Shown: positions 1 to 64,000 of the stretch, piece after piece | Layout of the letters: each line of letters begins with the position of its first letter | How positions within the stretch are numbered: position 1 is the first letter of the stretch | Assembly (NCBI GenBank): GCA_016125225.1 | Contig: WGME01000005.1 | Location: forward strand, 62,001 to 126,000 | DNA from: a bacterium | GTDB lineage: Bacteria; Planctomycetota; Planctomycetia; Planctomycetales; Planctomycetaceae | Reading direction: 5' to 3' | DNA length: 64,000 bases | Made by a program: the position numbers and the translations under genes | The notes under the pieces: generated by a model | What the model was told of the DNA's origin: nothing | Seen by the model: only the letters and a program-made list of their open reading frames with translations | Databases searched by the model: none

Positions 1-1
1 A

Positions 2-829
2 CTCCTGACCGCCAGCCGCAGTTTCGACGGCGGCGGATTTGCGGACGAACGACGGTTGCGGGAACGGCTGCAGGTGCTCGAGCGAGCGGGATTCACCCGG
101 CACTGGTCCGCCGCCACCATCGGCGGTGGCCTGCAGAACTACTACAAGCTGACGCCCGCCGGATTTCAGGCATTGTTTGGATCGGATGCCACTCCCCCAC
201 CCCGCTCGTTTTTCGCCGAGATCGCGCCGAGCCAGCTGGCGCATACCCTGGCCCTGGCTCAGGTCATCGTGACGACGAAGTGCGCGGCTTATGAACGCCG
301 GATCGTCATCGAACGCTTCTACCGTGAGAATGAATTGACGTTTGCGGTCGGCGATGCCCAGGTTCAACCGGACTGTTTCGTTCGGTTCACGGCGAGCGGT
401 AGGTCCTTCAACGTCGCCTTCGAGATCGATCGCAGCACTGAGACGGTCGACTCGCCGCGGGAATCGAGCTTGCGGCACCGGCTGATGACCTACGAGGCCT
501 ATCAGACGCAACTGCTGACGGATTGGCACGCAGGCGGCCGGGCTTGGGAGCGACCGCGGTTTCGGGTGGTGTTTCTGACGCTCTCGGTGGCGCGTGCCTA
601 TCACCTGTTGGCCGTGACAGCCCGGATCAACGGCGGTTCCGCACGGCGGCTGGTCTACGCGGCGACGCAGGACAGTTATCTCGGCGATCCGGAGCCGCTC
701 ACCGATCCCCTCTTCCTGGACCATCATGGCCACTGGCAGGCCCTGGTCAACCTGCATCCGTCGTCGAAGGCATTACGAGCCCCTGTTCGGTTGCGGCCGG
801 CAATCCCCGCTGACGGAGCCGTCTGGTAG
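2..829 (+). CDS. Replication-relaxation family protein, 5' end cut by window
   Basis: The reading frame is open from the first codon, so the gene begins left of the window. The visible part opens with a winged-helix-like segment (LRERLQVLERAGFTRHW, then YYKLTPAGFQAL). A mixed alpha/beta region follows in which PDCFVRF and FNVAFEIDRSTET resemble the conserved acidic strands of the replication-relaxation family (Replic_Relax), DNA-binding proteins of plasmids and integrative elements. A second member lies at 22200-23087, and there PDAAFLLELKG and VFFIEQDRAT match the same positions. The gene precedes a HerA-like ATPase, the partner also seen in the second copy. The exact role (origin binding or relaxation) is known only by family association. 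Confidence 0.7.
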   Translation, partial: LLTASRSFDGGGFADERRLRERLQVLERAGFTRHWSAATIGGGLQNYYKLTPAGFQALFGSDATPPPRSFFAEIAPSQLAHTLALAQVIVTTKCAAYERRIVIERFYRENELTFAVGDAQVQPDCFVRFTASGRSFNVAFEIDRSTETVDSPRESSLRHRLMTYEAYQTQLLTDWHAGGRAWERPRFRVVFLTLSVARAYHLLAVTARINGGSARRLVYAATQDSYLGDPEPLTDPLFLDHHGHWQALVNLHPSSKALRAPVRLRPAIPADGAVW

Positions 830-1012
830 CCTGTCCCCCACGCCTGCGTACGACTGCGGACCCCGCACGGCTATTATCCCGTGCCCCTTCGCCGTGACGG
901 CCGAGGAGGTCGGGCCGCAGGACCGAGACAGGGCGGGCATCCGCTTCGAGCAGGGGGCACACACTGACCGGAGCGGTTTTGCCGTGCGGGCGTGCCGCGC
1001 TACGCTGGCGGC

Positions 1013-3262
1013 ATGCAGTGGCTGTGGACCGCACCGGCCGACAATGCACGCGGTCCGCGTTACATGGAGAAGGCGCTCGCGGCCATTCATCAGGCACTGG
1101 AACCGGGGCAACGGGTGACTTTGGCGTACGGCACGCTGGATGGCCGCGTGGGTTTGCAGATTTCTTGTGCGAACGAGATTGCCACCCAGGTGGCCGGGCC
1201 GCTGGTCGCGAATTATCCCCAGTGTCCACTGACCATGGTCGCGAACGGAGATCAGACCACGATCTCTGGGCAGACTTGGATCATGGCCGCGGAGTTGGTG
1301 CCAGAGTTGTTTCCGTTGCTGCGGCATCCGCAATTCGAGGACCAGCTCAATCGGAACTTCGCCGATCCGATTGACAGTCTGCTGCGGGCCGTCCGACCGG
1401 ACCAAGGTCTGGACGTACGTCTGACACTGGTCGTGACCCCCGCCACGGATCGCCGGGTGATCCAGGCCCGCGAGGCGGTCCAACTCCTCGATCGCAGGTT
1501 CTTTCGCCGTCATCCCCGATTGGCGGACTACTTTGCCCGGACCGTGAGCCGCCCCGGCGGATGGTGGCGAGCGGGTTGGCTCGGTTGGCTGGCCTATCAC
1601 TCCCCTCTTCCTGACCATAGCCTGCTGGACACCTCAGCGAGCCGGCTGCACGAGCGTGAAGACCATCTGCAGGCAGCCGCCGCGAAAGTCGGCGGTCATC
1701 TGTTCGATGTCCAGCTGACCGTTGCCGTGACCAGTGCCAACGGTAACCATGACCAGGCTCAGGCCCGTCTGTCGCAACTGATCGGCGCACTGGGTGTGTT
1801 TTCGTCGCAGCGACTGACCAGGCTGCAGTGGCGTCGGGCGAGAGCTGGAAGCAGGGGAGTGCCGGCACCAAGATTCCTGTTGGCCCATGACGAAGTGGCG
1901 ACGTTGTTTCATCCGCCGACAGCGAGCGTCTCCGCCGAAGGCTTGCAGACCAGTGAGTTCACCGAACTGGAACCGCCGGCCGTGTTGTCGTCGGTTGAGA
2001 GTGGGGGAGTGGTCGTTCTCGGTCGCGTCCGGTTCCGGGATGACCAGCGGCCGGTTGCCATTACCCGTGATGCCCGCCGCCGACACGTCTACGTCGTCGG
2101 GGCCACGGGAACCGGCAAGTCGACGTTGCTGATTAACCTGATGGCTCAGGCCATGGCCCAGGGGGAAGGTCTGACCATGGTCGACGTCCATGGTGACCTA
2201 GCCGACAGTCTCCTTCAGTTGGTGCCACCGAACCGCACGAATGACGTAATCGTGTTCGATCCGGCAGGGGATGGCCTCGTCCCGTTCAATCCGTTGGCCT
2301 GTGCTGACCCAGGTCGCCGGGATCAGGTCGCTTCCGGGGTCGTGTCGGCCTTTCGGAAACTATACGACTCCTGGGGACCACGCCTGGAGAACCTATTGCG
2401 GTTCGCCGTGTTCGCGGTCATCGAGCGGCAGGGGAATCTGCAGGACGTGGTTCAGTTGCTGACCGATGCCCGTATCCGGGACCAGGTCGTGCCGCGCATC
2501 GAAGATGAAATCGTGCGCTCGTTCTGGCAGCACGAGTTCCAATCGTGGAACACGCAGTACCGCACCGAAGCGGTGTCGTCGGTGACGAACAAGCTGCTGC
2601 CATTTCTGACGAACAGCCGGTTGCGGGAGATCGTCACCGCGCGTCGAGCAGGTCTGGATCTGAGGCAGGTCATGGACCGGGGTCAGATCCTGGTCATCAA
2701 CCTGAGTCGCGGCAAACTCGGGCAGGACAATGCCACGCTGCTGGGGAGCCTGCTGTTGACGGCGATCGAGCAGGCGGCCTTGAGCCGGGCGGACCTGAGC
2801 CATGACCAGCGTCTCGACCATGGTCTGTTCCTGGACGAATTTCAGACACTGGTCACACCGTCGACGGCGATCATGCTCTCAGAATCCCGGAAGTATGGCT
2901 TAAATCTGGTTCTCAGCCACCAGCTGACCCGGCAGCTGGATGAACCGACGCGGCAGGCGGTGCTAGGCAACTGCGGCACATTCGTGGCGTTTCGGGTGGG
3001 AGCCGAGGATGCCGATCTCCTGGCTCCGGCGTTCAGCAAGTTCCCAGGGCAGCTGTCACCGGCGTGGCTGATGGGACTGCCGAACTATGTCTGCTACATC
3101 CGGATGCTGCTGGATGAGGGAGTGCCGAGTTCCCCGTTTTCGCTGCAGACATTACCACCGCCGACGGTGGGGGAGGACCGGAACGATGTCGTGCGACGGG
3201 TGTCTCGGAGGCGCTACGGGAGACAGTTAGATCGCGGAACAGCGGACGGAACTGCCGGTTAA
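1013..3262 (+). CDS. HerA/VirD4-like conjugation-type DNA-pumping ATPase
   Basis: A protein of about 749 residues resembling TraG/VirD4-type coupling ATPases of mobile elements. The first 340 residues form an unassigned domain. Then come a Walker A motif GATGTGKS (about 363-370), a Walker B-like strand with VDVHGDL (about 390), and the C-terminal LFLDEFQTL strand and arginine-rich stretch typical of HerA/FtsK-like motors. I see no transmembrane segment, unlike classical VirD4. ATG at 1013 was preferred to GTG at 992 because the latter lacks any ribosome site; neither is strong. The 183 bases upstream, after the relaxation gene, contain no other gene. It probably moves element DNA, either in transfer or in replication. 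Confidence 0.75.
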   Translation: MQWLWTAPADNARGPRYMEKALAAIHQALEPGQRVTLAYGTLDGRVGLQISCANEIATQVAGPLVANYPQCPLTMVANGDQTTISGQTWIMAAELVPELFPLLRHPQFEDQLNRNFADPIDSLLRAVRPDQGLDVRLTLVVTPATDRRVIQAREAVQLLDRRFFRRHPRLADYFARTVSRPGGWWRAGWLGWLAYHSPLPDHSLLDTSASRLHEREDHLQAAAAKVGGHLFDVQLTVAVTSANGNHDQAQARLSQLIGALGVFSSQRLTRLQWRRARAGSRGVPAPRFLLAHDEVATLFHPPTASVSAEGLQTSEFTELEPPAVLSSVESGGVVVLGRVRFRDDQRPVAITRDARRRHVYVVGATGTGKSTLLINLMAQAMAQGEGLTMVDVHGDLADSLLQLVPPNRTNDVIVFDPAGDGLVPFNPLACADPGRRDQVASGVVSAFRKLYDSWGPRLENLLRFAVFAVIERQGNLQDVVQLLTDARIRDQVVPRIEDEIVRSFWQHEFQSWNTQYRTEAVSSVTNKLLPFLTNSRLREIVTARRAGLDLRQVMDRGQILVINLSRGKLGQDNATLLGSLLLTAIEQAALSRADLSHDQRLDHGLFLDEFQTLVTPSTAIMLSESRKYGLNLVLSHQLTRQLDEPTRQAVLGNCGTFVAFRVGAEDADLLAPAFSKFPGQLSPAWLMGLPNYVCYIRMLLDEGVPSSPFSLQTLPPPTVGEDRNDVVRRVSRRRYGRQLDRGTADGTAG

Positions 3263-3324
3263 GGCATCTACAAATCGGCTGGAAACCTCTTTCGCGCCTT
3301 GCCAAGGTGGGATAGACTGATCGC

Positions 3325-3591
3325 ATGAGCCCCAGACTTACTCCTGAACAGCATGAAGCCGTGGCCGCCGAGCCTGGGCGCGTCGTGTATTTCATCGACG
3401 CGATCACCAACGAGCAGTTCGCCGTCATCCCTAAAAAGACGTTTGAGCAACTGCAGGCCCTGTTCGATCCCACGGAAGAACTTAACCCCGCGGACTTCCT
3501 GCCTGCCGTGGACGAAGCCTGGCGGCCAATCCTGGAAGATACGGCACTTGATGTCTACGCCGCCGACGTTTCCAGCCCGCCTCAGCCATGA
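3325..3591 (+). CDS. Antitoxin partner of MazF/PemK-like toxin
   Basis: An acidic 88-residue protein directly upstream of a PemK/MazF toxin, overlapping it by four bases (ATGA), the standard toxin-antitoxin layout. The middle (GRVVYFIDAITNEQFAVIPK) is a short beta-strand region, followed by a helix and an acidic tail (DEAWRPILEDTALDVYAADV) suited to wrapping the toxin. A homologous protein sits at 5448-5714. A promoter-like TTGCCA near 3299 and GGGATAGACT near 3309 precede the ATG by a few bases, so the transcript may be nearly leaderless. It is assigned by context more than by sequence. Confidence 0.7.
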   Translation: MSPRLTPEQHEAVAAEPGRVVYFIDAITNEQFAVIPKKTFEQLQALFDPTEELNPADFLPAVDEAWRPILEDTALDVYAADVSSPPQP

Positions 3592-3947
3592 AGGTGCAGC
3601 GGGGCGACGTCGTGCTCGTGCAACTGCCCTTCGCCTCGGGGCAGGGAGCCAAAATCCGGCCGGTGCTGGTGATTCAGTCGGACCACAACAATGCCCGGCT
3701 GCGAAACACCCTGATTGCCGCCATCACCAGCAACACCTCCCGGGCCGCCTTCGAGGCGACGCAGTATCTGATCGATGTGCAGACGCCAGAAGGGGCCGCT
3801 TCGGGACTTCGCTTCGATTCTGCGGTCATCTGCGAGTACCTGGCGACGATCGAGCAGGACCGGATCCTGAAATGCCTCGGCAGTCTGCCGCCGCCCGCCA
3901 TGCAACAGATCGATGAGTGCCTGAAGGCCGCCCTCGGAATTTCATGA
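3588..3947 (+). CDS. PemK/MazF-family mRNA interferase toxin
   Basis: A 119-residue protein with the MazF/PemK signature: RGDVVLVQLPF at residues 5-15, then the conserved KIRPVLVIQ strand and the NTLIAAITSN strand. The family cleaves single-stranded RNA at short motifs and is held inactive by the preceding antitoxin. Its length is normal for the family and no key segment appears missing. It overlaps the antitoxin by four bases, so the two are translationally coupled. In this setting it probably stabilises the mobile island. Confidence 0.88.
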   Translation: MKVQRGDVVLVQLPFASGQGAKIRPVLVIQSDHNNARLRNTLIAAITSNTSRAAFEATQYLIDVQTPEGAASGLRFDSAVICEYLATIEQDRILKCLGSLPPPAMQQIDECLKAALGIS

Positions 3948-3963
3948 ACTCCGCCTTCATTTG

Positions 3964-4482
3964 ATGCAGAATGTCTCGACTGACAACTTCGGCCCGCTGG
4001 TAGCCTATCTGGTGCCCGGAGCGGTAGTCCTGATGGGGCTGCAGCCACATGTGCCCGTCCTGCAGAATTGGTTTGCGGCCGTCTCGCCAGATGCTCCGAC
4101 GCTCGGTGGCTTTCTTTATCTCACCGTGGCCTCTTTGGCGGCCGGTATGACGATTAATGCCATTCGGTGGGTCTGTGTCGACTCGTTTCACGCTTTGACT
4201 GGCTTGCGGCCCCCAAAGCTGAATTTCTCGAATCTTGCTGGTCGCGAACAGGCGTTCGGGTTGCTGATCAGCATTCACTACCAGCACTACCAGTTTTTCG
4301 CGAACTCGTTCATCGCGACCGCGATTGCCTACATGAGCTACCGGCTGTCGACGGGCTATGCAGGGCATTTCGGCGTCTTGGACATCGCCGTGATTCCCGT
4401 AGAAATCGTATTCTTGCTGACGTCGCGGGACACGCTTCAAAAATACTACCGCCGTAGCGAGCAGCTGCTCTCCGGGATGTAG
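3964..4482 (+). CDS. Predicted four-helix membrane protein, unknown function
   Basis: A 172-residue protein starting 16 bases after the toxin, so probably in the same transcript. Four hydrophobic segments are visible: LVAYLVPGAVVLMGL near residue 12, LGGFLYLTVASLAAGMTINA near 44, NSFIATAIAYMSY near 119, and FGVLDIAVIPVEIVFLLT near 140. The loop between helices 2 and 3 is hydrophilic and the C-terminus is basic. I do not recognise a named family. ATG at 3964 is used rather than the adjacent TTG. The position behind a toxin-antitoxin pair in a mobile island would suit a third module member or a small membrane effector, but nothing in the sequence proves this. Confidence 0.6.
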   Translation: MQNVSTDNFGPLVAYLVPGAVVLMGLQPHVPVLQNWFAAVSPDAPTLGGFLYLTVASLAAGMTINAIRWVCVDSFHALTGLRPPKLNFSNLAGREQAFGLLISIHYQHYQFFANSFIATAIAYMSYRLSTGYAGHFGVLDIAVIPVEIVFLLTSRDTLQKYYRRSEQLLSGM

Positions 4483-4515
4483 TCAACGTCGCCGTCAGCG
4501 AACGACACGCCGTAG

Positions 4516-4752
4516 TCAGGCCGAAGGGAATTCGCGCTCCAGTTCGCGCCAGATGCGACTCAACGGGACACCGAGGGCCTCAGCCAGCTGTTGGGCAATT
4601 CCGATGCTGACCTGAACTTTCCCGCGCTCGATCGAGCTAACGTAGGTGCGGTGAATGCCGGCGACATCCGCAAAGGCTTCCTGGGACAGACCTTGCCCCT
4701 CGCGATGCCGCCGGATCGCCAAACCGAATCGTGCTTCCAGAGATTCTCCCAT
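4516..4752 (-). CDS. XRE-family helix-turn-helix regulator
   Basis: A compact 78-residue protein that is almost entirely a Cro/CI-type HTH domain: FGLAIRRHREGQGLSQEAFA, then the recognition helix IHRTYVSSIERGKVQ, and a last helix LAEALGVPLSRIW. It is transcribed away from the small gene at 4861, and the intergenic region between them holds a nested palindrome (4791-4829) that is a natural operator for it. It probably represses itself and the divergent small gene. Confidence 0.9.
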   Translation of the reverse strand: MGESLEARFGLAIRRHREGQGLSQEAFADVAGIHRTYVSSIERGKVQVSIGIAQQLAEALGVPLSRIWRELEREFPSA

Positions 4753-4790
4753 AGCGGGCTAGCGTCGCCGCCCGCTGACGATTACTCTAC

Positions 4791-4829
4791 AGACGATTTA
4801 TCGACAGACGATCGTCTACAACCTGTCGA
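4791..4829. promoter_or_regulatory. Nested palindromic operator in divergent promoter region
   Basis: Between the divergent XRE regulator and the small gene at 4861 lies a perfect 12-base palindrome AGACGATCGTCT (4806-4817). A half-site AGACGAT sits at 4791-4797. A wider inverted repeat TCGACAG (4801-4807) / CTGTCGA (4823-4829) surrounds the palindrome. This is typical of an XRE dimer-binding site. The assignment to the adjacent regulator is inferred from position. Confidence 0.55.
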
Positions 4830-4860
4830 AGCCCGTCGCAGTCATTTCAGGAGCAGAATC

Positions 4861-4950
4861 ATGGCCAACGGAGGCAGTCACAAGCCCGGTCCCAAGGAAC
4901 CCAAAAAGCCGGAATCGGCCACGACCAAGGGAACGAAAAAGGCAAAGTAA
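4861..4950 (+). CDS. Small lysine-rich protein, 29 residues
   Basis: A short open frame of 29 residues, rich in Lys, Pro and Gly (KPGPKEPKKPE and a TKGTKKAK tail), preceded by AGGAG eight bases upstream of the ATG and followed within 30 bases by a strong hairpin. Having its own ribosome site, its own terminator and an upstream operator makes it a credible small gene despite its size. The composition suggests a disordered, nucleic-acid-binding basic peptide. No family is recognised. Confidence 0.5.
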   Translation: MANGGSHKPGPKEPKKPESATTKGTKKAK

Positions 4951-4978
4951 AGCGTTGGGAATTCCGTCATAAGTCAAC

Positions 4979-5015
4979 AGATTCCAGCGGAAGCCAGCCC
5001 GGTCCGCTGGAATCT
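4979..5015 (+). terminator. 13-bp hairpin terminator after the small basic gene
   Basis: A perfect 13-base inverted repeat (arms 4979-4991 and 5003-5015, loop 11) lies just after the 29-residue gene. A T-rich tail is weak (CGTTCT), so it may be only a partial Rho-independent terminator. Confidence 0.6.
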
Positions 5016-5094
5016 CGTTCTGAACGCCGCCTCCGCGTCGCAGGATCGACTGACCAAAATAGGCTGAGGCAAGGTCCTGTGATAAACTCAGGGC

Positions 5095-5376
5095 ATGGAA
5101 ACGGTTCTGAATATCGACGTGGCCGGTCTAGATGCTTCCCATCGCCAGGCCATAGAAGAGGTTGTCGGTCATAAGCTGGCAACCCATCAGCGGCTGATCA
5201 TCACCGTCCTCGATACCAATTCGCCGACCGAGGCTTGTCGACCGCCTCAAACGCTGGAAAATTGGACCGCCGTCTATGACGGTCTGACTGATGATGAGAT
5301 CACAGCCATCGACAAGATTGCCCGGCACCGCGCCAATCCGACGCGCTCGTTTCCTGACGAAAGTCCGATTGGTTGA
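5095..5376 (+). CDS. Small hypothetical protein, antitoxin-like
   Basis: A 93-residue protein. The first half has a beta strand RLIITVLDT, and the second half carries NWTAVYDGLTDDEITAIDK followed by ARHRANPTR. This helix-acidic-helix pattern resembles small antitoxin-like proteins common in planctomycetes and cyanobacteria, but no toxin gene follows it. The start has a promoter-like TGTGATAAACT about 15 bases upstream. The function is unknown; an orphan antitoxin is the best guess. Confidence 0.55.
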   Translation: METVLNIDVAGLDASHRQAIEEVVGHKLATHQRLIITVLDTNSPTEACRPPQTLENWTAVYDGLTDDEITAIDKIARHRANPTRSFPDESPIG

Positions 5377-5447
5377 GCTCTGGACCAGAGATTGACGATT
5401 CGTTGGATCTCGTTGCGTGATCCGCGGTTCGGTGGAAGAAAAAGGCG

Positions 5448-5714
5448 ATGCCAGAATCCCTCCACCTCGGCATTGAGCAACGCCAGGCCCTCCAGCAGGG
5501 GCGACCGGTCGCCGTGACCGAAACGGCGACGCAGATCGAATGCGTCGTTTTGCGAGCGGATGTCTTCGAGCTGATCCGCAAGCTGCTGCCGGATTTCGAT
5601 CCGCGCGACGCTTACCCGGCCATTGACGCAGTGCTGCGCGAGGATTGGAGCGATGCGCGGATGGCCGACTACGACGATTACGAATCCCGGACGCCAGCTG
5701 CTGCGCCAGAGTGA
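5448..5714 (+). CDS. Orphan antitoxin homologous to the MazF-partner at 3325
   Basis: An 88-residue protein with the same layout as the antitoxin at 3325-3591: LGIEQRQALQQGRPVAVTE (strand), CVVLRADVFELIRKL (strand and helix), then the acidic tail REDWSDARMADYDDY. The tail closely resembles antitoxins that precede MazF/PemK toxins. No toxin-like frame follows; the next 220 bases up to the signal-peptide gene at 5939 hold no recognisable gene. It is probably a relic or an anti-addiction antitoxin. Confidence 0.6.
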   Translation: MPESLHLGIEQRQALQQGRPVAVTETATQIECVVLRADVFELIRKLLPDFDPRDAYPAIDAVLREDWSDARMADYDDYESRTPAAAPE

Positions 5715-5938
5715 CATTGCGATGGCGTTTTATCCGCTCGCCGCTGGCAGGGTGGCCTCCGGTCGGCCATGGGATCGTCAGCCGACGCGGCTCCTTCCGC
5801 TTGAATCGCCGGATCCGTCTGGCCGACCGGCGCATTGCGGTTCCCTGATAGAGATCGAGAGGTTCATCCGCACCCGCTGTTAAAATTGCGCGGGGCCTCG
5901 CGGATCTCTAAGATGCAGGCATCTTTCCTGTGTGCGCC

Positions 5939-8900
5939 ATGTTGCGGTTCGTTGCTCTCGTGATTCCCAGTCTGGCCGTGCTGGTCTTGTCGGCCCTGCC
6001 GCGCGAAGCGCAGGCCGCGACGCTGCTTCAGGACAGCTTCACGGGGACGACGATCGATCCGACTCAATGGACTGAGATCGACCCGGCAGGTCTCGGCGGC
6101 ACAGTGGGCAGTGTGCAGCAGAACGGCATTTTGACCGTGGCCAACAGCTGGGTGGCCTCGGTCTGGGGATCCACCGCGCTGGTTTCGACGAGCACCTTCG
6201 CCTCGGGCTCCCTGCAGATTTCCGCCAAGATGACCCGCGGATCGGATCAGCTGCTGGGCTATGGGGACACGAACTTCCAGTCGCCGGGAACCAGCGCGTT
6301 CATTATCGATCTGTCGGGACTGGTCTATGCGCTGCATTGGCACAATGGCGTCTTAGTGGCTTCCAACACGAACTGCGGCTCCTACACCGCCGGCGCGACC
6401 TATACGCTGGCCACGACCGGGACAGGCTTCGATGTCTACAAGAATGCCGGCGGCGGAAACGTCCTGCTGTGCAGTCTCACGACCTCCGGACACGTGTCCG
6501 GCAAGCCCGTGTTTCTGCAGTCCTATGGAACGGCCAGCACCTTTGATGACGTGCTCGTGACGGGCCCGGAACCTGATCCGACGCCTCCGGGGCCTCCCAC
6601 CGGCGTGACGGCGGCGGCCGGAGACACCCAGGCAACGGTCAGCTTTTCTCCGCCGGCGAACAACGGCTGGTCCGCGATTACGACGTATACAGTCACATCG
6701 TCACCCGGTGGTTTCACGGCGACCGGCTCGACTTCACCGATCACCGTGACCGGGCTGACGAACGGAGTGGTTTACACGCTCACGGTGACGGCCACGAATG
6801 CCGCGGGCACATCCTCCGGGTCCAGTGCCTCAAACGCGGTCACCCCCGCCGTTCCCACGGCTCCCCAGCCGCCGACTGGTGTGACGGCCACGGCCGGTAA
6901 TGCGCAGGCGACTGTTAGATTTTCCGCTCCGACGAACAGTGGCGGGGCGGCCATCACGTTCTACACGGTCACCTCCTCGCCAGGCGGTATCACGGCCACC
7001 GGGGCGACTTCGCCCCTCACGGTGACCGGGCTGACGAATGGCGTGCCCTACACCTTCACCGTCACCGCCAGCAATGCCGTCGGCGCGTCCACGGGGTCCG
7101 CTGCCTCCAGCGCCGTCACGCCGATGGTTCCGCAAGTGCTCTTCCAGGACGCCTTCACCGGCACGACGATCGATTCCAGCCAATGGAACGTCATCGATCC
7201 GGCGGGCACGAACATTGTCCAGAACGGGACGCTCTCCGTGAGCCACAGCTACAGCGGCGGCGCTTGGGGCCAAACTGCCCTGGCATCCAAAGCCACCTTT
7301 CGCCGATCAGGCTTGGCCATTTCGGCCCGGCTGACGCGAAGCAGCGCCCTGCTGCTCGGCTATGGCGATTACAATTTTCAGTCCGTCGGCACGCAGGCTT
7401 ACGTCCTGGACCTGTATGGCAGCAGTCTCGTGCTTCTGCACTTCCATAATGGTTCGACGGTGGCTTCAAAATACTGTGAATCTTACACGGCCGGGGCCAC
7501 GTATACGCTGGCCACGACCGGAACAGGATTCGACGTCTACAAAAACACGGGAAGCGGCCCGGTCCTGCAATGCGGCCTCACGACTCCGGCCACGATGACG
7601 GATAAACCCCTCTTTCTGCAGGAGGAGATAGGACCGGGATTCGTCGACGACATCCTGGTGGTCGGCAGTCTGGGCGTTCCGAATGCTCCCTCCGGCGTGA
7701 CCGCGACCGCCGGGAACGCCCAGGCGACCGTGAGTTTTTCGGCTCCGACGAATGATGGCGGGTCGGCCATTACGTTCTACACGGTCACCTCCTCGCCCGG
7801 CGGATTCACCGCCACCGGGGCGACGTCGCCGATCACGGTCACCGGTCTGACGAATGGCGTGCCCTACACCTTCACCGTCACCGCCAGCAATGCCGTCGGC
7901 ACGTCCACGGGGTCCGCTGCCTCCAGCGCCGTGACGCCGAACGTGCCAGTCACTCCCGACCAGGTCACCGGGCTCGTGGCCACGGGCACCAATCAGCAGG
8001 TGCTGCTGGGCTGGGAGGCTCCGGAGGACCACGGCTTTACCGTCACCGATTATCTGCTTGAGTACAGAACAGGCGGCGCAGGCTCATGGACCACAGTCGC
8101 CGACGGTGTTTCCACCGCCGTGAAGGCAATCGTGAGGGGCCTGGTGAACTCCGAAAACTATGACTTCCGCGTCTCGGCCGTGAATAGCGTGGGCACCGGG
8201 ACTGCGTCGACCGTGGTGATGGCCTCCCCGCGCGCGATCACCCAACTCGCGTTCGTGATCAACGGCGAGAGCAACTCCGGCGGCATCGGCCAGAATTCCG
8301 ACGCCACCGCGGACGAGTTAGCCCCACGATCGGCCGTCCAGATCATGAACCTCACCTCCGGGCTATTCGACTTCGAAGACTTGGACATCGGCGCCAACAA
8401 CCTCCGCGATCATGCGGGGCTGGAAGGCTATTACGCCAATTCGCACGGCTTCGAGCTGTATCTGGCCAATGCGGTCGAAGGGCATGCGCTGCCTGGCTTT
8501 GAGCAGGTTTATCTGGTCAAGACCGGCCAGGGCGGGTCCACCATCAGTCAATGGAACGTCGGCGGGACCTATTGGACCAAGTTTCTGCAGCGGACGGCCG
8601 CGGCCAAAGCCCAGCTGGATGACCCGACCTGGGTGGTCTGGTTCAGCCTGGGCATCAACGATCAGATCGCGGGCACACCGACGTCGACGTTCAAGGCCAA
8701 TCTGATCGCCCATCTCCAGCGAATCCAAGCGGACCTTCCGGGAGCCGTTATCATCATGACGGGCTTTGAGGCGATGGGTTACACGGCCTACACCGCCGCT
8801 CTGCGGGAAGTGGCCGCCGTTGAGCCCAACGTCTTCATCATCGACACCACCGCCGCCGCACTTCGAGACGGGAATCACTGGAGCTACGCGGGTCTGAAAA

Positions 8901-9838
8901 CCGTGGGCACGCGTTTAGTGGAGACGTCACGGGAGGTTTTGGGACTGATCTATCCCGAGGCTCCTGGCAATCCGCAGGCCAGCGCCGGCGACAATCACAT
9001 GATCCTCTCCTGGCAACCGCCCCAGGCCGACGGGGGCGCGCCCGTGACGGACTACGCCGTCGAATACAAACGCCATTCCGAGTCCTCGTATGCGACATGG
9101 GTCGACGGAGTGAGCACCGGCACCTCCGCGACTGTCAACGGGCTGGTCGCTGGCACGCTGTATGACTTCCGGATCACGGCCATCAACGCCCAGGGATCCG
9201 GCGCATCGGTCTTGCTCAGCGCCACGACGACGGGCACGGGCGTGTCTTTGCTGCCAACGACGGTCAGCCTCGCATCGTCACGGAATCCCTCTTCGGAGGG
9301 GGAGGCCCTCACTCTCACCGCGATTCTGACACCCTCGGCGGCCACCGGGACGGTGCTGTTCCAGGATGGCCTGCTCGCTCTCGGTTCAGCCCTGATCGGT
9401 CAGGGCTCCGGAAGCCTGACCCTGTCGTTGCTGTCGGTGGGCACGCATGCTCTGACAGCGGTCTACGCCGGCAATTCGACCTATTCCGGCAGCGTCAGCA
9501 ACACGGTGACCCAGGTGGTTCAGGCCGCCAGCAATTCGAGTGCCAGCAGCAGTTCCCCGCGCAGCCCGGCCACTGGCGTGGCTCGTGGCGGCGGACGGGC
9601 GAGAAGCGGCCTTTCTATGGTGCATCCTGCCCGGACCGGCCACGCCTCCGTGGCTGTCGGCAGCCACGCGCCGTCGGCCACCGAGCTGACCTTCGAATTA
9701 CCGATGCTCCTTCAGAAAATGCGGGACCGGCTCGCGGCCCGCATCGAGCGCCGCATTCTCGCACAACCGTCTGTCGCCGCCTTACTGCGTCGGATTCTTG
9801 AGCGTCTGAACGCTCGGATCGCCGCCCGCCGTCCCTGA
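5939..9838 (+). CDS. Secreted multidomain fibronectin-III / SGNH-esterase-like protein
   Basis: About 1299 residues with a signal peptide (MLRFVALVIPSLAVLVLSAL, cut after AQA). In order: a beta-sandwich domain (28-211), FN3 (215-305), FN3 (308-396), a second copy of the beta-sandwich domain (398-578), FN3 (580-669), FN3 (671-764), an SGNH/sialate O-acetylesterase-like domain (766-1003), FN3 (1005-1099), an Ig-like domain (1103-1193) and a basic tail. In the esterase domain GESNSGG gives the nucleophile Ser778, GIND a later block, and DGNH the Asp977-His980 pair. It probably acts outside the cell on acetylated glycans. A tight hairpin at 5910-5925 lies just upstream. Such cargo is unusual in a mobile island. 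Confidence 0.8.
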   Translation: MLRFVALVIPSLAVLVLSALPREAQAATLLQDSFTGTTIDPTQWTEIDPAGLGGTVGSVQQNGILTVANSWVASVWGSTALVSTSTFASGSLQISAKMTRGSDQLLGYGDTNFQSPGTSAFIIDLSGLVYALHWHNGVLVASNTNCGSYTAGATYTLATTGTGFDVYKNAGGGNVLLCSLTTSGHVSGKPVFLQSYGTASTFDDVLVTGPEPDPTPPGPPTGVTAAAGDTQATVSFSPPANNGWSAITTYTVTSSPGGFTATGSTSPITVTGLTNGVVYTLTVTATNAAGTSSGSSASNAVTPAVPTAPQPPTGVTATAGNAQATVRFSAPTNSGGAAITFYTVTSSPGGITATGATSPLTVTGLTNGVPYTFTVTASNAVGASTGSAASSAVTPMVPQVLFQDAFTGTTIDSSQWNVIDPAGTNIVQNGTLSVSHSYSGGAWGQTALASKATFRRSGLAISARLTRSSALLLGYGDYNFQSVGTQAYVLDLYGSSLVLLHFHNGSTVASKYCESYTAGATYTLATTGTGFDVYKNTGSGPVLQCGLTTPATMTDKPLFLQEEIGPGFVDDILVVGSLGVPNAPSGVTATAGNAQATVSFSAPTNDGGSAITFYTVTSSPGGFTATGATSPITVTGLTNGVPYTFTVTASNAVGTSTGSAASSAVTPNVPVTPDQVTGLVATGTNQQVLLGWEAPEDHGFTVTDYLLEYRTGGAGSWTTVADGVSTAVKAIVRGLVNSENYDFRVSAVNSVGTGTASTVVMASPRAITQLAFVINGESNSGGIGQNSDATADELAPRSAVQIMNLTSGLFDFEDLDIGANNLRDHAGLEGYYANSHGFELYLANAVEGHALPGFEQVYLVKTGQGGSTISQWNVGGTYWTKFLQRTAAAKAQLDDPTWVVWFSLGINDQIAGTPTSTFKANLIAHLQRIQADLPGAVIIMTGFEAMGYTAYTAALREVAAVEPNVFIIDTTAAALRDGNHWSYAGLKTVGTRLVETSREVLGLIYPEAPGNPQASAGDNHMILSWQPPQADGGAPVTDYAVEYKRHSESSYATWVDGVSTGTSATVNGLVAGTLYDFRITAINAQGSGASVLLSATTTGTGVSLLPTTVSLASSRNPSSEGEALTLTAILTPSAATGTVLFQDGLLALGSALIGQGSGSLTLSLLSVGTHALTAVYAGNSTYSGSVSNTVTQVVQAASNSSASSSSPRSPATGVARGGGRARSGLSMVHPARTGHASVAVGSHAPSATELTFELPMLLQKMRDRLAARIERRILAQPSVAALLRRILERLNARIAARRP

Positions 9839-9839
9839 G

Positions 9840-10382
9840 ATGCTCCGCCGCGCTGCTGTCCCACCGGCGAGGCCCGACATACCGGCGGACCGCTTGCAGA
9901 CGACCGTGGACGAACTGTCGCAAAACGTTCGGATACTGACGGACATCGTCGCCCAGATTCGGGAAGACCTGAGTTGGCTCACCCGCAATGGAGTGCCGCA
10001 TCAGCCGCTGCATGTGCTGGTGCATTCGATCCCCAAAGTGTCCGAGGCAAAGCCCGAATCCGTTCAGCTCTCGGTCTTCGCTCCGCCGAACCCGGACCCG
10101 ACCGTCGCCTTGACCGACGACCAGCAGCGGTCAAGCGTCATTGACCAGCTCGTCGAGCAGTTGTCCGTCCCACTGGGCGAACTGGCTCAGGAACAACTGA
10201 ATGCCTTGCTGGGGATCATGGATCACGCCCACCGCGAAATCCTGACGGCGATCCATAGCCCTTCCACGGCCAGCAGCAAACCGAAATCCAAACAGGGGAA
10301 AGAATCACGCCAGCGATCGAAGTTGAAGCCTGCACCTGTCGAAGCGACCGATCCACCGCCATCGGCCGGTCAGCTGTTCTAA
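9840..10382 (+). CDS. Hypothetical protein with helical coiled-coil-like N-terminus
   Basis: A 180-residue protein starting one base after the stop of the secreted protein. Residues 15-55 look helical (DRLQTTVDELSQNVRILTDI), the middle is acidic, then a helix of QLVEQLSVPLGELAQ type, and the tail is lysine-rich and disordered (KPKSKQGKESRQRSK). Eight bases separate it from the methylase-like gene that follows. No family is recognised; it may be a partner of that protein. Confidence 0.55.
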   Translation: MLRRAAVPPARPDIPADRLQTTVDELSQNVRILTDIVAQIREDLSWLTRNGVPHQPLHVLVHSIPKVSEAKPESVQLSVFAPPNPDPTVALTDDQQRSSVIDQLVEQLSVPLGELAQEQLNALLGIMDHAHREILTAIHSPSTASSKPKSKQGKESRQRSKLKPAPVEATDPPPSAGQLF

Positions 10383-10389
10383 TTCCCGT

Positions 10390-11250
10390 ATGGCCAAGGA
10401 GTTCTTCCAGTATCCCGAAACGGCTCCACTCTTTGATCTCCTGGAAGAGGTCACCCGTCGTAGCGGCGTCAGCCGGGCCATCGCCTTTGAGGATTTTCTG
10501 ACCATGAGCGTGTGTGCCCTGTCGGGCGGCCGGATGGAAGATCTCTATCTGCAGAACGTAGCCAAGCATACGGCTGGCAAACCGGGCAAGCGAGGCTGCG
10601 ATACGCTGGCCCGGATGTTCGCTCAATTAGTTGTCGTGATGGAGCAGGACACGCGGGAACAAATGAAAGACATCCTCGGCGACCTCTTTCAGGGCAGCAT
10701 TTCCTATGGAGAGCACGGGCTCTATCTGACGCCAATGCCGATCTGTGAATTGATGACACAGCTGACGGTGGGTGTCTCGTCCTCAGCGGATCAGCCAGAA
10801 ATCTCGGCAGATGATGCCCCGCCGGGACACTCTGAACCAATTTCGGACGCAGCCGCCCCCGACCCGATTTCAGACCTGTCACCGCGCCGTGTTCACGACC
10901 CATGTTGTGGCTCAGGTCGGATGCTGCTTGCCGCCGCACAGAATCATCGCCACTGGGAATTCGTCGGCCAGGATGTCGACCTGCGCTGTGTCCGGATCAC
11001 GACGTTGAATCTCGCCTTCCGTAATCTCTACGGCTATGTCATCCACGGCAACACGCTGGCAGTCGAGCAGAAACTCATCTATCGCACCGGCTTCGACGGC
11101 AGGGGATTCGTGCGTGAGATCCCGCTGACTGCGTGTCCGCCGGCCGTGCAAGCCGAAGTGCGACAGACGGCAGCGCCGCCGATGGACTCCGATGAGATTG
11201 AATCGGTGCCTGACAATAAGCGGCCGCAAGGCCAATTGCGGTTGTTCTGA
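10390..11250 (+). CDS. N-6 DNA methylase-like protein lacking an NPPY motif
   Basis: A 286-residue protein of the HsdM-like fold. The N-terminal helical region (FFQYPETAPLFDLLEEV) is followed by HGLYLTPMPICELM and the SAM-binding motif DPCCGSGRMLLAA (about residue 170), then an acidic residue in FVGQDVDLRC. The expected catalytic [DN]PPY/F motif is not seen: where it should follow, the chain reads VIHGNTLAVEQK. It therefore may bind SAM without methylating DNA, or may need a partner. It is known as a family to travel on plasmids and integrative elements. The C-terminus ends GQLRLF. Confidence 0.7.
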   Translation: MAKEFFQYPETAPLFDLLEEVTRRSGVSRAIAFEDFLTMSVCALSGGRMEDLYLQNVAKHTAGKPGKRGCDTLARMFAQLVVVMEQDTREQMKDILGDLFQGSISYGEHGLYLTPMPICELMTQLTVGVSSSADQPEISADDAPPGHSEPISDAAAPDPISDLSPRRVHDPCCGSGRMLLAAAQNHRHWEFVGQDVDLRCVRITTLNLAFRNLYGYVIHGNTLAVEQKLIYRTGFDGRGFVREIPLTACPPAVQAEVRQTAAPPMDSDEIESVPDNKRPQGQLRLF

Positions 11251-11290
11251 CCATGATCCCGTCAACCAACAGAACCTCTTCAGCCGGATT

Positions 11291-11364
11291 CGCAATCGAA
11301 TCTCGATTGCGCCACGCAGGATCGTCGCTCACCATCGGACGTGGTCTGTCCCAATGGACAGACC
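11291..11364 (+). promoter_or_regulatory. Two perfect hairpins before the DUF932 gene
   Basis: The 163-base gap before the DUF932 gene contains CGCAATCG/CGATTGCG (11291-11298, 11304-11311) and GGTCTGTCC/GGACAGACC with a CAAT loop (11343-11364). Neither is followed by a T-run. They could be an operator, a leader structure or part of an origin. Confidence 0.4.
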
Positions 11365-11413
11365 GTTCGAGTGACCGTTCCTTCAATCCGCCATCTGACC
11401 AGGAGACCGAATC

Positions 11414-12439
11414 GTGACCACGTTGACCCGCGCCCATCGTGAACTCTTCCGCCGCACGGCTGACGAGTGTTACAGCTCGCTCGACACCCTGCAGCAGGCC
11501 GTTCAGGAACGCCATCGCCAATCACAGGATCGCTGGCAGCCGCCGCAGCTGCTGACGCCGATCACCTACGGCAATCGTCTCGATCTGACCATTGGCGGCG
11601 ACGGCGACTATGCCATGAACGACTGGAGTTTCTCGCAGTTGTGCCGACTGGCGGGTGTCAATCGCGACACCATCAACCGGCTGAGTCCGGAAACCGCTAG
11701 CCAGGCCTTTCGCGAGACGTTGCCCTCGGCCGAGAAACCGCTGCAACTGCTGACGACCGAGAATACGGTCCGCTCCATTCACGGGGTGGCTTACACTCGG
11801 TTGTGGGACAGCGAACTGGTGGCCACGGTCCGCGAGTACGCCACCGACTTCCAGCCGCCGCAGAACGCGTTCAATGATGCCACCGGTCTGTATGCGGGAG
11901 AGCAGGACATGTTCTTATTCCTGATTGATCCCGTCGGCTGGATCGAAATCGGCGGCGAAGCCTTCGCACCGGGGTTCTTCGCCTGGAACAGCGAAGTCGG
12001 CCGCAGGTCGCTGGGTCTATCGACGTTCTGGTTCCAGAAGATCTGCCAGAACCACATCGTCTGGGACGCGATCGATGTTGTCGAGTTCACCCGCAAGCAC
12101 ACGGCGAGTGTGCGGGACTCGCTCAACACGGTTCGATCCTCAATCGAATCGCTGGTGAAAAAGAGGGACGAACGCCGCGATAGCTTTGCCCGTGTGCTGC
12201 GAAACGCCGTCACGACGAAACTAGGCGACACCGCCGAAGACGTCGAGAAGGTGCTCGCCAAACAGGGGATCGGCCGTCAACTGGCCCGCGAAGCTCTCAA
12301 ATTGGCCCAGGAGAGGGGCGCGTTCACGATCTGGACGCTGGTCGATGCGCTGACCCGGCTATCAGGCCAACTGGTCTATGCCGGCGATCGGCTGGAAGCC
12401 GATCAGAAAGCCGCCAGTCTGCTGGCGTTGGCAGCGTGA
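11414..12439 (+). CDS. DUF932-family plasmid/phage-type protein
   Basis: A 341-residue protein with the DUF932 pattern: AMNDWSFSQLCRLAGVNRDTIN, then LLTTENTVRSIHGVAYTRLWD, GEQDMFLFLID and GEAFAPGFFAWNSEVGRRSL, a beta-rich core, with helices at the end. The family is a hallmark of plasmids, phages and integrative elements and of unknown biochemical role. A GTG start is used because AGGAG lies eight bases upstream. It ends in a 9-bp inverted repeat. Confidence 0.85.
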   Translation: MTTLTRAHRELFRRTADECYSSLDTLQQAVQERHRQSQDRWQPPQLLTPITYGNRLDLTIGGDGDYAMNDWSFSQLCRLAGVNRDTINRLSPETASQAFRETLPSAEKPLQLLTTENTVRSIHGVAYTRLWDSELVATVREYATDFQPPQNAFNDATGLYAGEQDMFLFLIDPVGWIEIGGEAFAPGFFAWNSEVGRRSLGLSTFWFQKICQNHIVWDAIDVVEFTRKHTASVRDSLNTVRSSIESLVKKRDERRDSFARVLRNAVTTKLGDTAEDVEKVLAKQGIGRQLAREALKLAQERGAFTIWTLVDALTRLSGQLVYAGDRLEADQKAASLLALAA

Positions 12440-12457
12440 AGGGATCGTTGCTCGATT

Positions 12458-12488
12458 CCAGCCCTGTGTCATGACGATGCAGGGCTGG
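12458..12488. terminator. 9-bp bidirectional hairpin between convergent genes
   Basis: Perfect arms CCAGCCCTG (12458-12466) and CAGGGCTGG (12480-12488), between the plus-strand DUF932 gene and the convergent minus-strand STAND-like gene. It is only 20 bases before the latter's stop. The tail TTCT is short, so termination may be partial. Confidence 0.6.
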
Positions 12489-12509
12489 TTCTCGATACGC
12501 TGTCGGCTT

Positions 12510-15500
12510 TCATGACAGAGTTCTATACCTGACCGCGAACGCCGCCCCTTCGACCTTAATGTCGGTGGCGTCATTGCCAAATTCCCTCTGATAGTCGAGG
12601 AGATCAAGAACGTCCGTGCGATCTCCACATTCAACCACTATCTTCGCTACAGCGTTAAGGCGATCTGGTGTCGGATTTGCCATGAACCACTTTCGAACAG
12701 CCACGCGAAGCCGTTCTCGCGATTCGCCTCTTGCAGTTGCGTAATGACACCACCTCCAAATCACTCCATTATCGCTCTCTGCACCATCTAGAGTTTCGAC
12801 CAAGTCATCATCCGTTGGAAAATGTATTCGTTGCAAGCGCACAATATATGATTCGTTACCTTGGGATCGCTGCGCCTCCACTCTAATTTTGATCTCATTC
12901 AATACCACCTTATCAAGAACCTTGCTACCATTGTGTGCAGCAAGCCATTCCGCAATATCCATCAGTCCCGCGTCAGGTAGGTGGGACACGTAAGGTATGA
13001 GCGAGTCTATTTGCTCGAACGTGATCTGCTCTTTGAGCCCCTGTGAACTAAATCCAAACGCGTGACCTAAATGTTCAAAGGGCTTCCACTCTGAAGGTGC
13101 CTCCACAAATGCTTTCTCACAGGCTGATCCAAGCAACCTATCGCCAAAATATAACGCTGTCTGAAATAACTGCCGACTGCATTTTAGCGATGTCCAATGC
13201 TTATGGAGCAGAGTTACCGCTACTTCGCGTGGTATACAGCGCAGCACTGACGAGAAAATATAGTGCTCATCTAAATTGCCACCTGAGAAATCCGCTGGAG
13301 TCATGAGGCTCAGCTCAGCTAATGCTGCATCCAAGGCACCGAACATTCGATCGTCCCAGACGTTCGGCACAATTGTCCACCAATACTTGTCCTTGAGCAG
13401 AGCGTCAAGAAGAGACTCGATGCATGACCGATCGCCAAGTCTTGCCCTTCTCCATAGCACGGTCTTCGACTCAAGCAGCTCAGCCGGGAGCTGCAGCAAC
13501 TCATCTACGGAAACCGTTGTTGCAACCCAAGAGCATAACAGGCTGTTCTGTTCAGACTCGTTCGTGGCCTCTTTCCAGCGTGAAAGGATAGCTGCTCGTG
13601 ACTCGTTTGAGAGTTGCTTACCTTTATGTTGAAGAGGATCCCATTGCGATCGCTGTTGATGGACCCAGAAGTTAAACGTGTTGGCTCCCTTCTCCTTTCG
13701 TTCCATCTGTGCAATCTCACTGGCTACAAATGCAACAGCAGCAGGGTGGTCGATTTCGCCTAACAACTGCGTGAGGCACCAGGACAAGCGACCGTCAGAT
13801 ATCGCCTTAGAAACGAAGTAAATTACCACACCATGACTCACGCCGTGCCGCATACTCCATTTTAACTCAGTTAGGAACCGCGTGCGTTGCGATGCCCCAT
13901 GCTCGTCGGCGTCATCAGACAGTGACGCCCACGACTCGAGTAGCGGCTCCAGCGTCTCTTCCGGTTCTACAGAGCATCGAATTGATGCCCATAGAGCCTC
14001 TACGAGACAGTCAGCGACCTTGTGGTGTTCCCAAGCTCGCAGCACTGGCACCGCCAATGAAGGTTCCCCGAGATATCCGGCAAGTACAAACGCGGCATGA
14101 AGTTCGCGTTCTGAAAGTTGGCCGCGATTCAGGTCGGCAGCCAACTTTGCGCAAAGCGACGAGCAGTGTGAACGCTTCGCTTCTGCAATTGTGTCTTCAA
14201 CATAAGGCGCGTGTATGCTTGGGTAGAAATCTCGGTTCGCCACGAAATATTTTCCCCATTCAGCATCACCGTTGACCAATCGAGCTCCACTGAAGCGATG
14301 ATCTTCCTTGTTGAACTCAGTAACTTCCAGCACTAAATGGCTCCTAACCGCTCTTAGTATCTCTGCAGCGGCATAAATGACTTGAGATGGCACATTTTCG
14401 TCAGCTACAGCACTCGACAACCAATGCTTTCCGCACTGCACTAGCTGCTTTGCGAATACAGAGTTGCTATCAGCCACGTGTCGAAGGCTCCGAAGCACGG
14501 CTAATGGAGCACATTCTGTCAGCCTAGGGACGATTGACACATCTGTTTTAGACACAAGAACGCGTGCTACGGACGCAGTGAAGTACGGATCGGCGAGGAT
14601 GTCGTAATGGCGCTCAATGTCGCGCAAACATTCTGCGAGTGACTTTGCAATCACCGTCTCCAGCAAGCGATCATGCCGGAAGGTAAATCTACTGTCTTCG
14701 TCTCGATTCACAACACGGCACAGACCGCCCCTGACGCAAAGCTGCCTAATCGCAGCAAGCTGTGTCTGATCGAGCCATTGCGCGAGTGTAGTCCATTGGG
14801 GATACAAGTCTCGCTCAGTGATCATTCTGGAGGCAATGGTGGTGAGAGCTGACTGAAAATCTCCAGGCAGGTGAGCTCCCTCGGCAGCGCAGTCGTTGAT
14901 CGTCTGTACGATATATGCTTCGATCAATGTGTGAGGTTCAGCATCCAAGTTGTCGGATGGCGAATGGCCATACAGCGTGCCCCACAAGCCGATCAGAATT
15001 GGGTCGAACTCCAGCCGCCGGGTTAGATCAAATGATGCTTGCCGCCCGATGGGGTGCTGAGAGTATGCTTGCAAGCAAGTATGAGCCTCGTCAGCAGTCA
15101 ACGGCTGCGTCGAGAACTCTGAGATAAAGCTGTCGCTGCGGTATTGGGCTGCAATCGAACTCCACAGATGGTTCCATATTGGAAGTACCAAATGCGGAGC
15201 CTTCGCTTCTTGATGTGTATGTCGTGATAGAGACTCGTCCGCCATCGCCTTTCGCATCCAGGAGATGAGTTTGCGGACACACTGTAAGGGAGCAGTCGTA
15301 CGATTTACGTCGTCGACAGCAATGACGAGAGGCACATTGTGCTGAGCTGCGAGTGCTTGCGCAAGCCGACCAGCATCGGAACTCAGGGAAGGAGCCATTG
15401 ATTGCAAGAGTTTAGTTAGCGCCTCATCTAGACTGAGGGACGTAGCTGCCGTTTCTGCGGGGAGCCAGAGTCCAATGCCATTCTTGCTCAACACTTCCGA

Positions 15501-16277
15501 GAGCATGTGGTAGCAGGCCACACTCTTTCCACTTCCTGAAGCACCATTCAGAATGATGAGCGATGCCCAACTGCTCAGTGAGTGAGTACGAAGCCGAGTG
15601 GTCGTGGCAGAGCCAATGATCGTGTTTGTGGAGCAGAACAGTTCGAACGAATAAGATGATAGATTGGCAGTTGCCAAAGCGCGCAATAGGGAAAGGGATA
15701 GCAAGTCGGCTGAAATACCCAGATGCTCCAGTCGAAGCCACTGCCCTTGAGGCGTTGTGTCCAGATGATCTCGAAAATGGGATCGCGCCAGAAAACGAAC
15801 CTCAACACCGTACTGCGCACCAGCCTCGTATGCCTCTTGCATGATCTCGGCTCTGGGTTGTTTGTTGGTGCAAAATGTAAAGACAAAGGTTGCGTCAGGT
15901 TCGTGCCCTCGGAGCGCCGATGCGAGTCGTGCGGCTTTGATTAGGTCGCCATCGTCCGATGGCTTATAGGACTTACCGGACGAACGAGTGTGATCGAAGA
16001 GCAGCTTTTTGAGAATCTTGTCGGCATGATCAGTTGAGAAGCCTGCCATCACGTAACGGGATGGAGTAATACCGGGTACTCTTGAGAATCCATCCAATGG
16101 GTTCTTAACAGTCTTCCCGTTTGCATTGACGCCCAAGTGCTCAATCCGAGCATAATCGGGGTCGATTTGGCGGAGAACACGCGTGGCAAGAATCTCAAAG
16201 CTGCCGGCATCCGTCATTGATTCTATCGCATCCGCCGTGGTCATGCCGAAGTCCGTAAACGGGAACGTGCATTGCAT
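12510..16277 (-). CDS. Large STAND-like NTPase with nuclease-like N-terminus, candidate defence gene
   Basis: A 1255-residue protein. Residues about 25-190 resemble the Mrr/restriction-endonuclease-like domain found before NTPase domains: IEHLGVNANGKTVKNPLDGF, then FVFTFCTNKQP and RSHFRDHLD. The usual active-site lysine position (YVMAGFST) is not lysine, so nuclease activity is doubtful. A Walker A GASGSGKS (245-252) and a Walker B-like PLVIAVDDVNR (316-326) follow. The remaining 900 residues are helical and repeat-like, as expected for a sensor. Anti-phage STAND proteins of the Avs type share this plan. The gene is visibly more AT-rich than its neighbours (some 60-base stretches are near 43% G+C). 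A later ATG (M12 or M21) could be the start. Phage-defence role is inferred. Confidence 0.7.
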   Translation of the reverse strand: MQCTFPFTDFGMTTADAIESMTDAGSFEILATRVLRQIDPDYARIEHLGVNANGKTVKNPLDGFSRVPGITPSRYVMAGFSTDHADKILKKLLFDHTRSSGKSYKPSDDGDLIKAARLASALRGHEPDATFVFTFCTNKQPRAEIMQEAYEAGAQYGVEVRFLARSHFRDHLDTTPQGQWLRLEHLGISADLLSLSLLRALATANLSSYSFELFCSTNTIIGSATTTRLRTHSLSSWASLIILNGASGSGKSVACYHMLSEVLSKNGIGLWLPAETAATSLSLDEALTKLLQSMAPSLSSDAGRLAQALAAQHNVPLVIAVDDVNRTTAPLQCVRKLISWMRKAMADESLSRHTHQEAKAPHLVLPIWNHLWSSIAAQYRSDSFISEFSTQPLTADEAHTCLQAYSQHPIGRQASFDLTRRLEFDPILIGLWGTLYGHSPSDNLDAEPHTLIEAYIVQTINDCAAEGAHLPGDFQSALTTIASRMITERDLYPQWTTLAQWLDQTQLAAIRQLCVRGGLCRVVNRDEDSRFTFRHDRLLETVIAKSLAECLRDIERHYDILADPYFTASVARVLVSKTDVSIVPRLTECAPLAVLRSLRHVADSNSVFAKQLVQCGKHWLSSAVADENVPSQVIYAAAEILRAVRSHLVLEVTEFNKEDHRFSGARLVNGDAEWGKYFVANRDFYPSIHAPYVEDTIAEAKRSHCSSLCAKLAADLNRGQLSERELHAAFVLAGYLGEPSLAVPVLRAWEHHKVADCLVEALWASIRCSVEPEETLEPLLESWASLSDDADEHGASQRTRFLTELKWSMRHGVSHGVVIYFVSKAISDGRLSWCLTQLLGEIDHPAAVAFVASEIAQMERKEKGANTFNFWVHQQRSQWDPLQHKGKQLSNESRAAILSRWKEATNESEQNSLLCSWVATTVSVDELLQLPAELLESKTVLWRRARLGDRSCIESLLDALLKDKYWWTIVPNVWDDRMFGALDAALAELSLMTPADFSGGNLDEHYIFSSVLRCIPREVAVTLLHKHWTSLKCSRQLFQTALYFGDRLLGSACEKAFVEAPSEWKPFEHLGHAFGFSSQGLKEQITFEQIDSLIPYVSHLPDAGLMDIAEWLAAHNGSKVLDKVVLNEIKIRVEAQRSQGNESYIVRLQRIHFPTDDDLVETLDGAESDNGVIWRWCHYATARGESRERLRVAVRKWFMANPTPDRLNAVAKIVVECGDRTDVLDLLDYQREFGNDATDIKVEGAAFAVRYRTLS

Positions 16278-16288
16278 ACTGCTTCAGA

Positions 16289-16518
16289 TTACTGATCTAT
16301 CTGAATTGAAATCACGGATGTGCCCATAGAAAATGCCTTCCTGGGCCGGCTATGAACCGGATTGTCTGGCGCGGATGCCGTGAGAAACAAGGGAACGTCC
16401 CAGGTACACCCGGCATACGCCATACCGGCGAGGTCGGACCCAGCCACCACGGGGCGAACAGCAAGATCGCAAAGAGGTCGTCCAGTATCGAATCATCCCG
16501 GCGGCGATTGTGTGTCAT
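16289..16518 (-). pseudogene. Frameshifted remnant of a small membrane protein
   Basis: On the minus strand an ATG opens MTHNRRRDDSILDDLFAILL, then FAPWWLG. Shifting frame right after that gives DLAGMAYAGCTWDVPLFLTA and then a stop at 16289. The joined sequence reads like the N-terminus of membrane-anchored proteins with a DDLxxLxxxxPWWxG motif, known in front of restriction-endonuclease-like domains. The rest of such a protein is absent. It lies just upstream of the STAND-like gene, on the same strand. This is a reading across a frameshift, so confidence is low. Confidence 0.35.
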
Positions 16519-16762
16519 CCTGATGCGTGCTTACTTTGTAATCGTTTCCGCTCCCTTTGGCCTGTGCAGACGTATCGTGCAAAAACTTCGGTTACGATGC
16601 AACGATTGAGAGTCCCTGCTCCCAGCATCGCCGTTTTGACAATCACGCGACCAGCAATTGCGCCTGCCTTGATGCTCAGGCACTCTGACCCCATCTGCCA
16701 ACAGTCGGCAGCCGCGATGCCCAACGGCATTGCCCGTTTCACACCAGGGGCAGAGTCAGAGC
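16519..16762. other. Non-coding stretch before the zinc-ribbon gene
   Basis: About 240 bases between the frameshifted remnant and the zinc-ribbon gene, with no frame of protein-like composition. Together with the remnant it forms a gene-poor interval of 485 bases. I see no strong repeat or terminator. Confidence 0.5.
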
Positions 16763-16957
16763 ATGTTGGTCGAACTTCAGGACGGCAAATGCCGCAGTTG
16801 CGGGGGACAACTCGAAATTGTCGGTGCCGATGATGCGGCGCTGGGCGTCGAATGCACGGAATGCGGCGACGGCTACACGGTTGAGCCGGATGCCTTCAAC
16901 GACGGCGGCATCAAGTACTGGCCGGAAGCGATGGTCCAGTTCGTGGAGGAACTTTAA
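16763..16957 (+). CDS. Small zinc-ribbon protein
   Basis: A 64-residue protein with two CxxC pairs (CRSCGG and CTECGDG), so a likely zinc ribbon; the rest is acidic (EPDAFNDGG, FVEEL). ATG at 16763 is preferred to the upstream start in the same frame, because residues before it look non-coding. It overlaps the next gene by one base, so the two are co-transcribed. Such ribbons in mobile islands usually bind nucleic acid or protein. Confidence 0.6.
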   Translation: MLVELQDGKCRSCGGQLEIVGADDAALGVECTECGDGYTVEPDAFNDGGIKYWPEAMVQFVEEL

Positions 16958-17184
16958 TGGACCCCGACACTGCGTTGAAGGAGTTGCTGCTGGCCGTCGA
17001 AGTCGGCGATGTGGACCGGGTTGAGGAACTGGCGGAAGGGCTGCTGAACTGGCTTGAACGAGGCGGTTTTCCGCCGCTGACGATTGGTCCACGCGAACTG
17101 GGCGTCGAATGGCATCGTACGATTGCGACGGCTGCCTGCCAGGCCGCAATCTCCGAATGTGCGAGATTCTGCAGAGGCTCATGA
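16957..17184 (+). CDS. Small helical hypothetical protein
   Basis: A 75-residue protein, mostly helical by appearance (TALKELLLAVEVGDVDRVEE, LLNWLERGG, then WHRTIATAACQAAISEC). Start and stop of adjacent genes overlap (TAATG). A hairpin terminator follows 20 bases later. No family is recognised. The pairing with the zinc-ribbon gene suggests that they act together. Confidence 0.55.
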   Translation: MDPDTALKELLLAVEVGDVDRVEELAEGLLNWLERGGFPPLTIGPRELGVEWHRTIATAACQAAISECARFCRGS

Positions 17185-17205
17185 CTCCGGAATCTCCGCT
17201 CTTGT

Positions 17206-17234
17206 CCTGCATCCATCGCGATGCAGGGCTTTTT
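17206..17234 (+). terminator. Rho-independent terminator after the zinc-ribbon operon
   Basis: Arms CCTGCAT (17206-17212) and ATGCAGG (17221-17227) are followed by GCTTTTT. It closes the plus-strand pair and lies directly beside the stop of the minus-strand recombinase. Confidence 0.75.
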
Positions 17235-17239
17235 CACGA

Positions 17240-18217
17240 TCAAATGACAATCCGTTCAATCTCATCCAGCGTGATCTCATCATTCCGCCGGTCGTAGAGC
17301 TTCGTCGTTTTGGCACTCGAATGGGCCGCGATCTGCTGGGCACGTTCGAGTGTGCCGCCGCCAAGCAGGTACGTCGTGATGCCGGTGGCCCGCCAGGTAT
17401 GACAGCCAATCCGGTCGGGGAGTCCTGCATCGCGGGCACGACGTTTGATCATCGCCAGGACTTCGCGGCGGCTGATCCGTCGTTCCGTAAGCCGTTTGTG
17501 TCGGTCGACCGTCCGAAAGAGGGGATCCCATTTAGCGAAAATGACGCCGGCCGCAGCGATATAAGCGTCGAGGTAGGCTTCGGCCGCATGGTGGGCCGGG
17601 ACTTCGTGGAACTTGCCGCCCTTCTCGTGCAAGCGAAACCACCAGCGTTTGCCATCCGGATAATAGTCGTCTCCATTCATTCCAATGACGGCCGAGACTC
17701 GCGCGAACGAATAGACCATCACTGCCACGAGAGCCCTGTCCCTCAAGCCCGCGATGGTCGAGACGTCAATGGCATCGATCAATCGCCGTGCCTGTTCGGC
17801 TGAGAGTACCGGTGTCTTCCCGCGCGTGACCACGTGCTTGGGGCCGCGGACCGAAGAAGCGGGATTGAGCGGAAGCGCCTGCCCGATCACCAGATAATCG
17901 AACAGCATGCGGATGGCGGCCAGATGCTGTTTTACGGTCGGAGCGCTATGCGACGCCGAAATCTCCTCAATGTAAGCGGCTACGAGAGGAGGGGAGAGTT
18001 GCTCCAGCCGCAGTTTGTGGTGTTCGCACCAATCCGCGAACCGAACGACGGCCCGCGCATATGCTTCGCGGGTGTTTCGGTTCCGAATGTTCGCCGTGAA
18101 GAACTCAATGACACGGCGACATGCTTGGTCGCCCGCGTCAAGGAAGAGTCGCGGCAGGTGCCCAGCGATGAGCGCCGGTAGTTGACGGCTGGTGGCGATG
18201 ATGGGCTGATCGGTCAT
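17240..18217 (-). CDS. Tyrosine recombinase (first integrase)
   Basis: A 325-residue tyrosine recombinase. The N-terminal SAM-like core-binding domain (NRNTREAYARAVVRFADWCE, SAPTVKQHLAAIRMLFDYLV) precedes the catalytic domain. Visible active-site residues are Arg in SFARVSAVIGM, Lys in LHEKGGKFHEVP, HTWRATG (HxxR), His in AAHSSAKTT and Tyr in KLYDRR. It is thus intact. A 12-bp palindrome with a 6-base spacer sits 31 bases upstream of its start (18248-18277) and could be its core site or operator. It differs clearly from the integrase at 25856, which supports two separate elements. Confidence 0.88.
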   Translation of the reverse strand: MTDQPIIATSRQLPALIAGHLPRLFLDAGDQACRRVIEFFTANIRNRNTREAYARAVVRFADWCEHHKLRLEQLSPPLVAAYIEEISASHSAPTVKQHLAAIRMLFDYLVIGQALPLNPASSVRGPKHVVTRGKTPVLSAEQARRLIDAIDVSTIAGLRDRALVAVMVYSFARVSAVIGMNGDDYYPDGKRWWFRLHEKGGKFHEVPAHHAAEAYLDAYIAAAGVIFAKWDPLFRTVDRHKRLTERRISRREVLAMIKRRARDAGLPDRIGCHTWRATGITTYLLGGGTLERAQQIAAHSSAKTTKLYDRRNDEITLDEIERIVI

Positions 18218-18247
18218 GCTGTCGAATGGAAGTAACTCCCAGCAATT

Positions 18248-18277
18248 GCTATCCCATAACGTCCTTTATGGGATAGC
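18248..18277. promoter_or_regulatory. Perfect 12-bp inverted repeat with 6-base spacer, candidate recombination core
   Basis: Arms 18248-18259 (GCTATCCCATAA) and 18266-18277 (TTATGGGATAGC) flank CGTCCT. This is the geometry of tyrosine-recombinase core sites (paired 11-12 bp arms around a 6-8 base spacer). It is next to a tyrosine recombinase gene. It could also be an operator or a hairpin in the leader of that gene. Confidence 0.45.
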
Positions 18278-18531
18278 CGAAGAGTAGCGGACAGTGAACG
18301 ATCCTGTCGATGCAACGCGACCACATCAGCCAGCAATCGGCAAGCCGATTTACCCCATCTGTCGGTCGCGAACGATCCGACCATCAACTGCGTCAAACGT
18401 CAATCAGATCGTCAGTCAAGCACACTTGTCATCCGCTCTTGCGCGGCGGTCCGTGCCGGTGGCAGGCTGGTCGTGATGCAGCATGTCGCAGCATCACGAC
18501 CGGTCATTCCCAACGTAGCAGGAGTCCGAAA

Positions 18532-18882
18532 ATGGCACGAACCCAGCGTCCCGCCCCAGAAGCTGAGTCACCGCAGCCCATTGCAGAACGCAGCTCTCGC
18601 CAGCCTGAAAAACGCATTGGCCCCTTCGCTGGCGGCGTCGGCGTCGCCGTCTGGTTGAATCAGGCGGAATTGCCGGACGGCGGCACGCGCACCTTTCGGT
18701 CGATCACGGTCGCCCCCCGCCGCTACTTCGACAAGCAGTCAAATCAGTGGAAGGACGCCCCGTCCTACAACCCCACCGATCTCCCAGCTTTGATCTTCGC
18801 CTTGCAAGAAGCCCAGGCGTATTGTTTCACCACTCCCCTACCAGGCGGCGAATTGGAAGATTCGGAACCGACTCCGTTCTGA
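18532..18882 (+). CDS. Small element protein, first of three related copies
   Basis: A 116-residue protein with a Pro/Gln-rich start and a compact domain: VAVWLNQAE, TFRSITVAPRRYFDKQSNQW, then NPTDLPALIFALQEAQAYCF. The pattern (strand, strand with TFxSxxxxRxYxD, W, D-L helix) recurs at 19128-19349 and 23516-23797, so these are one family. AGGAG lies seven bases before the ATG at 18532; upstream codons are excluded. A strong terminator follows. The function is unknown; a small nucleic-acid-binding role is plausible. Confidence 0.65.
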   Translation: MARTQRPAPEAESPQPIAERSSRQPEKRIGPFAGGVGVAVWLNQAELPDGGTRTFRSITVAPRRYFDKQSNQWKDAPSYNPTDLPALIFALQEAQAYCFTTPLPGGELEDSEPTPF

Positions 18883-18901
18883 CAGCGGAATGCCGGCCGA
18901 G

Positions 18902-18933
18902 CCATCCCTTCACACGACGGGATGGCTTTTTTG
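18902..18933 (+). terminator. Strong Rho-independent terminator
   Basis: Perfect arms GCCATCCC (18902-18909) and GGGATGGC (18920-18927), plus a flanking A-T pair, are followed by six T. It lies 20 bases after the small gene. Confidence 0.85.
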
Positions 18934-19127
18934 AAGCAGTAGCTCCAGCTGGCGGCCACGATATTTGTATGTACGTCCACTTTTAGGGGTGGCGTCTGAG
19001 TACGGAACCCAATCATGACTGTTCGACTTCGTACAGTTTCTGTGGCATTCGGTTCACTGGCCTGGTTATATTGACGTGCTCAACGGCAGGGGCGGCACTG
19101 CTCAGGATCGCTGCGACGATCGCAAGG

Positions 19128-19349
19128 ATGAGCGGGAAAAGAATCCATCGGTGGTCTTGCGACAGTTTCAGAACACCGTTGGGCACGTTCGAACTGGGGG
19201 TATTCGAGAAACAGGTGGGAGAACGGAAACAGCACACGAACTTCATCGTCGCATTGAACCGTTCCGATCCTGATCCCGATCGTCAGGGCGAAAACATCAC
19301 CACGACAGTCCTGAATTCTCAGGATCTGCTCAGGGAGGCAGATCTGTAA
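19128..19349 (+). CDS. Second, short copy of the small element protein family
   Basis: A 73-residue frame whose core matches the family copies at 18532 and 23516: GTFELGVFEKQVG aligns with the first strand, FIVALNRSDPD with the TFxSxxxxRSY strand, and TTVLNSQDLL with the D-L helix. The C-terminal helix is shortened, so it may be degenerate. A longer version starting at TTG 19071 is possible. A minus-strand frame across the 5' part (19013-19246) with a hydrophobic stretch competes for the same DNA. Confidence 0.45.
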   Translation: MSGKRIHRWSCDSFRTPLGTFELGVFEKQVGERKQHTNFIVALNRSDPDPDRQGENITTTVLNSQDLLREADL

Positions 19350-19463
19350 CGTATCGCCTGGGAATTCATCCTAGAGGAATGCACCAGGCAATAACCCTTT
19401 TGGAATCAGTTGGCTGATTCCGGCCCTGCTCGCAAGAGAGGGCTTTTTTCAGGCGGGCCGCAG

Positions 19464-20285
19464 ATGCTGACACTCAAGTTTCTTCAGTTCATCTGGCAAA
19501 TGCTCAAAGAGGACAAATCCTTCCAGGTCGGAATGATTGCCGGAGCTGTGGGAATTGTCGGTGCCATTGGATGGTTCATCTTTTTTCCCGCCCTCGTAAT
19601 CGACCTGTCGATTCTGCTTATCGTTACGGTCAACAGAATTACCAAAGCGATCCTGTCCAAGCTCGCGGAGCAACGGGCTCGTGAGCTGCGGATCCAGCGG
19701 GAAGCCGAAGAGGCGGACCGCTTTCACAAAGCGCAGGAACTAGCCCGAATTGAAGCAAATAGCCTTGAGAATCAGCAGAAGCGGGCAGCTGCCATCGCCG
19801 CACTGGAGCCTGCCTCAAATCAAATCCGCCGCTTCTGGGCGAAACATCACCTCATTCTAAACGAAGTATGTCCTCTCAGATTGCTGAACGAAGAGATTCA
19901 GGCGTCAGTCTCCGAAGCATCTCCGTTTGAGTCTCTGCAGCAACTGGCAGCTCTCAAGGAAACCTTGATCCGCAAGGTTGTCAGGTTCGAAACCGAACAA
20001 CTCTATGAGAAGTGGTACGAATACATTTCTGAGGCAGTCCCCCGCGACGAATTTGACCGTCTGATGCACGAGGCGGAAGAACAATCTCGCACCGCAGATG
20101 AGTACGGTCGACGATTGATCGAACTCGGGGAGTTCCTTTCCGAGGCGGCGGGTCCAGCCGCCGTGAAATTGCACAAGAAACGAGAAACGGATCGCGTAGC
20201 CGACTACGAAGCCATGTTCGCGGATGATGCCGAGAACCCCTTCGACGAGACTGAGGAGGACCGCAGTGCATCACGAGTTGGCTAA
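19464..20285 (+). CDS. Membrane-anchored coiled-coil protein of the second module
   Basis: About 273 residues from ATG 19464. A hydrophobic pair of segments (VGMIAGAVGIVGAIGWFIFF and ALVIDLSILLIVTV) is followed by a long charged helical region beginning KLAEQRARELRIQREAEEAD and continuing to the acidic C-terminus. It overlaps the start of the ATPase gene by 20 bases, so the two are coupled. It may anchor that cytoplasmic motor, which has no membrane segment of its own. The upstream TTG start at 19410 is possible but unsupported. A small hairpin with T-run sits just before, near 19425-19450. Confidence 0.6.
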   Translation: MLTLKFLQFIWQMLKEDKSFQVGMIAGAVGIVGAIGWFIFFPALVIDLSILLIVTVNRITKAILSKLAEQRARELRIQREAEEADRFHKAQELARIEANSLENQQKRAAAIAALEPASNQIRRFWAKHHLILNEVCPLRLLNEEIQASVSEASPFESLQQLAALKETLIRKVVRFETEQLYEKWYEYISEAVPRDEFDRLMHEAEEQSRTADEYGRRLIELGEFLSEAAGPAAVKLHKKRETDRVADYEAMFADDAENPFDETEEDRSASRVG

Positions 20286-21996
20286 ACCTAATCTCTCCCT
20301 GCGCATCGGCTCGACTGGCCCAAAACGCACGATCGAGTTTGGAGACGAAGAACTCGCCACCCACATGACCGTCTATGGGGGGACCGGGAAGGGAAAGTCG
20401 AAGCTGCTGGAATTGATCATTCGTCAGTTGATCGAACAGCGGGCCGGAGTCTGTGTCATCGATCCGCATGGGGACCTCGCCGAGGATCTGCTCGCCTGGA
20501 CGATGGAGCGGTACGACGCGACCGACAAGGCCGTCTATCGCCGCATCAATTACTTTGAACCGGGGTCGAACACCCACCGCTTCAAATTCGATCCCTTTCA
20601 GTACAACGAACTGAGTGGGGAGAGTTACGAAGACTGGTTGAAGGCCAAGGTGGAATCGGTCGCCCGAACGATCATCCGAAAACAAGGCGAAGCCGGCTTC
20701 GAAGGCAAACCCCGTCTGGAGCGATTCCTGACGAACGTGTTGTATGCCTGCGGCGTTCGCGTGAATGCCAACGGTGACCACTTGGGATTGGGTGATGCCT
20801 TGGTGCTGCTCGATCCTAGCCATCCGTCCCACGAACCGATCTATTCCCGCATCGCACCCCATCTTCCATCAGAGATTCGATCCGACTTCGAGAAAGTGAG
20901 GGGAAGCAAACCCCGTCAACAGGAAGACTGGGTCGAATCGACGATCAATCGGCTGCGCTCGTTTCTGTCTCCTGCAGTCAAAAGCCTGTTCGCGGGAGAA
21001 GCCCGTCAGACGCTGAACTTCCGCGACATCATCGAAAAACAGGCAGTCATGCTGGTGAATCTCCGCCGGACCCGGAGTTTCACGATCGATCAGGGCAATG
21101 CCATCGGCGGCATGTTCATCAACGAGATTCTGGAAGCGGCACAGATCGCATCGAGAACCGCCAGAAGGCCGTTCTATCTCTTCATCGATGAAGCGAGCCG
21201 GTTCGTCGGCAAAGACCTCATGGATGCCCTCGCGCAGTTCCGGAAGATGAAGCTGTCGTTGTGCCTGGCCGTTCAGGACCTGTCGTCATTGAAACTCGGC
21301 GAGATCGACATGACGGCCAAAGTCGTCAGCCAGTGCGGCATCCATATCACCTTCCAACAGAAGTATCCTGAAGATTTGGAAGTGCTCGGGAATCTGTTCG
21401 GCTATCCGCTGATTGACTTCACGCCTCACACGCAGGAAGTCGACCGCTTTGACGGGTATGAAGAGATCCAGACCACTGATTACACCTCGTCGAAGACGAC
21501 CGGAGAGAGCGAGTCAGCCAGTGAGAGCCGTGCGCAGCGCTGGCCGAAGAAAGACATTATGGACCCGGATACGTACACCGACTCCAAGGGTTTTTCCAAG
21601 AGCAAGACGGAATCTCGGACCGAAGGCTCCACGCTGAAAACCGGCCATCTCACCAAGTACCGGACCGAGGTGCAGGACAGCGGTCGGCTGAAGCGCTCCG
21701 TTGACGACCAGTTTCATCAGATCAAGCAATTGCTGCGAACGCTCGGAAAAGGGGAAGCTGTCGTGTCCGTCGATGGCACTCCCCCGTTTCCGATGCAGGT
21801 GCACAACGTGTCGACGCCGTTTCCCACACTGGACGACACCCGACGCTTGAATCTGGTCGACGGCTTCAAGAAGTTTCTGGGCAAGAATCACCCGTACTGT
21901 TTTGTTCCGTCCACCCAGGACGACGAAGAGCAGCGGTTGCTCCGCTTTATCGGCGACAAACAGAAAGAGGCGGGAGAATCGATTTTTGGCGTGTAG
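20266..21996 (+). CDS. HerA/VirD4-like ATPase of the second module
   Basis: A 576-residue ATPase. GTG at 20266 is chosen because GAGGAGG lies seven bases upstream; the earlier ATG at 20224 lacks one. Walker A GGTGKGKS is at about 38-45, CVIDPHGDLAEDL at about 63-75, and a FIDEASRFV strand at about 305. A Ser/Thr-rich low-complexity linker (residues about 415-460) precedes the last domain. It is shorter than the ATPase at 1013, without its large N-terminal domain. It is probably the DNA motor of the second element, coupled to the upstream membrane protein. Confidence 0.8.
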   Translation: MHHELAKPNLSLRIGSTGPKRTIEFGDEELATHMTVYGGTGKGKSKLLELIIRQLIEQRAGVCVIDPHGDLAEDLLAWTMERYDATDKAVYRRINYFEPGSNTHRFKFDPFQYNELSGESYEDWLKAKVESVARTIIRKQGEAGFEGKPRLERFLTNVLYACGVRVNANGDHLGLGDALVLLDPSHPSHEPIYSRIAPHLPSEIRSDFEKVRGSKPRQQEDWVESTINRLRSFLSPAVKSLFAGEARQTLNFRDIIEKQAVMLVNLRRTRSFTIDQGNAIGGMFINEILEAAQIASRTARRPFYLFIDEASRFVGKDLMDALAQFRKMKLSLCLAVQDLSSLKLGEIDMTAKVVSQCGIHITFQQKYPEDLEVLGNLFGYPLIDFTPHTQEVDRFDGYEEIQTTDYTSSKTTGESESASESRAQRWPKKDIMDPDTYTDSKGFSKSKTESRTEGSTLKTGHLTKYRTEVQDSGRLKRSVDDQFHQIKQLLRTLGKGEAVVSVDGTPPFPMQVHNVSTPFPTLDDTRRLNLVDGFKKFLGKNHPYCFVPSTQDDEEQRLLRFIGDKQKEAGESIFGV

Positions 21997-22199
21997 GGGC
22001 TTGACGTCGCAGTTTCTTTGGGTCTAATGATGTCACGCTCCTTTGGGAGTGCCTCTAGTGACGGCCGGATTGCGGACGACGCTTACGAGCGTTGCAGCAC
22101 GGTTGCCTGGTTGTAGTGACGTCCCTCGGGACACTGTGATGCCGAAGTACCCTGGTTTTTCAGGGTGCTCCGGCTCCTTTGGTTTCTAGGGGCGACGTG
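21997..22199 (+). other. Structured intergenic segment with hairpins and direct repeats
   Basis: Two hundred bases between the ATPase and the replication-relaxation gene. The decamer GCTCCTTTGG occurs twice (22037-22046, 22173-22182) and TAGTGACG twice. Hairpin ACCCTG-GTTTTT-CAGGGT is at 22149-22166, with shorter pairs near 22037 and 22125. Repeats between a motor and a relaxation gene suit an origin, oriT or leader RNA. Confidence 0.4.
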
Positions 22200-23087
22200 A
22201 TGGTGACTGACCGCGATCTCGCGATTCTTTCGGCGCTGGCCAAATACTACGTGCTGGCCCGACCGCAAATTCAGCGGCTCTGCTTCGAGAGCGACGTCAG
22301 TGGTCGGGTTACGCGCAGGCGGTTGCAATACCTGGTCGACGCTCGGCTCATCAATCGTCAGCAAATGCTGTTCTGCGCTCCCCACGGGGGCATGCCCGCG
22401 ACCGTGTATTTCCCCTCCCCGCTCGGAAACGAGCTACTGGCGAGACATCTCGATGACGAGCGACTCTTGCTGACGCCTTCCATCGCTCCGATCCAGCATC
22501 ACATCCCCCACTGGATCGCCGTCGCGGAATCGCACATCGCGTTCGATAAGGGCGCGGCGGCGGCGGCGGGAGTGACAATTGATCCCTGGATCAATGAGTG
22601 GGATGTCGTGAATAAAGACGAATCGGCTCCCGAAAAGCGTTTTCGACTCTATACCCTCATCAGCGAAACGCCCCGACTAGTGTGCGCCCCGGACGCGGCG
22701 TTTCTGCTGGAACTCAAAGGTTTCCGCAAGGTCTTCTTCATCGAACAGGACCGGGCCACCACCGGGGCCAGACAGGTGGCCGAAGGCAAGTCCCGCGGAT
22801 ACGCAGCGCTGGCCGAACGAAACCTGCATCACCGCATGTTTCCCACTTCGAACGTCGAAGCCTTCACGGTCCTCTGCATCACGCCGGATCAGCGACGACG
22901 GGATGCTCTGAGGCTGGCCATGAACAACCGGCCCGCCGCCAATCTCTGGCGGTTCGCGACGTCGCAGGATCTGGCCGGTGACCCTTTCCGCAGTCCGATC
23001 TTCCACCCCTGCCTGGGCGAGCCGACATCCATCATCAAGCCGTCCGCAGGGTGTACCACAACCGGTCCGAGGGGGGACACCCCCTGA
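22200..23087 (+). CDS. Replication-relaxation family protein of the second module
   Basis: A protein of about 295 residues. ATG 22200 follows AGGGG; the TTG at 22179 is not favoured. The N-terminus is a winged helix (DRDLAILSALAKYYVLARPQ, RVTRRRLQYLVDARLIN). The core has APDAAFLLELKGFRKVFFIE, the acidic strands of the Replic_Relax family, with EQDRATTGARQV following. It is the intact counterpart of the truncated protein at 2-829. The order here is ATPase then relaxation gene, the reverse of the first module. A large inverted repeat lies 45 bases downstream, a natural target. Confidence 0.75.
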   Translation: MVTDRDLAILSALAKYYVLARPQIQRLCFESDVSGRVTRRRLQYLVDARLINRQQMLFCAPHGGMPATVYFPSPLGNELLARHLDDERLLLTPSIAPIQHHIPHWIAVAESHIAFDKGAAAAAGVTIDPWINEWDVVNKDESAPEKRFRLYTLISETPRLVCAPDAAFLLELKGFRKVFFIEQDRATTGARQVAEGKSRGYAALAERNLHHRMFPTSNVEAFTVLCITPDQRRRDALRLAMNNRPAANLWRFATSQDLAGDPFRSPIFHPCLGEPTSIIKPSAGCTTTGPRGDTP

Positions 23088-23131
23088 TGTTCTGTCCCCT
23101 AACCGTAACCATTGATCCTAAGGTTACTTAT

Positions 23132-23276
23132 GCCGTGCCAGTGGCTCGCTCTCTGACGATCGCGGCCCCTGGCCCCATATATGCCGTGGTCATCCGCTCG
23201 CAGGCTCGCTTGCCTTCCATCCGGGTCGCTCCGGCTCGGTTCCGTATATGGGGCCAGGGGCACACCACGGCACGGC
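23132..23276. promoter_or_regulatory. Large nested inverted repeat downstream of the replication-relaxation gene
   Basis: Inner arms of 17 perfect bases (23165-23181 and 23245-23261) surround a 63-base loop, and outer arms GCCGTGCC (23132-23139) / GGCACGGC (23269-23276) enclose them. TGCCGTGGT (23182-23190) can also pair with ACCACGGCA (23264-23272), giving an alternative fold. No gene is in this segment. It is a candidate oriT, replication origin or structured RNA. Confidence 0.5.
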
Positions 23277-23354
23277 TGGATTTTGCAGGTGGCCACTCCG
23301 TTCCCTGTCGGGGCAGGTCCGACGGGTGGGTTTTGTTTCCTTCCGCTTTTCACT

Positions 23355-23486
23355 ATGAAAACGCCAGGACGGTGTGCATGCCGCCCATGCACGGTCAAAC
23401 GCGCGAAACGTCGTCCCACAACACGCTTGTTCGATGCGACGGTTCTCGCGTTGTTCGTCATTCTGGGAGCCGCGCAGTTCGCGTGA
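23355..23486 (+). CDS. Possible 43-residue protein with C-terminal membrane tail
   Basis: A short frame starting MKTPGRCACRPC, basic in the middle, with a hydrophobic end FDATVLALFVILGAAQFA. No ribosome site is seen. Its first codons overlap a small hairpin (GTGCATG/CATGCAC, 23374-23380 and 23386-23392). It lies immediately before the small family gene at 23516. It may be a real tail-anchored peptide, or chance. Confidence 0.3.
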   Translation: MKTPGRCACRPCTVKRAKRRPTTRLFDATVLALFVILGAAQFA

Positions 23487-23515
23487 TTCCCTTTATATCT
23501 CCTTCCTCTTTTGCC

Positions 23516-23797
23516 ATGACAGACAAGAAGAAAAAGGCCGCGGATGAAGCCCAGGCATCCAACGCTCCCATTAAGGTCATCGTGCTGGAAGACGTGTCGG
23601 CTTCAGTGTTCGAGCGAAAGTATCTGATGCGCGGCGAGGAGCGGACGTTCTACAGCGTCAGTTTCTCCCGTTCGTATCGGGATTCCCGCGGCGAATGGAA
23701 GTACATCAAGTCGTTCAATCTCGAAGACCTCGGGAAAGTGATCTCGGTCGCCCAACAGGCGGATGAGTTCATTCGGCAACAGCCGGGCATTTCCTGA
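23516..23797 (+). CDS. Third copy of the small element protein family
   Basis: A 93-residue protein with a Lys-rich start (MTDKKKKAADEA), then VSASVFERKYLM, RTFYSVSFSRSYRDSRGEW, YIKSFNLEDLGKVISVAQQA. The TFxSVxxxRxYxD-W and D-L patterns match the copies at 18532 and 19128. It is the cleanest copy, so the family domain is about 65 residues. It is unassigned, but the strand-rich core with basic residues suits nucleic-acid binding. Confidence 0.65.
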   Translation: MTDKKKKAADEAQASNAPIKVIVLEDVSASVFERKYLMRGEERTFYSVSFSRSYRDSRGEWKYIKSFNLEDLGKVISVAQQADEFIRQQPGIS

Positions 23798-24053
23798 ACT
23801 TGTGCGGACGGCCCCGACCGTCCGCCCTCCATGAGTCGCTGCAGCAGTGTCGTCCTCGGGATGACCAGCCGGCAGACCTTGGAAGAATCCTCTTTCGTGC
23901 GGGCACCTGACTCTCAGGTGCTTCGCACTCCTTTGCACGCCCCCTCTGCGCTCGCAAGGAGTTCCATAGGCTCCTCCTTGCCGCTTTGCGGGTTCGTGCA
24001 CTGCAGGACGTTGCCTGCCTGCGCAGGCGGTTTTATTTCATACCTTCTGTTCT
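23798..24053 (+). other. Intergenic segment with several hairpins
   Basis: No gene is seen in 256 bases. Perfect hairpins are GCACCTGA-CTC-TCAGGTGC (23903-23921) and GCAAGGAG/CTCCTTGC (23954-23961 and 23974-23981). GCCTGC/GCAGGC repeats near 24012-24027 precede a T-rich tract, a possible terminator just ahead of the methyltransferase. Confidence 0.4.
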
Positions 24054-24764
24054 ATGGGTTACCCCATGTCCCGCATTGCGGTGTTGCCGTTGGCTCCGAA
24101 GAACGGCAGTCCGGTCCCCGGACTCACGAGCCTGTACCACAAAGCGTTCGCCGGTCCGTACGGCGACCGGCGGTATCCGGGCAATTGCTCGGGCGAGCTG
24201 ATTAAGGATCTGCTCCTGTATTTTCAGCCGGGCCGCGTGCTCGACCCGATGACCGGTTCCGGCACCTGTGCCGATGTCTGCCGGGAACTCGATGTCGAGT
24301 GCGTCAGCTTCGACATCCGTGAAGGCCACGACGCCTGCAGTTCCGAGTCTTACACAGATCTCAGTCGATTCGACTTCATCTGGCTCCATCCCCCGTACTG
24401 GCGGCAAAAACTGTATTCGACCGATCCGCGCGATCTGTCCAATGCCCCGAACCTGCTGCACTTTCTCTACCGCTACAAAAAACTGCTGATGAACTGCCGG
24501 GACGTGCTCACTCCTGGCGGACGGATCGCCGTCCTGATGGGTGATTACAGCGACCGCGAGGCGGGCTTCTGTCCTCTGGTCTATCACACCCAGCGGATCT
24601 GCTTCGAACTGGGACTGAGACAGCACGACACGCAGATCGTGCGATTCTCACACGGGGCCAGTAGTTCCCGAAAAGCTTACCGATCCCGCTTCATCCCCGG
24701 TCTGCATGACGTCTGCACGATCGTCGAATCCCCCGCATCCGCCATTCAGGCGCGCGCCGCTTAA
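24054..24764 (+). CDS. Orphan DNA methyltransferase (HPPY type)
   Basis: A 236-residue methyltransferase. Motif I is VLDPMTGSGT (about residues 62-71) and the catalytic motif is HPPY (about 112-115), in the motif I to motif IV order. Other conserved pieces are CSGELIKDLLLYF ahead of motif I and VLTPGGRIAVLMGDYSD. His replaces the usual Asp/Asn of DPPY, a change seen in some family members. There is no restriction enzyme next to it, so it is an orphan, perhaps protecting the element from host nucleases. ATG at 24066 is an alternative start. Confidence 0.75.
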   Translation: MGYPMSRIAVLPLAPKNGSPVPGLTSLYHKAFAGPYGDRRYPGNCSGELIKDLLLYFQPGRVLDPMTGSGTCADVCRELDVECVSFDIREGHDACSSESYTDLSRFDFIWLHPPYWRQKLYSTDPRDLSNAPNLLHFLYRYKKLLMNCRDVLTPGGRIAVLMGDYSDREAGFCPLVYHTQRICFELGLRQHDTQIVRFSHGASSSRKAYRSRFIPGLHDVCTIVESPASAIQARAA

Positions 24765-24782
24765 TTCTTTTCCCTAGCAACC

Positions 24783-25322
24783 ATGACCAACTTGATCACA
24801 CCACCGGCCAACGCCCCTCGGTCTGGCACCGAGCAGGAACTGCAGCAGATCTGGCACTGGCTCCAAGAGTCAGGACTGGCGGAACAATACTCTCTGGAGC
24901 AAGAAGCCTGGCACACCGGGTATTGGATCTGCGTTTTCGATGACTACTGCACGGGCAGCCCCGGCTACTGCGGCAAGCTCGCCTACATGATCTGGGACGG
25001 AATGCCGGATGCCTGCACGGTCTTCGTCTGGAAAGACGGCCGGATCCACGAATACGCGTCGCACGCGGACTGCGGAAATTCGCTGTCCAACGATCTCGCA
25101 ATAGCTGCTCGATTGAAGAACGAATCCATCACCCAGCTGTTGAAGCTTGCTCGGACGTTCAAATCGGCCTGCAGCGAGAGGATCGGCGTCCTCGAAGTCG
25201 AACGAAAAGCAGCCTTCGCCGACACCGAGGACATCAATGACCAGATCGATCATTGGGAAACCCTGCGGCGGCGCTGCACGGAAACCATCGAGCAAAATTC
25301 GCCCCCTCTTCCGATGGAGTAA
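24783..25322 (+). CDS. Hypothetical protein
   Basis: A 179-residue acidic protein starting 18 bases after the methyltransferase, probably in the same operon. The N-terminal half contains WHWLQESGLAEQ and a Tyr/Trp-rich beta-like part (GYWICVFDDYCTG, CTVFVWKDGRIHEYAS); the C-terminal half is a helical hairpin (LLKLARTFKSACSERIGVLE). No family is recognised. Confidence 0.6.
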   Translation: MTNLITPPANAPRSGTEQELQQIWHWLQESGLAEQYSLEQEAWHTGYWICVFDDYCTGSPGYCGKLAYMIWDGMPDACTVFVWKDGRIHEYASHADCGNSLSNDLAIAARLKNESITQLLKLARTFKSACSERIGVLEVERKAAFADTEDINDQIDHWETLRRRCTETIEQNSPPLPME

Positions 25323-25457
25323 GGGCGGATCCATCGGCGACCTGGAAGACACATAACGCATTGCAGGCTGCATTGGACAACGGTGTCCGTGCCTCCCCAA
25401 TCGGGAGAACTGAAAGAGGGCCAGTGGTCCTTAGCTTTTGCTCAGAAGGAGAAGTTC

Positions 25458-25637
25458 ATGCTCAGTATCAAAAGTGCATCGACGAAACCGTGCTTCATCT
25501 GCGGTTCTCGCGAGAAAACGGTGGACGTGACGTTCGCCGACAAAACCTTCCGAGGCGTGCTGTGCCTCAATCACATCCACGAAAAGCTGAAGGAGGTGCC
25601 GCATGCTGCGAGTCAGCCAAGTGGCAAGCCGGCTTAA
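25458..25637 (+). CDS. Small cysteine-containing protein
   Basis: A 59-residue protein with CFICGSREK and, 28 residues later, CLNHIH, a CxxC...CxxH arrangement compatible with a zinc site. ATG 25458 follows AAGGAG, whereas the upstream start in this frame lacks one. Its end overlaps the excisionase gene by 35 bases, so the two are translationally coupled. Confidence 0.6.
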   Translation: MLSIKSASTKPCFICGSREKTVDVTFADKTFRGVLCLNHIHEKLKEVPHAASQPSGKPA

Positions 25638-25827
25638 TCTGTCGGCGTCCAAGGTGTACCAGCTGATTGACAGTGGACAACTGCCGCATCATCGGTTGGG
25701 GGTAAGTATCCGTGTCAGCGAGGAGCAGCTGACTGCCTATCTGACGGAAACGGAACGGAGACGCAGCGAGCCCGATCCGCCAAGACCCAAGCTGCCGCGC
25801 CCCCGTCTCAAGCACATCAAGCTCTGA
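25603..25827 (+). CDS. Excisionase-like helix-turn-helix protein
   Basis: A 74-residue protein with the Xis/AlpA-type HTH: LRVSQVASRLNLSASKVYQL, then the wing-like DSGQLPHHRLG, and a basic Pro-rich tail. AAGGAGGTG lies before the ATG. It is next to the integrase at 25856, converging on it, the usual partner for directing excision. The family also includes transcription factors. Confidence 0.8.
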   Translation: MLRVSQVASRLNLSASKVYQLIDSGQLPHHRLGVSIRVSEEQLTAYLTETERRRSEPDPPRPKLPRPRLKHIKL

Positions 25828-25834
25828 TCGAAAT

Positions 25835-25856
25835 GCCCGCCCAGGGAAGGACGGGC
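25835..25856. terminator. Hairpin between excisionase and integrase ends
   Basis: GCCCGCCC (25835-25842) pairs with GGACGGGC (25849-25856) with one mismatch. It lies between two convergent genes and touches the integrase stop. It is short but well placed as a bidirectional terminator. Confidence 0.45.
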
Positions 25857-26854
25857 TATCCGATCGCCTTCTTCGCCTGATCCAGCAGATACAGCGGTGA
25901 CTGGGACAAGTGCTGATAGACGGAGGCGACCATCGCCGGATTGGCATGGCCCATCAGCACCCCGACCGTGACCGGATCGACTCCAGCTTTCAACATCCGT
26001 GTCGCGTAGCCATGCCGAAAGTCATAGAGGGCGTGCCAGTGCCCAGTCTTCTTGCCGAGCCGCCGCATCAGACAGTTGATGGCGAATGTTGTCCACGGAG
26101 TTCCATGAGCATTACGCAGCAAATGGCCTTCCGGGTGCTCATCGATCAGTCGCTTCACAATTTCCAGCGCCTCGCCGGGGAGATAGACGACCCGGACCTT
26201 CTTCTTACCCTTCGATTCCTTCACGGGAAAAACGAATCGCTGGTTAGTTGCATCGAAGTGACGGGCTTCGGCCCGGATCAGCTCCTGCGGGCGACCACCG
26301 GAGAGCCAGGCAAGCTTCAGCAGGTCGCGGTACTGGGGTCTTTTGACCGCCGCCAAAAACTCTTCGAAGACCGCGGGCGTGACGGGACGGTCTCTGTTCT
26401 CCGCTGCCGGGACTTCCAAATTGGTGACAGGATTGGCCGTGATGTATCCCTGCTTCGTCGCCCAGGTGAGGCACCGCTTCACCGCACGCAGGTAGTTCCG
26501 GCGAGACGTGACGGAGAACTTGTATCCGTCGACCCACTGCGTGACATGCAGGGGCAGCAGATCGGACGCCCGCATGTCCGGATACTTCTCCACGAACCGC
26601 TGCAGACGGTACTGGAACCACCCGTAGGTCTTTACGGAGCGGTTGTTCTGCACCCACTCCAGAAACGCATCGATGATCGCAGCGAGCGAGTCAGAGTTGA
26701 CGACGGGCCGGTTCTTGAGCTGCTTCTTCAACGAGACCGCCCGTTCGACGGCTTCTTCCTCGGTGCAGCAACCGAGATTGTGCTGCTTGCCTGCGATCTG
26801 GATGTACCAGAGACCGCGGCTGGCGCGAAAGAACGGCTTCGGAAAATGAGGCAT
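25856..26854 (-). CDS. Tyrosine recombinase adjacent to tRNA-Arg (second integrase)
   Basis: About 332 residues from ATG 26854, chosen because GGAGGG precedes it; the frame extends 25 codons further without support. Order: an N-terminal arm-binding-like domain (PHFPKPFFRASRGLWYIQIA), a core-binding region (YLRAVKRCLTWATKQGYI), and a catalytic domain. Active-site candidates are Arg in LSGGRPQELI, Lys in ESKGKKKVRVV, YDFRHGYAT (Arg-His), GHANPAMVASVY and the Tyr of that strand. The His of the usual HxxR is Tyr, a variant known in this family. It lies 130 bases from the tRNA 3' end, as expected of a tRNA-targeting integrase. Confidence 0.9.
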   Translation of the reverse strand: MPHFPKPFFRASRGLWYIQIAGKQHNLGCCTEEEAVERAVSLKKQLKNRPVVNSDSLAAIIDAFLEWVQNNRSVKTYGWFQYRLQRFVEKYPDMRASDLLPLHVTQWVDGYKFSVTSRRNYLRAVKRCLTWATKQGYITANPVTNLEVPAAENRDRPVTPAVFEEFLAAVKRPQYRDLLKLAWLSGGRPQELIRAEARHFDATNQRFVFPVKESKGKKKVRVVYLPGEALEIVKRLIDEHPEGHLLRNAHGTPWTTFAINCLMRRLGKKTGHWHALYDFRHGYATRMLKAGVDPVTVGVLMGHANPAMVASVYQHLSQSPLYLLDQAKKAIG

Positions 26855-26984
26855 TGCGAACCCTCCAGAACATGGTGAACCGGAGCGGGCCGGAAGGCTC
26901 GCGGCCCCGTGACCTGTTGACGCAGGCACGGGGCGTTCTCTGACAAATTTCTCTGACCTACTGACTGCCGTCGTCGTAAGTCAT

Positions 26985-27058
<74 letters not shown>

Positions 27059-27393
27059 GTGTCGCATAAACCGTTACCGGCGTGGCGTTTTACGCCACTC
27101 CTCGTTGCAGTTCTTGTTTGCAACTTGGGTCGGTATCATGGCAAAAGAGATGGTATCTCGCAAGTGAAGGCGGTGTAATTACTACGGCATCAGGCAGGAC
27201 AGCGATGCGCAGTGTCAGTCGTTAGTGTATGACGCGAGTTTGCGGTCTGCCTCTCGCATAGAGTCGGTCCCCGACTCTTTCAGAAGTTTGTGGCCATTTA
27301 TGGAATCGCGATGCCCTGTTGATGCAGCATTCTTGAAATCTCGATTGCCCGATGCCTGAGTTGCTTGCGGATGTTCGTTGTTATCAAAGGAAA
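27059..27393. other. Intergenic: tRNA promoter side, no firm gene
   Basis: Between the tRNA-Arg start and the next stop is 335 bases. It holds a 7-bp inverted repeat (27082-27088 / 27092-27098) in the tRNA promoter zone. A minus-strand frame at 27215-27397 overlaps the lipoprotein stop by an ATGA, but its composition does not look like a real protein. Confidence 0.5.
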
Positions 27394-28884
27394 TCATGGG
27401 CTGTCGGATTGTTCGATGAGGACGCTGTAGCTTCCGGTGTTATCTGCCAGTTGATTCCAGCCGTCATTCACGCGGAGGTAGAGCGTGCCTGTTACTGGGG
27501 CCGTGAATTTCCGGGATGTGCTTAAGGGGAAGACTTGCTCCATGCCATCGGCGGCTGACGGAGTTTCGGGGTCGATGCAGGCTAATAGTCTGCCGAGTGG
27601 TTGACCGTTGGAGTAGTCGATCGTAATTCCGTTGGCCTCGCTGATCCACGGCTTTGGTTCAGAGGCGAGAACGACCTGGCCCGATGTCGTGATTTGATAC
27701 GTCTGGCCCACCTGCAGTAGTACGGCCGTCGATTGCCAGCCACGATTGGCTGTGATCTTTACCGTCTGAAGATCGACCAGCGGCTTCCCTGCCATGAAAT
27801 CGATGGCAGCGCGATCGAGATCGTATCCATACTGAAGGTTGTGGATGAAAAGTTGCCATTCTTTCGCCAGGTCGCTTTGATCAGCAGAGAACAGCCGATG
27901 CATTGTGGTGGAAAAACCGGGGCCGCGACCGGTACGGCCGAGTTCCTGGAAGCGATGTCGATAGTCGGGGTGCCGTGCGAGGAACTCGCAAGCTGCCCAA
28001 GACCAGGCATACGGCGTCGGTTCCCCATAGGAGTGGGCATCCAGTTTGAAGATGTCGGGGAGTGTGAGGGGTTGGCCGTCAGCAATGGCCTGTCGGATGA
28101 GCGTGATTCGCCCCCAACCGGGAACATCGTCCGGACGTTCAGGAAAGATGCCAAAAGTCGTTCGGCCCTGGGTATCTTGTTGGTGTGTACCAAAAAACTC
28201 GGCCATGCCTTCTAGATACCAGACCGGCGAGGATTGGTCTGGCATGATCGTCATGAAGCAGTGCGTGGCTTCGTGCAGCAGCAGATGAGCACGGTAGTAG
28301 TCGAAAGGTTGGTCACGCAGCCAGAACTCATATCGTCGATGGCGACCGTGTTCGAATGTCGGTAGATCTTCCGGGACCAGTCCTGTTTCGCGAAAGACAG
28401 CGAGATCACCAATTAAATAGCCGGTCATCTGAAAGTCGCGGCCATCCTTGGCAGGGGGAAGTGGTCCGAAATAATCGGTCAGCGCGGCATACAGTTGATC
28501 GACCAAGGCGGGTAAATGTTGAGCCGCCTCGGGTTCCACATCGCTGTAGAGAATCAGATGACGAGAGGCCCACCGCCGAATTCCCAATTCCGCGAGTTGC
28601 TCGTCATTGTGCCGTGGTCGATCATCAGCGGGTCGATAGACGATCTGTGGCTGCGGTGTGGCGGGCGGTAATTGGGTGAGAACTGGCTCAACCTGTGGGA
28701 TCTGTCGAGTCGGCGGATCGATGCCGTTCGATAGCGGTTCCGTTTCTGGCTTCAGCAACGTGGAAGATGGAGCCGCGGGAGTTGACGTGGGCGCAGGGGA
28801 CGATGTTCCACACCCGATCAACAGGCAGAATGACCAGAGCCAGCAGCAGTGCATGCGAGATGCCATACTGGCGTTGTCGCGCAT
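27394..28884 (-). CDS. Lipoprotein with gluzincin-type HExxH peptidase and lectin-like C-terminus
   Basis: A 496-residue protein. A lipobox-like LIGC follows a short hydrophobic signal (Cys25), then a Pro/Ser-rich linker to residue 85. The peptidase core carries HEATH (His204-Glu205, His208) and the second acidic motif WYLEGMAEF (Glu225 or Glu229). This arrangement is typical of membrane-associated zinc proteases. The C-terminal 120 residues (VKITANRGWQSTAVLLQVGQ onward) resemble the PA-IL/galactose-binding-like beta domain common in planctomycetes. The start may be ATG 28866, six codons in. It probably acts at the cell surface; the substrate is unknown. Confidence 0.75.
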   Translation of the reverse strand: MRDNASMASRMHCCWLWSFCLLIGCGTSSPAPTSTPAAPSSTLLKPETEPLSNGIDPPTRQIPQVEPVLTQLPPATPQPQIVYRPADDRPRHNDEQLAELGIRRWASRHLILYSDVEPEAAQHLPALVDQLYAALTDYFGPLPPAKDGRDFQMTGYLIGDLAVFRETGLVPEDLPTFEHGRHRRYEFWLRDQPFDYYRAHLLLHEATHCFMTIMPDQSSPVWYLEGMAEFFGTHQQDTQGRTTFGIFPERPDDVPGWGRITLIRQAIADGQPLTLPDIFKLDAHSYGEPTPYAWSWAACEFLARHPDYRHRFQELGRTGRGPGFSTTMHRLFSADQSDLAKEWQLFIHNLQYGYDLDRAAIDFMAGKPLVDLQTVKITANRGWQSTAVLLQVGQTYQITTSGQVVLASEPKPWISEANGITIDYSNGQPLGRLLACIDPETPSAADGMEQVFPLSTSRKFTAPVTGTLYLRVNDGWNQLADNTGSYSVLIEQSDSP

Positions 28885-28915
28885 CGGAGACCCGGCGTCA
28901 ACTCATCAGCGATGA

Positions 28916-29734
28916 TCACGCCGCACGAGAGAGTGGCAACGTTGCTTCCAACGGTGTTCCGCGCTTGCGGGCGACGACCTGAATTTCGGTGCAGAGGCCC
29001 GGTAGTCTGTAACCCAGATGACGATTCAGACGCCACCACCAATGCTGGTTTTCGAGGGATCGCAACAGGCCGCCCGAGATCATGCGGAAACCGCGCGAGG
29101 CGAGAATGTCCACATCGCAGTTCTTCAGGACCGCCCGTTCAAACGACAATCGTGAAAAAGCCTGCAGATGGCCACGGACTTTCTTCGTGCCCACCAGCTT
29201 GTCGATCGCAGGGACCAGATGCTTTCGCAGCAGATGCACACCCGGCGGGAAGATGGGCACGCCGAGAATCAGCAATCCACCAGGCTTCACGACGCGGCTC
29301 AACGTCTGCAACGCGACATCAATGGTCGGGAGATGTTCGACCACCTGCTCGCAAATCAGAACATCGTAAGTTTCGCTTGGAAGATGAGGCATGCCATCCA
29401 ACAGGTTGCCTTCCTGCAGGCTTGCCCAGTCTTCCCGGCGGTAAATGCCCGCATGCAACTTCAGGTCAACGCCATGGTATTCGATTTGTGTGTGAGGCAC
29501 GCGGGGCTCGATGTACCGCATCGAAATGCCGTTCCAGACACCGACATCAAGCAGTTTCAGCTTCGCTCCGACAGCTTGGAGCCGCTGTGATTCCTGGGCC
29601 AACACATCGCCGATCGCCTGATACCGGCCCTGCCGCAGGCTGTAGCGTTCGTGACGGGTCGGGTCGACTCCAAAGGCCAAACTGTCGCCGACGAGCGGTG
29701 TGGAGTCCGATTGGGGAGTCAACAACATGGTCAT
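28916..29734 (-). CDS. Class I SAM-dependent methyltransferase
   Basis: About 272 residues from ATG 29734. A Rossmann-type methyltransferase: motif I LLDVGVWNGISMR, the acidic strand end of YHGVDLKL, then VLICEQVVEHLPTIDV and LSRVVKPGGLLILGVP, typical of the Methyltransf_11 group. The C-terminal part (HLGYRLPGLCTEIQVVARKR) may give acceptor specificity. The long ORF extends upstream of the chosen ATG without a ribosome site. The acceptor molecule cannot be read from sequence; small metabolites or cell-surface lipids are typical. Confidence 0.7.
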   Translation of the reverse strand: MTMLLTPQSDSTPLVGDSLAFGVDPTRHERYSLRQGRYQAIGDVLAQESQRLQAVGAKLKLLDVGVWNGISMRYIEPRVPHTQIEYHGVDLKLHAGIYRREDWASLQEGNLLDGMPHLPSETYDVLICEQVVEHLPTIDVALQTLSRVVKPGGLLILGVPIFPPGVHLLRKHLVPAIDKLVGTKKVRGHLQAFSRLSFERAVLKNCDVDILASRGFRMISGGLLRSLENQHWWWRLNRHLGYRLPGLCTEIQVVARKRGTPLEATLPLSRAA

Positions 29735-29935
29735 CGACGGCACGTCCCTGTGCGATGAATAAATGGTCTTCGGAGCCAGGGAGATCTTCCCTGCCCTATA
29801 CACCGACGGATTCTCCAGAAACCGTCACAATCGGGCAAGGCCAGTTTTCACACGGCTTTCACTCGCAGTCTGCAGGGAATTGACGTAGTCTCAAGACTTC
29901 TGTCCGTGATTCATTCAGACTCTGCGAGTACCGCG

Positions 29936-30868
29936 ATGCAATTGGGATTTGTGAGTGCAATTCTGGCCGATATGGACCTGCGCGATGTCGCCCGAAGTGC
30001 TCGAGAACTGAACTACGACTGCGTGGAGTTGATGTGCTGGCCGCCGGGGAAAGCAGAACGCCGCTATGCCGGGGTAACGCATGTCAACGTTGTCGATTTC
30101 ACCGAAGCCAAAGCGGATGACGTTCGCAGCGTGATGTTTGATGCAGGCGTGTCAATCAGTTCACTGGGGTACTATCCCAACCCGCTCAGCCCGCATGTGG
30201 AAGAAGCCGAAGTTGCGGTGGAACATCTCAAACGGGTGATTCTCGGAGCCGAGATGCTCGGGTTATCACGAGTTACAACCTTCATCGGCCGCGACTGGAC
30301 AAAATCGGTTGATGACAATTGGCCACGATTTCTGGCCACCTGGACGCCTTTGATTCAGTTTGCCGAAGATCATGGCGTTCATATTGGTATTGAAAATTGC
30401 CCGATGCTCTTCACCAAGGACGAATGGCCGGGGGGCAAGAACCTTGCCATTTCACCGGCGATCTGGCGGCGAATGTTTAATGACATTCCTTCGAAGAACT
30501 TCGGCTTGAATTACGATCCGTCGCATCTCATCTGGATGCAGATGGATTATCTGCAACCGATGCGTGAGTTCGCGGATCGTTTGGTCCATGTGCATGCCAA
30601 AGATGTCCGCATCGATCGGCACAAACTGAACGACGTGGGCATTCTGGCCCATCCGAACACCTATCACACACCAAAATTGCCCGGCTTGGGGGATGTGAAC
30701 TGGGGCCAGTTCTTCTCGACGCTGACCGATGTTGGTTACCGCGGGCCGGTCTGTGTGGAAGTCGAAGATCGGGCTTATGAAGAGTCCGCCGCCGCTCGCC
30801 GGGCGTCACTCAGGCAATGTTCGACTTATCTGAGGAACTACATCCCCCGCCGCGACGCGGCGTCATAA
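29936..30868 (+). CDS. Sugar-phosphate isomerase/epimerase-like TIM barrel
   Basis: A 310-residue protein of the AP-endonuclease-2/xylose-isomerase-like TIM barrel. Metal ligands are expected in strands such as [30 protein letters not shown] and VCVEVEDRA. It resembles many planctomycete sugar isomerases and epimerases of uncertain substrate. ATG 29936 was chosen; the GTG at 29906 adds ten residues without support. A second family member is at 47506-48522. Confidence 0.8.
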
Positions 30869-30879
30869 GAAAGGCAGTC

Positions 30880-30973
30880 AGCCGCAAAAAGGCACAAAAG
30901 GCTCAAAAAAAGCAGCAAAATCAAGAATCATTGGATGCGACTTGAATCCTCTTCTTTTGTGCCTCTTTGCGGC
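30880..30973. repeat. Inverted repeat of purine-rich intergenic type
   Basis: Arms 30881-30900 (GCCGCAAAAAGGCACAAAAG) and 30954-30973 are complementary in 19 of 20 positions around a 53-base spacer. The right flank continues with CTGCGTTTCTCCGCGACC-like sequence, a composition that recalls dispersed intergenic repeats of planctomycete genomes. It could also act as a bidirectional terminator between the convergent genes. Confidence 0.55.
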
Positions 30974-31007
30974 CCTCTTTCTGCGTTTCTCCGCGACCTC
31001 TGCGTTC

Positions 31008-32060
31008 CTATCGTTCTGGCGATGTTTTTTGCGATGGACTCGCTGGACGCTGTGGGATTAGATACAGGCAGCAATCCTGTGGACAGATGTCGTGATTCGG
31101 CGGGTATTGTCCGCTGACCGCTTTCTCGGATCGCAGGCCGAGTCGTTCCTCGATCAATTCGCGAATCATCGTGATGAATTCCGGATGGTTGCCCACCGTC
31201 GCCGCACGCGCCATCGGTAGCCCCAGCGACTCGCACAACAGCTTGGCTTCTTCGTCGAGATCGAACAGCACTTCCATGTGATCAGAGAGAAAGCCGATCG
31301 GGGCGACGACGACGCCTGTTGTTCCGGCAGCATGCTGAGCGCGTATGGCGTCCAGAATGTCGGGCTCAAGCCACGGGTCTTGCGGCCGACCGCTTCGACT
31401 TTGATACACCAGTTGCCAGCGGGCCGACGGTAACCCAAGCTGTTCGGCGATCAGACGACATGTCTCGTTGAGTTGCCGCACATAGTTGCAATTGTCCGCC
31501 ATGAGCATCGGAATGCTGTGAGCCGTGAACAAAATCCGTGCGGTGTCACGGACGTTATCCGGAAGCTGTTGAATCGCTGATTTCAGCCGATCGACATTCG
31601 CCGCGATGAACCGCGGATGATTGTAGAACATCCGCAGCTTATCGATAGCCGGGGCCTGTTCGCCCACCACCTGCTGAGCCGCTGTAATGTTCTCGCGATA
31701 TTGTCGGCAACCGGAGTAACTGCTGTAGGCCGACGTGAAGAAGGCGAGCGCTCGATGATGTCCCGCCGCCGTCATCTCACGAAGAGTGACCGGCAGCAGC
31801 GGATGCCAGTTGCGATTGCCCCAATAAATCGGCAAGGTGATGCCCGCCGTATCGAGTTCGGCCCGCAAGGCCGTGATGAGTTCCCGGCACTGAGCATTGA
31901 TAGGGCTGACGCCGCCGAAGTGGTAATAGTGCTCGGCGACCTCCAGCATCCGCTCGCGAGGAACGGGCTTGCCACACAACACATTCTCGAGAAACGGCAA
32001 CACATCATCACGACACTCCGGTCCTCCAAAAGAGACGACCAGAATGGAATCGTAGGGCAT
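31008..32060 (-). CDS. hemH: Ferrochelatase, probably Fe-S type
   Basis: A 350-residue ferrochelatase (start at MPYDSILV; upstream codons lack support). It inserts iron into porphyrin; whether protoporphyrin IX or coproporphyrin III is the substrate cannot be told. Catalytic His181 in LFTAHSIP and Glu263 in LSDHMEVLFDLD are present. Cys118 in SGCRQYR, together with Cys326, Cys330 and Cys331 in DICPQDCC, form a quartet like that of ferrochelatases known to bind a [2Fe-2S] cluster. The last residues run into the repeat region at 30880-31010. Confidence 0.85.
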   Translation of the reverse strand: MPYDSILVVSFGGPECRDDVLPFLENVLCGKPVPRERMLEVAEHYYHFGGVSPINAQCRELITALRAELDTAGITLPIYWGNRNWHPLLPVTLREMTAAGHHRALAFFTSAYSSYSGCRQYRENITAAQQVVGEQAPAIDKLRMFYNHPRFIAANVDRLKSAIQQLPDNVRDTARILFTAHSIPMLMADNCNYVRQLNETCRLIAEQLGLPSARWQLVYQSRSGRPQDPWLEPDILDAIRAQHAAGTTGVVVAPIGFLSDHMEVLFDLDEEAKLLCESLGLPMARAATVGNHPEFITMIRELIEERLGLRSEKAVSGQYPPNHDICPQDCCLYLIPQRPASPSQKTSPER

Positions 32061-32257
32061 GTCAGTCACAGCAACATCCTTAGAAACAGCTTTCGATGCG
32101 GGATTATTCCTGGGTCGACCACTCGTTGCCAGCCGTAGAAGGCCGAACCATCGCATTTTCGCCCGTATTCGCTACGATGGCGAGGGATCAACCTAGGCTG
32201 ATGGGTTGGCCCCACTGCCCTGCCCTTTCTGTTTGTCATCGTACGGAGTGCTCCCCC

Positions 32258-35200
32258 ATGCGATCGCGCTGGCCGTTCGGCTTGAGTCTGGTGTTTCTGC
32301 TATCGTCCGTGGTTCTGTCTGGTGCTCAGGAAACACGGGCACTACGGACATTCCGCAAACAGCAATTGATCGACAGGTTTTTCACCGAAGGGGCCGCCGT
32401 CGGGGATATCAACCACGATGGTCAACCCGACCTGATCGCCGGTCCCTTCTGGTTCGCCGGGCCGACGTTTGAAGAACGGCACGAATACTATCCCCCGAAG
32501 CCGTTCGACCCGCTCGGTTATTCCGATAACTTTTTCGCCTTCACCTATGACTTCAATGGCGACGGCTGGACCGACATTCTGATTTACGGGTTCCCCGGCC
32601 TCGATGCCTCATGGTTTGAGAATCCGCAAGGCAAAGACGGCTATTGGACGCGGCACAAGGTGCTGGATGTCGTCGATAACGAATCGCCCATGTGGGGCGA
32701 TATCACCGGCGACGGCAAACCCGAAATCATCGCTCAGAACGATGGCTATTTTGGCTATGCCACCCCCGACTGGTCGAAGCCACAGGAACCGTGGACTTTC
32801 CATAAAATCTCTGACAAATCGGCGGGTGGGAAGTTCACGCATGGCCTGGGCTTTGGCGATGTAAATGGTGATGGCCGCTTGGACTTCCTCGAAAAGTCGG
32901 GGTGGTGGGAACAACCAGCCTCTCTGGAGGGTGATCCCGTCTGGAAGAAGCATGCGGTGCCGTTTGCCGGGCCGGGCGGCGCGCAGATGTACGCCTACGA
33001 TGTCGATGGCGACGGTTTGAACGACGTGATCACCAGCCTCGCCGCGCATGGCTTCGGACTCGTCTGGTATCAGCAGCAGAAGAGTGATGACGGCGAACCG
33101 AAATTTGTTGCCCACACCATCACCACCGATAAAGCCGAAGACAATCCTTACGGTGTGAAGTTCTCGCAGATTCACGCGGTTGATCTCGTCGACATGGATG
33201 GCGACGGACTGAAAGACATCGTCACCGGGAAACGCTACTGGGCTCATGGACCGAAAGGCGACCCGGAACCCGATGCCCCGGCGGTCCTCTACTGGTTCCA
33301 ACTCAAGCGGGGTGACAACGGCGACGTCGATTGGGTGCCGCATTTGATCGACGATAATTCAGGTGTCGGCGTGCAGGTGACGGCGGCCGATGTCTCCGGT
33401 GATGGCGTGCCCGATGTTGTCGTCGGTAACAAACAAGGCGTGTTCGCTCACGTTCAGCAGGTGAAACAGATTCCCAAGGCCGATTGGGAATTGATGCAAC
33501 CCCGGAAGAAAGCCCCTATGGCCGAGGGCTTATCACCCGAAGAAGCCGCCCTCGCGATGACCTTGCCGCCGGGGTTTCACGCCCGGTTATGTGCCGGTGA
33601 ACCCGATGTTGTGCAGCCGATTGCGATGGCTTTTGATGATCGCGGCCGGTTATGGGTTGCGGAAGCGTTTTCGTATCCCGTGCGCGTCGCCGACAACGAA
33701 GCCCGCGACCGCATTGTGATTTTCGAAGATCTCGATGGTGATGCCAAGTTCGACAAGCGGACGGTCTTTGCGGAAAAGCTGAATCTGGTGAGTGGCCTGC
33801 AGGTCGGTTTTGGCGGCGTGTGGGTCGGTGCCGCTCCGTATCTGCTCTTCATCCCCGATTGCGATGGCGATGACAAGCCCGACGACAAGCCGCAGGTGCT
33901 GCTCGATGGCTGGGGCTATCAGGACACGCATGAAACGCTGAATTCCTTCATCTGGGGGCCGGATGGTTGGCTGTATGGCTGCCACGGCGTGTTCACGCAC
34001 TCGAATGTCGGCAAGCCCGGGGCGAGTGATGCCGAGCGGAAGAAAATCAACGCGGGCATCTGGCGGTATCATCCCACGCGGCACGATTTCGAGGTCTTCG
34101 CGGAGGGGACTAGCAACCCCTGGGGTGTCGACTTCAACGATCGTGGCCAGGCCTTCGCCACGGCCTGTGTGATTCCGCACCTGTACCACATCATTCAAGG
34201 GGCTCGGTATCAGCGGCAGGCCGGGCAGCACTTCAACCCGCACACTTATGACGACATTAAAACCATCGCCAAACATCGGCACTGGGTCGGTAACCAATGG
34301 AACAATGCCGACCGTTCCGCTTCGGATAACATCGGTGGCGGCCACGCGCATGCTGGAGCGATGATCTATCAGGGGGGCGTCTGGCCGCAGAGATATCGCG
34401 ATCAGTTGTTCATGAACAACATTCATGGCGCCCGGCTCAATCAGGATCGCTTGATGCCGCAGGGGTCGGGTTATGTCGGCGACTTCGCCCCCGATTTCTG
34501 CTTTGCGAATGATGCCTGGTCGCAGTGGATTTATCTCACCTATGGACCCGATGGCCAGGTCACGATGATTGACTGGTACGACAAGAATCAGTGCCATCAT
34601 GGGCGAAACGATGGCCACGACCGCACCAATGGCCGCATTTTCAAGATTGTCTATGGGGAACATCAGGCAGTGCAGGTGAATCTGGCTGCGGAGAGTGATG
34701 CCGCGTTGATCGACTACCAGACGCACAACAACGAATGGTACGTACGCCATGCCCGTCGGTTGCTGCAGGAACGGGCAGCCAACGGAAAGCTGGATACCAG
34801 CACCCGTTCAGCCTTAAGCCAAAGGTTTGCCGCCGCAGCCACGACGCACGAGCGGTTACGATATCTGTGGTGCCTGCATGTCACCGGCGGGTTATCGCCA
34901 GAATTGGTCAAGCAGAATCTGTTACAGGACGACGCCGATGTTCGCGCGTGGACAGTGCAACTGGCGTCGGAATCCGGTCCTATCGATGAAGCCCTGCGGA
35001 ATCAGTTCGTCGAATTGGCCTCCAAGGAATCGACGCCGATGGTCCGGATGTACCTGGCATCAGCGTTACAGAAACTCGAACCGGTCGATCGTTTTCCCCT
35101 GGCAACTCTCCTGGTCGCTCATGCCGAAGATGCAGCAGATCACAACCTGCCCTTGCTGTTGTGGTATGGGATTGAACCGTCAGTGATGGTAGATCCAGCG

Positions 35201-36862
35201 AAGGCGTTGATGCTGGCGGAAGCCTCGAAGATTCCCCTGATCAGCCGGTATATCGTTCGGCGGCTGGCGTCTGATCCTGAGGGCTACGAACCGCTCTTTG
35301 AACGTGTAGCGATGGCCCCTGTCGAACAGCAACGCTGGATGATGGCCGAGGTCGTGGCCGCGTTTGCCGTGCGAGCGGATCTCAAGCAACCGCAATCGTG
35401 GACCAGGACCTATGACGTTCTGATGAAGTCCAACGATGAGCCGCTTCAGCAACAGGCGGAGTTTGTCGCGGTGAAGTTTGGCGATGAGCGTGTCTTTCCC
35501 GCATTGCGAAAATCGCTGCAGGATACGCAACTCTCGGCAGAGCGCCGGCAACTGGCCTTAGCATCGCTGGTCGCGGGGAAAGATCGGGAACTCCCGGCGA
35601 TTCTGCACAAGTTGCTCGATGATCAGGAACTGCGTGCGGCAGGTTTGAATGCCCTCGCGGCGTTTGATGTGCCGACGACGCCAGCTGCCATCATTTCCCG
35701 TTACAAAAACTTCTCACGCGACGATCAGCAACTGGCGATCGCTACCCTGTCGGCTCGCGCAGCCTGGGTGCTCGCCCTGCTCGATGCGATGGAATCTGGG
35801 CAGATTCCGCGTAGCGATTTGACCGCGTTTTCCGTGCGACAGTTGCAGCAGTTGAAAAATGAGCAAGTCACCAAACGGTTGAACGAAGTCTGGGGGACGA
35901 TCCGTTCCACATCCGCCGACAAAGTCGCCGACCTTGCGAAGTACAAAGAGGCTTTAAAGCCCACCGTGCTGGCCGCCGCCAACCTGCCGCACGGTCGCGA
36001 GCTGTTCAATAAAACCTGCGGCACCTGCCACAAGCTGTTTGACGCCGGCAAGTCCATTGGCCCGGATCTCACCGGTTCCAATCGGGCCAATCTCGATTAT
36101 CTGCTCGAAAACCTGCTCGACCCCAGTGCCGTTGTCGGCCGGGCCTATCAGATGACCATTGTGGTGACTGATGATGGCCGCGCGATTAATGGCATCATCA
36201 AGGATGAAACCGATTCTGCGCTGGTCCTGCAGACGCCGACCGATCTGGTTACGGTCGCCAAAAGCAGCATTGAAGACCGCAAGCTCGCGGAGATTTCGCT
36301 GATGCCCGAAGGTCAGTTGAAGACGTTGTCTGCGAATGATGTGCGTGATCTGGTCGGGTATCTCGCCAGCCCCGCACAAGTTCCGCTGCCGGGTGATGGC
36401 CCTTGGCTCGACCCACGGACCGGCAAAGTCGCGGGGGCACTGGAAGGGGAAGACTTGAAGGTGCAGTCGATCACTGGTGGGAATGCCCGGCCGCAGGCGA
36501 TGGGGGCCTTCACGCTGTCTAAATGGAGCGGCAATTCGCATCTCTGGTGGACCGGCGGCAAACCCCAAGATCGTCTGGTCCTGGAGTTTTCCTTGGAAAC
36601 CGCAGGTGACTACGAAGTCGTGGCTGTGATGACGAAGGCCATTGATTACGGCATCATGCGCATGAGTCTCGATGATCAACAGGCCGTTGAGTCGATCGAT
36701 TTCTTTAATAACGGCGTCGTGACAACACCCGTTTTATCACTGGGTGAGCATACTCTGACTGCGGGGACGCATCGGTTGGTCGTGGAAATCACCGGGGCCA
36801 ATCCGAAGGCCGTGAAAGGGTATATGTTTGGCTTGGATTATCTGTCCCTCACACCGCGATAG
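32258..36862 (+). CDS. Giant secreted FG-GAP / PVC dehydrogenase / heme-binding protein
   Basis: About 1534 residues with a signal peptide (MRSRWPFGLSLVFLLSSVVL). Residues about 30-400 hold repeated FG-GAP-like units with acidic loops (DFNGDGWTD, DVNGDGRLD, DVDGDGLND, DMDGDGLKD). Then comes a beta-propeller of the PVC membrane-bound dehydrogenase type (about 430-800), HEAT-like helices (about 800-1230), and the heme-binding domain with CGTCH at about 1254. A sugar-binding-like domain ends the chain. This layout is characteristic of Planctomycetes and Verrucomicrobia, linked to extracellular polysaccharide or alcohol oxidation; the substrate is unknown. ATG 32258 fits the signal peptide. Confidence 0.85.
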   Translation: MRSRWPFGLSLVFLLSSVVLSGAQETRALRTFRKQQLIDRFFTEGAAVGDINHDGQPDLIAGPFWFAGPTFEERHEYYPPKPFDPLGYSDNFFAFTYDFNGDGWTDILIYGFPGLDASWFENPQGKDGYWTRHKVLDVVDNESPMWGDITGDGKPEIIAQNDGYFGYATPDWSKPQEPWTFHKISDKSAGGKFTHGLGFGDVNGDGRLDFLEKSGWWEQPASLEGDPVWKKHAVPFAGPGGAQMYAYDVDGDGLNDVITSLAAHGFGLVWYQQQKSDDGEPKFVAHTITTDKAEDNPYGVKFSQIHAVDLVDMDGDGLKDIVTGKRYWAHGPKGDPEPDAPAVLYWFQLKRGDNGDVDWVPHLIDDNSGVGVQVTAADVSGDGVPDVVVGNKQGVFAHVQQVKQIPKADWELMQPRKKAPMAEGLSPEEAALAMTLPPGFHARLCAGEPDVVQPIAMAFDDRGRLWVAEAFSYPVRVADNEARDRIVIFEDLDGDAKFDKRTVFAEKLNLVSGLQVGFGGVWVGAAPYLLFIPDCDGDDKPDDKPQVLLDGWGYQDTHETLNSFIWGPDGWLYGCHGVFTHSNVGKPGASDAERKKINAGIWRYHPTRHDFEVFAEGTSNPWGVDFNDRGQAFATACVIPHLYHIIQGARYQRQAGQHFNPHTYDDIKTIAKHRHWVGNQWNNADRSASDNIGGGHAHAGAMIYQGGVWPQRYRDQLFMNNIHGARLNQDRLMPQGSGYVGDFAPDFCFANDAWSQWIYLTYGPDGQVTMIDWYDKNQCHHGRNDGHDRTNGRIFKIVYGEHQAVQVNLAAESDAALIDYQTHNNEWYVRHARRLLQERAANGKLDTSTRSALSQRFAAAATTHERLRYLWCLHVTGGLSPELVKQNLLQDDADVRAWTVQLASESGPIDEALRNQFVELASKESTPMVRMYLASALQKLEPVDRFPLATLLVAHAEDAADHNLPLLLWYGIEPSVMVDPAKALMLAEASKIPLISRYIVRRLASDPEGYEPLFERVAMAPVEQQRWMMAEVVAAFAVRADLKQPQSWTRTYDVLMKSNDEPLQQQAEFVAVKFGDERVFPALRKSLQDTQLSAERRQLALASLVAGKDRELPAILHKLLDDQELRAAGLNALAAFDVPTTPAAIISRYKNFSRDDQQLAIATLSARAAWVLALLDAMESGQIPRSDLTAFSVRQLQQLKNEQVTKRLNEVWGTIRSTSADKVADLAKYKEALKPTVLAAANLPHGRELFNKTCGTCHKLFDAGKSIGPDLTGSNRANLDYLLENLLDPSAVVGRAYQMTIVVTDDGRAINGIIKDETDSALVLQTPTDLVTVAKSSIEDRKLAEISLMPEGQLKTLSANDVRDLVGYLASPAQVPLPGDGPWLDPRTGKVAGALEGEDLKVQSITGGNARPQAMGAFTLSKWSGNSHLWWTGGKPQDRLVLEFSLETAGDYEVVAVMTKAIDYGIMRMSLDDQQAVESIDFFNNGVVTTPVLSLGEHTLTAGTHRLVVEITGANPKAVKGYMFGLDYLSLTPR

Positions 36863-36866
36863 CTGG

Positions 36867-38045
36867 TCAGAGGGCAAACGTCGCCGACTGAATGGTGACA
36901 CGCTGCAGGGCCTGATGGTCGATGGTGATCCCTAGACCCGGACCGTGCAACGCCGGTGCGCGGCCACCCAGTCCGAACGTCAGGTCTTTGATAGTCAGCC
37001 GTTCGTGGACCAGATGCCGATCATAGCTCCCTTCGAGATACCGAATGCCAGCCACCGATGTCGCGAAATGTCTGCCGGCTGCAGAGAGAATGCCCGTTTC
37101 CCCGACCTGACAACCGAGTTGGTAGCCCAATCCCGCATGATGAGCCAAGGCGGCAAGTTGTAATGTGGGCAGGAAGCCGCCGCATTTGGAAAGCCGCAGG
37201 TTGAAGAGGTCGCACAAGCCCTCAGCAATGGCCCGGTGGGCATCGAACTCGCAGCAGAGAGATTCATCCAGCATCAGCGGGACACCAATCTGGCCGCGTA
37301 GTGGTGCCAAGCCGCCGACATCCTCGTGTGGCACGGGTTGTTCCAAGGCAGTGATGCCGAACGGTAGCAAGGGAGCCACGCACCGAGGCAATGTTTCACA
37401 CTGCCAGGCTTCATTGGCATCGATGCGTAAGTCGACATTCGAGCCCACGATGTTTCGTACGCGGCGTAACAAGGCGACATCATCGACACCTGTCACGCCG
37501 ACTTTCACTTTGATCTGCTCAAACCCGGACAATCTCATTAACAACGCTCGCCAGCGTTGTTTCCACGGGGTCGCTGCGGTAATTGCGGCCCCATAACGCA
37601 CCTCGGGTAATGATTGACGAATTGCGGCCGTCTCCGGAACGGCTTCCGTCACCGCCGAAAGGGGGACATTCAGCGATCGGCAGACGGCATCGAGCACGCT
37701 GAGTTCTACAGCACAGCGTAAGGAATTCCCCAGGCAGCCACGCTCATCAATAAGTGAACTTGGCAGCCGGAATTCACTGAGCATTGCGATGGCATCGGCC
37801 AGGGATGTCATGGAACTGCCTAGCGTGCTCTTCCACTTCAAATCGGGAAGCATGTCCCAGGCTTGTTCAATGGTCTCTCCGGTCACATACGCTCGTGGCA
37901 GGCCTTCTCCCCAACCGCGGCTGCCATCATCCAGGTGGCAGCAGACCACCAGCGAATCGGTACTGGTTCGCACATGCGAGGCGTGCCTGACCTCTTTCTT
38001 GAGAGGAATGCGGACATGGTGAATGACAAAATCGACGATCCGCAT
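36867..38045 (-). CDS. Enolase-superfamily enzyme (mandelate racemase/muconate cycloisomerase group)
   Basis: A 392-residue protein from ATG 38045 (the frame continues upstream without ribosome site). The catalytic framework is visible: KxK as Lys179 and Lys181 (QIKVKVG), metal ligands Asp209 (RIDANEAW), Glu235 (LEQPVP) and Asp260 (LMLDES), and general-base Lys287 (RLSKCGG). That fits the muconate cycloisomerase-like subgroup, which includes dipeptide epimerases and OSB synthases. The substrate is undetermined. It converges on the giant protein with only four bases between stops. Confidence 0.8.
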   Translation of the reverse strand: MRIVDFVIHHVRIPLKKEVRHASHVRTSTDSLVVCCHLDDGSRGWGEGLPRAYVTGETIEQAWDMLPDLKWKSTLGSSMTSLADAIAMLSEFRLPSSLIDERGCLGNSLRCAVELSVLDAVCRSLNVPLSAVTEAVPETAAIRQSLPEVRYGAAITAATPWKQRWRALLMRLSGFEQIKVKVGVTGVDDVALLRRVRNIVGSNVDLRIDANEAWQCETLPRCVAPLLPFGITALEQPVPHEDVGGLAPLRGQIGVPLMLDESLCCEFDAHRAIAEGLCDLFNLRLSKCGGFLPTLQLAALAHHAGLGYQLGCQVGETGILSAAGRHFATSVAGIRYLEGSYDRHLVHERLTIKDLTFGLGGRAPALHGPGLGITIDHQALQRVTIQSATFAL

Positions 38046-38293
38046 AATCCAGCCACTGCCCCGCGCTGCAACCTCACAATTCAAGCCACTTGCCGATTCT
38101 GTCGTCCAGTGGGGCCACTGGGAAGGATATCGCAGAGGTCGCGCCTCAGAATCGGCAAAATCCGCCACGTTAAGCTGTGCGGCTTATCTCAAATCTTTTA
38201 GCGGATCGGGAAATTCCGACCGACTAGACAATCGATGGGGTGCATCACAGCACACAGAGAGGCCAAGCTCGTTTCCATTGACAGGTTTTGGTA

Positions 38294-39964
38294 ATGCGTG
38301 ATTCTTATTGGACGAATCTGCGACAAGCCGTACTGGAATGGCAACGCTTGATGTGTGGTGCGCTCATTTGCAGCTGCATAGGGGCCGCAATGTTTGCCAG
38401 CCCCATCTATGCACAAGCCCCTATGCCCCCCGCGGAATCACCGGCCACGGCCACGCCGGAACTTCCTGCACCCATGCCCCCCTTGTCGCAGCAACCAGCT
38501 CCGGCCCGTGGGGCCACACGCTCGCCATTTGCCACCACCACGAATTCCAATTTCAACAGTTATCAGCGAGGGAATTCTCTTGTCGCCGGACGCGCGCGGA
38601 CCAAAATGGCCCCGAGCATGATTGGCGATCTGTTCGGAACCACGAATTCGTTGGTCTGCATCTTCCCGTTTGAAACCTCTGCCATTGCCCGCGGAATCGG
38701 CCAGCCCATCATCCAGGGGAATTCATCGGCGCCGATCATCACTGGTCCGGTGGGAAGTTTTCTGGGTGTGAATGTGACCGACAACGGTTTGGGGCTGCCC
38801 GATGCTTCAGGGAATGGCCGGCAGTTCGCCTTCTTGAACAGTCAGTCGCAGCCGTATCCGCAATCGACCTATACCGGACTGGCCGAGGTGAATGCGAATT
38901 CGGCCGTGATCGATGCAGGCCCATTCACGGCCATCCAGACGACGCAGTTCGTGAACCCGGATGGCAATTTGCCCAATGATGTGGGCAATCAGTTGTTTAA
39001 CATCGTCGGGCAACCAGAAATCATCAGCATTCCCAGCCCGAGTTCCGCCACCGTCGTGGGACGTTCAAAGCTGGCAGAGAACGGTAGCCCAATTCCGCGT
39101 GATCGTGTTTTCTTCAATTACAGCTACTTTGATAACGCGGCGCTAACATCGGGTGGTGTTGCGGTCCATCGTTTTACGCCCGGTTTTGAAAAGACGTTCA
39201 ACAATGGCTACGGCTCAATTGAATTTCGTGCCCCCTTCGCCAGTACGCTCAATTCCGATCTTTTGACCGATGGATCAAGCAATGGCGGCGATGCGGAATT
39301 CGGCAACATCACCACTTATTTCAAGCATTTGATTTATCTGGATGACTACTGGGCTCATTCCGTAGGTGTCGGTGTGTCGGCCCCCACAGCAGATGATGTG
39401 CGATTAAAGACTCCCACGGGAGCCACGTTGCTGCAGATTCGCAACGACTCGTTCCATGTGCTGCCCTTCTTCGGCTCACTGTTCACACCCACCGAGGAGT
39501 TATTTATCCAGGGGATGATTCAATATGACATCGACACACGTGGCAACCGCGTGGAAGTTGCCAACCTGGATTCCGGCGGACTGCCGACGAACGAGTTCCA
39601 GAGCCTTGGCCGGGCGACCGATGCCATGTTCATCTACTGGAGCCTGAGCGCCGGCTATTGGGTGTATCGCGATCCGGACGCACAGGGGCTGTTGACGGGC
39701 CTGGCACCGATGGTCGAACTGCACTACAACCAGTCGCTGCAAGCCGATGACGTGCTGACCGGATTGGATAACGCTGGCAACCTGTACCAGATTGGGGCGG
39801 GTGTAGGCAGCTTACAGGTGCTCAACCTCACGATGGGCGCTACTGCCGTGATTGGTCGTAGTGGCACCCTGTCGATGGCTTATGTCACTCCAATCGGTAA
39901 CAGTGCCGATCAGCAGTTTAATGGCGAACTGCGTGTCTTCTTCAACTGGTACTTCGGTCAATAG
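38294..39964 (+). CDS. Secreted, beta-rich hypothetical protein
   Basis: A 556-residue protein with a signal peptide (LMCGALICSCIGAAMFASPI, then AQA) and a Pro-rich segment to about residue 90. The remainder is beta-rich with aromatic endings typical of outer-membrane barrels (FFNYSYFDN, WSLSAGYWVYRD, FFNWYFGQ at the very C-terminus). The final Tyr-Phe pattern supports a barrel-like fold. It has no obvious transporter motif. It converges on the pump gene at 39981. Confidence 0.55.
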   Translation: MRDSYWTNLRQAVLEWQRLMCGALICSCIGAAMFASPIYAQAPMPPAESPATATPELPAPMPPLSQQPAPARGATRSPFATTTNSNFNSYQRGNSLVAGRARTKMAPSMIGDLFGTTNSLVCIFPFETSAIARGIGQPIIQGNSSAPIITGPVGSFLGVNVTDNGLGLPDASGNGRQFAFLNSQSQPYPQSTYTGLAEVNANSAVIDAGPFTAIQTTQFVNPDGNLPNDVGNQLFNIVGQPEIISIPSPSSATVVGRSKLAENGSPIPRDRVFFNYSYFDNAALTSGGVAVHRFTPGFEKTFNNGYGSIEFRAPFASTLNSDLLTDGSSNGGDAEFGNITTYFKHLIYLDDYWAHSVGVGVSAPTADDVRLKTPTGATLLQIRNDSFHVLPFFGSLFTPTEELFIQGMIQYDIDTRGNRVEVANLDSGGLPTNEFQSLGRATDAMFIYWSLSAGYWVYRDPDAQGLLTGLAPMVELHYNQSLQADDVLTGLDNAGNLYQIGAGVGSLQVLNLTMGATAVIGRSGTLSMAYVTPIGNSADQQFNGELRVFFNWYFGQ

Positions 39965-39980
39965 AATCGTCAGGCAGTCA

Positions 39981-42900
39981 TTAACTGACCGGTTGCAGAT
40001 CGGCCGGGGTTGTCGTGGTGGTGGACGGGCCGTCATCCAGTCCCAGGTCGTCATCTACGTCCGGTTTGCGATCCAGTAATCGGAAGATCCAGGCTTCGGC
40101 TTCCAGGGTTAAAGTGAACGCCGCCGGAATCAGGAAGAGGGTGAAGATCGTAGAGATCAACAGCCCGCCGAGCACGACACTTCCCAGACCGCGATAAAGT
40201 TCGCTACCGGCACCGGGGAAGAGCACCAGCGGTAACAGGCCGAGCACCGTTGTCATGGTCGTCATGAACATCGGGCGGATACGGGAACGCACACCCTCGA
40301 TGACTGCTTCCTTGGCATTCACCCCATCCTGACGGATCAATTGCAACGCCTGGTCCACAATCAGAATCGCATTATTCACCACGGTTCCGATGAGAATCAC
40401 GAAGCCCAACATGGTGAGCACGTCCAGAGCTTGCGGCGGTTGTCCCTGCCACATTAAGTAGACGCCGAGCAGTTTAAGACCCACGAGGCCGCCGACCGCA
40501 CCCAATGGCACGCTGAAAATAATAACGAACGGATAGACCCAGGATTCATACAACGCTGCCATCAGCAGGTAGGTAATGAGCAGCGCCAGAATGACATTGA
40601 ATCGCAAGGCATTCCATGTGTTATTCAGCTTGTCTGCCGTACCGGCCAGACTGATGCGGTAGCCTCCATCGAGCGCCCCACTGGCTTCCAGCGGGCCGAC
40701 GACCTTGTTCTGAATAATGCTCAAGGCCTCTTCCAGAGCCATTGTTGGTGGTGGAGTCACAGCGACAGTAATGGCACGTTCCCGCTCACGGTGATTCACC
40801 TGTTCGGGACCACTGGATAGCTTCACATCAGCCAGAGCGGCCAAGGGGATCAGTTGGCCCGTGCGTGTGGCGATGGGCAAGGATGCGATATCCTGAGTCT
40901 GTTTGGCGAACTCATCCCGACCACGAATCGAGAGATCGATTTTGTCAGCCCCGAGGTAATAATCACTGGCATAGGCCCCATCGACGAGGGCATCGACGGT
41001 ATAACCAAGGTCGGCCGCGCTCAGTCCCATTTCGGCACTTTGCAGCAACTTCGGTGTGACATGAATTTCCGGGCTTGAGAGATCGAGGCTGGGCACCGGG
41101 CGAGCTTGCGCGTCGGGAATCAGGGCAAAGATCGGTAGCAGGCCATCGGGTGTTCCGGGAGGATCGCCGCCGAGAATCCGGCCGCCAAGTTGGACCAGTT
41201 TGGGAAGATCCGGGCCGGTAATTTCGATGTCGATTGTTCGACCGGCGACCAAGCCTTGAGAGAACAAGCTGGATTGGAACGCCACCGCGAATGTTCCCGG
41301 CAATTTCGCTCCCAAGGAACGAACCAGCGGAATGAGTTCCGCAGCTCGGGTGGGATCGAGCGACCGCACCCCAATGAAGACCTGCCGCCCGCGTGCGACA
41401 AAGAAGAAGTCACCAATCACAGGTGTCTTCCCATCGGTCACTTTGGGGTCGTCAGCGTCCACATCCCAATAGGGGCGGAGTTCGTTTTCGGCGAACTGGC
41501 CCATTTCGGTCAGTTCGTCGAGGTTGTAACCGGGGGGAGGCAGAAGAATCCCGAAGACCAGGTTGCGGTTCCCGTTCGGCAGATATTCGACCTGGGGCCA
41601 CATCGTCCAGGTCGCGAAGCCACATGCTGCCACCAAGATGCAAATGGTTGCAAGGCGAGTGAACACACTGCGCTGAATCAGTTGATTTAATCCCGTGACC
41701 GCTGCAGTGAACCAGGAACCAATCTGTGCAATCACGGCCGCAAGACCGTGGAATTTTTCTTCCCCATGGACCGTTCCCTTGGGATCAGGAATGCCCCGAA
41801 TCTTACCGTCGACCCGTCGCAGGCCGCGTCCCATGATGCGGGAAGCCGCTACCGGAATCACTACCACAGAAACGATTAGTGACAGTCCCACGGCGGCACT
41901 AATCGCAAGGGCAATATCGCGGAAGAGTTGTCCGGCTTCCTCCTGTACGAAGATGACCGGCAGAAACACCGCAATCGTGGTCAGAGTTGACGCCGTAACG
42001 GCTCCCCACACCTCCTGAGTGCCACGGACCGTCGCGGTCAGTGGATCTTCACCATGCTGATAGCGTGTGTAAATGTTTTCGAGGACCACCACGGCATTAT
42101 CGACGAGCATACCGACGGCGAACGCCAGTCCCGCCAGACTGATGACATTCAATGTCCGTCCGAGAACCGCGAGGATCAGGAAGGTCGCCACGATACTGGT
42201 AGGAATCGCAAGCCCGATCACCAAAGCACCACGGGCAAACCAGAAGCCGGAAAGAATGATGAGGCCCAGACAGATGGCGAAGAACCACGGTGAAATGTAA
42301 ACCGAGGCTACGCCGCTGGCGAGAATCGCCGGTGCTAATACCAGCGTACGGTGATTGAGATGCAGAAAGATCATTAGCACGGTCATCGTCAAAGCACCGC
42401 CGAGAAAGATGTTCTCGCGTACGAGACCGATGGCCGAGTAGATGTATTCTGTTTCGTCATAGACCTGTGTCAGTTCCAGGCCACGTGTTTTCAGAATTCC
42501 GTTGTTCAATCGGTCATTGGTTTCGCGCAAGCCGTCCATCACATCCAGCACGTTGGCACCATCCTCACGCAGGCAGTTGATGGCAATGCTCGATGAACCA
42601 AAACGGCGGACCAGTCCATCGGGCTTCTTGTAGCCCATCTGGACAGAAGCGACATCGCTGACATAAACCGGTTTGCCATCGCGAACCGCGAGCAGTTGGC
42701 GTTCCACCTGTTCTGGTGAGCGAAACTGGCCGAGTGTCCGCACGACCCAGCGCCGTTTGCCTTCCCAGAAATCGCCCCCCGAAGTGTCTTCGTTCTGGCC
42801 CCGCAAAACCGCCCGGACGTCGCCGATGGTCAGTTGTCGGGCTGCGAGCAGTTCCGGGTCGACGACGACCTGTAATTCATCTTCCAGACCGCCGATCACA

Positions 42901-43580
42901 TTCGAATTGGCCACCCCATTCACGCGTTCAAATGTGGCTTCGATGTAATCCTCAGCGAAGCGACGCATTTTCGTAACGTCTTCAATGGTCGGCAGCAACG
43001 CCTTGGCTTCCGGATGTTCGTCTGCCAGATTTCGCAGCCGCAACATTGCCAGACCTGGGTTATGGCAATGGCGGACGCGCTCGAGCGGTTCGACCAGTTC
43101 AGGATGCTCGCTGGAAAATTTGTCAAAGGCGGCATCGTCAGGGAGCCGGGCACTCAGGATGAACCAGGCAATCGGCGAGTTCGAAGAGTTCGATGTGCTG
43201 ATGACTGGCTGATCGGCGTTTTCAGGATAGGCTGGCACCTGTTGCAGGCGACTGTTCACCTTGAGCAGCGCCTCTTCCATATTGGTCCCGATGGCGAATT
43301 CCAGGGTGATGGTCCCTGAAGAATCTTTGCTCTCGGAAGAGAGTTTCGTAACACCCTCCACACTCTTAAGCTGCTCTTCCTGTTCCTGAATGATCTCCTG
43401 TTCCACCTCCTGCGGACTGGCCCCGGGCCAACGCGTTTCGATGGTCAGGGTCGGAATCTGCACTTCGGGGGTCAGCTGCATCGGCATCGAAAACAGGCCG
43501 ATGATGCCAAACATGGCCACCAGCAAGACCCCGACCGTCACCTTCACCGGGTTGACGACGAATGATTCAACCAGAGACAT
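39981..43580 (-). CDS. RND-family multidrug efflux pump (AcrB-like)
   Basis: A 1199-residue inner-membrane pump of the HAE1 type, somewhat longer than classical AcrB (about 1050). The N-terminus reads VNPVKVTVGVLLVAMFGIIG, then periplasmic domains; the helix with AFAVGMLVDNAVVVLENIYT carries the proton-relay position, and the C-terminal half repeats the layout (FVILIGTVVNNAILIVDQAL). The extra length lies largely in the first periplasmic loop. It is downstream of the adaptor and MarR genes on the same strand. No TolC-like outer channel is nearby. Confidence 0.9.
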   Translation of the reverse strand: MSLVESFVVNPVKVTVGVLLVAMFGIIGLFSMPMQLTPEVQIPTLTIETRWPGASPQEVEQEIIQEQEEQLKSVEGVTKLSSESKDSSGTITLEFAIGTNMEEALLKVNSRLQQVPAYPENADQPVISTSNSSNSPIAWFILSARLPDDAAFDKFSSEHPELVEPLERVRHCHNPGLAMLRLRNLADEHPEAKALLPTIEDVTKMRRFAEDYIEATFERVNGVANSNVIGGLEDELQVVVDPELLAARQLTIGDVRAVLRGQNEDTSGGDFWEGKRRWVVRTLGQFRSPEQVERQLLAVRDGKPVYVSDVASVQMGYKKPDGLVRRFGSSSIAINCLREDGANVLDVMDGLRETNDRLNNGILKTRGLELTQVYDETEYIYSAIGLVRENIFLGGALTMTVLMIFLHLNHRTLVLAPAILASGVASVYISPWFFAICLGLIILSGFWFARGALVIGLAIPTSIVATFLILAVLGRTLNVISLAGLAFAVGMLVDNAVVVLENIYTRYQHGEDPLTATVRGTQEVWGAVTASTLTTIAVFLPVIFVQEEAGQLFRDIALAISAAVGLSLIVSVVVIPVAASRIMGRGLRRVDGKIRGIPDPKGTVHGEEKFHGLAAVIAQIGSWFTAAVTGLNQLIQRSVFTRLATICILVAACGFATWTMWPQVEYLPNGNRNLVFGILLPPPGYNLDELTEMGQFAENELRPYWDVDADDPKVTDGKTPVIGDFFFVARGRQVFIGVRSLDPTRAAELIPLVRSLGAKLPGTFAVAFQSSLFSQGLVAGRTIDIEITGPDLPKLVQLGGRILGGDPPGTPDGLLPIFALIPDAQARPVPSLDLSSPEIHVTPKLLQSAEMGLSAADLGYTVDALVDGAYASDYYLGADKIDLSIRGRDEFAKQTQDIASLPIATRTGQLIPLAALADVKLSSGPEQVNHRERERAITVAVTPPPTMALEEALSIIQNKVVGPLEASGALDGGYRISLAGTADKLNNTWNALRFNVILALLITYLLMAALYESWVYPFVIIFSVPLGAVGGLVGLKLLGVYLMWQGQPPQALDVLTMLGFVILIGTVVNNAILIVDQALQLIRQDGVNAKEAVIEGVRSRIRPMFMTTMTTVLGLLPLVLFPGAGSELYRGLGSVVLGGLLISTIFTLFLIPAAFTLTLEAEAWIFRLLDRKPDVDDDLGLDDGPSTTTTTPADLQPVS

Positions 43581-43670
43581 GGAAAGATCCTGTGGGCTCG
43601 GCCATCATGGGCCGGGCGTTATGACCTGACAGAAAAGATCGGTGCAGAGCCACACCCTCTGGTGCAGTGT

Positions 43671-45005
43671 CTATTGAGCCGATTCGGTTACGCTATCCGG
43701 TTGATCTTCGCGAAGAATCGAGACCGAGGCCCCCGGACGGAGCCGCTCATTTCCCAGAACTACCACGCGGTCATCGGCTTTGAGATCGGCCTTCACCTCC
43801 AGCCATTTGCCGCTGGCAATGCCGATTTCGACGGGGACTGGCTTGACGGAAAGTGCTGGTCCCGCGTTTGCAGCCGCATCTTTAGCGGGGGGAACTTCAA
43901 CCACAACGTAAACCATCGGGGCTGGACCACCGAAGACTACGGCGTCTTTGGGGACCAGTAACGAATCTCGCGACTGGCCGACCGGCAACGTGACGCGAGC
44001 CAGCATGCCCGATTTCAAGACCGGGCCATCTTCACGAATGATGTTCTTCACACGAATCTTGACCGGGAAGGTACGCGACTTCACATCGCCCTGCGGAGAA
44101 ATGCGAACCACTTCGCCCACATAAACTGGTGGGTTCAACGCTGGGATTTCGACTTTGACGGGCATGCCCAGCCGCACATGATCAATTTGTGCGTCGAGCA
44201 CGTGAGCTTCGATTTCGACTTCGTCCAAGTAAACGATTTCTGCAACGACCTGTCCGCGAGTCACCCATTCCCCTAACTCCGTTCGTTTCATTACAACGTA
44301 TCCGTCGAACGGGGCAATCATGGTGTGCTTGCGGAGTTGGTCTTTCAGTTGCTGGACCAGTTCTCGCTGGGCATCGCAACGGGCCTGGGCCTGTACGATT
44401 TTTTCTTCGCGCGGCCCTTTCATCGCCAGTTGATAATCCTGCATGTTGGCCTGCAGATTGCGTTCGGCCGTGACCGCCGCCGATAGATACTCTTCCAGTT
44501 GCTCTTGAGTCAGTGTGCGGCCCTGCTCGACCAGTTGCTCGGCACGTTTGAAACGCCCTTGAGCGAAATCATTCACCGCTTCCGCGGCTTCCATCCGGGC
44601 TTTTGCCTGAGCAATTTCTTCAGGACGGGAGCCGTTCTTGAGTTCCCGTAGCTCTTCCTCATGCAGACGCAGTTCCGCTTCGGCAGCGGAGACCTGGAGG
44701 CTGATAGTTTCGGTGAGCAAGCGGCAGAGGGGCTGGGTCTTGCTGACCCGATCGCCAATTTCGATAGGGTACTCGGTAACACGGCCATCAACGGCGCTAC
44801 CGACGGCACTCATTTTGACGGGCATGACCGTGCCCACAAAACTTTGCCCGCTGGCGACATTCCGTTGTTGAACGCGGGTGACAACGACCGGAGAGGCCGG
44901 GGCCTGTGCCCATGCCGAACTGGCCAATTCCGCTTGGGCTGCGCACAGAAGAATCACTGTCATCCACCTGCTGGAAGGTGGTCGCTTACATTGCATGGTT
45001 TTCAT
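43671..45005 (-). CDS. RND efflux adaptor (membrane-fusion protein)
   Basis: A 444-residue protein with a signal segment (WMTVILLCAAQAELASS) and the adaptor plan: a lipoyl half (VVTRVQQRNVASGQSFVGTV), a long coiled coil rich in Glu/Ala/Arg (AEAELRLHEEELRELKN, then QLVQQLKDQLRK), the second lipoyl half (TMIAPFDGYVVMKRTELGEW), and a beta-barrel (KVEIPALNPPVYVGEV). It bridges the pump and an outer channel. It overlaps the MarR gene by four bases and precedes the pump with a 90-base gap. Confidence 0.9.
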   Translation of the reverse strand: MKTMQCKRPPSSRWMTVILLCAAQAELASSAWAQAPASPVVVTRVQQRNVASGQSFVGTVMPVKMSAVGSAVDGRVTEYPIEIGDRVSKTQPLCRLLTETISLQVSAAEAELRLHEEELRELKNGSRPEEIAQAKARMEAAEAVNDFAQGRFKRAEQLVEQGRTLTQEQLEEYLSAAVTAERNLQANMQDYQLAMKGPREEKIVQAQARCDAQRELVQQLKDQLRKHTMIAPFDGYVVMKRTELGEWVTRGQVVAEIVYLDEVEIEAHVLDAQIDHVRLGMPVKVEIPALNPPVYVGEVVRISPQGDVKSRTFPVKIRVKNIIREDGPVLKSGMLARVTLPVGQSRDSLLVPKDAVVFGGPAPMVYVVVEVPPAKDAAANAGPALSVKPVPVEIGIASGKWLEVKADLKADDRVVVLGNERLRPGASVSILREDQPDSVTESAQ

Positions 45006-45481
45006 TCCTGATCTGTCGAGGCTGCCATCAACGGGACAGCGACATGCGAAGGTTGAGCAAGGTTCGTAAAGATTTTGCGTAATAAGGTTTTCAACAGAGC
45101 AACTTCATCGCTGGACATGCCGACCACGGCGGCTTGGCGAAGTTCCAAGGCATGCTCTACGATGCGTTCCCAGACGGGCTCCGCGGCATCCGCCAGACGG
45201 ACAATCCGTCGCCGACGGTCGTTCGGGTCCCCTTCGCGGCGAACCCAGCCTGCCGCTTCCATCCGATCGAGAATCCGTACCAGCGTTGGGGGTTCGATCA
45301 TCATCTTTCGCGCCAGGTCACCTTGCGAAAGCTGCTTCTCCAGTTTCAGCCAACCGATGACGTGCGTCTGTCGATGTGTAATTCCCTCTGGGGAGAGCCG
45401 TTCAGACAGAGAACGTTGAAATGCCTGATTCGAGACCGCCAGCCAGTAGCCGATGCTCTCTTCAAAATCATAGTCTGGCAT
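45002..45481 (-). CDS. MarR-family regulator of the efflux operon
   Basis: A 159-residue winged-helix regulator (ATG 45481; the frame has another in-frame ATG upstream). The recognition region is GDLARKMMIEPPTLVRILDR, the wing REGDPNDRRRRIVRLA, flanked by dimerisation helices. MarR repressors commonly control a neighbouring efflux operon and respond to small aromatic compounds. The overlap with the adaptor gene supports a single transcript MarR-adaptor-pump. Confidence 0.88.
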   Translation of the reverse strand: MPDYDFEESIGYWLAVSNQAFQRSLSERLSPEGITHRQTHVIGWLKLEKQLSQGDLARKMMIEPPTLVRILDRMEAAGWVRREGDPNDRRRRIVRLADAAEPVWERIVEHALELRQAAVVGMSSDEVALLKTLLRKIFTNLAQPSHVAVPLMAASTDQE

Positions 45482-45593
45482 CGGTGGTCCCCATTTGTTA
45501 GCGCAGGCAATCATCCCCGCTTATGGTAGATCTGCCTAAGAGTTCTGACAAGCACATTTTGCCCAAATCGCGCCAGCTGACCAGGCGATTTTC

Positions 45594-46184
45594 TCAGGAT
45601 TCTGCGGCAGATGCCTCACGACGTAATAACTCGAACGCGAAGAGATCGCACAGTGTGTGTGCGATGATGGGTGCCAGCAGGCTGGGTGGGTCACATAGCC
45701 ACATCAATGCCGTAAAGTACATCCCAACAGCTGTCGCAAGGACAACATAAAGACGAGTGACGGCATGGGCGAGGCCAAACAGCAAATTGACAGCGATGAC
45801 GGCGGCCCAGAAATGGTCGCTACTGAACCACAACTGCAGAGTGCCGCGAAACAGAAGTTCTTCGGAAACCCCCACCATGAGCGACAGGATGACCACGTCA
45901 TGCCGATGACAGGATGCCAGCAACGGCAGCAAAGTTTCCCGCCAAATATTCCGGATGTCGCGAAATTGACCCCAGGAACTGCGTTGAATCCACAAGGAAA
46001 GCACGCAGAGAGGAATGGCAGCGACGCACCCCACCGCTAAGGCCCGGGGTCGCCAAGTCAGGTATTGCCACAGGTCGACGTCAGCCCATGTTGCCAGGCT
46101 GAGGGCGACAATCAGCATCCCACATTGGAATAAGCCAGCCCAAGTGAGAAATGTGGTGCGAGAGATTGCGTCAGAATCATTCAT
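45594..46184 (-). CDS. CPBP-family intramembrane metalloprotease
   Basis: About 196 residues from ATG 46184. The CPBP motif 1 EELLFRG, motif 2 FGLAHA, and the last conserved motif in APIIAHTLCDLF are all present, set among hydrophobic helices (LIVALSLATWA, AVGCVAAIPLCVLSLW). The family cleaves membrane or prenyl-modified peptides, often in bacteriocin self-protection or processing. No peptide substrate gene is beside it. Confidence 0.85.
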   Translation of the reverse strand: MNDSDAISRTTFLTWAGLFQCGMLIVALSLATWADVDLWQYLTWRPRALAVGCVAAIPLCVLSLWIQRSSWGQFRDIRNIWRETLLPLLASCHRHDVVILSLMVGVSEELLFRGTLQLWFSSDHFWAAVIAVNLLFGLAHAVTRLYVVLATAVGMYFTALMWLCDPPSLLAPIIAHTLCDLFAFELLRREASAAES

Positions 46185-46664
46185 TTCGCATTTCGATCCG
46201 CTTTCGACGACAGCAAAAAAGTCACGCGACTGGCACGATAGATAAATCTGATACCAAGCGAACATCCCGCGTGAAATGAACTTCTACGGTGGCACTGAAC
46301 AGGACGGCATCAAACGCCGATAGGGTTGAAGCAACTCACCATTTCTACCCCTGAACTGGGAGTTGTCACGGGCATTGTGCGAATGTCTGGAAGTCGCGTT
46401 GAGGTCTTATCCTCGCCTTGGTTGCGAGGAAATTCACGGCCGAACTGCCAACCGGGATGAAGTCATTCATCGAAGACACCGGCCGGCGGCTTCAACACTT
46501 AACGACAACCTCTACCCCCTCTGGAAGCTGTTGCTAAGAGACCCACGGACAGAACACAGCCTGAAAATCGTCGCCGTCGTCAATCCCACCCCCTCGGATT
46601 GGCGACGGCGATGGTGTTTTGAGGCTGTGATTTTAGCCCACTGACTTCGGCTTATGTCGTAACC
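46185..46664. other. 480-bp gene-poor interval with a terminator near its end
   Basis: No frame here has protein-like composition; a 93-codon frame at 46363-46644 looks accidental. The only clear structure is the hairpin at 46567-46616. Confidence 0.6.
46567..46616 (-). terminator. Long imperfect hairpin, terminator of the methyltransferase
   Basis: Left arm 46567-46586 pairs with 46596-46615 with only two or three mismatches; the minus strand continues with a TTTT run. It lies about 50 bases after the stop of the exported methyltransferase. Confidence 0.6.
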
Positions 46665-47450
46665 CTATTTTCTGACCTTCTCGAACACAATCACATGCTG
46701 CCGTGGCAGGGTGGCAATCGTCTCTTTCCATTTCAGCCCGAGTTCCGGTTGCAAGAGTTCTTTCTTGACCTGGGCTTCCGACATCTTATGCACCAGCTTG
46801 ATCGGCACCAGTGGATCTTCACGGCGGTATTCGACGAGGACAATTCTTCCCCCAACCTTCATGGACTTCGATAACTCCAGCAGCATCTCATAGGGGTAGG
46901 AAAACTCGTGGTAGACATCGACCATCAGGGCAACGTCGACCGTGTCAGCCGGAATGCGGGCAGACTTTTCAGTTCCCAGCACCAGATCGACATTGGTCAG
47001 GTCCAGATTGTTCAATTTGTCGGCGAGCAGGTCGAGCATTTCCTGCTGGATGTCGACAGCGACGACTTTGCCATTCGGTTTCACCATCGGTGCCATCATC
47101 AGCGTGATCACGCCTGAACCGGCGCCGATATCCGCGACAACTTCCCCGGGCTTCAGTTTTAAAGCCTTTAACAGCAACGTCAGGCGTTCCTCTTCTTCCC
47201 GCTCAGCGCGTTCCAGCCAAGGGGCGCCGTGAAAACTCATGACCTGGGCGATTTCACGTCCCAGGTAGAACTTTCCCGTGCCATTCGGATCGTGATCGTT
47301 ACTGTAGGTGTAGCGATCATTCTCTGATTCAACGGTCGGTGTGGCTTCTTGAGCCGACACGGGAAGAGTGCTGCCGAGGATCATCCACAACAGCCCGCTT
47401 AAAACCGCACAGAGGAAGCACCAGACAGACACGGATTTGCGGTTCGCCAT
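46665..47450 (-). CDS. Exported SAM-dependent methyltransferase
   Basis: A 261-residue protein with an N-terminal signal (VWCFLCAVLSGLLWMILGST, then SAQ) followed by a class I methyltransferase: VVADIGAGSGVITLMM (motif I), VVAVDIQQEML, LGTEKSARIPADTVDVALMV, MKVGGRIVLVEYRREDP. Such a fold outside the cytoplasm is odd because SAM is cytoplasmic; in planctomycetes the cell plan may allow it, or the hydrophobic part may be an anchor. The family is common in this phylum, with unknown acceptor. Confidence 0.75.
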   Translation of the reverse strand: MANRKSVSVWCFLCAVLSGLLWMILGSTLPVSAQEATPTVESENDRYTYSNDHDPNGTGKFYLGREIAQVMSFHGAPWLERAEREEEERLTLLLKALKLKPGEVVADIGAGSGVITLMMAPMVKPNGKVVAVDIQQEMLDLLADKLNNLDLTNVDLVLGTEKSARIPADTVDVALMVDVYHEFSYPYEMLLELSKSMKVGGRIVLVEYRREDPLVPIKLVHKMSEAQVKKELLQPELGLKWKETIATLPRQHVIVFEKVRK

Positions 47451-47505
47451 GGGTTTCCTTTGTCGCTACATGAATCGAGGGGCGTGGATTTGGTTATCGT
47501 CGATA

Positions 47506-48522
47506 TTAAAATCCGCGAGCGGCGCGAATGTCGTCGAAGTCGCGGAGGTGATAATCGATGCCGACATAGTCCAGGACACGACACAACGACCTCACAGCGA
47601 CTCCCATGCCATCGGGACCGCTGAAGCCACCGAACTGCCCGCCCCCTTTCAGGTGGGGTTCCAGTTCCAGGAAGACGCCGGGCACGCCAAGGGCTTGCAT
47701 CTTCTTTTCCATCTCGGGCAGATGTTGCTTCAGATCGCGCAGAATGAGTTCGTGTCCGGAATCGCCCACATCTGCCGGCACGAAGTTCTTCAGACGTTCT
47801 TCATCAACATGGCCGGTCCATTCCAGGCTCGGGTCAATGCGATAATCCTTGATGTGCATCCAGCCGAAGTAATCGCGCATGGCGACATACTCGGCCGTGC
47901 AGTCCAGGGCATTAATGTTCTGGCAACTGATGTTCGCCCCATCAAAAATGCAGACCAGATTGGGGTGCTTGACCGCGGCAGCGAGTGCGGCGAGATAACG
48001 CCCGTTCTGTCCAACGAGGTTGGCCTCAACTTCCAGGCCGAAGATCAGGCCCGCTTTCGCGCAGGCATCGACAATCGGGCCGAGTCGATCAGCGGCGGCT
48101 TGCACATGCGGAGCTGGGTCGGTCCCGGCAGGATGATAAAACGAGAATCCGCGAATCAGTTTCGCCCCGAGTTTTTCGGCTGACTTGATAGTGTCGGCAA
48201 CGGTCGTGTTCAGGTAGGTCTGGGGATCGACATACTTGTTGTGGGAACTATCGGCCTGATCGTAGAGCTTCACCTTGCCGATGCGTGAGCCGATGCTGCA
48301 GACCTTCAGGCCATAGTCGTTCTGCAGTTTCGCGAGTTGTTCGAATTCGGCATCACTGAGTTCGGTCACATGCTTCACGTTCCCGCCTGCGGTCAGGTCG
48401 AGAAAACGCGGGCTGTAGTACTGCAGCCCCAGTGCGGCCAGTGCCGCAAATTGCTCGACGACGGTCTTGGAGTTGGCGGCTTCATCCGCAAAAGCGGAAA
48501 GCAGAATACGTGGCTGGCTCAT
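47506..48522 (-). CDS. Sugar-phosphate isomerase/epimerase-like TIM barrel
   Basis: A 338-residue TIM-barrel protein. The start [16 protein letters not shown] is followed by strands [57 protein letters not shown] and [11 protein letters not shown], which place acidic and His residues at the expected metal site. Related to the protein at 29936, but distant. A sugar or inositol-like substrate is usual for the family; it is not determined here. It is transcribed 55 bases upstream of the exported methyltransferase and perhaps together with it. Confidence 0.8.
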
Positions 48523-48855
48523 GGATTCTCGGTGGGTTCAAGTCGCAAGGGGATCAATTGAGTCGAGGCTGCCGACAGTAACTGCAAACAGATTTGCGAG
48601 ATACCACCAGCCGTCTCTGGCCCGATTGTCAGTCAGCCCCGCCGATTCTGCAAGTCTTCACTGGAAATGCAGCGGGAAAACCAGTTGTCAGGCGACAACC
48701 ATTTTGACCGACTTTGCTGGAGGAACTTGCCTTATTTCCTGATCGATGATTATACTTTGATGCGTCACCTGCAGAGACCGTTCGTGTCTCTTGTTTCCAA
48801 ATCGCTTGTGTGTTTCGTCCATTTCTTTCCTGTTAGCGCTTATCAGGAGTGAATT
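48523..48855. other. 333-bp divergent promoter region
   Basis: It separates the minus-strand isomerase from the plus-strand DUF1559 gene. It contains a small hairpin GTTGTC-AGGC-GACAAC (48684-48699) and the promoter described separately, but no gene. Confidence 0.6.
48727..48756 (+). promoter_or_regulatory. Sigma70-like promoter of the DUF1559 gene
   Basis: TTGCCT (48727-48732), an 18-base spacer and TATACT (48751-48756) give a good match to a housekeeping promoter, 99 bases before the start of the gene. Confidence 0.4.
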
Positions 48856-49818
48856 ATGCCTCGCCATCCACGTTCGCGCGCCTCTGGATTTACGTTGATT
48901 GAGTTGCTGGTGGTCATTGCCATCATCGCGATTCTCATTGCGTTGCTGTTGCCTGCTGTACAGCAGGCACGAGAATCTGCCCGACGGACTCAGTGCCGCA
49001 ATAACATGAAGCAACTCGGATTGGCCCTGCACAATTACCACGACAACTTTCAGTTGTTTCCCATGAGTTACACCACCGATGGCCAATTCACCACAGCAAC
49101 CTATGGTCGTTCGTGGATGATGGGCATTCTGCCATTCATTGATCAGGCACCACTGTTCAATCAAATCGACCATTCCGCTCCCATGGCCAATTCGACAACA
49201 AGTCCACTTCCTACTCCTTACTCACCTAACACCGTTGTGGCAATGACCGTCCTCACGGCCTTTTTGTGTCCGTCTGACTCTGGGAATAACCAGGGGAAAC
49301 TTAATGGACGTGCTAACATCACCAATGATTACTGGGGTGTAACAGACTATAAGGCTGTCGCAGGCAACAACTGGGCTTGGGGCAACTTTGTTTACACTCA
49401 TCCGACTGGTCGGAATGCCACCAATAATAACGGTCTGGATGCCGGTAATGGTTGGATGTGCCGCAACAACCGAGGAGCAGCCGGCCCCTTCATCTCTGGC
49501 TTGCGACATTTCACTGATGGTACCAGTAATACGCTACTGGTCGGTGAAGCTCTGCCCGGCCGTTGTATTCACAATACGTGGTGGTTCTTTAATCACACCA
49601 CCGCCACCTGTGCAGTTCCTCTTAACTACTACCAGAAGAATCAGTCGATTACGCCAGGTGATTGGCCGAACAATTACAGCTTTGCCAGCGAGCACGTGGG
49701 CGGGGCACACTTCACGATGGGGGATGGCACCGTCCGATTCCTCTCCGAAAATATCGACCTGCAGCTCTATCGCAATCTGTCCACGATTGATGGCCGCGAG
49801 ACTGTGGGTGATTTCTAG
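48856..49818 (+). CDS. DUF1559 prepilin-like protein
   Basis: A 320-residue protein with a type IV prepilin start: a basic leader (MPRHPRSRAS), then GFTLIELLVVIAIIAILIAL, cleaved after the Gly by a prepilin peptidase, with the helix continuing to ARESARRTQC. The rest is the DUF1559 domain, with GTSNTLLVGEALPG and a C-terminal DGTVRFLSENID typical of this vastly expanded planctomycete family. It probably forms type II secretion or pseudopilus-like surface structures. The lipoprotein following it is its common neighbour. Confidence 0.92.
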   Translation: MPRHPRSRASGFTLIELLVVIAIIAILIALLLPAVQQARESARRTQCRNNMKQLGLALHNYHDNFQLFPMSYTTDGQFTTATYGRSWMMGILPFIDQAPLFNQIDHSAPMANSTTSPLPTPYSPNTVVAMTVLTAFLCPSDSGNNQGKLNGRANITNDYWGVTDYKAVAGNNWAWGNFVYTHPTGRNATNNNGLDAGNGWMCRNNRGAAGPFISGLRHFTDGTSNTLLVGEALPGRCIHNTWWFFNHTTATCAVPLNYYQKNQSITPGDWPNNYSFASEHVGGAHFTMGDGTVRFLSENIDLQLYRNLSTIDGRETVGDF

Positions 49819-49919
49819 GCGAACCGTATTCTTCTGGATATCGGCCTGAAATTGAGGCAGGCAGTCATCAAGGTGATGGCTGCCTGTGTCTTTCATTTTC
49901 TCTGGAGATGCGCTATCCG

Positions 49920-50345
49920 ATGCACAACACATGGAAGCTTTCAATTTGCCTCGCATTGCTCGCTGGTTGTGGTGGTGGCTCGGGATCGAAATTGTCATTA
50001 GCTCCGGCGGCGGGAGTCGCTCGTTTCAACGAGACCCCGATTGCTGATGCCACAATCACTTTCTATCCCGAGAAGGGGCCGGTCGGCATTGGCAAAACGG
50101 ATTCTCAGGGGGTGTTTCAGATCAAAACGAATGGCCAACTGGGAGCCGTTATTGGATCGCATCGCGTGACTGTGATGAGCGATGATGCGGCTGGCGGTGA
50201 GCCCCCACCAATGGATGGAAACGAGATGAAATCTGCCAGAAAATCGAAGTACTCACAAAAATATACGGACCCCGGCACGACCGACCTGGTCATCTCGATA
50301 GAGTCTGGGGGCAATAAAGAACTCGTCCTCGACCTGACCGAATAG
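49920..50345 (+). CDS. Small transthyretin-like lipoprotein
   Basis: A 141-residue lipoprotein starting at ATG 49920 (four codons after an upstream ATG). The lipobox LLAGC follows the hydrophobic signal (KLSICLALLA). The remainder is a beta-sandwich: VARFNETPIADATITFYP, then IGKTDSQGVFQIKT and AVIGSHRVTVMS, as in carboxypeptidase regulatory-like/transthyretin-like domains that accompany DUF1559 proteins in planctomycetes. It ends in ELVLDLTE. Confidence 0.8.
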   Translation: MHNTWKLSICLALLAGCGGGSGSKLSLAPAAGVARFNETPIADATITFYPEKGPVGIGKTDSQGVFQIKTNGQLGAVIGSHRVTVMSDDAAGGEPPPMDGNEMKSARKSKYSQKYTDPGTTDLVISIESGGNKELVLDLTE

Positions 50346-50386
50346 CGAACCGGTCCCTCGGTCACATTACAACGGCTGAAAAATAA

Positions 50387-50422
50387 GAGAGCGGGGATCT
50401 CCAAACTGAGATCCCCGCTCTC
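50387..50422. terminator. 14-bp bidirectional hairpin
   Basis: Perfect arms 50387-50400 and 50409-50422 with an 8-base loop, between the convergent lipoprotein and BipA genes. The flanks carry A-rich sequence (AAAAATAA) on one side and TGGCTGTTT on the other. Confidence 0.75.
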
Positions 50423-50450
50423 TGGCTGTTTGATCAATCAATAGGACCGA

Positions 50451-52280
50451 TTATGCCTGAGCGGAACGCGAGAACTGCTTGCGTTCGTTCTCGGTGAGCC
50501 GGATTTTCCGCAGGCGGATGGCCGTCGGTGTGACTTCGACATACTCATCGTCTTCGATGTACTCGAGCGCGGCTTCCAGAGACATCCGACGTGGCGGCTT
50601 CAAGATGATGTTGTCATCGGCCCCGGCAGAGCGGATGTTCGTGAGTTTCTTTTCGCGGATCGGGTTGACCGTGAGGTCGTTATCTCGGGCGTTCTCACCG
50701 ACGATCATCCCCTCGTAAACTTCGTCTCCATGGCCGACGAAGAGTTCCGCCCGCTCCTGCAGTTTATTCAATGCGAACGTGACCGCCTTGCCCCGTTCCT
50801 GGGAAACCAGCACTCCGTTCTGGCGGTGAGGCACTTCGCCTTCCTGTTCGCGATAGCCTTCGAAGCGGTGATGAATGATGGCTTCGCCTTTCGTGGCGTT
50901 GAGCAGCTTTGTTCGTAGGCCGATCAGCCCGCGGGCAGGAATCGAGAATTCGACATGCGAGAATCCGTTGTCGCCGCCGGACATTTCGATCAACTGGCCA
51001 CGACGTCCACCTACCAGTTCCATGACCGGTCCGATGACATTCGTGGGGGCATCGACTTCCAGCAGTTCAAACGGTTCCTGCCATTTGCCATCAATCTGCT
51101 TGCGAATGACCTGCGGCTTACCGACCGAGAGTTCATATCCTTCGCGACGCATGGTTTCGATCAGGACCGACAGGTGCAGCACACCACGGCCGGATACCTT
51201 GAAGGCGTCTTTGTCGCCAAGTTCTTCGACCCGCAAAGCCACGTTGGATTCGAGTTCACGCATCAGCCGCGCCCGCAGGTGGCGGCTGGTGAGGAACTTT
51301 CCGGCACCGGAGCCCTGCCCGGCCATGGGGGAGCTGTTCACTGTGAAAGTCATCGACAGCGTCGGTTCGTCGACACTGATCCGTGGCAAGGCCACCGGAT
51401 TGGCCGGATCAGCGACGGTATCGCCAATTTCCGGAGTATCCAGACCCGTGATGGCCACGATATCCCCGGCGGTGGCTGTTTCTGCAGCGACGCGACCTAG
51501 CTTATCGAACTGTTCGAGATTCACGACGGTGGAAGGCACGACCTTGCCATCAGCCTTCATCACCACCACCTTCTGGCCGACCCGAATGCTACCGGCATTG
51601 ATGCGGCCAGTGGCAATCCGGCCGACGAATTCCGAGTAGGTGAGCGACGTGACCATCAGTTGCAAGGGACCATCCTGCACCACGCGCGGACCGGGCACTT
51701 TTTCGAGGATCAGATCGAGCAGCGGCAGAATCGTATCGGTCTTCACGGCGGGGTCGTGGGTGGCAAAACCCGAGCGACCACTGGCGAAGATGTACGGGAA
51801 ATCGAGGACGTCGTCTTCGGCACCCAGTTCGACAAAGAGATCGAAGGTTTCAGAGAGGACATCGTTCGGCCGAGCATCCGGACGGTCGACTTTGTTGACG
51901 ACGACGACCGGCTGCAGGCCAACTTGCAACGCCTTCTGCAACACGAAGCGAGTTTGCGGACGCGGTCCTTCGAACGCATCAACCAGCACCAGGGCCCCAT
52001 CGGCCATACTGAGAACGCGTTCAACTTCGCCACCGAAGTCGGCGTGGCCCGGGGTATCGATGATGTTGATCTTCACCCCTTTGTAAGGGATGGCGATGTT
52101 CTTCGCGAGAATGGTGATGCCACGTTCCCGCTCCTGATCGTTGGAGTCGAGGATGCACTCGCCCTGCAACTGGGTCTCGCGGAATTGTCCGCTGGCTTTG
52201 AGCAGGGCATCGACCAGGGTCGTTTTGCCGTGGTCAACGTGGGCGATAATGGCGATGTTTCGAACGTCTTGTCGGCGCAT
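50451..52280 (-). CDS. typA: GTPase BipA/TypA
   Basis: A 609-residue translational GTPase (start MRRQDVRNIAIIAHVDHGK; upstream in-frame codons are ignored). G1 is AHVDHGKTT, G2/G3 include RERGITILAKN and DTPGHADFGGEVE, and G4 is NKVDRPDAR. The later domains show LLEVDAPTNVIGPVMEL and RGLIGLRTKLLNATKGEA, typical of TypA. It binds ribosomes and helps large-subunit assembly and stress adaptation. Length is normal. Confidence 0.95.
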   Translation of the reverse strand: MRRQDVRNIAIIAHVDHGKTTLVDALLKASGQFRETQLQGECILDSNDQERERGITILAKNIAIPYKGVKINIIDTPGHADFGGEVERVLSMADGALVLVDAFEGPRPQTRFVLQKALQVGLQPVVVVNKVDRPDARPNDVLSETFDLFVELGAEDDVLDFPYIFASGRSGFATHDPAVKTDTILPLLDLILEKVPGPRVVQDGPLQLMVTSLTYSEFVGRIATGRINAGSIRVGQKVVVMKADGKVVPSTVVNLEQFDKLGRVAAETATAGDIVAITGLDTPEIGDTVADPANPVALPRISVDEPTLSMTFTVNSSPMAGQGSGAGKFLTSRHLRARLMRELESNVALRVEELGDKDAFKVSGRGVLHLSVLIETMRREGYELSVGKPQVIRKQIDGKWQEPFELLEVDAPTNVIGPVMELVGGRRGQLIEMSGGDNGFSHVEFSIPARGLIGLRTKLLNATKGEAIIHHRFEGYREQEGEVPHRQNGVLVSQERGKAVTFALNKLQERAELFVGHGDEVYEGMIVGENARDNDLTVNPIREKKLTNIRSAGADDNIILKPPRRMSLEAALEYIEDDEYVEVTPTAIRLRKIRLTENERKQFSRSAQA

Positions 52281-52552
52281 AATGGGCGGGCAGTCAGCGG
52301 GTAGGGCGAGGCGGAGTACAGCATCACGCAAGCGTTTCGTGACGCCCTGAGAGTGGAAACAACCCCTCCGTTGGGTTGTCAACCATGTGCTGCAGTATAT
52401 CGACCGGCCCCTTGCAGGGAAAGACGCTTTCCGCCAGAGTGGAGCTGAAACGCAAAGTCTTCACGGAAAATTGATACGGGCGTCCACTGGGGCGTCGCTG
52501 CAATCCGATTGTTTGTTACTTAACGTAGCCCCTTTGCCTCCGAGACCTGCGC

Positions 52553-53293
52553 ATGCATTGGTTGGTCAGCCTGCGTGATCCGGTCGAACTCCCGGCAGCC
52601 CTCTCTGCCGGGGTCGATTTCATCGATTTGAAAGATGTGGATCGCGGGTCACTGGGGATGGCCAGCGAGGCAAACATCGCGGCATTTACCGCCCAATTAA
52701 AGCAGTTCGCTCCTGATCGCCACTGCAGTCTGGCTTTGGGGGAATTGTCGGAATGGCCGGATGGTCGGCTGCCGATTGCTGTTCCTGACAATGTCGGTTG
52801 GGTGAAGTTGGGGCTGTCTCAATGCTGTGGCGATGCCAATTGGCAGGCCAGATGGCTCAGAGTCCGACGGCAAATCGACCAGTCAGCGGGGCGATCTTTG
52901 CACTGGATCGCAGTGGCGTATGCGGATGCCGAAGTGGCACATTCCCCGTCTGTTGGGGCGATTTTGGATGCCGCTGCTATAACGGACTGCTGGGGATTGT
53001 TGATCGATACGTATTCCAAGTCGGGGCAGTCGCTGTTGGACTGGCTGGGAGTCGACCGACTACAAACTCTGATCGAAAAGGCGCAAACCGCAGGGTTAAA
53101 GGTCGCACTCGCTGGACAGGTCGGCATTCACGATGTTCCCTCACTGGCTGGTTTGCAGCCGGATATCGTGGCCGTCCGTTCGGCGGTGTGTGTTGACGGC
53201 GTCCGCACAAAGCCCTTGTGCCCCACGCGTCTCGCACAGTTTCGGCAACAGCTCAGGGCTCTTGCGGAGCACCGTGATCCAGCCAAGGTGTGA
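52553..53293 (+). CDS. mfnB: (5-formylfuran-3-yl)methyl phosphate synthase (MfnB-like)
   Basis: A 246-residue protein of the MfnB family, which makes the furan phosphate in methanofuran-type cofactor synthesis from two triose phosphates. Its signature VSLRDPVELPAALSAGVDFI, DLKDVDRGSLGM carries the catalytic lysine; LHWIAVAYADAEV and LKVALAGQVG are later conserved strands. In planctomycetes these genes support tetrahydromethanopterin-linked formaldehyde oxidation. It converges on and overlaps the MfnE-like gene by 41 bases. Confidence 0.85.
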   Translation: MHWLVSLRDPVELPAALSAGVDFIDLKDVDRGSLGMASEANIAAFTAQLKQFAPDRHCSLALGELSEWPDGRLPIAVPDNVGWVKLGLSQCCGDANWQARWLRVRRQIDQSAGRSLHWIAVAYADAEVAHSPSVGAILDAAAITDCWGLLIDTYSKSGQSLLDWLGVDRLQTLIEKAQTAGLKVALAGQVGIHDVPSLAGLQPDIVAVRSAVCVDGVRTKPLCPTRLAQFRQQLRALAEHRDPAKV

Positions 53294-53885
53294 TCACTGG
53301 TGATTCATCGCGCAGGCAACACCAGGTGATGCGCGGGATGCGGCCTGCCAGTCCCGGAAAATAGGGATCGACCACCCCCGCCTGAGCGGCCGCGGTCACC
53401 GTGCCAACCGGACAGGGGGCCGACTTGAGCAGCAGCAATTCTGTCGCGGGCCAATGGATGGTCGTCCAGGCCGCCAGGCTGTCGCTGGTCACATCCCAAT
53501 GATGCGGCGGGGCTTCATCCGTGAGTCGCTGTTCGAGGTCTTCAAGCCGTGGCCCCGGATCGAGGACTGGAATGCGGTCCGTTCGAGACAGCTCCTGCAA
53601 CATCGCGAAATCAGTGACCACATGAGCCCGCGGCAGAAGTTTCGCAAGCAGTTGGGAGTTGAGACGTAAGGCTGAAATCGCCAGATGATGCGAGACGTCC
53701 TCGGTCAATTCAAACTGCTCATGCCAGCCGCGCACGAGATCGGCCGTTGGTCCGCCGCCGGGAAAGAGGACCGGAACGGCAGCGTTCAATTGTCGGCAGA
53801 CCGTCGTCAAGCGGGCACCGAGATCGTGCAAGTCGTACAGGCTGCCGCCGACCTTGACGATCACGATCCGCGGTGCCGCTGTCAT
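53253..53885 (-). CDS. Amino-acid-kinase-family protein, MfnE-like
   Basis: A 210-residue amino acid kinase fold: IVKVGGSLYDL (phosphate-binding), VLFPGGGPTADLVR, and the late HHWDVTSDSLAAW, with VPVLDPGPRLEDL between. MfnE phosphorylates [5-(aminomethyl)furan-3-yl]methyl phosphate in methanofuran synthesis, the step after MfnB and its transaminase. Location beside mfnB strongly supports that role. It follows hisG by 11 bases on the same strand. A general amino acid kinase cannot be excluded. Confidence 0.72.
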   Translation of the reverse strand: MTAAPRIVIVKVGGSLYDLHDLGARLTTVCRQLNAAVPVLFPGGGPTADLVRGWHEQFELTEDVSHHLAISALRLNSQLLAKLLPRAHVVTDFAMLQELSRTDRIPVLDPGPRLEDLEQRLTDEAPPHHWDVTSDSLAAWTTIHWPATELLLLKSAPCPVGTVTAAAQAGVVDPYFPGLAGRIPRITWCCLRDESPVITPWLDHGAPQEP

Positions 53886-53896
53886 GCCACGGTCCG

Positions 53897-54775
53897 TCAG
53901 TCAATGATCTTCGAGATGGGATACTCGACGATGCCACGGGCACCGGCGGCCTTCAACTGCGGAATGATCTGCCGGACGTACGATTCATCGACGATGGTGT
54001 TAATGTCGACCCATTCCGGATCGGACAGCGGGGCCACCGTCGGCTTCTGCAAGGCCGGCAGTTCGCGGAGTACCGATTCCAGATGCGTGCGGTGGACGTT
54101 CATCATCAGGCCGACTTTGGTCTCCGCTGCCAGGCATGACCGCAACATCAAGGCGATATTGTCGAGCTTTGAGCGCTTCCGCTCATCTTTCCAGCTTTGC
54201 TGATTGGCGATAAACCGCGTGGTGCTTTGCAGCACCTCATCGACGATACGCAGATCATTCGCCCGCAAAGAACTACCTGTTTCGGTCACTTCGACAATCG
54301 CATCGGCGAGTCGCGGAGGTTTCACTTCCGTTGCTCCCCAGGAAAATTCCACCTGGGCATTCACCCCATGTTGGGCCAGGTAATGCTTGGTCAACCCGAC
54401 CGCTTCGGTCGCGATCCGCTTGCCTTCAAGATCTTTGACCGACAGCACCGTCGAGTTGTTCGGCACGCAAAGGACCCAGCGGACCGGGCGGCGGCTGACT
54501 TTCGAGAACATCAATTCGCAGATTTCATGCACATCGGCCTGGGTTTCAAAGATCCAATCGAAACCGGTGATGCCCGCGTCCAGAATGCCTTGTTGCACGT
54601 ACCGGGCCATCTCCTGGGCACGGATCAGCATGCACTCGATTTCTGGATCGTCGATGTCCGGATAGTACGACCGCGACTGAAATTTGATGGTGTAGCCCGC
54701 CTTTTTGAAAAGTTCGGCGGTGGCTTCCTGGAGGCTCCCCGCGGGGATTCCCAGTTTGATCAGTTTTTCGGACAT
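53897..54775 (-). CDS. hisG: ATP phosphoribosyltransferase, long form
   Basis: A 292-residue HisG of the long form, which carries a C-terminal regulatory ACT-like domain and needs no HisZ. The N-terminus is [20 protein letters not shown], followed by [20 protein letters not shown] and [20 protein letters not shown]. The regulatory part begins near residue 215 ([20 protein letters not shown]). It catalyses the first step of histidine synthesis and is feedback regulated. hisI is the next gene upstream. Confidence 0.93.
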
Positions 54776-54844
54776 CGAGAGACCTATCAGTCAATGAGAG
54801 TCAGACAGCAGCGGCGGTCTGGCGGATGAAGTCACATCCGCCGA

Positions 54845-55231
54845 CTAAGACTTTTTGTAAACGGCTTTCGGATCAAACACGCGTTCGCCGATCGTGGTGA
54901 CATTCTGCGTGGCAGGATCAATCTGGCGGAAGAAGCAGCTTTTGAAGCCTTCATGGCAGGCGGCTCCGCCGATCTGTTCAACTTTCGCGAGCAACGTGTC
55001 AGCGTCGCAATCGAAGTAAAGGGATTTCAAAATCTGCACATTGCCGCTTTCCTCGCCCTTCCGCCAGAGTTTCTGACGGCTGCGGCTGTAGTAGCAGACG
55101 CGGCCGGTACGCAGGGTTTCGGCGTAGGCCTCGGCATTCATGTAGGCCAGCATCAGCACGTCGCCGGTGGCGTCATCCTGGGCGATGACCGGAATGAGGT
55201 CGTGCTTGTCAAAATTCGGGCCGTCAGACAA
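54845..55231 (-). CDS. hisI: Phosphoribosyl-AMP cyclohydrolase
   Basis: A 128-residue stand-alone HisI. Conserved pieces include [56 protein letters not shown] and [10 protein letters not shown], containing the Cys and His residues that bind zinc. It opens the purine ring in the third histidine step. It precedes hisG by 69 bases on the same strand, so the two are probably co-transcribed. A 17-bp hairpin lies 40 bases upstream. Confidence 0.93.
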
Positions 55232-55270
55232 CGGTGCACTCCTGGGGCAATGTCAGTGAATCTCGGGTTG

Positions 55271-55309
55271 GGGAAGAAGCGGGGATGGTTGTCATCCCCG
55301 CTTCTTCCC
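55271..55309 (-). terminator. 17-bp perfect hairpin upstream of hisI
   Basis: Arms 55271-55287 and 55293-55309 are complementary over 17 bases with a 5-base loop. It lies between the RsbW-like gene and hisI, both on the minus strand, so it may terminate the first transcript or attenuate hisI. No T-run is seen. Confidence 0.55.
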
Positions 55310-55489
55310 AGCGACCAAGGCGATAGGATACCAGCCCTGTGAACCGACGCCAAATGGACCAGTACAAACCTTGGGGCGAACATCTGGCATCAACACGTGT
55401 AGATTTCAGGAACGGACGCCGTGCCGCTTCCCGCGGTTCGGACCATTAACGCCAACCGCCGGATTCCGTATGGAAAATGCGATAGACGA

Positions 55490-55921
55490 TCAGATGTCGC
55501 GGCGTTTTTCGAGAATGACGCGGTTTCCCCGGTCGTTGTAATCCACGCTGGTCATGAAAGACCGCATCAGCATCAGGCCGCGGCCACAGGGGCGTTCGAG
55601 GTTTTCTTCCGCAGTAGGGTCGGGCACATCTTCGGGACGAAAACCGGGGCCTTCGTCTTCGATTTCGACGTGGACCGACTGCTGATCAATCCGCCACTGA
55701 ATGTGGACTTGCTTGCTGGGGTCCATGCCATTGCCATGTTTGATGGCATTGACGAGGGCTTCTTCCAAGGCAAGCCGAACGCCAAACACATCCCTGGGCG
55801 GGAATTCGAGTTCTTCCAAACGACTGACGATACGCTCCTGGATTTCCTGACCACGAGCGGTGTCGCTGGGAATCACAACATCATGCTGCTCTGGTATGGG
55901 CATGTCGTTGGACGCATTCAA
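55490..55921 (-). CDS. RsbW-like anti-sigma serine kinase
   Basis: A 143-residue GHKL-type ATPase: N-box EEALVNAIKHGNGM, G1 DEGPGF, G2 region CGRGLMLMRSF. It is compact, as are anti-sigma kinases that phosphorylate a STAS antagonist. The STAS gene sits directly upstream on the same strand (78-base gap). The target sigma factor and the phosphatase are not in the window. Confidence 0.85.
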   Translation of the reverse strand: MNASNDMPIPEQHDVVIPSDTARGQEIQERIVSRLEELEFPPRDVFGVRLALEEALVNAIKHGNGMDPSKQVHIQWRIDQQSVHVEIEDEGPGFRPEDVPDPTAEENLERPCGRGLMLMRSFMTSVDYNDRGNRVILEKRRDI

Positions 55922-55998
55922 CGCCAGCGATCGGCCATGGCCCCCGGCCGCGCTTGACTGGTCAAGAAGGGAGAACGAACACTACACGCGGCTGGAGA

Positions 55999-56349
55999 TT
56001 AGAACCCTTCGAGGGCTTGTTCCTGGTTCGCACGAATGTCAAAGATCTTGTTCAATCGGGTGATCTCGAAGACTTCGTAAATCTCAGGGCGAATCGTGCA
56101 CAATCGCAGCTTGCCCTTGGCAGCTTTGACTTTCTTATCCATCGTAATTAGCTTGCCCAACGCGGCGCTGGACAGGTATTCCACGTTGCTGAAATCGAGG
56201 ACGATTTTTTTGCGACCGTCTTCATCGACCAGGCCGAACATCTGGTTGCCGATGATTTGAATGTTTGTCTCATCCAGGATTTTCTTATCTACAAACTTGG
56301 CAACGGTCACATCGCCAACTTCTTCGATGTCCAATCGGCGCGTCGACAT
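55999..56349 (-). CDS. STAS-domain anti-sigma antagonist
   Basis: A 116-residue STAS protein (start MSTRRLDIEEVGDVTVAKFV). It carries IIGNQMFGLVDEDGRKKIVL, the key loop DFSNVEYLSSAALGKLI with candidate phosphorylation serines, and an FEITRLNKIF end. Antagonists of this type release a sigma factor when unphosphorylated. It pairs with the RsbW-like kinase downstream. Confidence 0.9.
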   Translation of the reverse strand: MSTRRLDIEEVGDVTVAKFVDKKILDETNIQIIGNQMFGLVDEDGRKKIVLDFSNVEYLSSAALGKLITMDKKVKAAKGKLRLCTIRPEIYEVFEITRLNKIFDIRANQEQALEGF

Positions 56350-56575
56350 AGAGTCCTCTTCCGTAACCAGCAAGGTCGGTGTTCTGGCAAGACGTGAAAG
56401 CTTATCTCAGATGTGTCTGGTCACAACATTCGCGCTGCGACCGTAGCCTGCCACTCGGTTATCATCAACCTGAACAGGCTCGCTGTCAAGCGCTGCGTAC
56501 CACTGAGAACTGGACTTCTGGGGGGCGAGGCGGAATCTGGCGGTCAGATCGTGTTTGCAATGAGAGTCTGCCCCG

Positions 56576-57286
56576 CTACCCCAATTTATTGAGAAAGTCT
56601 TGCAGATTCGAATCGGAGTCGTCAGGTCTCTGGTTGGCTTGGTTGTGCTCTGGCAGGCTGGCTGGCGCCGGGCTTTCCTCCACGGGACTGATCGCGGGAG
56701 GAACTTCCAGAGGGACGGATGCAGTGGTTGGGTTGATGGGGGGAGAACCTGACGACGGCTTTTTGGGTTTCGATCGACCAAAGATGGCTTCAAAAAATGA
56801 GCCTCGTTTGCCTGGTTTTTCCTCGGAGTCTCGAGGCAATTCCGTTGTCAGAACTGGGGCTTGCGCCCGAGGCAATTCCAGAGTCCCTTCCTCGGCTGTC
56901 TGGTGGCTGCCAATCAACCAAGGGCCAGGAACCGCTGGCTCCGGCGCAGCACTTTGCTCCACCGACAACGCCGTTTCTTCCAGATCACGAGCCGCATAAA
57001 CCACGACAAACCGTGCTGGCCCGATTTCCACGACGGCATCGGGGCGAACGTAGGTCGGTGTCAGGACGGGCAGGCGGATGCCATCCAGCAACGTGCCATT
57101 CGCACTAGCGAGATCTTCGAGATAGACGCCATCCGACTGCAACGTGAAGCGACAATGTCGCCGACTGACCAGCGGGGTGGCAATGCGCAGGTGGCACTCC
57201 GGACTTCGCCCGACCAGAGTCTGCGGCAGCAGCCGGATCTGATTGAGATTCGCGCGGGGATGTGAAACCTGCAGCCAGGCTTGCAT
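56576..57286 (-). CDS. FHA-domain protein
   Basis: A 236-residue protein. The N-terminal 95 residues form an FHA domain (LVGRSPECHLRIATPLVSRR, then HCRF and DLASANGTLLDGIRL), which binds phosphothreonine peptides. The rest is Pro/Glu/Ser-rich and looks disordered, ending NLQDFLNKLG. Planctomycete FHA proteins often act with Ser/Thr kinases; none is in the window. The neighbouring STAS/kinase pair makes a link with signalling possible. Confidence 0.85.
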   Translation of the reverse strand: MQAWLQVSHPRANLNQIRLLPQTLVGRSPECHLRIATPLVSRRHCRFTLQSDGVYLEDLASANGTLLDGIRLPVLTPTYVRPDAVVEIGPARFVVVYAARDLEETALSVEQSAAPEPAVPGPWLIGSHQTAEEGTLELPRAQAPVLTTELPRDSEEKPGKRGSFFEAIFGRSKPKKPSSGSPPINPTTASVPLEVPPAISPVEESPAPASLPEHNQANQRPDDSDSNLQDFLNKLG

Positions 57287-57456
57287 CGGAAGTGATAGTA
57301 CCAGTGCTGTGGAGAAGTTCGCGAAGGCCGGAGTACGGCAGCCTTCGTCAAATTATCACATCTGGAACTTGCTACAACAGTCGGAAGGTCAACTGCTCCG
57401 GAATGTTGTGTTTTTTGGCCTGCCGGATCGGAATGTTCGAGGAAAACCCCGTGAAA

Positions 57457-57792
57457 TCACTGGCACGACTCGGGCGACAGCAATTCGACGGCGTTTCCCG
57501 ACGGATCGCTGATATACACAGATTCAGTGCCGTCGCGGTGCCGTTTCAGCGGGGCAAATTCATGGGCCTTGGGGGTTGCGAATCCCAAATGGGGAGGATG
57601 CTGCTCGGGAATGACTAAGGCAATCCCCACGTTGTCAAATTTCAACAACGCCCAGGTCGCATCCTGGTAGCTCACCTCACAGGAGAATGTGGCACGATAC
57701 CATTCCACTGATTCGGCGATGTTCTGCACGGAAATCGCCACATGGTGGAGCCGGTCCAGGGTTGTCGTGGTGTTCGCGGTGGCCGTCGTCAT
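57457..57792 (-). CDS. VOC-family protein (glyoxalase/epimerase-like)
   Basis: A 111-residue single-domain VOC protein. LDRLHHVAISVQNIAESVEW gives the first strand and metal His, LKFDNVGIALVIP the middle, and VYISDPSGNAVELLSPE the last strand with its Glu ligand. VOC enzymes include glyoxalase and methylmalonyl-CoA epimerase; the substrate is not readable. It lies just upstream of lipA on the same strand direction but is separate. Confidence 0.8.
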   Translation of the reverse strand: MTTATANTTTTLDRLHHVAISVQNIAESVEWYRATFSCEVSYQDATWALLKFDNVGIALVIPEQHPPHLGFATPKAHEFAPLKRHRDGTESVYISDPSGNAVELLSPESCQ

Positions 57793-57839
57793 GATTGCTG
57801 AAGTTCCTTTCCCGGCATGCCTCGCGGAAATCTGGTGAT

Positions 57840-58748
57840 TCAGATTTCCACCTGTTCGGCCATTTCTCCAGCATGGTAGCTCGAACGGACAAAGGGTCCG
57901 CTGGCAACCATACTGAAACCCATGGCTCGGGTCAGGCGGCCGTATTCTTCGAATTCTTCCGGCGGAACATAGCGTTCTACCGGCAAATACTGTGGTCCCG
58001 GCTGCAGATACTGTCCCAAAGTGAGCATGTCACAACCGACAGCCCGCAGATCAGCACAAACCTGCAGCACTTCCTCGGTCGTTTCACCCAAGCCCAGCAT
58101 CAGGCCACTTTTGGTCGGCATTTCGGGAGCGGTGTCCTTGACCTGCTTCAAGAGGTTGAGCGTGCGTTGATATTCCGCATTCCGACGGACCCGGTCGTAC
58201 AGTCGCGGTACCGTTTCGGTGTTGTGATTGAAGACGTCGGGACGGGATTCGATGACACGGTGAATCGCCGCGCGATTGCCCCGAAAGTCGGGTGTCAAAA
58301 CTTCGACCTTGGCCCCCGTCCGTTCCCGCACGGTGACGACGCAACGATAAAAATGTTCGGCACCGCCATCCGGCAGGTCGTCGCGTGTCACCGAAGTAAT
58401 TACGACGTAAGACAAACCCAGACGCTGGGCGGCTTCCGCCACGCGATCCGGTTCATCAAGTTCCAGGGCTTCCGTTTTCCCTCGTGGGACCGAACAGAAT
58501 CCACACGGACGGGTACAGACATTTCCCAGGATCATGAAGGTCGCGGTCTGCTGCGACCAGCATTCACTGCGGTTGGGGCACTTCGCCGACTCGCAGACAG
58601 TTTCCAGACGCAAGTCCTGAATGACGTCGTTGGTGTAGCGCATGCCAGCTTGTGGCACCGGGCGTTTCAACCACGCGGGCAATCGGGATCGCGATTTGGC
58701 CTGTTCAACGTCGGCCGGGTTAAGAATGTTCAGAGTGAGTGACGACAT
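57840..58748 (-). CDS. lipA: Lipoyl synthase
   Basis: A 302-residue radical SAM enzyme that inserts sulphur into octanoyl groups on lipoyl domains. Start MSSLTLNILNPAD; upstream codons look non-coding. It shows the auxiliary cluster CESAKCPNRSEC and the radical-SAM CTRPCGFC, plus VITSVTRDDLPDGGAEHF and VFNHNTETVPRLY. It overlaps the LipB-like gene upstream by 29 bases, so the two are coupled. Confidence 0.95.
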   Translation of the reverse strand: MSSLTLNILNPADVEQAKSRSRLPAWLKRPVPQAGMRYTNDVIQDLRLETVCESAKCPNRSECWSQQTATFMILGNVCTRPCGFCSVPRGKTEALELDEPDRVAEAAQRLGLSYVVITSVTRDDLPDGGAEHFYRCVVTVRERTGAKVEVLTPDFRGNRAAIHRVIESRPDVFNHNTETVPRLYDRVRRNAEYQRTLNLLKQVKDTAPEMPTKSGLMLGLGETTEEVLQVCADLRAVGCDMLTLGQYLQPGPQYLPVERYVPPEEFEEYGRLTRAMGFSMVASGPFVRSSYHAGEMAEQVEI

Positions 58749-59523
58749 ACATCCGCCGTGTTGTGCGACGCATCGCCGGGTGTCCCGTCCACACATGGTA
58801 ACGGTCATACCCGCAGCGTACCGCAAGGTGACGAATCCAACTTTCCCGCAAAGCAGCCATCGTGGTGGGCCGCATCCGTTCGGCGGCAACGCTCGAAGGA
58901 CGCACGTCATTTCCCCACGAGACCACATTCAATGCGGCGCGTGGCACCGAAACATTCAAACAGCCCCCGAATTGCGAGACCTGTTCGTTCACTCCGGCGC
59001 CGATAAATCCGACTGTCCCGCACCGGGCCGCTAACCCGGCCGAATCATCTTCAGGGGCGAGCAGCAGTTTTTGCTCGCGGCCCAGATCGATCAAGGACTG
59101 TCGCAAACTTTCCTGAAACTGAGGCACAGTCAGACCTAATCGGTCCAAGGGAGCGACCAGGTAGGCCACGATCTGACCCGGATGGTGAACCCACGTACCA
59201 CCACCACGTCTTAGCCAACGGACGGGAATGCCTCGCGATTGCAATTCTTCCCGGTCGAGATGCAGGTCCGCCGCCGAGCCATCTCGGCCAATCGTGACAC
59301 CATTCGGATGTTCGCACAACAATAAAACGCCGTAACGATCGGTCCGTTGTACAATTTCCGCAGAGATGCGTTCCTGCAGAGTGACGGCCGCATCGATTTC
59401 GGTGGGCCCCAGCAGATGCACGTGCAACGCCGGAGATTCCCGGTGCTGCAGACTCCAGGCTGTGGCTGCCGTTCTCATAAATCTGGCGATCGACTCAATC
59501 CCACGTGGCAGGTTCTCCAACAC
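58720..59523 (-). CDS. LipB-like octanoyltransferase-family protein lacking the catalytic dyad
   Basis: A 267-residue protein of the LipB/LplA fold directly upstream of lipA. It keeps the framework: GVLLLCEHPNGVTIGRDG, WLRRGGGTWVHHPGQIVAYL and FGGCLNVSVPRAAL. In E. coli LipB Lys135 and Cys169 are catalytic. Here the Lys region reads GTVGFIG (no Lys at the matching place) and the Cys region reads VVSWGN (no Cys). A Cys does occur in FGGCLNV. It may be a scaffold, use other chemistry, or be an LplA-type relative. Its location with lipA argues for a lipoylation role. Confidence 0.75.
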   Translation of the reverse strand: MLENLPRGIESIARFMRTAATAWSLQHRESPALHVHLLGPTEIDAAVTLQERISAEIVQRTDRYGVLLLCEHPNGVTIGRDGSAADLHLDREELQSRGIPVRWLRRGGGTWVHHPGQIVAYLVAPLDRLGLTVPQFQESLRQSLIDLGREQKLLLAPEDDSAGLAARCGTVGFIGAGVNEQVSQFGGCLNVSVPRAALNVVSWGNDVRPSSVAAERMRPTTMAALRESWIRHLAVRCGYDRYHVWTGHPAMRRTTRRMYVVTHSEHS

Positions 59524-59690
59524 TTTTGGCGAACCTTGAGAGCTGTATTCTATCCGGGAATCAAGAGACCGACAATCGGCGACGGCACGTGATTGCCGAT
59601 AGATCAGCAGATGGAACGCCCAATTTTCTGCAGACGGGAAAGTTGGTTATACTGCTGAATGATGGACATTTCGACCTGCTTGTGACAGTT

Positions 59691-60176
59691 ATGGCCAAAA
59701 CGCACTTACCCCCCGATGATCCCAATTCCCGTGTTGTTTGCCGAAATCGGCGAGCCAGTCACGAGTACGATCTATTGTCGCAGGTCGAGTGCGGCGTCAA
59801 GCTCGTCGGCAGCGAAGTCAAAAGCATCCGCGCGAACAAGGTCTCTGTTGAGGAAGCCTATGTACGGGTCAAAGATGGCGAGGTCTGGCTGATCAATTGC
59901 GATATCGCCGAGTATCCTCAGGCGACCTACATGAACCACGATCCGCGGCGGACGCGGAAGCTGCTGCTGCACCGTCGGGAAGTCACCAAACTGGCGGAGG
60001 CATCCCAGGAAAAGGGGCTGACCATTATCCCCCTCGACATGCACCTCACACGCGGGTTCGTCAAATTGACGATTGCCATCGCCCGGGGCCGAAAATTGCA
60101 CGACAAACGCGAAAAACTGAAGCAGAAGTCCGACCAACGAGACATGCAACAGGCCGTGCGGCGCATCGTCCGCTAA
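59691..60176 (+). CDS. smpB: SsrA-binding protein SmpB
   Basis: A 161-residue protein starting MAKTHLPPDDPNSR. It shows NRRASHEYDLLSQVECGVKL, SEVKSIRANKVSVEEAYVRV, CDIAEYPQATYMNHDPRRTR and the basic tail with GRKLHDKREKLKQKS. SmpB brings tmRNA to stalled ribosomes for trans-translation. No tmRNA gene is seen in the window. Confidence 0.95.
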   Translation: MAKTHLPPDDPNSRVVCRNRRASHEYDLLSQVECGVKLVGSEVKSIRANKVSVEEAYVRVKDGEVWLINCDIAEYPQATYMNHDPRRTRKLLLHRREVTKLAEASQEKGLTIIPLDMHLTRGFVKLTIAIARGRKLHDKREKLKQKSDQRDMQQAVRRIVR

Positions 60177-60233
60177 GGGACAGTATCGCGGCCTGTGCTT
60201 GCTGACAGACCGCGATAGTCTGGTATTCCCGGA

Positions 60234-60971
60234 TCAAATCTCGTCGTCGTCATCACCACCGTTCGAGGACGAATCTTCACGCACACTCACCTGCAAAGCA
60301 CCCAGCATCTTGGTGATGCGTGCTTCCTTGGAGGAGATGAAGGGCACGTTGTCGAGCACGAAAGCCCGCGGTTCACTGCGGGGATGCAGCACCAGTCGAC
60401 CACTTCCTAACAGCATATACTCAAAGACATCGTCGATTTCCTTGGTGATGCGCAGGTTGGGCGAGGAGTAACGCTCGAGGCTCGCGAGAAAACCGTGGTG
60501 ATGCAGCAATTCGTTGGGGCGGACTTCCCAATAGTCGAACCGCACCATGATGAACACAAAGATGTAAATCACCCCCAGAATGACGGCGATCACAAAGTAG
60601 AAGGCCGAGTTGGCTTCCGGATGGATCTGCCGCACGACTTCCAGAAACGCAGGCACCATCGTGGGAAAATTCATGGCCAGCAGCACGAGTGTCAGCACCC
60701 CTGCCATAGCCAGAAAGAACAGCGTCAGCGATGTCGTTCGCGGGAAATCAAACGACAATACGGTGATATTGAAGGCGAACAGCCACAGGAACGACCAGCC
60801 GATCGAATCGGCGATCGCCGATTCTGGAGCGATAAACCGCGTCAGAATGCCCGCCAGCAATGCCGCAAAGAACGTCGGGTAGAGCAGAATAATCTTGGGG
60901 TACGATACCAGGAAGATCGGCTTATCCCGGTCGTCGACTTTCGACTTCGGCTTGGCAACAGATTCCGACAC
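60234..60971 (-). CDS. Membrane protein of unknown function
   Basis: About 245 residues. A GTG start at 60971 is preferred because AAGGAG lies seven bases upstream; the ORF's first ATG (61016) lacks one. Four hydrophobic helices are seen: IILLYPTFFAALLAGILT, FLWLFAFNITVLSFDF, LTLFFLAMAGVLTLVLL and FYFVIAVILGVIYIFVFI. The C-terminal half is soluble (RFDYWEVRPNELLHHHGFLA) and ends in an acidic tail. No family is recognised. Confidence 0.65.
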   Translation of the reverse strand: MSESVAKPKSKVDDRDKPIFLVSYPKIILLYPTFFAALLAGILTRFIAPESAIADSIGWSFLWLFAFNITVLSFDFPRTTSLTLFFLAMAGVLTLVLLAMNFPTMVPAFLEVVRQIHPEANSAFYFVIAVILGVIYIFVFIMVRFDYWEVRPNELLHHHGFLASLERYSSPNLRITKEIDDVFEYMLLGSGRLVLHPRSEPRAFVLDNVPFISSKEARITKMLGALQVSVREDSSSNGGDDDDEI

Positions 60972-61141
60972 AGAAACACTCCTTGAGCATGTGAGCGGAA
61001 GACATGGGCGGTTCAACAGGCGCCGTCATTGCCAAACAGCCATGGCGTGACGGAATGGTGGAACTCTAACGGGCCAGCGTGCCGCTTTCCAGAGCGGACC
61101 TGACTCGTTGGACCTGTGAACGGAGTCAACGCCTGTGCGGA

Positions 61142-62098
61142 TCACGAAACCGTTGCGACTTCGTCCGCGGGAGTCTCTGCCAGATCATCGAGAATCTGAC
61201 GGCATCGGCGTTTCAATGGGAAATCATTTCCCACGCCCATATTCAGATCGGCGTGCTCTTTGTCAACGGCCTCGATCAGATCGACCAGCGAGAAGGCCGG
61301 CCATTTCTGGTGCAGCAGAGCCAGTTGTTCGAGCCCCGTATATTGCTGACGGAGCTGATCGGGCAGCAAGGCGGCGACGGCCACGGCGGCGGCGGCGGTC
61401 CGTCCCAATTTCGGATCGACGAGAAGTTCTAGCCCCCGGTGATGCAGCAGAATGCAGCAGACTAGTTCATCGGGCAGCTTCCAGCGGAAGGCGAGTGATG
61501 CCCCTGCCAGGGCATGATCCCACCCGAACAGGTCCGATTCGTAGTCACACAGCGACTCGGGTTGGTTGCCTCGGTCTGACACGAATGCCGAATACTTGTC
61601 GAACAGATCGTTTGACAGCACGGGCAACAGGAAGTCCGACAACAAGGCTCCCGCGAAGGCCAGGTCGGCGTCGGTCTTCAGCAATTTCGCGACTTCCCGG
61701 GCGAAAATCGCTTTTTGCAACGATGTATTCCAGAAGCAGGTTTGGTTGATCAGCTTCGATTTCCGAGCGCGAATCGCCGCCTGTGCTCCCGTGCTGATCA
61801 GGAACAGCTTGCTTTGTCGCACACCCAGTAAGGCCAACGCCTGTTGAGCCGATTTTGCTTTCTGGCGCAGTCCGACAAAGGCGGAATTGACATGCTTGAG
61901 GAGTTCCAGCGTCAGGCCGGTATCGGTCTCGACAATCCCGGAAAGATCGCGCAGGCTGGCGTTCTCGTTCTTGGAGCGATCCATGAACTGAGCAACCGCA
62001 TGTGGCAAAGCCGGCAACGCCAGCGTGGGGGGAAGTGCCCCCAGCGTGAACGTGCTCAACGCCTCTTCGCGAATCTGTCCCCAATCAACTTCAGACAT
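61142..62098 (-). CDS. HDOD-domain protein (first of a tandem pair)
   Basis: A 318-residue protein (ATG 62098) of the HDOD family, a degenerate HD-like signalling domain. [50 protein letters not shown] and [18 protein letters not shown] match the usual blocks. The domain lacks the full HD catalytic set and probably mediates protein interaction. The neighbouring gene at 62117 is a paralog with the same blocks. Confidence 0.85.
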
Positions 62099-62116
62099 TG
62101 TCACCCTCTTGGACTG

Positions 62117-63031
62117 CTATTGCGCTGCAGCCAGATGTTTACTCAAGCGACGAGACAAAGTGGCGTGTTGAGCCGCGAGTGGTGTGATCTCGGTCAATTG
62201 TTCTGCCACCCGTTCAGCCGTGTCATGCAGTTTGAAATCGGGCCAAACGCCATCAAGCTGAATCAGTTGCTTCATGCCATCTGGGGTCTGTTGAACCGGA
62301 TCTGCCATCAGGGCGGCCACAGCCACGGCGGCAATCGGCGATTCTCCATAAGCCGGACTCTGCAAGGCGGCCAACCCCTGATGATGCAAACGCACACAGC
62401 AAATCAGATCTGCAGGGAATCCCCAGGCATGCAGAACATGAGCCGTGGCTCGCGTATGGTCCCAGCCAAGATGACGTTGTTCAAATTGCACCAGAGTGAC
62501 CGATGAGGTCTCGGGTTGCTTGAGGAATTCACAATAGACCGGGAAGAGTTCGTTGCTTAAAGCTGGCAACAGGCAGTCCTGGAGCAGACTCCCGGAGTAA
62601 GCCAGATCGCCATCGGCTCCCAGTTTCTGGGCGATCTCCTTGGCGAAGAGGGCCCGTTCCAGATTCGTCAGCCATAAGTTTTGAATATTGATCAGCTTCG
62701 ATTTTGAAGCTTTCATTGTCTGCTGGACAGCGGCGGCTAACAGGAAGTTCCTCGCGTTGCGGACACCGACCCGGGCAATGGCCTGGCGAGCAACGGAAAT
62801 TTTCTGTCGTCCCGCAAAGGCTGCCGAGTTGGAATACCTCAAGAGTTCGCACGTCAAAGTCGAGTCGGTCTCGACCAACTGACCCAGTTTTTGTGTCGAT
62901 GCATTGGGATCTTCTGCAAGTTTCGAGAACTCCATTACAACTGTCGGCAAAGCTGGCAGCTTGATTTTGGGTGGCAAAACCAATGTGTCCGGTGTCGGGA
63001 GTAACTCGGAAAGGAGTTTTACATAGTCCAT
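62117..63031 (-). CDS. HDOD-domain protein (second of a tandem pair)
   Basis: A 304-residue HDOD protein starting MDYVKLLSELLPTPD. LPALPTVVMEFSKLAEDPNA, LVETDSTLTCELLRYSNSAA and AIARVGVRNARNFLLAA align with the paralog at 61142, with LVCC/LICC-type later segments also shared. They are 18 bases apart and on one strand, so they are co-transcribed and result from a tandem duplication. HDOD proteins sit in regulatory pathways such as motility and cell-cycle signalling. Confidence 0.85.
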   Translation of the reverse strand: MDYVKLLSELLPTPDTLVLPPKIKLPALPTVVMEFSKLAEDPNASTQKLGQLVETDSTLTCELLRYSNSAAFAGRQKISVARQAIARVGVRNARNFLLAAAVQQTMKASKSKLINIQNLWLTNLERALFAKEIAQKLGADGDLAYSGSLLQDCLLPALSNELFPVYCEFLKQPETSSVTLVQFEQRHLGWDHTRATAHVLHAWGFPADLICCVRLHHQGLAALQSPAYGESPIAAVAVAALMADPVQQTPDGMKQLIQLDGVWPDFKLHDTAERVAEQLTEITPLAAQHATLSRRLSKHLAAAQ

Positions 63032-63422
63032 AGTAAGACGAAGGCCCCGGAGGAATAGGAGCAAGCGGCACAAGTTGTCGTGTACTGAGACTCTAGCTCA
63101 AGGATTCTGAGCGAGTCCTGCCGATCTACATGCCCCCTCTTCCCTGTTGTCAGTCCGGGTGAAATCTATCAGTTGTAACGAAGGTGACAGTGACGACGCG
63201 GGTGAATCCTTGCTGGAACGATTTTCGACAGGCTCGGCAGTCTAATCTCAGACGCTCGAATTCCTGAGCGATTTCTCTGTCCGGATAATGCGAAGAATCG
63301 CTATATTCCGAGGAGTGGGTTGATGGAGTGACGCACGCCCGTCTTGCCGAGGCCGGTTCACTACGGCGTCTGCCCTTCCCTGCAGTGATTCGCAAACTTG
63401 GAAGATTTGAAGAGGACAACCG
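63032..63422. other. 391-bp divergent intergenic region
   Basis: It separates the minus-strand HDOD pair from the plus-strand cytochrome-like gene. I see no gene or strong repeat here; divergent promoters are expected. Confidence 0.6.
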
Positions 63423-63860
63423 ATGGCTGACAACTCTTGGGGTCGTATGCTGGGCTGTGTCTTATGTCTTTGTGCTGGTGTCGTCGCTCTGTCAGCGATG
63501 GCTGGCCGTTCGGTGGCTACCGCTGCTGACAAGCCCGATCAGAGCCTGAGCACCTTCATGCGAATGAAGCTCGAAGCCTCGTCACGTATCCTGGAAGGAC
63601 TGACCACGGAAGATGCGGCAGCCATCAAAGAAGGTGCCGACGCACTTATGAAGATGAGTAACGCGGAACGCTGGAATGTTCTCGCCGACGAGGACTATCG
63701 CGAATTCAACCGCGACTTCCGCAGTTCTGTTCGCAAGTTGCACGTGGCGGCAGAGAACGGCAACTTTGACAATGCCACGTTGCAGTGGATCGATACGGTG
63801 AAAGCCTGTGTGGAATGTCACAAATATGTGCGGACTCAACGTCCGACCATCAAAAACTGA
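63423..63860 (+). CDS. Secreted CxxCH cytochrome-like protein
   Basis: A 145-residue protein with a signal peptide (MLGCVLCLCAGVVALSAMAG, cut near VATA) and one heme-binding CVECH close to the C-terminus. The helix-rich remainder (LSTFMRMKLEASSRILEGLT, NATLQWIDTVKACVECHKYV) resembles cytochrome c'-type four-helix proteins, in which the CxxCH is at the C-terminal end. It probably binds a single heme in the periplasm. A perfect hairpin terminator follows. Confidence 0.8.
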   Translation: MADNSWGRMLGCVLCLCAGVVALSAMAGRSVATAADKPDQSLSTFMRMKLEASSRILEGLTTEDAAAIKEGADALMKMSNAERWNVLADEDYREFNRDFRSSVRKLHVAAENGNFDNATLQWIDTVKACVECHKYVRTQRPTIKN

Positions 63861-63872
63861 CCGTACAAAATG

Positions 63873-63911
63873 CAGGAACGGCAGCGAGCACCCTGCCCTC
63901 TGCCGTTCCTG
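63873..63911 (+). terminator. 12-bp hairpin after the cytochrome-like gene
   Basis: Arms CAGGAACGGCAG (63873-63884) and CTGCCGTTCCTG (63900-63911) around a 15-base loop, between the cytochrome-like gene and the convergent dps gene. No T-run is obvious. Confidence 0.6.
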
Positions 63912-63943
63912 TACGAAGATTCAAATCTTACTTGAGAGTTCGA

Positions 63944-64000
63944 CTACTTGTCCGCTTGGACATGGGCCTCCACGAACCACAACTGCTTATCGATCTCGCG
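63944..64000 (-). CDS. dps: C-terminal end of Dps ferritin-like protein, cut by window
   Basis: The last 18 codons read REIDKQLWFVEAHVQADK then stop. The K-x-LWFxEAHxQ ending is typical of Dps, the DNA-binding ferritin-like protein of starved cells. The rest lies right of the window. The identification rests on this short end only. Confidence 0.6.
   Translation of the reverse strand, partial: REIDKQLWFVEAHVQADK

Follow-up and report, generated by a model that had tools for sequence, protein, structure and literature searches.

A STAND NTPase with a nuclease-like head on mobile DNA of a planctomycete, a probable Avs-like immune sensor with relatives in bacteria and haloarchaea

The locus and its surroundings

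The window (the whole stretch of DNA analysed here, 64,000 nt of a planctomycete contig) carries on its minus strand an intact open reading frame of 1255 residues, accompanied within 10 kb by three genes typical of mobile DNA:

nt 12510–16277, minus strand: STAND NTPase with a nuclease-like head, whole ORF, 1255 aa
nt 17240–18217, minus strand: tyrosine recombinase
nt 20224–21996, plus strand: VirD4/HerA-like coupling ATPase
nt 22179–23087, plus strand: Replic_Relax relaxase (PF13814, E 2e-16)

Homologs from many phyla align along the entire ORF, most of them without internal stops, and it is therefore a real gene rather than a chance frame. Translation probably starts at M12 (nt 16244), since the first residues of the homologs that were compared fall at or close to position 12. 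The gene has a G+C content of 51.8%, and its GC3 of 52% lies well below the 65–78% found in nine sampled genes of the window, in agreement with an earlier note on this DNA, which had described it as AT-richer than its neighbours. Just upstream, on the other strand, is a small ORF (nt 16730–16957) with a weak zinc-ribbon match.

The recombinase, coupling ATPase and relaxase support the presence of a mobile element, and the mobile context proposed in the same note is thus borne out. A test for integration of an island into the tRNA-Arg gene at nt 26985 gave no support: the 3' end of this tRNA occurs only once in the genome, leaving the island border undefined, and none of the relatives checked has a syntenic empty site. 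Right of the tRNA-Arg gene, the DNA looks like ordinary chromosome, as judged from a large ORF matching a diheme protein (nt 32096–36862) and a gene for an RND-type efflux pump (AcrB/MdtB-like, nt 39981–43580). On the other side of the STAND gene, an N6 DNA methylase-like ORF, seemingly short at 286 aa, adjoins a DUF932-like ORF (nt 10390–12439), a combination that plasmids and phages typically carry. Further out, nt 5930–9838 encode a secreted-looking protein of 1302 aa with fibronectin-like repeated segments, and the gene contains internal DNA repeats of 254 and 112 nt (nt 6372–7947).

The NTPase switch and the C-terminal solenoid

The protein was modelled with AlphaFold2 in two parts, residues 12–575 (pLDDT 85, pTM 0.73, from 14 sequences) and residues 540–1255 (pLDDT 83, pTM 0.70, from 12 sequences). 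Behind the N-terminal head, which is described in the next section, the following features were recognised:

nt 14625–15695, minus strand: STAND switch (about residues 195–551), consisting of NTPase, HD1 and winged-helix-like region
nt 15522–15545, minus strand: Walker A, GASGSGKS, residues 245–252 (K251)
nt 15303–15326, minus strand: Walker B, VIAVDDVN, residues 318–325, of which N325 is nearly invariant
nt 14667–14681, minus strand: FRHDR motif of the winged-helix-like region, residues 533–537
nt 12513–14597, minus strand: C-terminal helical solenoid, HEAT/ARM-like, putative sensor (about residues 561–1255)

In an alignment of 11 divergent family members, residues S247, G248, G250, K251 and D323 of the NTPase are invariant, as are F533 and H535 of the FRHDR motif, the remaining three positions of which (R534, D536 and R537) are nearly so.

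No model of PADLOC matches the protein, and its matches in NCBIfam and Pfam are weak and lie below the curated cut-offs. Among the homologs (11 members searched) the matches are limited to short, generic ones of the P-loop, nSTAND or mad8 kind. The NACHT profile of Pfam scores 13.3 bits against the protein, relative to a gathering cut-off of 26.7, and is seen weakly in four of the 11 members. A second STAND NTPase profile, nSTAND_NTPase5 (PF25199), is likewise weakly present in seven; in the members checked individually it reaches 19.7 and 26.1 bits, below its cut-off of 34. Avs models are contained in both the PADLOC and NCBIfam libraries, and none appears among the matches shown for the 11 members (PADLOC, E up to 1; NCBIfam). 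Sequence searches of the PDB with the whole protein, an 11-member profile and a 24-member head profile returned no informative relative. Judged by sequence, the protein belongs to none of the Avs and NACHT families catalogued so far.

With the model of residues 12–575, the best Foldseek match in the PDB is Avs4 bound to a phage portal protein (8dgf, E 1.2e-9), followed by NLRP3, NLRP7, NOD2 and Avs5. When the model was structurally re-aligned, NACHT structures of NLR proteins ranked at the top, with NLRC4 (4kxf) reaching a Z score of 21.9 over 350 residues and NLRP3 a Z of 18–20 over the NBD-HD1-WHD part. Avs4 re-aligned to model residues 1–564 with a Z of 11.8 and an rmsd of 10.8, the latter indicating that the domains are placed differently in Avs4 and in the model. 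The C-terminal part of about 700 residues is predicted to be entirely helical (mean pLDDT 83). It resembles karyopherins and PP2A scaffolds at Z scores of at most 9.2, which is the level of a common arrangement.

A P-loop NTPase with Walker A and B motifs is thus followed by HD1 and a winged-helix-like region, and the predicted models display the tripartite layout of STAND proteins, with a putative effector head, a switch and a putative C-terminal repeat sensor. Given the fold matches to Avs4 and NLRs, the switch is assigned to the NACHT/Avs type of STAND proteins despite the Pfam scores below cut-off, and STAND membership of the protein is well supported. The STAND architecture claimed in the earlier note, namely Walker A and B motifs with a helical C-terminal region behind them, holds, and the NTPase has an NLR-type fold in the models. 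The structure prediction and fold search called for in that note therefore recovered the STAND NTPase whose absence it had named as grounds for abandoning the claim.

The N-terminal head

The head is about 180 residues long and has a predicted alpha-beta-beta-beta-alpha-(alpha)-beta-alpha-beta topology, which resembles the core of PD-(D/E)XK (restriction-endonuclease) proteins. Its main features are:

nt 15702–16244, minus strand: head, residues 12–192
nt 16194–16196, minus strand: E28, Glu in the first long helix, conserved in all 24 members
nt 16092–16094, minus strand: D62, Asp within P-[LIV]-D-G and a candidate ligand of the metal, invariant among the 24
nt 16005–16007, minus strand: K91, Lys in the helix that follows strand 3, shared by all 24 and a candidate for the relocated catalytic residue
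nt 15936–15947, minus strand: D111 (24 of 24) and K114 (23 of 24) where the next helix begins, in the motif GD[LIV]xK

The segment LGVNANGKTVKNPLDGF is present in the protein, and D62 within the head is invariant in the 24 members. No sequence match to known nucleases was found for the head in Pfam or the PDB. The multi-domain structural match to Avs4 does extend over the head, as far as residue 1 of the model, yet with the rmsd of 10.8 given above. As for the active site expected of the fold, the first catalytic Asp is in place, in a P-x-D motif at the start of strand 2, P60 and D62 being invariant in all 24 heads. The (D/E/Q)-x-K motif on the next strand is missing: position 81, where the Lys would be expected, is Ser, Thr or Ala in every one of the 24, and position 79 is Glu, Gln or His in most heads and otherwise Gly or Ala. 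The window protein has Gly at position 79, and Gly or Ala is also found in its closest relative and in two others, so that the window protein is itself only a putative nuclease. Better-conserved homologs, such as those of Myxococcus and Xanthobacter, have His there.

The earlier note had called the head degenerate, with the active-site Lys apparently replaced and an effector that could be non-nucleolytic. The replacement itself stands, but the description as degenerate is weakened, because the loss is a trait of the whole family (24 of 24) and the head need not be broken. The head is also the most conserved part of the protein, with a mean pairwise identity of 43% compared with 26–36% elsewhere, as is expected of a working effector. 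The invariance of E28, D62, K91 and D111, together with K114 in 23 of the 24 members, suggests that a relocated site is under selection. Relocation of the catalytic Lys is established for some nucleases of the PD-(D/E)XK fold; our literature search for lysine relocation in this fold found no papers. From the alignment, a relocated active site appears at least as likely as a degenerate, perhaps non-nucleolytic, head.

Neither the family head without its body nor the family body with a third type of head was found in plasmids, planctomycetes and the phylum of genome G404. Two Melainabacteria-like copies (L045, nt 985–4629, plus strand; L046, nt 1036–4683, minus strand) retain the NTPase and solenoid and carry a strongly diverged head with the sequence GTPDYLI...VCLQIS, in which Ser again occupies the expected place of the Lys. 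In a profile comparison the diverged head is colinear with the family head, at a non-significant score, and it has no plasmid match.

Family distribution and horizontal spread

About 24 homologs (23–56% identity) are scattered sporadically among Planctomycetota, Myxococcota, Cyanobacteria, Pseudomonadota, Campylobacterota and haloarchaeal plasmids. Seven plasmid copies were recovered by tblastn, from Pseudanabaena, Sphingomonas, Acinetobacter, two Aliarcobacter and two haloarchaea. A further 15 loci, including two short fragments, came from scanning the genomes of bacteria and archaea for motifs, and genome searches added three planctomycete copies, one further myxobacterial copy and the two Melainabacteria-like copies, a label inferred from the small genomes in which these were found when the cyanobacterial phylum was searched. 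The gene is rare. Counting the query genomes, it is present in four of 392 planctomycete genomes and, in other groups, in 1 of 369, 1 of 289, 3 of 292 and 3 of 146; the other listed genomes of the taxonomic family to which the window belongs have no homolog. No relatives were found among phages and IMG/VR contigs.

In the family tree the copy of the cyanobacterium Tildeniella groups with proteobacterial and myxobacterial copies, away from those of other cyanobacteria, and the haloarchaeal pair sits among bacterial copies. These placements require horizontal transfer. In-frame stops or changes of frame interrupt several members (L024, nt 9986–13668; L036; L043), suggesting that the gene has been lost more than once. 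The member on contig L017, filed as part of a Klebsiella pneumoniae metagenome bin, is closest to a cyanobacterial one, and the Klebsiella label may be wrong.

Neighbouring genes

The loci compared have no recurring partner gene. Only the two Melainabacteria-like loci have neighbours in common, apart from two isolated matches between pairs of loci. This fits the statement in the earlier note that no recognised target protein lies beside the gene. The same note had named consistent placement in housekeeping operons as a finding that would count against a role in defence, and the loci compared share no such operon. Whether the neighbourhoods are enriched in defence genes is difficult to read from counts: 131 neighbours matched 86 PADLOC families and 116 genes from arbitrary regions of the same genomes matched 49, both sets being mixed, and the control regions also match restriction, Gabija-like and other PADLOC families.

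Individual plasmid loci are suggestive. On one Aliarcobacter plasmid (L009, nt 6140–17584) a gene of the Lit phage-exclusion type adjoins the family member and a Shedu nuclease gene is nearby, so that this segment is a possible small defence island. On the Sphingomonas plasmid an AbiEii-type gene lies next to the family member, and some of the plasmid homologs are near ParA or toxin-antitoxin genes.

Comparison with known systems

One of the closest known counterparts is Avs4 (AVAST type 4, 8dgf), likewise a single protein with a nuclease-type N-terminal head, a STAND NTPase and a long C-terminal sensor. It differs in length (a chain of 1541 residues in 8dgf, compared with about 1244 in the window protein), was absent from the profile search of PDB sequences, and unlike it the window head is without the textbook catalytic motif. 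The clade 6 proteins bNACHT25 and bNACHT32 have a NACHT/STAND switch, a C-terminal helical sensor and a PD-(D/E)XK-type head, the fold that the predicted topology of the window head resembles; the window protein departs from them in its unusual head motifs and in using a solenoid of about 700 residues as the putative sensor. In bNACHT25, which combines a nuclease head, an NTPase and a helical C-terminus, an Asp of the head is needed for defence (PMC12169576). Avs1–4 and the bNACHT proteins of clade 6 are triggered by phage infection and kill the infected cell by means of their nuclease heads (PMC12931631, PMC12169576). The NACHT modules of NLRC4 and NLRP3 have the same NBD-HD1-WHD arrangement (Z about 20) but belong to eukaryotic proteins with other effectors and LRR sensors, and only about 10–12% of the sequence is identical.

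Proposed function

By analogy with Avs1–4 and clade 6 bNACHT proteins, and from its fold and distribution, the protein is most likely an abortive-infection sensor. We consider a single-gene, Avs-like immune (suicide) sensor carried on mobile DNA to be the best explanation of the locus and a reasonably probable one. The C-terminal solenoid would recognise a protein of an intruder, either a phage or a rival element, with a phage as the presumed target, and the NTP-bound STAND module would then oligomerise. This would bring several nuclease-like heads together, and DNA would be cut and the infected cell killed or stalled. In these heads a rearranged site formed by E28, D62 and K91, with D111 and K114, would replace the textbook D-(x)n-(D/E)-x-K. 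More tentatively, and with the balance slightly against it, the members may constitute a separate bacterial and archaeal family of stand-alone STAND immune receptors that has not been described before, defined by a dedicated, working nuclease head with this rearranged site (Glu in helix 1, Asp in strand 2, Lys in the next helix) and a HEAT-like sensing solenoid of about 700 residues.

The same sensor could instead carry a pseudo-nuclease, a nucleic-acid-binding or oligomerising adaptor, with killing achieved by another route, which corresponds to the non-nucleolytic effector suggested in the earlier note. The absence of the canonical Lys from all members can be read in this way, as can the failure of the head to match any recognised catalytic family and the state of strand 3 in certain members: the window protein and L002 have A-G/A-F-S-T there, with no acidic residue, and position 79 is Ala in L010 and L020. 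Against a pseudo-nuclease stand the strict invariance of E28, D62, K91 and D111 across phyla and domains of life, the conservation of the head above all other parts of the protein, and the lack of a second effector gene accompanying the family; we regard this reading as rather unlikely.

The mobile setting itself admits a different emphasis, in which the protein is directed at other plasmids or at integrative elements, or serves element maintenance, and phages are not the chief target. The seven plasmid homologs, with ParA or toxin-antitoxin genes near some of them, are in keeping with such a role, as are the genes for an integrase, a coupling protein and a relaxase close to the window gene. 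Defence systems generally ride on mobile elements, however, and genes for replication or transfer are not consistently linked to the family; the probability of this reading is low. STAND proteins also include regulators such as MalT, and a maltose-system structure (8bob) is among the fold matches, but a non-immune regulator, such as a transcription or stress switch with a nuclease-like DNA-binding head, is difficult to reconcile with a gene that is sporadic, horizontally spread and without a shared operon in the loci compared, and we consider it very improbable.

Significance of the family

These data place an unnamed family, spanning two domains of life, among the prokaryotic proteins related to NLR immune receptors. 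The comparison also corrects a likely misreading: the textbook lysine is missing throughout the family, and its absence is not the decay of one gene. Should the head cut nucleic acid, it would be an example of a nuclease effector whose active site has moved. Since the system is compact, consisting of one gene, a phage panel could be used directly to look for its trigger.

Follow-up and report, generated by a model that had tools for sequence, protein, structure and literature searches.

The nested inverted repeat at positions 23132–23276 of the DNA stretch analysed here (64,000 nt, hereafter the window) is very probably an origin of transfer (oriT), the site at which an integrative mobilizable element would start its passage to another cell by means of its own nicking enzyme. 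This reading, made at the level of sequence, is based on a gene neighbourhood and an architecture like those of pAM373-type MOBC plasmids, on arms that are conserved and covary in relatives, on the independence of the repeat from gene orientation and side, and on the nearby genes for a Replic_Relax protein, a type IV coupling protein (T4CP), an integrase, an excisionase (Xis) and a tRNA. The first-pass annotation of the window had offered an origin of transfer, a replication origin or a structured RNA; the first of these options is now strongly supported, while the RNA is disfavoured by the small number of G-U pairs.

The nested repeat and its genetic neighbourhood

The repeat spans 145 bp (forward-strand coordinates) and lies exactly where the first-pass annotation had placed it. 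Its inner arms (23165–23181 and 23245–23261) are 17 bp long, 100% complementary and separated by a loop of 63 nt (23182–23244) with sub-hairpins. The 8-bp outer arms described there (23132–23139 and 23269–23276) are likewise 100% complementary, but the real helix is longer: in the fold, 23132–23144 pairs with 23265–23276 over 12 bp, with a single bulged A at 23140. The spacers are asymmetric; the longer one, between the two 5′ arms (23145–23164), holds a copy of CGCTC (23147–23151), and more copies are found in the loop (23195–23199 and 23228–23232). An alternative pairing that had been noticed earlier is genuine, as the 3′ outer arm contains CCACGGCA, a pairing partner for TGCCGTGG at 23182. 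Of the perfect inverted repeats of 16 bp or more in the 64-kb window, no other has a long loop; the remaining three listed have loops of 3–6 nt. Its nested score of 25 was reached by none of 200 dinucleotide shuffles (shuffle maximum 17), and neither were the RNA-fold z-scores of −4.83 (plus strand) and −5.21 (minus strand) reached in 200 shuffles. Another nested inverted repeat, with a score of 24, lies at 30868–30990, directly after a gene ending at 30868 and near a ferrochelatase gene.

As the first-pass annotation stated, the repeat adjoins genes for a relaxation protein and an ATPase. It begins 44 nt past the stop codon of a Replic_Relax gene (22179–23087, forward strand; PF13814, E = 2e-16, over the cut-off) coding for a relaxase of the MOBC kind, which is preceded by the gene of a HerA/TraG-like coupling-protein ATPase (20224–21996, forward strand), with DUF87, TraG-D_C, T4SS-DNA_transf and TrwB_AAD_bind over their cut-offs. 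To call the segment gene-free was right in substance, given that the conserved small gene begins only at 23516, although long open reading frames, e.g., 23051–23797, do cross it. This small gene (23516–23797, forward strand) encodes a 93-aa protein without a Pfam family, whose homologues are found beside the repeat at three other loci (L003, L004 and, by eye, L077). It seems to represent a family of small proteins with a motif like VSASVF...SFSRSYKD..GEWKY, which inspection by eye also placed in the C-terminal portion of a 190-aa protein (18310–18882) and twice in L004 (6612–6929 and 6899–7282).

Downstream of the repeat, the Pfam scan also revealed a methyltransferase-like protein. Further on are the genes for an excisionase-like protein (25603–25827, forward strand; TIGR01764, E = 2.8e-13) and a tyrosine integrase (25856–26929, reverse strand; PF00589, E = 4.1e-18), the latter beside a tRNA-Arg(acg) gene (26985–27058, reverse strand), which is the probable attachment gene. 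A second, Xer-like tyrosine recombinase is encoded at 17240–18217 on the reverse strand. In L004 (8015–9668), the integrase gene adjoins a tmRNA gene, suggesting that the RNA gene used for attachment differs among related elements. Sixteen nucleotides of the tRNA gene (27012–27027) recur with 16/16 identity at contig positions 41698–41713, ~20.3 kb left of the window. The element would thus span ~47 kb, with a tentative boundary there; searches with the tRNA-side and left-side flanks gave no clean empty site, and the element ends are accordingly tentative. No VirB4 (PF03135) match was obtained in the genome, and neither a VirB4-like nor any other channel protein was detected by Pfam in the scanned subset of the element's open reading frames. 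We therefore call the element mobilizable and not self-transmissible. An 11-nt string of the repeat loop, TCGGTTCCGTA (23236–23246), occurs also in the putative tRNA attachment core (27015–27025, E = 2.3), and several other copies of the repeat carry CGGTTCCG near the matching spot; the shared letters possibly arose by chance.

A second gene pair of this kind is present in the same island (56–3262), where a TraG/TrwB-like T4CP gene comes after a Replic_Relax gene that starts before the window, at contig position 61921. Arms of 10 bp, CCCGCACGGC and GCCGTGCGGG, are found between these two genes at 862–990, and this might possibly be a second oriT. The repeat is weak, since 5 of 300 shuffles reached its best nested score, which included a further surrounding arm pair. 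A protein with an ABC-three-component CTD12 domain is encoded at contig positions 57687–58643 (window ~−4313 to −3357) and, judging by its domain, would be defence-type cargo inside the putative element.

Copies beside related planctomycete relaxase genes

A close relative comes from a Planctomycetaceae MAG, where the repeat is 92% identical over 170 nt and the relaxase 89% identical. In another relative, whose relaxase is 50% identical, the same place is taken by a nested repeat that differs in sequence. A nested repeat with a score of at least 22 was present within 420 nt downstream at 21 of 37 relaxase loci (the window included; L019, with its stop codon missing, and L017, with too little downstream DNA, were left out), whereas none of 740 shuffles and none of 36 upstream stretches reached that score. 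Seven further loci were added by a covariance model, with the repeat downstream and inverted in L011 and upstream in L015, L016, L021, L024, L025 and L026. In total, 28 of the 37 loci carry sequence-divergent copies, and nine (L018, L020, L022, L029, L032, L033, L034, L039 and L043) have no such repeat in the sequence examined. The usual plan consists of an outer arm, a spacer of ~20–30 nt, an inner arm, a loop of 25–88 nt with hairpins, an inner arm, a spacer of 0–15 nt and an outer arm. A search of viral contigs returned no relative.

Six relatives could be aligned, the window not being among them, and their arms show double-sided changes in 10 of 31 pairs. The covariation score was 0.284 against 0.097 for shuffled alignments (0 of 500 reached it) and at most 0.065 for slid ones; kinship inflates the shuffle verdict, but sliding likewise gave far lower scores. 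Without being given the structure, RNAalifold recovered the same nest and the loop hairpin. Arms that are conserved and covary in related elements were among the checks named by the first-pass annotation, and both properties were found.

The covariance model R1, built from these six relatives without the window, gave 26 matches in 170 family genomes, including one to the window itself (23124–23276, forward strand; 52.5 bits, E = 1.1e-7 per genome). Five of the matches are training loci, which leaves 21 independent ones; a relaxase gene lies within 1.5 kb of 16 of them and within ~2.3 kb of two more (18 of 21). For the remaining three, no relaxase was found nearby. L059, close to the end of its contig, has a T4CP gene. 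At L065, the only neighbour of note is a small protein that, in our own reading, resembles the 93-aa one, and neither relaxase nor T4CP was found within 9 kb. The match in L069 is surrounded by dehydrogenase genes and is possibly a false positive. Two loci, L031 and L013, gave no model match at E 0.001 though both score at least 22 in the nested-repeat scan. A phylum-wide R1 search of 392 genomes under stricter filters returned only two already known genomes. An intact-looking nested repeat was also seen in L077 (genome G257, 9175–9354) by a small 93-aa-like protein, and the search for a relaxase or T4CP out to 9 kb gave neither; the repeat may be a relic or belong to an element mobilized in trans.

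Several features inside the repeat recur among its copies. All 36 copies of CGCTC in 18 sequences are on the same strand, the opposite one having none (L006, L010, L011, L041, L042 and L043 were dropped here, and from the arm counts of 17 loci given below, as duplicates or for doubtful register), and these short directional repeats occupy the loop and the long spacer. The six aligned relatives have an invariant unpaired A in their outer 5′ arms, equivalent to A23140 of the window, and columns 16, 49, 139 and 181 of their alignment change together. The arms carry four related motif copies, such as GC(A/C)AGGG and its complement, which gives the outer 5′ arm a second possible partner in the inner 5′ arm. 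This predicted pairing generalises the alternative pairing of the first-pass annotation.

From this architecture, we propose that the element would excise at tRNA-Arg and that its Replic_Relax relaxase (MOBC, putatively of the PD-(D/E)XK type) would bind the repeat, with a winged helix-turn-helix on short repeats such as CGCTC and/or on the arms. The relaxase would then choose and nick one strand within the nested repeat, and the TraG/HerA-like ATPase would couple that strand to a conjugation channel, probably one provided by a helper, for transfer. The inverted arms may serve in recognition, in cruciform or hairpin formation and in strand rejoining in the recipient.

Transfer origin, transcript or replication origin

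It is improbable that the repeat is a structured non-coding RNA or an untranslated-region element of the mobile element, such as a small RNA for mobilization, even if its stable multi-branched fold and its strand-specific conserved motifs would suit such a role, and even if RNAalifold found compensatory changes in the internal hairpins too, as a folded RNA would show. An example of this kind exists in SGI1, which, according to a passage of PMC9299015, needs a self-encoded small RNA for its mobilization. The pair types speak against it. Among 976 paired cells (31 pairs in 32 copies, after six opposite-strand matches of 38 were dropped), 910 are Watson–Crick, 9 G-T, 17 A-C and 40 other, in an alignment that was made by R1 and therefore leans towards the R1 structure. 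The inner-stem columns show up to all four Watson–Crick types and almost no G-T. RNA helices normally hold far more G-U; the near absence of G-T thus points to an inverted repeat at the DNA level and not to an RNA helix, and the wealth of Watson–Crick types without it fits selection on both strands. In the arms of the 17 loci, one of 22 non-Watson–Crick positions is G-T on the gene strand, and by our own count 10 of the 22 would read G-T on the other strand (outer-stem A-C mismatches), so that this set alone would also suit an opposite-strand RNA; the larger set is low in G-T-type pairs on both strands. In addition, the repeat stands downstream or upstream of the relaxase gene and is inverted relative to it in L007, L011 and L037, and it thus has no fixed place in any one transcript. 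Rfam matched only the tRNA in the window at the gathering threshold and nothing at the nested repeat in five loci at E values up to 1, and there was no sigma-70-like promoter in 23000–23600.

Quite unlikely, in our view, is a replication origin (rolling-circle double-strand or single-strand) of the excised element, served by the same nicking enzyme. The Pfam name Replication-relaxation would agree with it, and an excerpt of PMC5714925 states that such enzymes and the sites they nick can have more than one function; the relaxase is, however, accompanied by a coupling-protein gene, and pAM373, which has the same arrangement, has an annotated replication initiator elsewhere. Replication could be an additional function of this site and not an alternative to transfer. 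That a mobile palindrome (MITE-like) or a terminator stands there by chance is hardly credible. The 92% identical repeat of the close relative sits in a 2,487-nt block averaging 84.5%, the bases just outside the arms differ, and terminator-like stems are predicted nearby, all of which could be expected of such elements. Yet the repeat is single copy in its own genome, its loop has 63 nt and no T-run follows the nested repeat itself; relatives keep the same gene association despite diverged sequence, some of them with the repeat upstream of the relaxase. An oriT is the reading we retain.

Relation to known MOBC systems

The relaxase of the window shares with the MOBC family (TraX of pAD1, MobC of CloDF13; PF13814) the PF13814 match and the P-D ... 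E pattern. P171, D172 and E189 are invariant in 26 sequences, and D191 and K204 nearly so. The classical motif has K where the window family nearly always has D, at residue 191, two after E189. BLASTP revealed no significant similarity between the window and pAM373 relaxases, and a profile comparison was weak (probability 6.7%, E = 0.0054, N-terminal part only); the two are linked by their matches to PF13814 (E = 2e-16 and 5e-6, the latter more exactly 5.2e-6) and not by direct similarity. Searches with the window relaxase among plasmid proteins gave no match, and among sequences of solved structures (PDB) nothing relevant. AlphaFold models of the relaxase alone and of A2 had a pLDDT of 31, too low to use. 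A passage of the review PMC12857230 places TraX of pAD1 in the PD-(D/E)XK family, with an N-terminal winged helix-turn-helix and a direct-repeat binding site distant from nic, and an excerpt of PMC7117660 names TraX as the pAD1 relaxase, related to that of pAM373.

The plasmid pAM373 is typed as MOBC in PLSDB and has an annotated replication-relaxation protein and a TraM-recognition (TraG-like) protein. Between the genes of these two, we found a nested repeat with outer arms of 18 bp, a spacer of 17, inner arms of 25 bp, a loop of 27 and a spacer of 12 (span 142). The oriT of pAD1 (oriT2) and pAM373 is reportedly located in a large inverted repeat of ~140 bp (Francia and Clewell, 2002). That study is cited for inverted repeats in oriT in passages of PMC5587640 and PMC6414798. 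Two further plasmids, from E. hirae (outer 19, inner 23, span 146) and E. mundtii (outer 17, inner 18, span 166), have nested repeats of this plan between the same two gene types; PLSDB assigns no relaxase type to either.

In PMC12857230, MOBC relaxases are described as poorly understood, restriction-enzyme-like enzymes for which a covalent intermediate with DNA has yet to be observed. The experimental MOBC oriT data that we encountered in the literature concern Enterococcus, and a literature search that covered few subscription papers found no earlier description of planctomycete relaxase elements or of replication-relaxation with oriT, nor one under pAD1 oriT2. Dozens of divergent planctomycete oriTs that can be aligned computationally would offer natural variation for finding nick and binding sites. 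With such a family, the DNA-structure hypothesis can be tested and similar elements can be sought by covariance model; it also suggests that Planctomycetota exchange DNA. It is tempting to go further, in a combined proposal that we hold only tentatively and think rather doubtful as a whole: the nested repeat would be a general MOBC oriT signature across phyla; in planctomycetes, the four coupled arm motifs would pair in two ways, as a nested cruciform or as two side-by-side hairpins, so that the relaxase would read a DNA shape or switch and not a fixed sequence; and transfer would proceed via a channel without a recognisable VirB4.

Compared with other systems, the putative element resembles SGI1, a genomic island described as mobilizable and as having an oriT and mobilization proteins of its own. 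The SGI1 relaxase is not known to be related to MOBC. The closer parallel is pAM373, which, like the window, has a nested inverted repeat of ~140 bp with two arms per side, unequal spacers and a small loop hairpin, adjoining the genes of a Replic_Relax relaxase and a TraG-like protein. The repeats themselves have no sequence similarity, and R1 gave no match in pAM373, the likeness being one of plan. The repeat of pAM373 stands between the T4CP and relaxase genes, whereas that of the window follows the relaxase gene; short direct repeats lie outside the nest in pAM373 (by eye) and inside it in the window (CGCTC); and the motif shared by inner and outer arms, in four copies, is seen in the window but, by eye, not in pAM373. 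The hosts and vehicles differ as well, since pAM373 and pAD1 are pheromone plasmids of Enterococcus faecalis, and the window represents an integrative element of Planctomycetota. On sequence grounds, we thus regard the repeat as a putative oriT of the known MOBC kind in a new group, Planctomycetota, with features absent from the Enterococcus examples compared. What is new is its presence and diversity in this phylum, the strand-specific internal CGCTC repeats and the four-copy arm motif.
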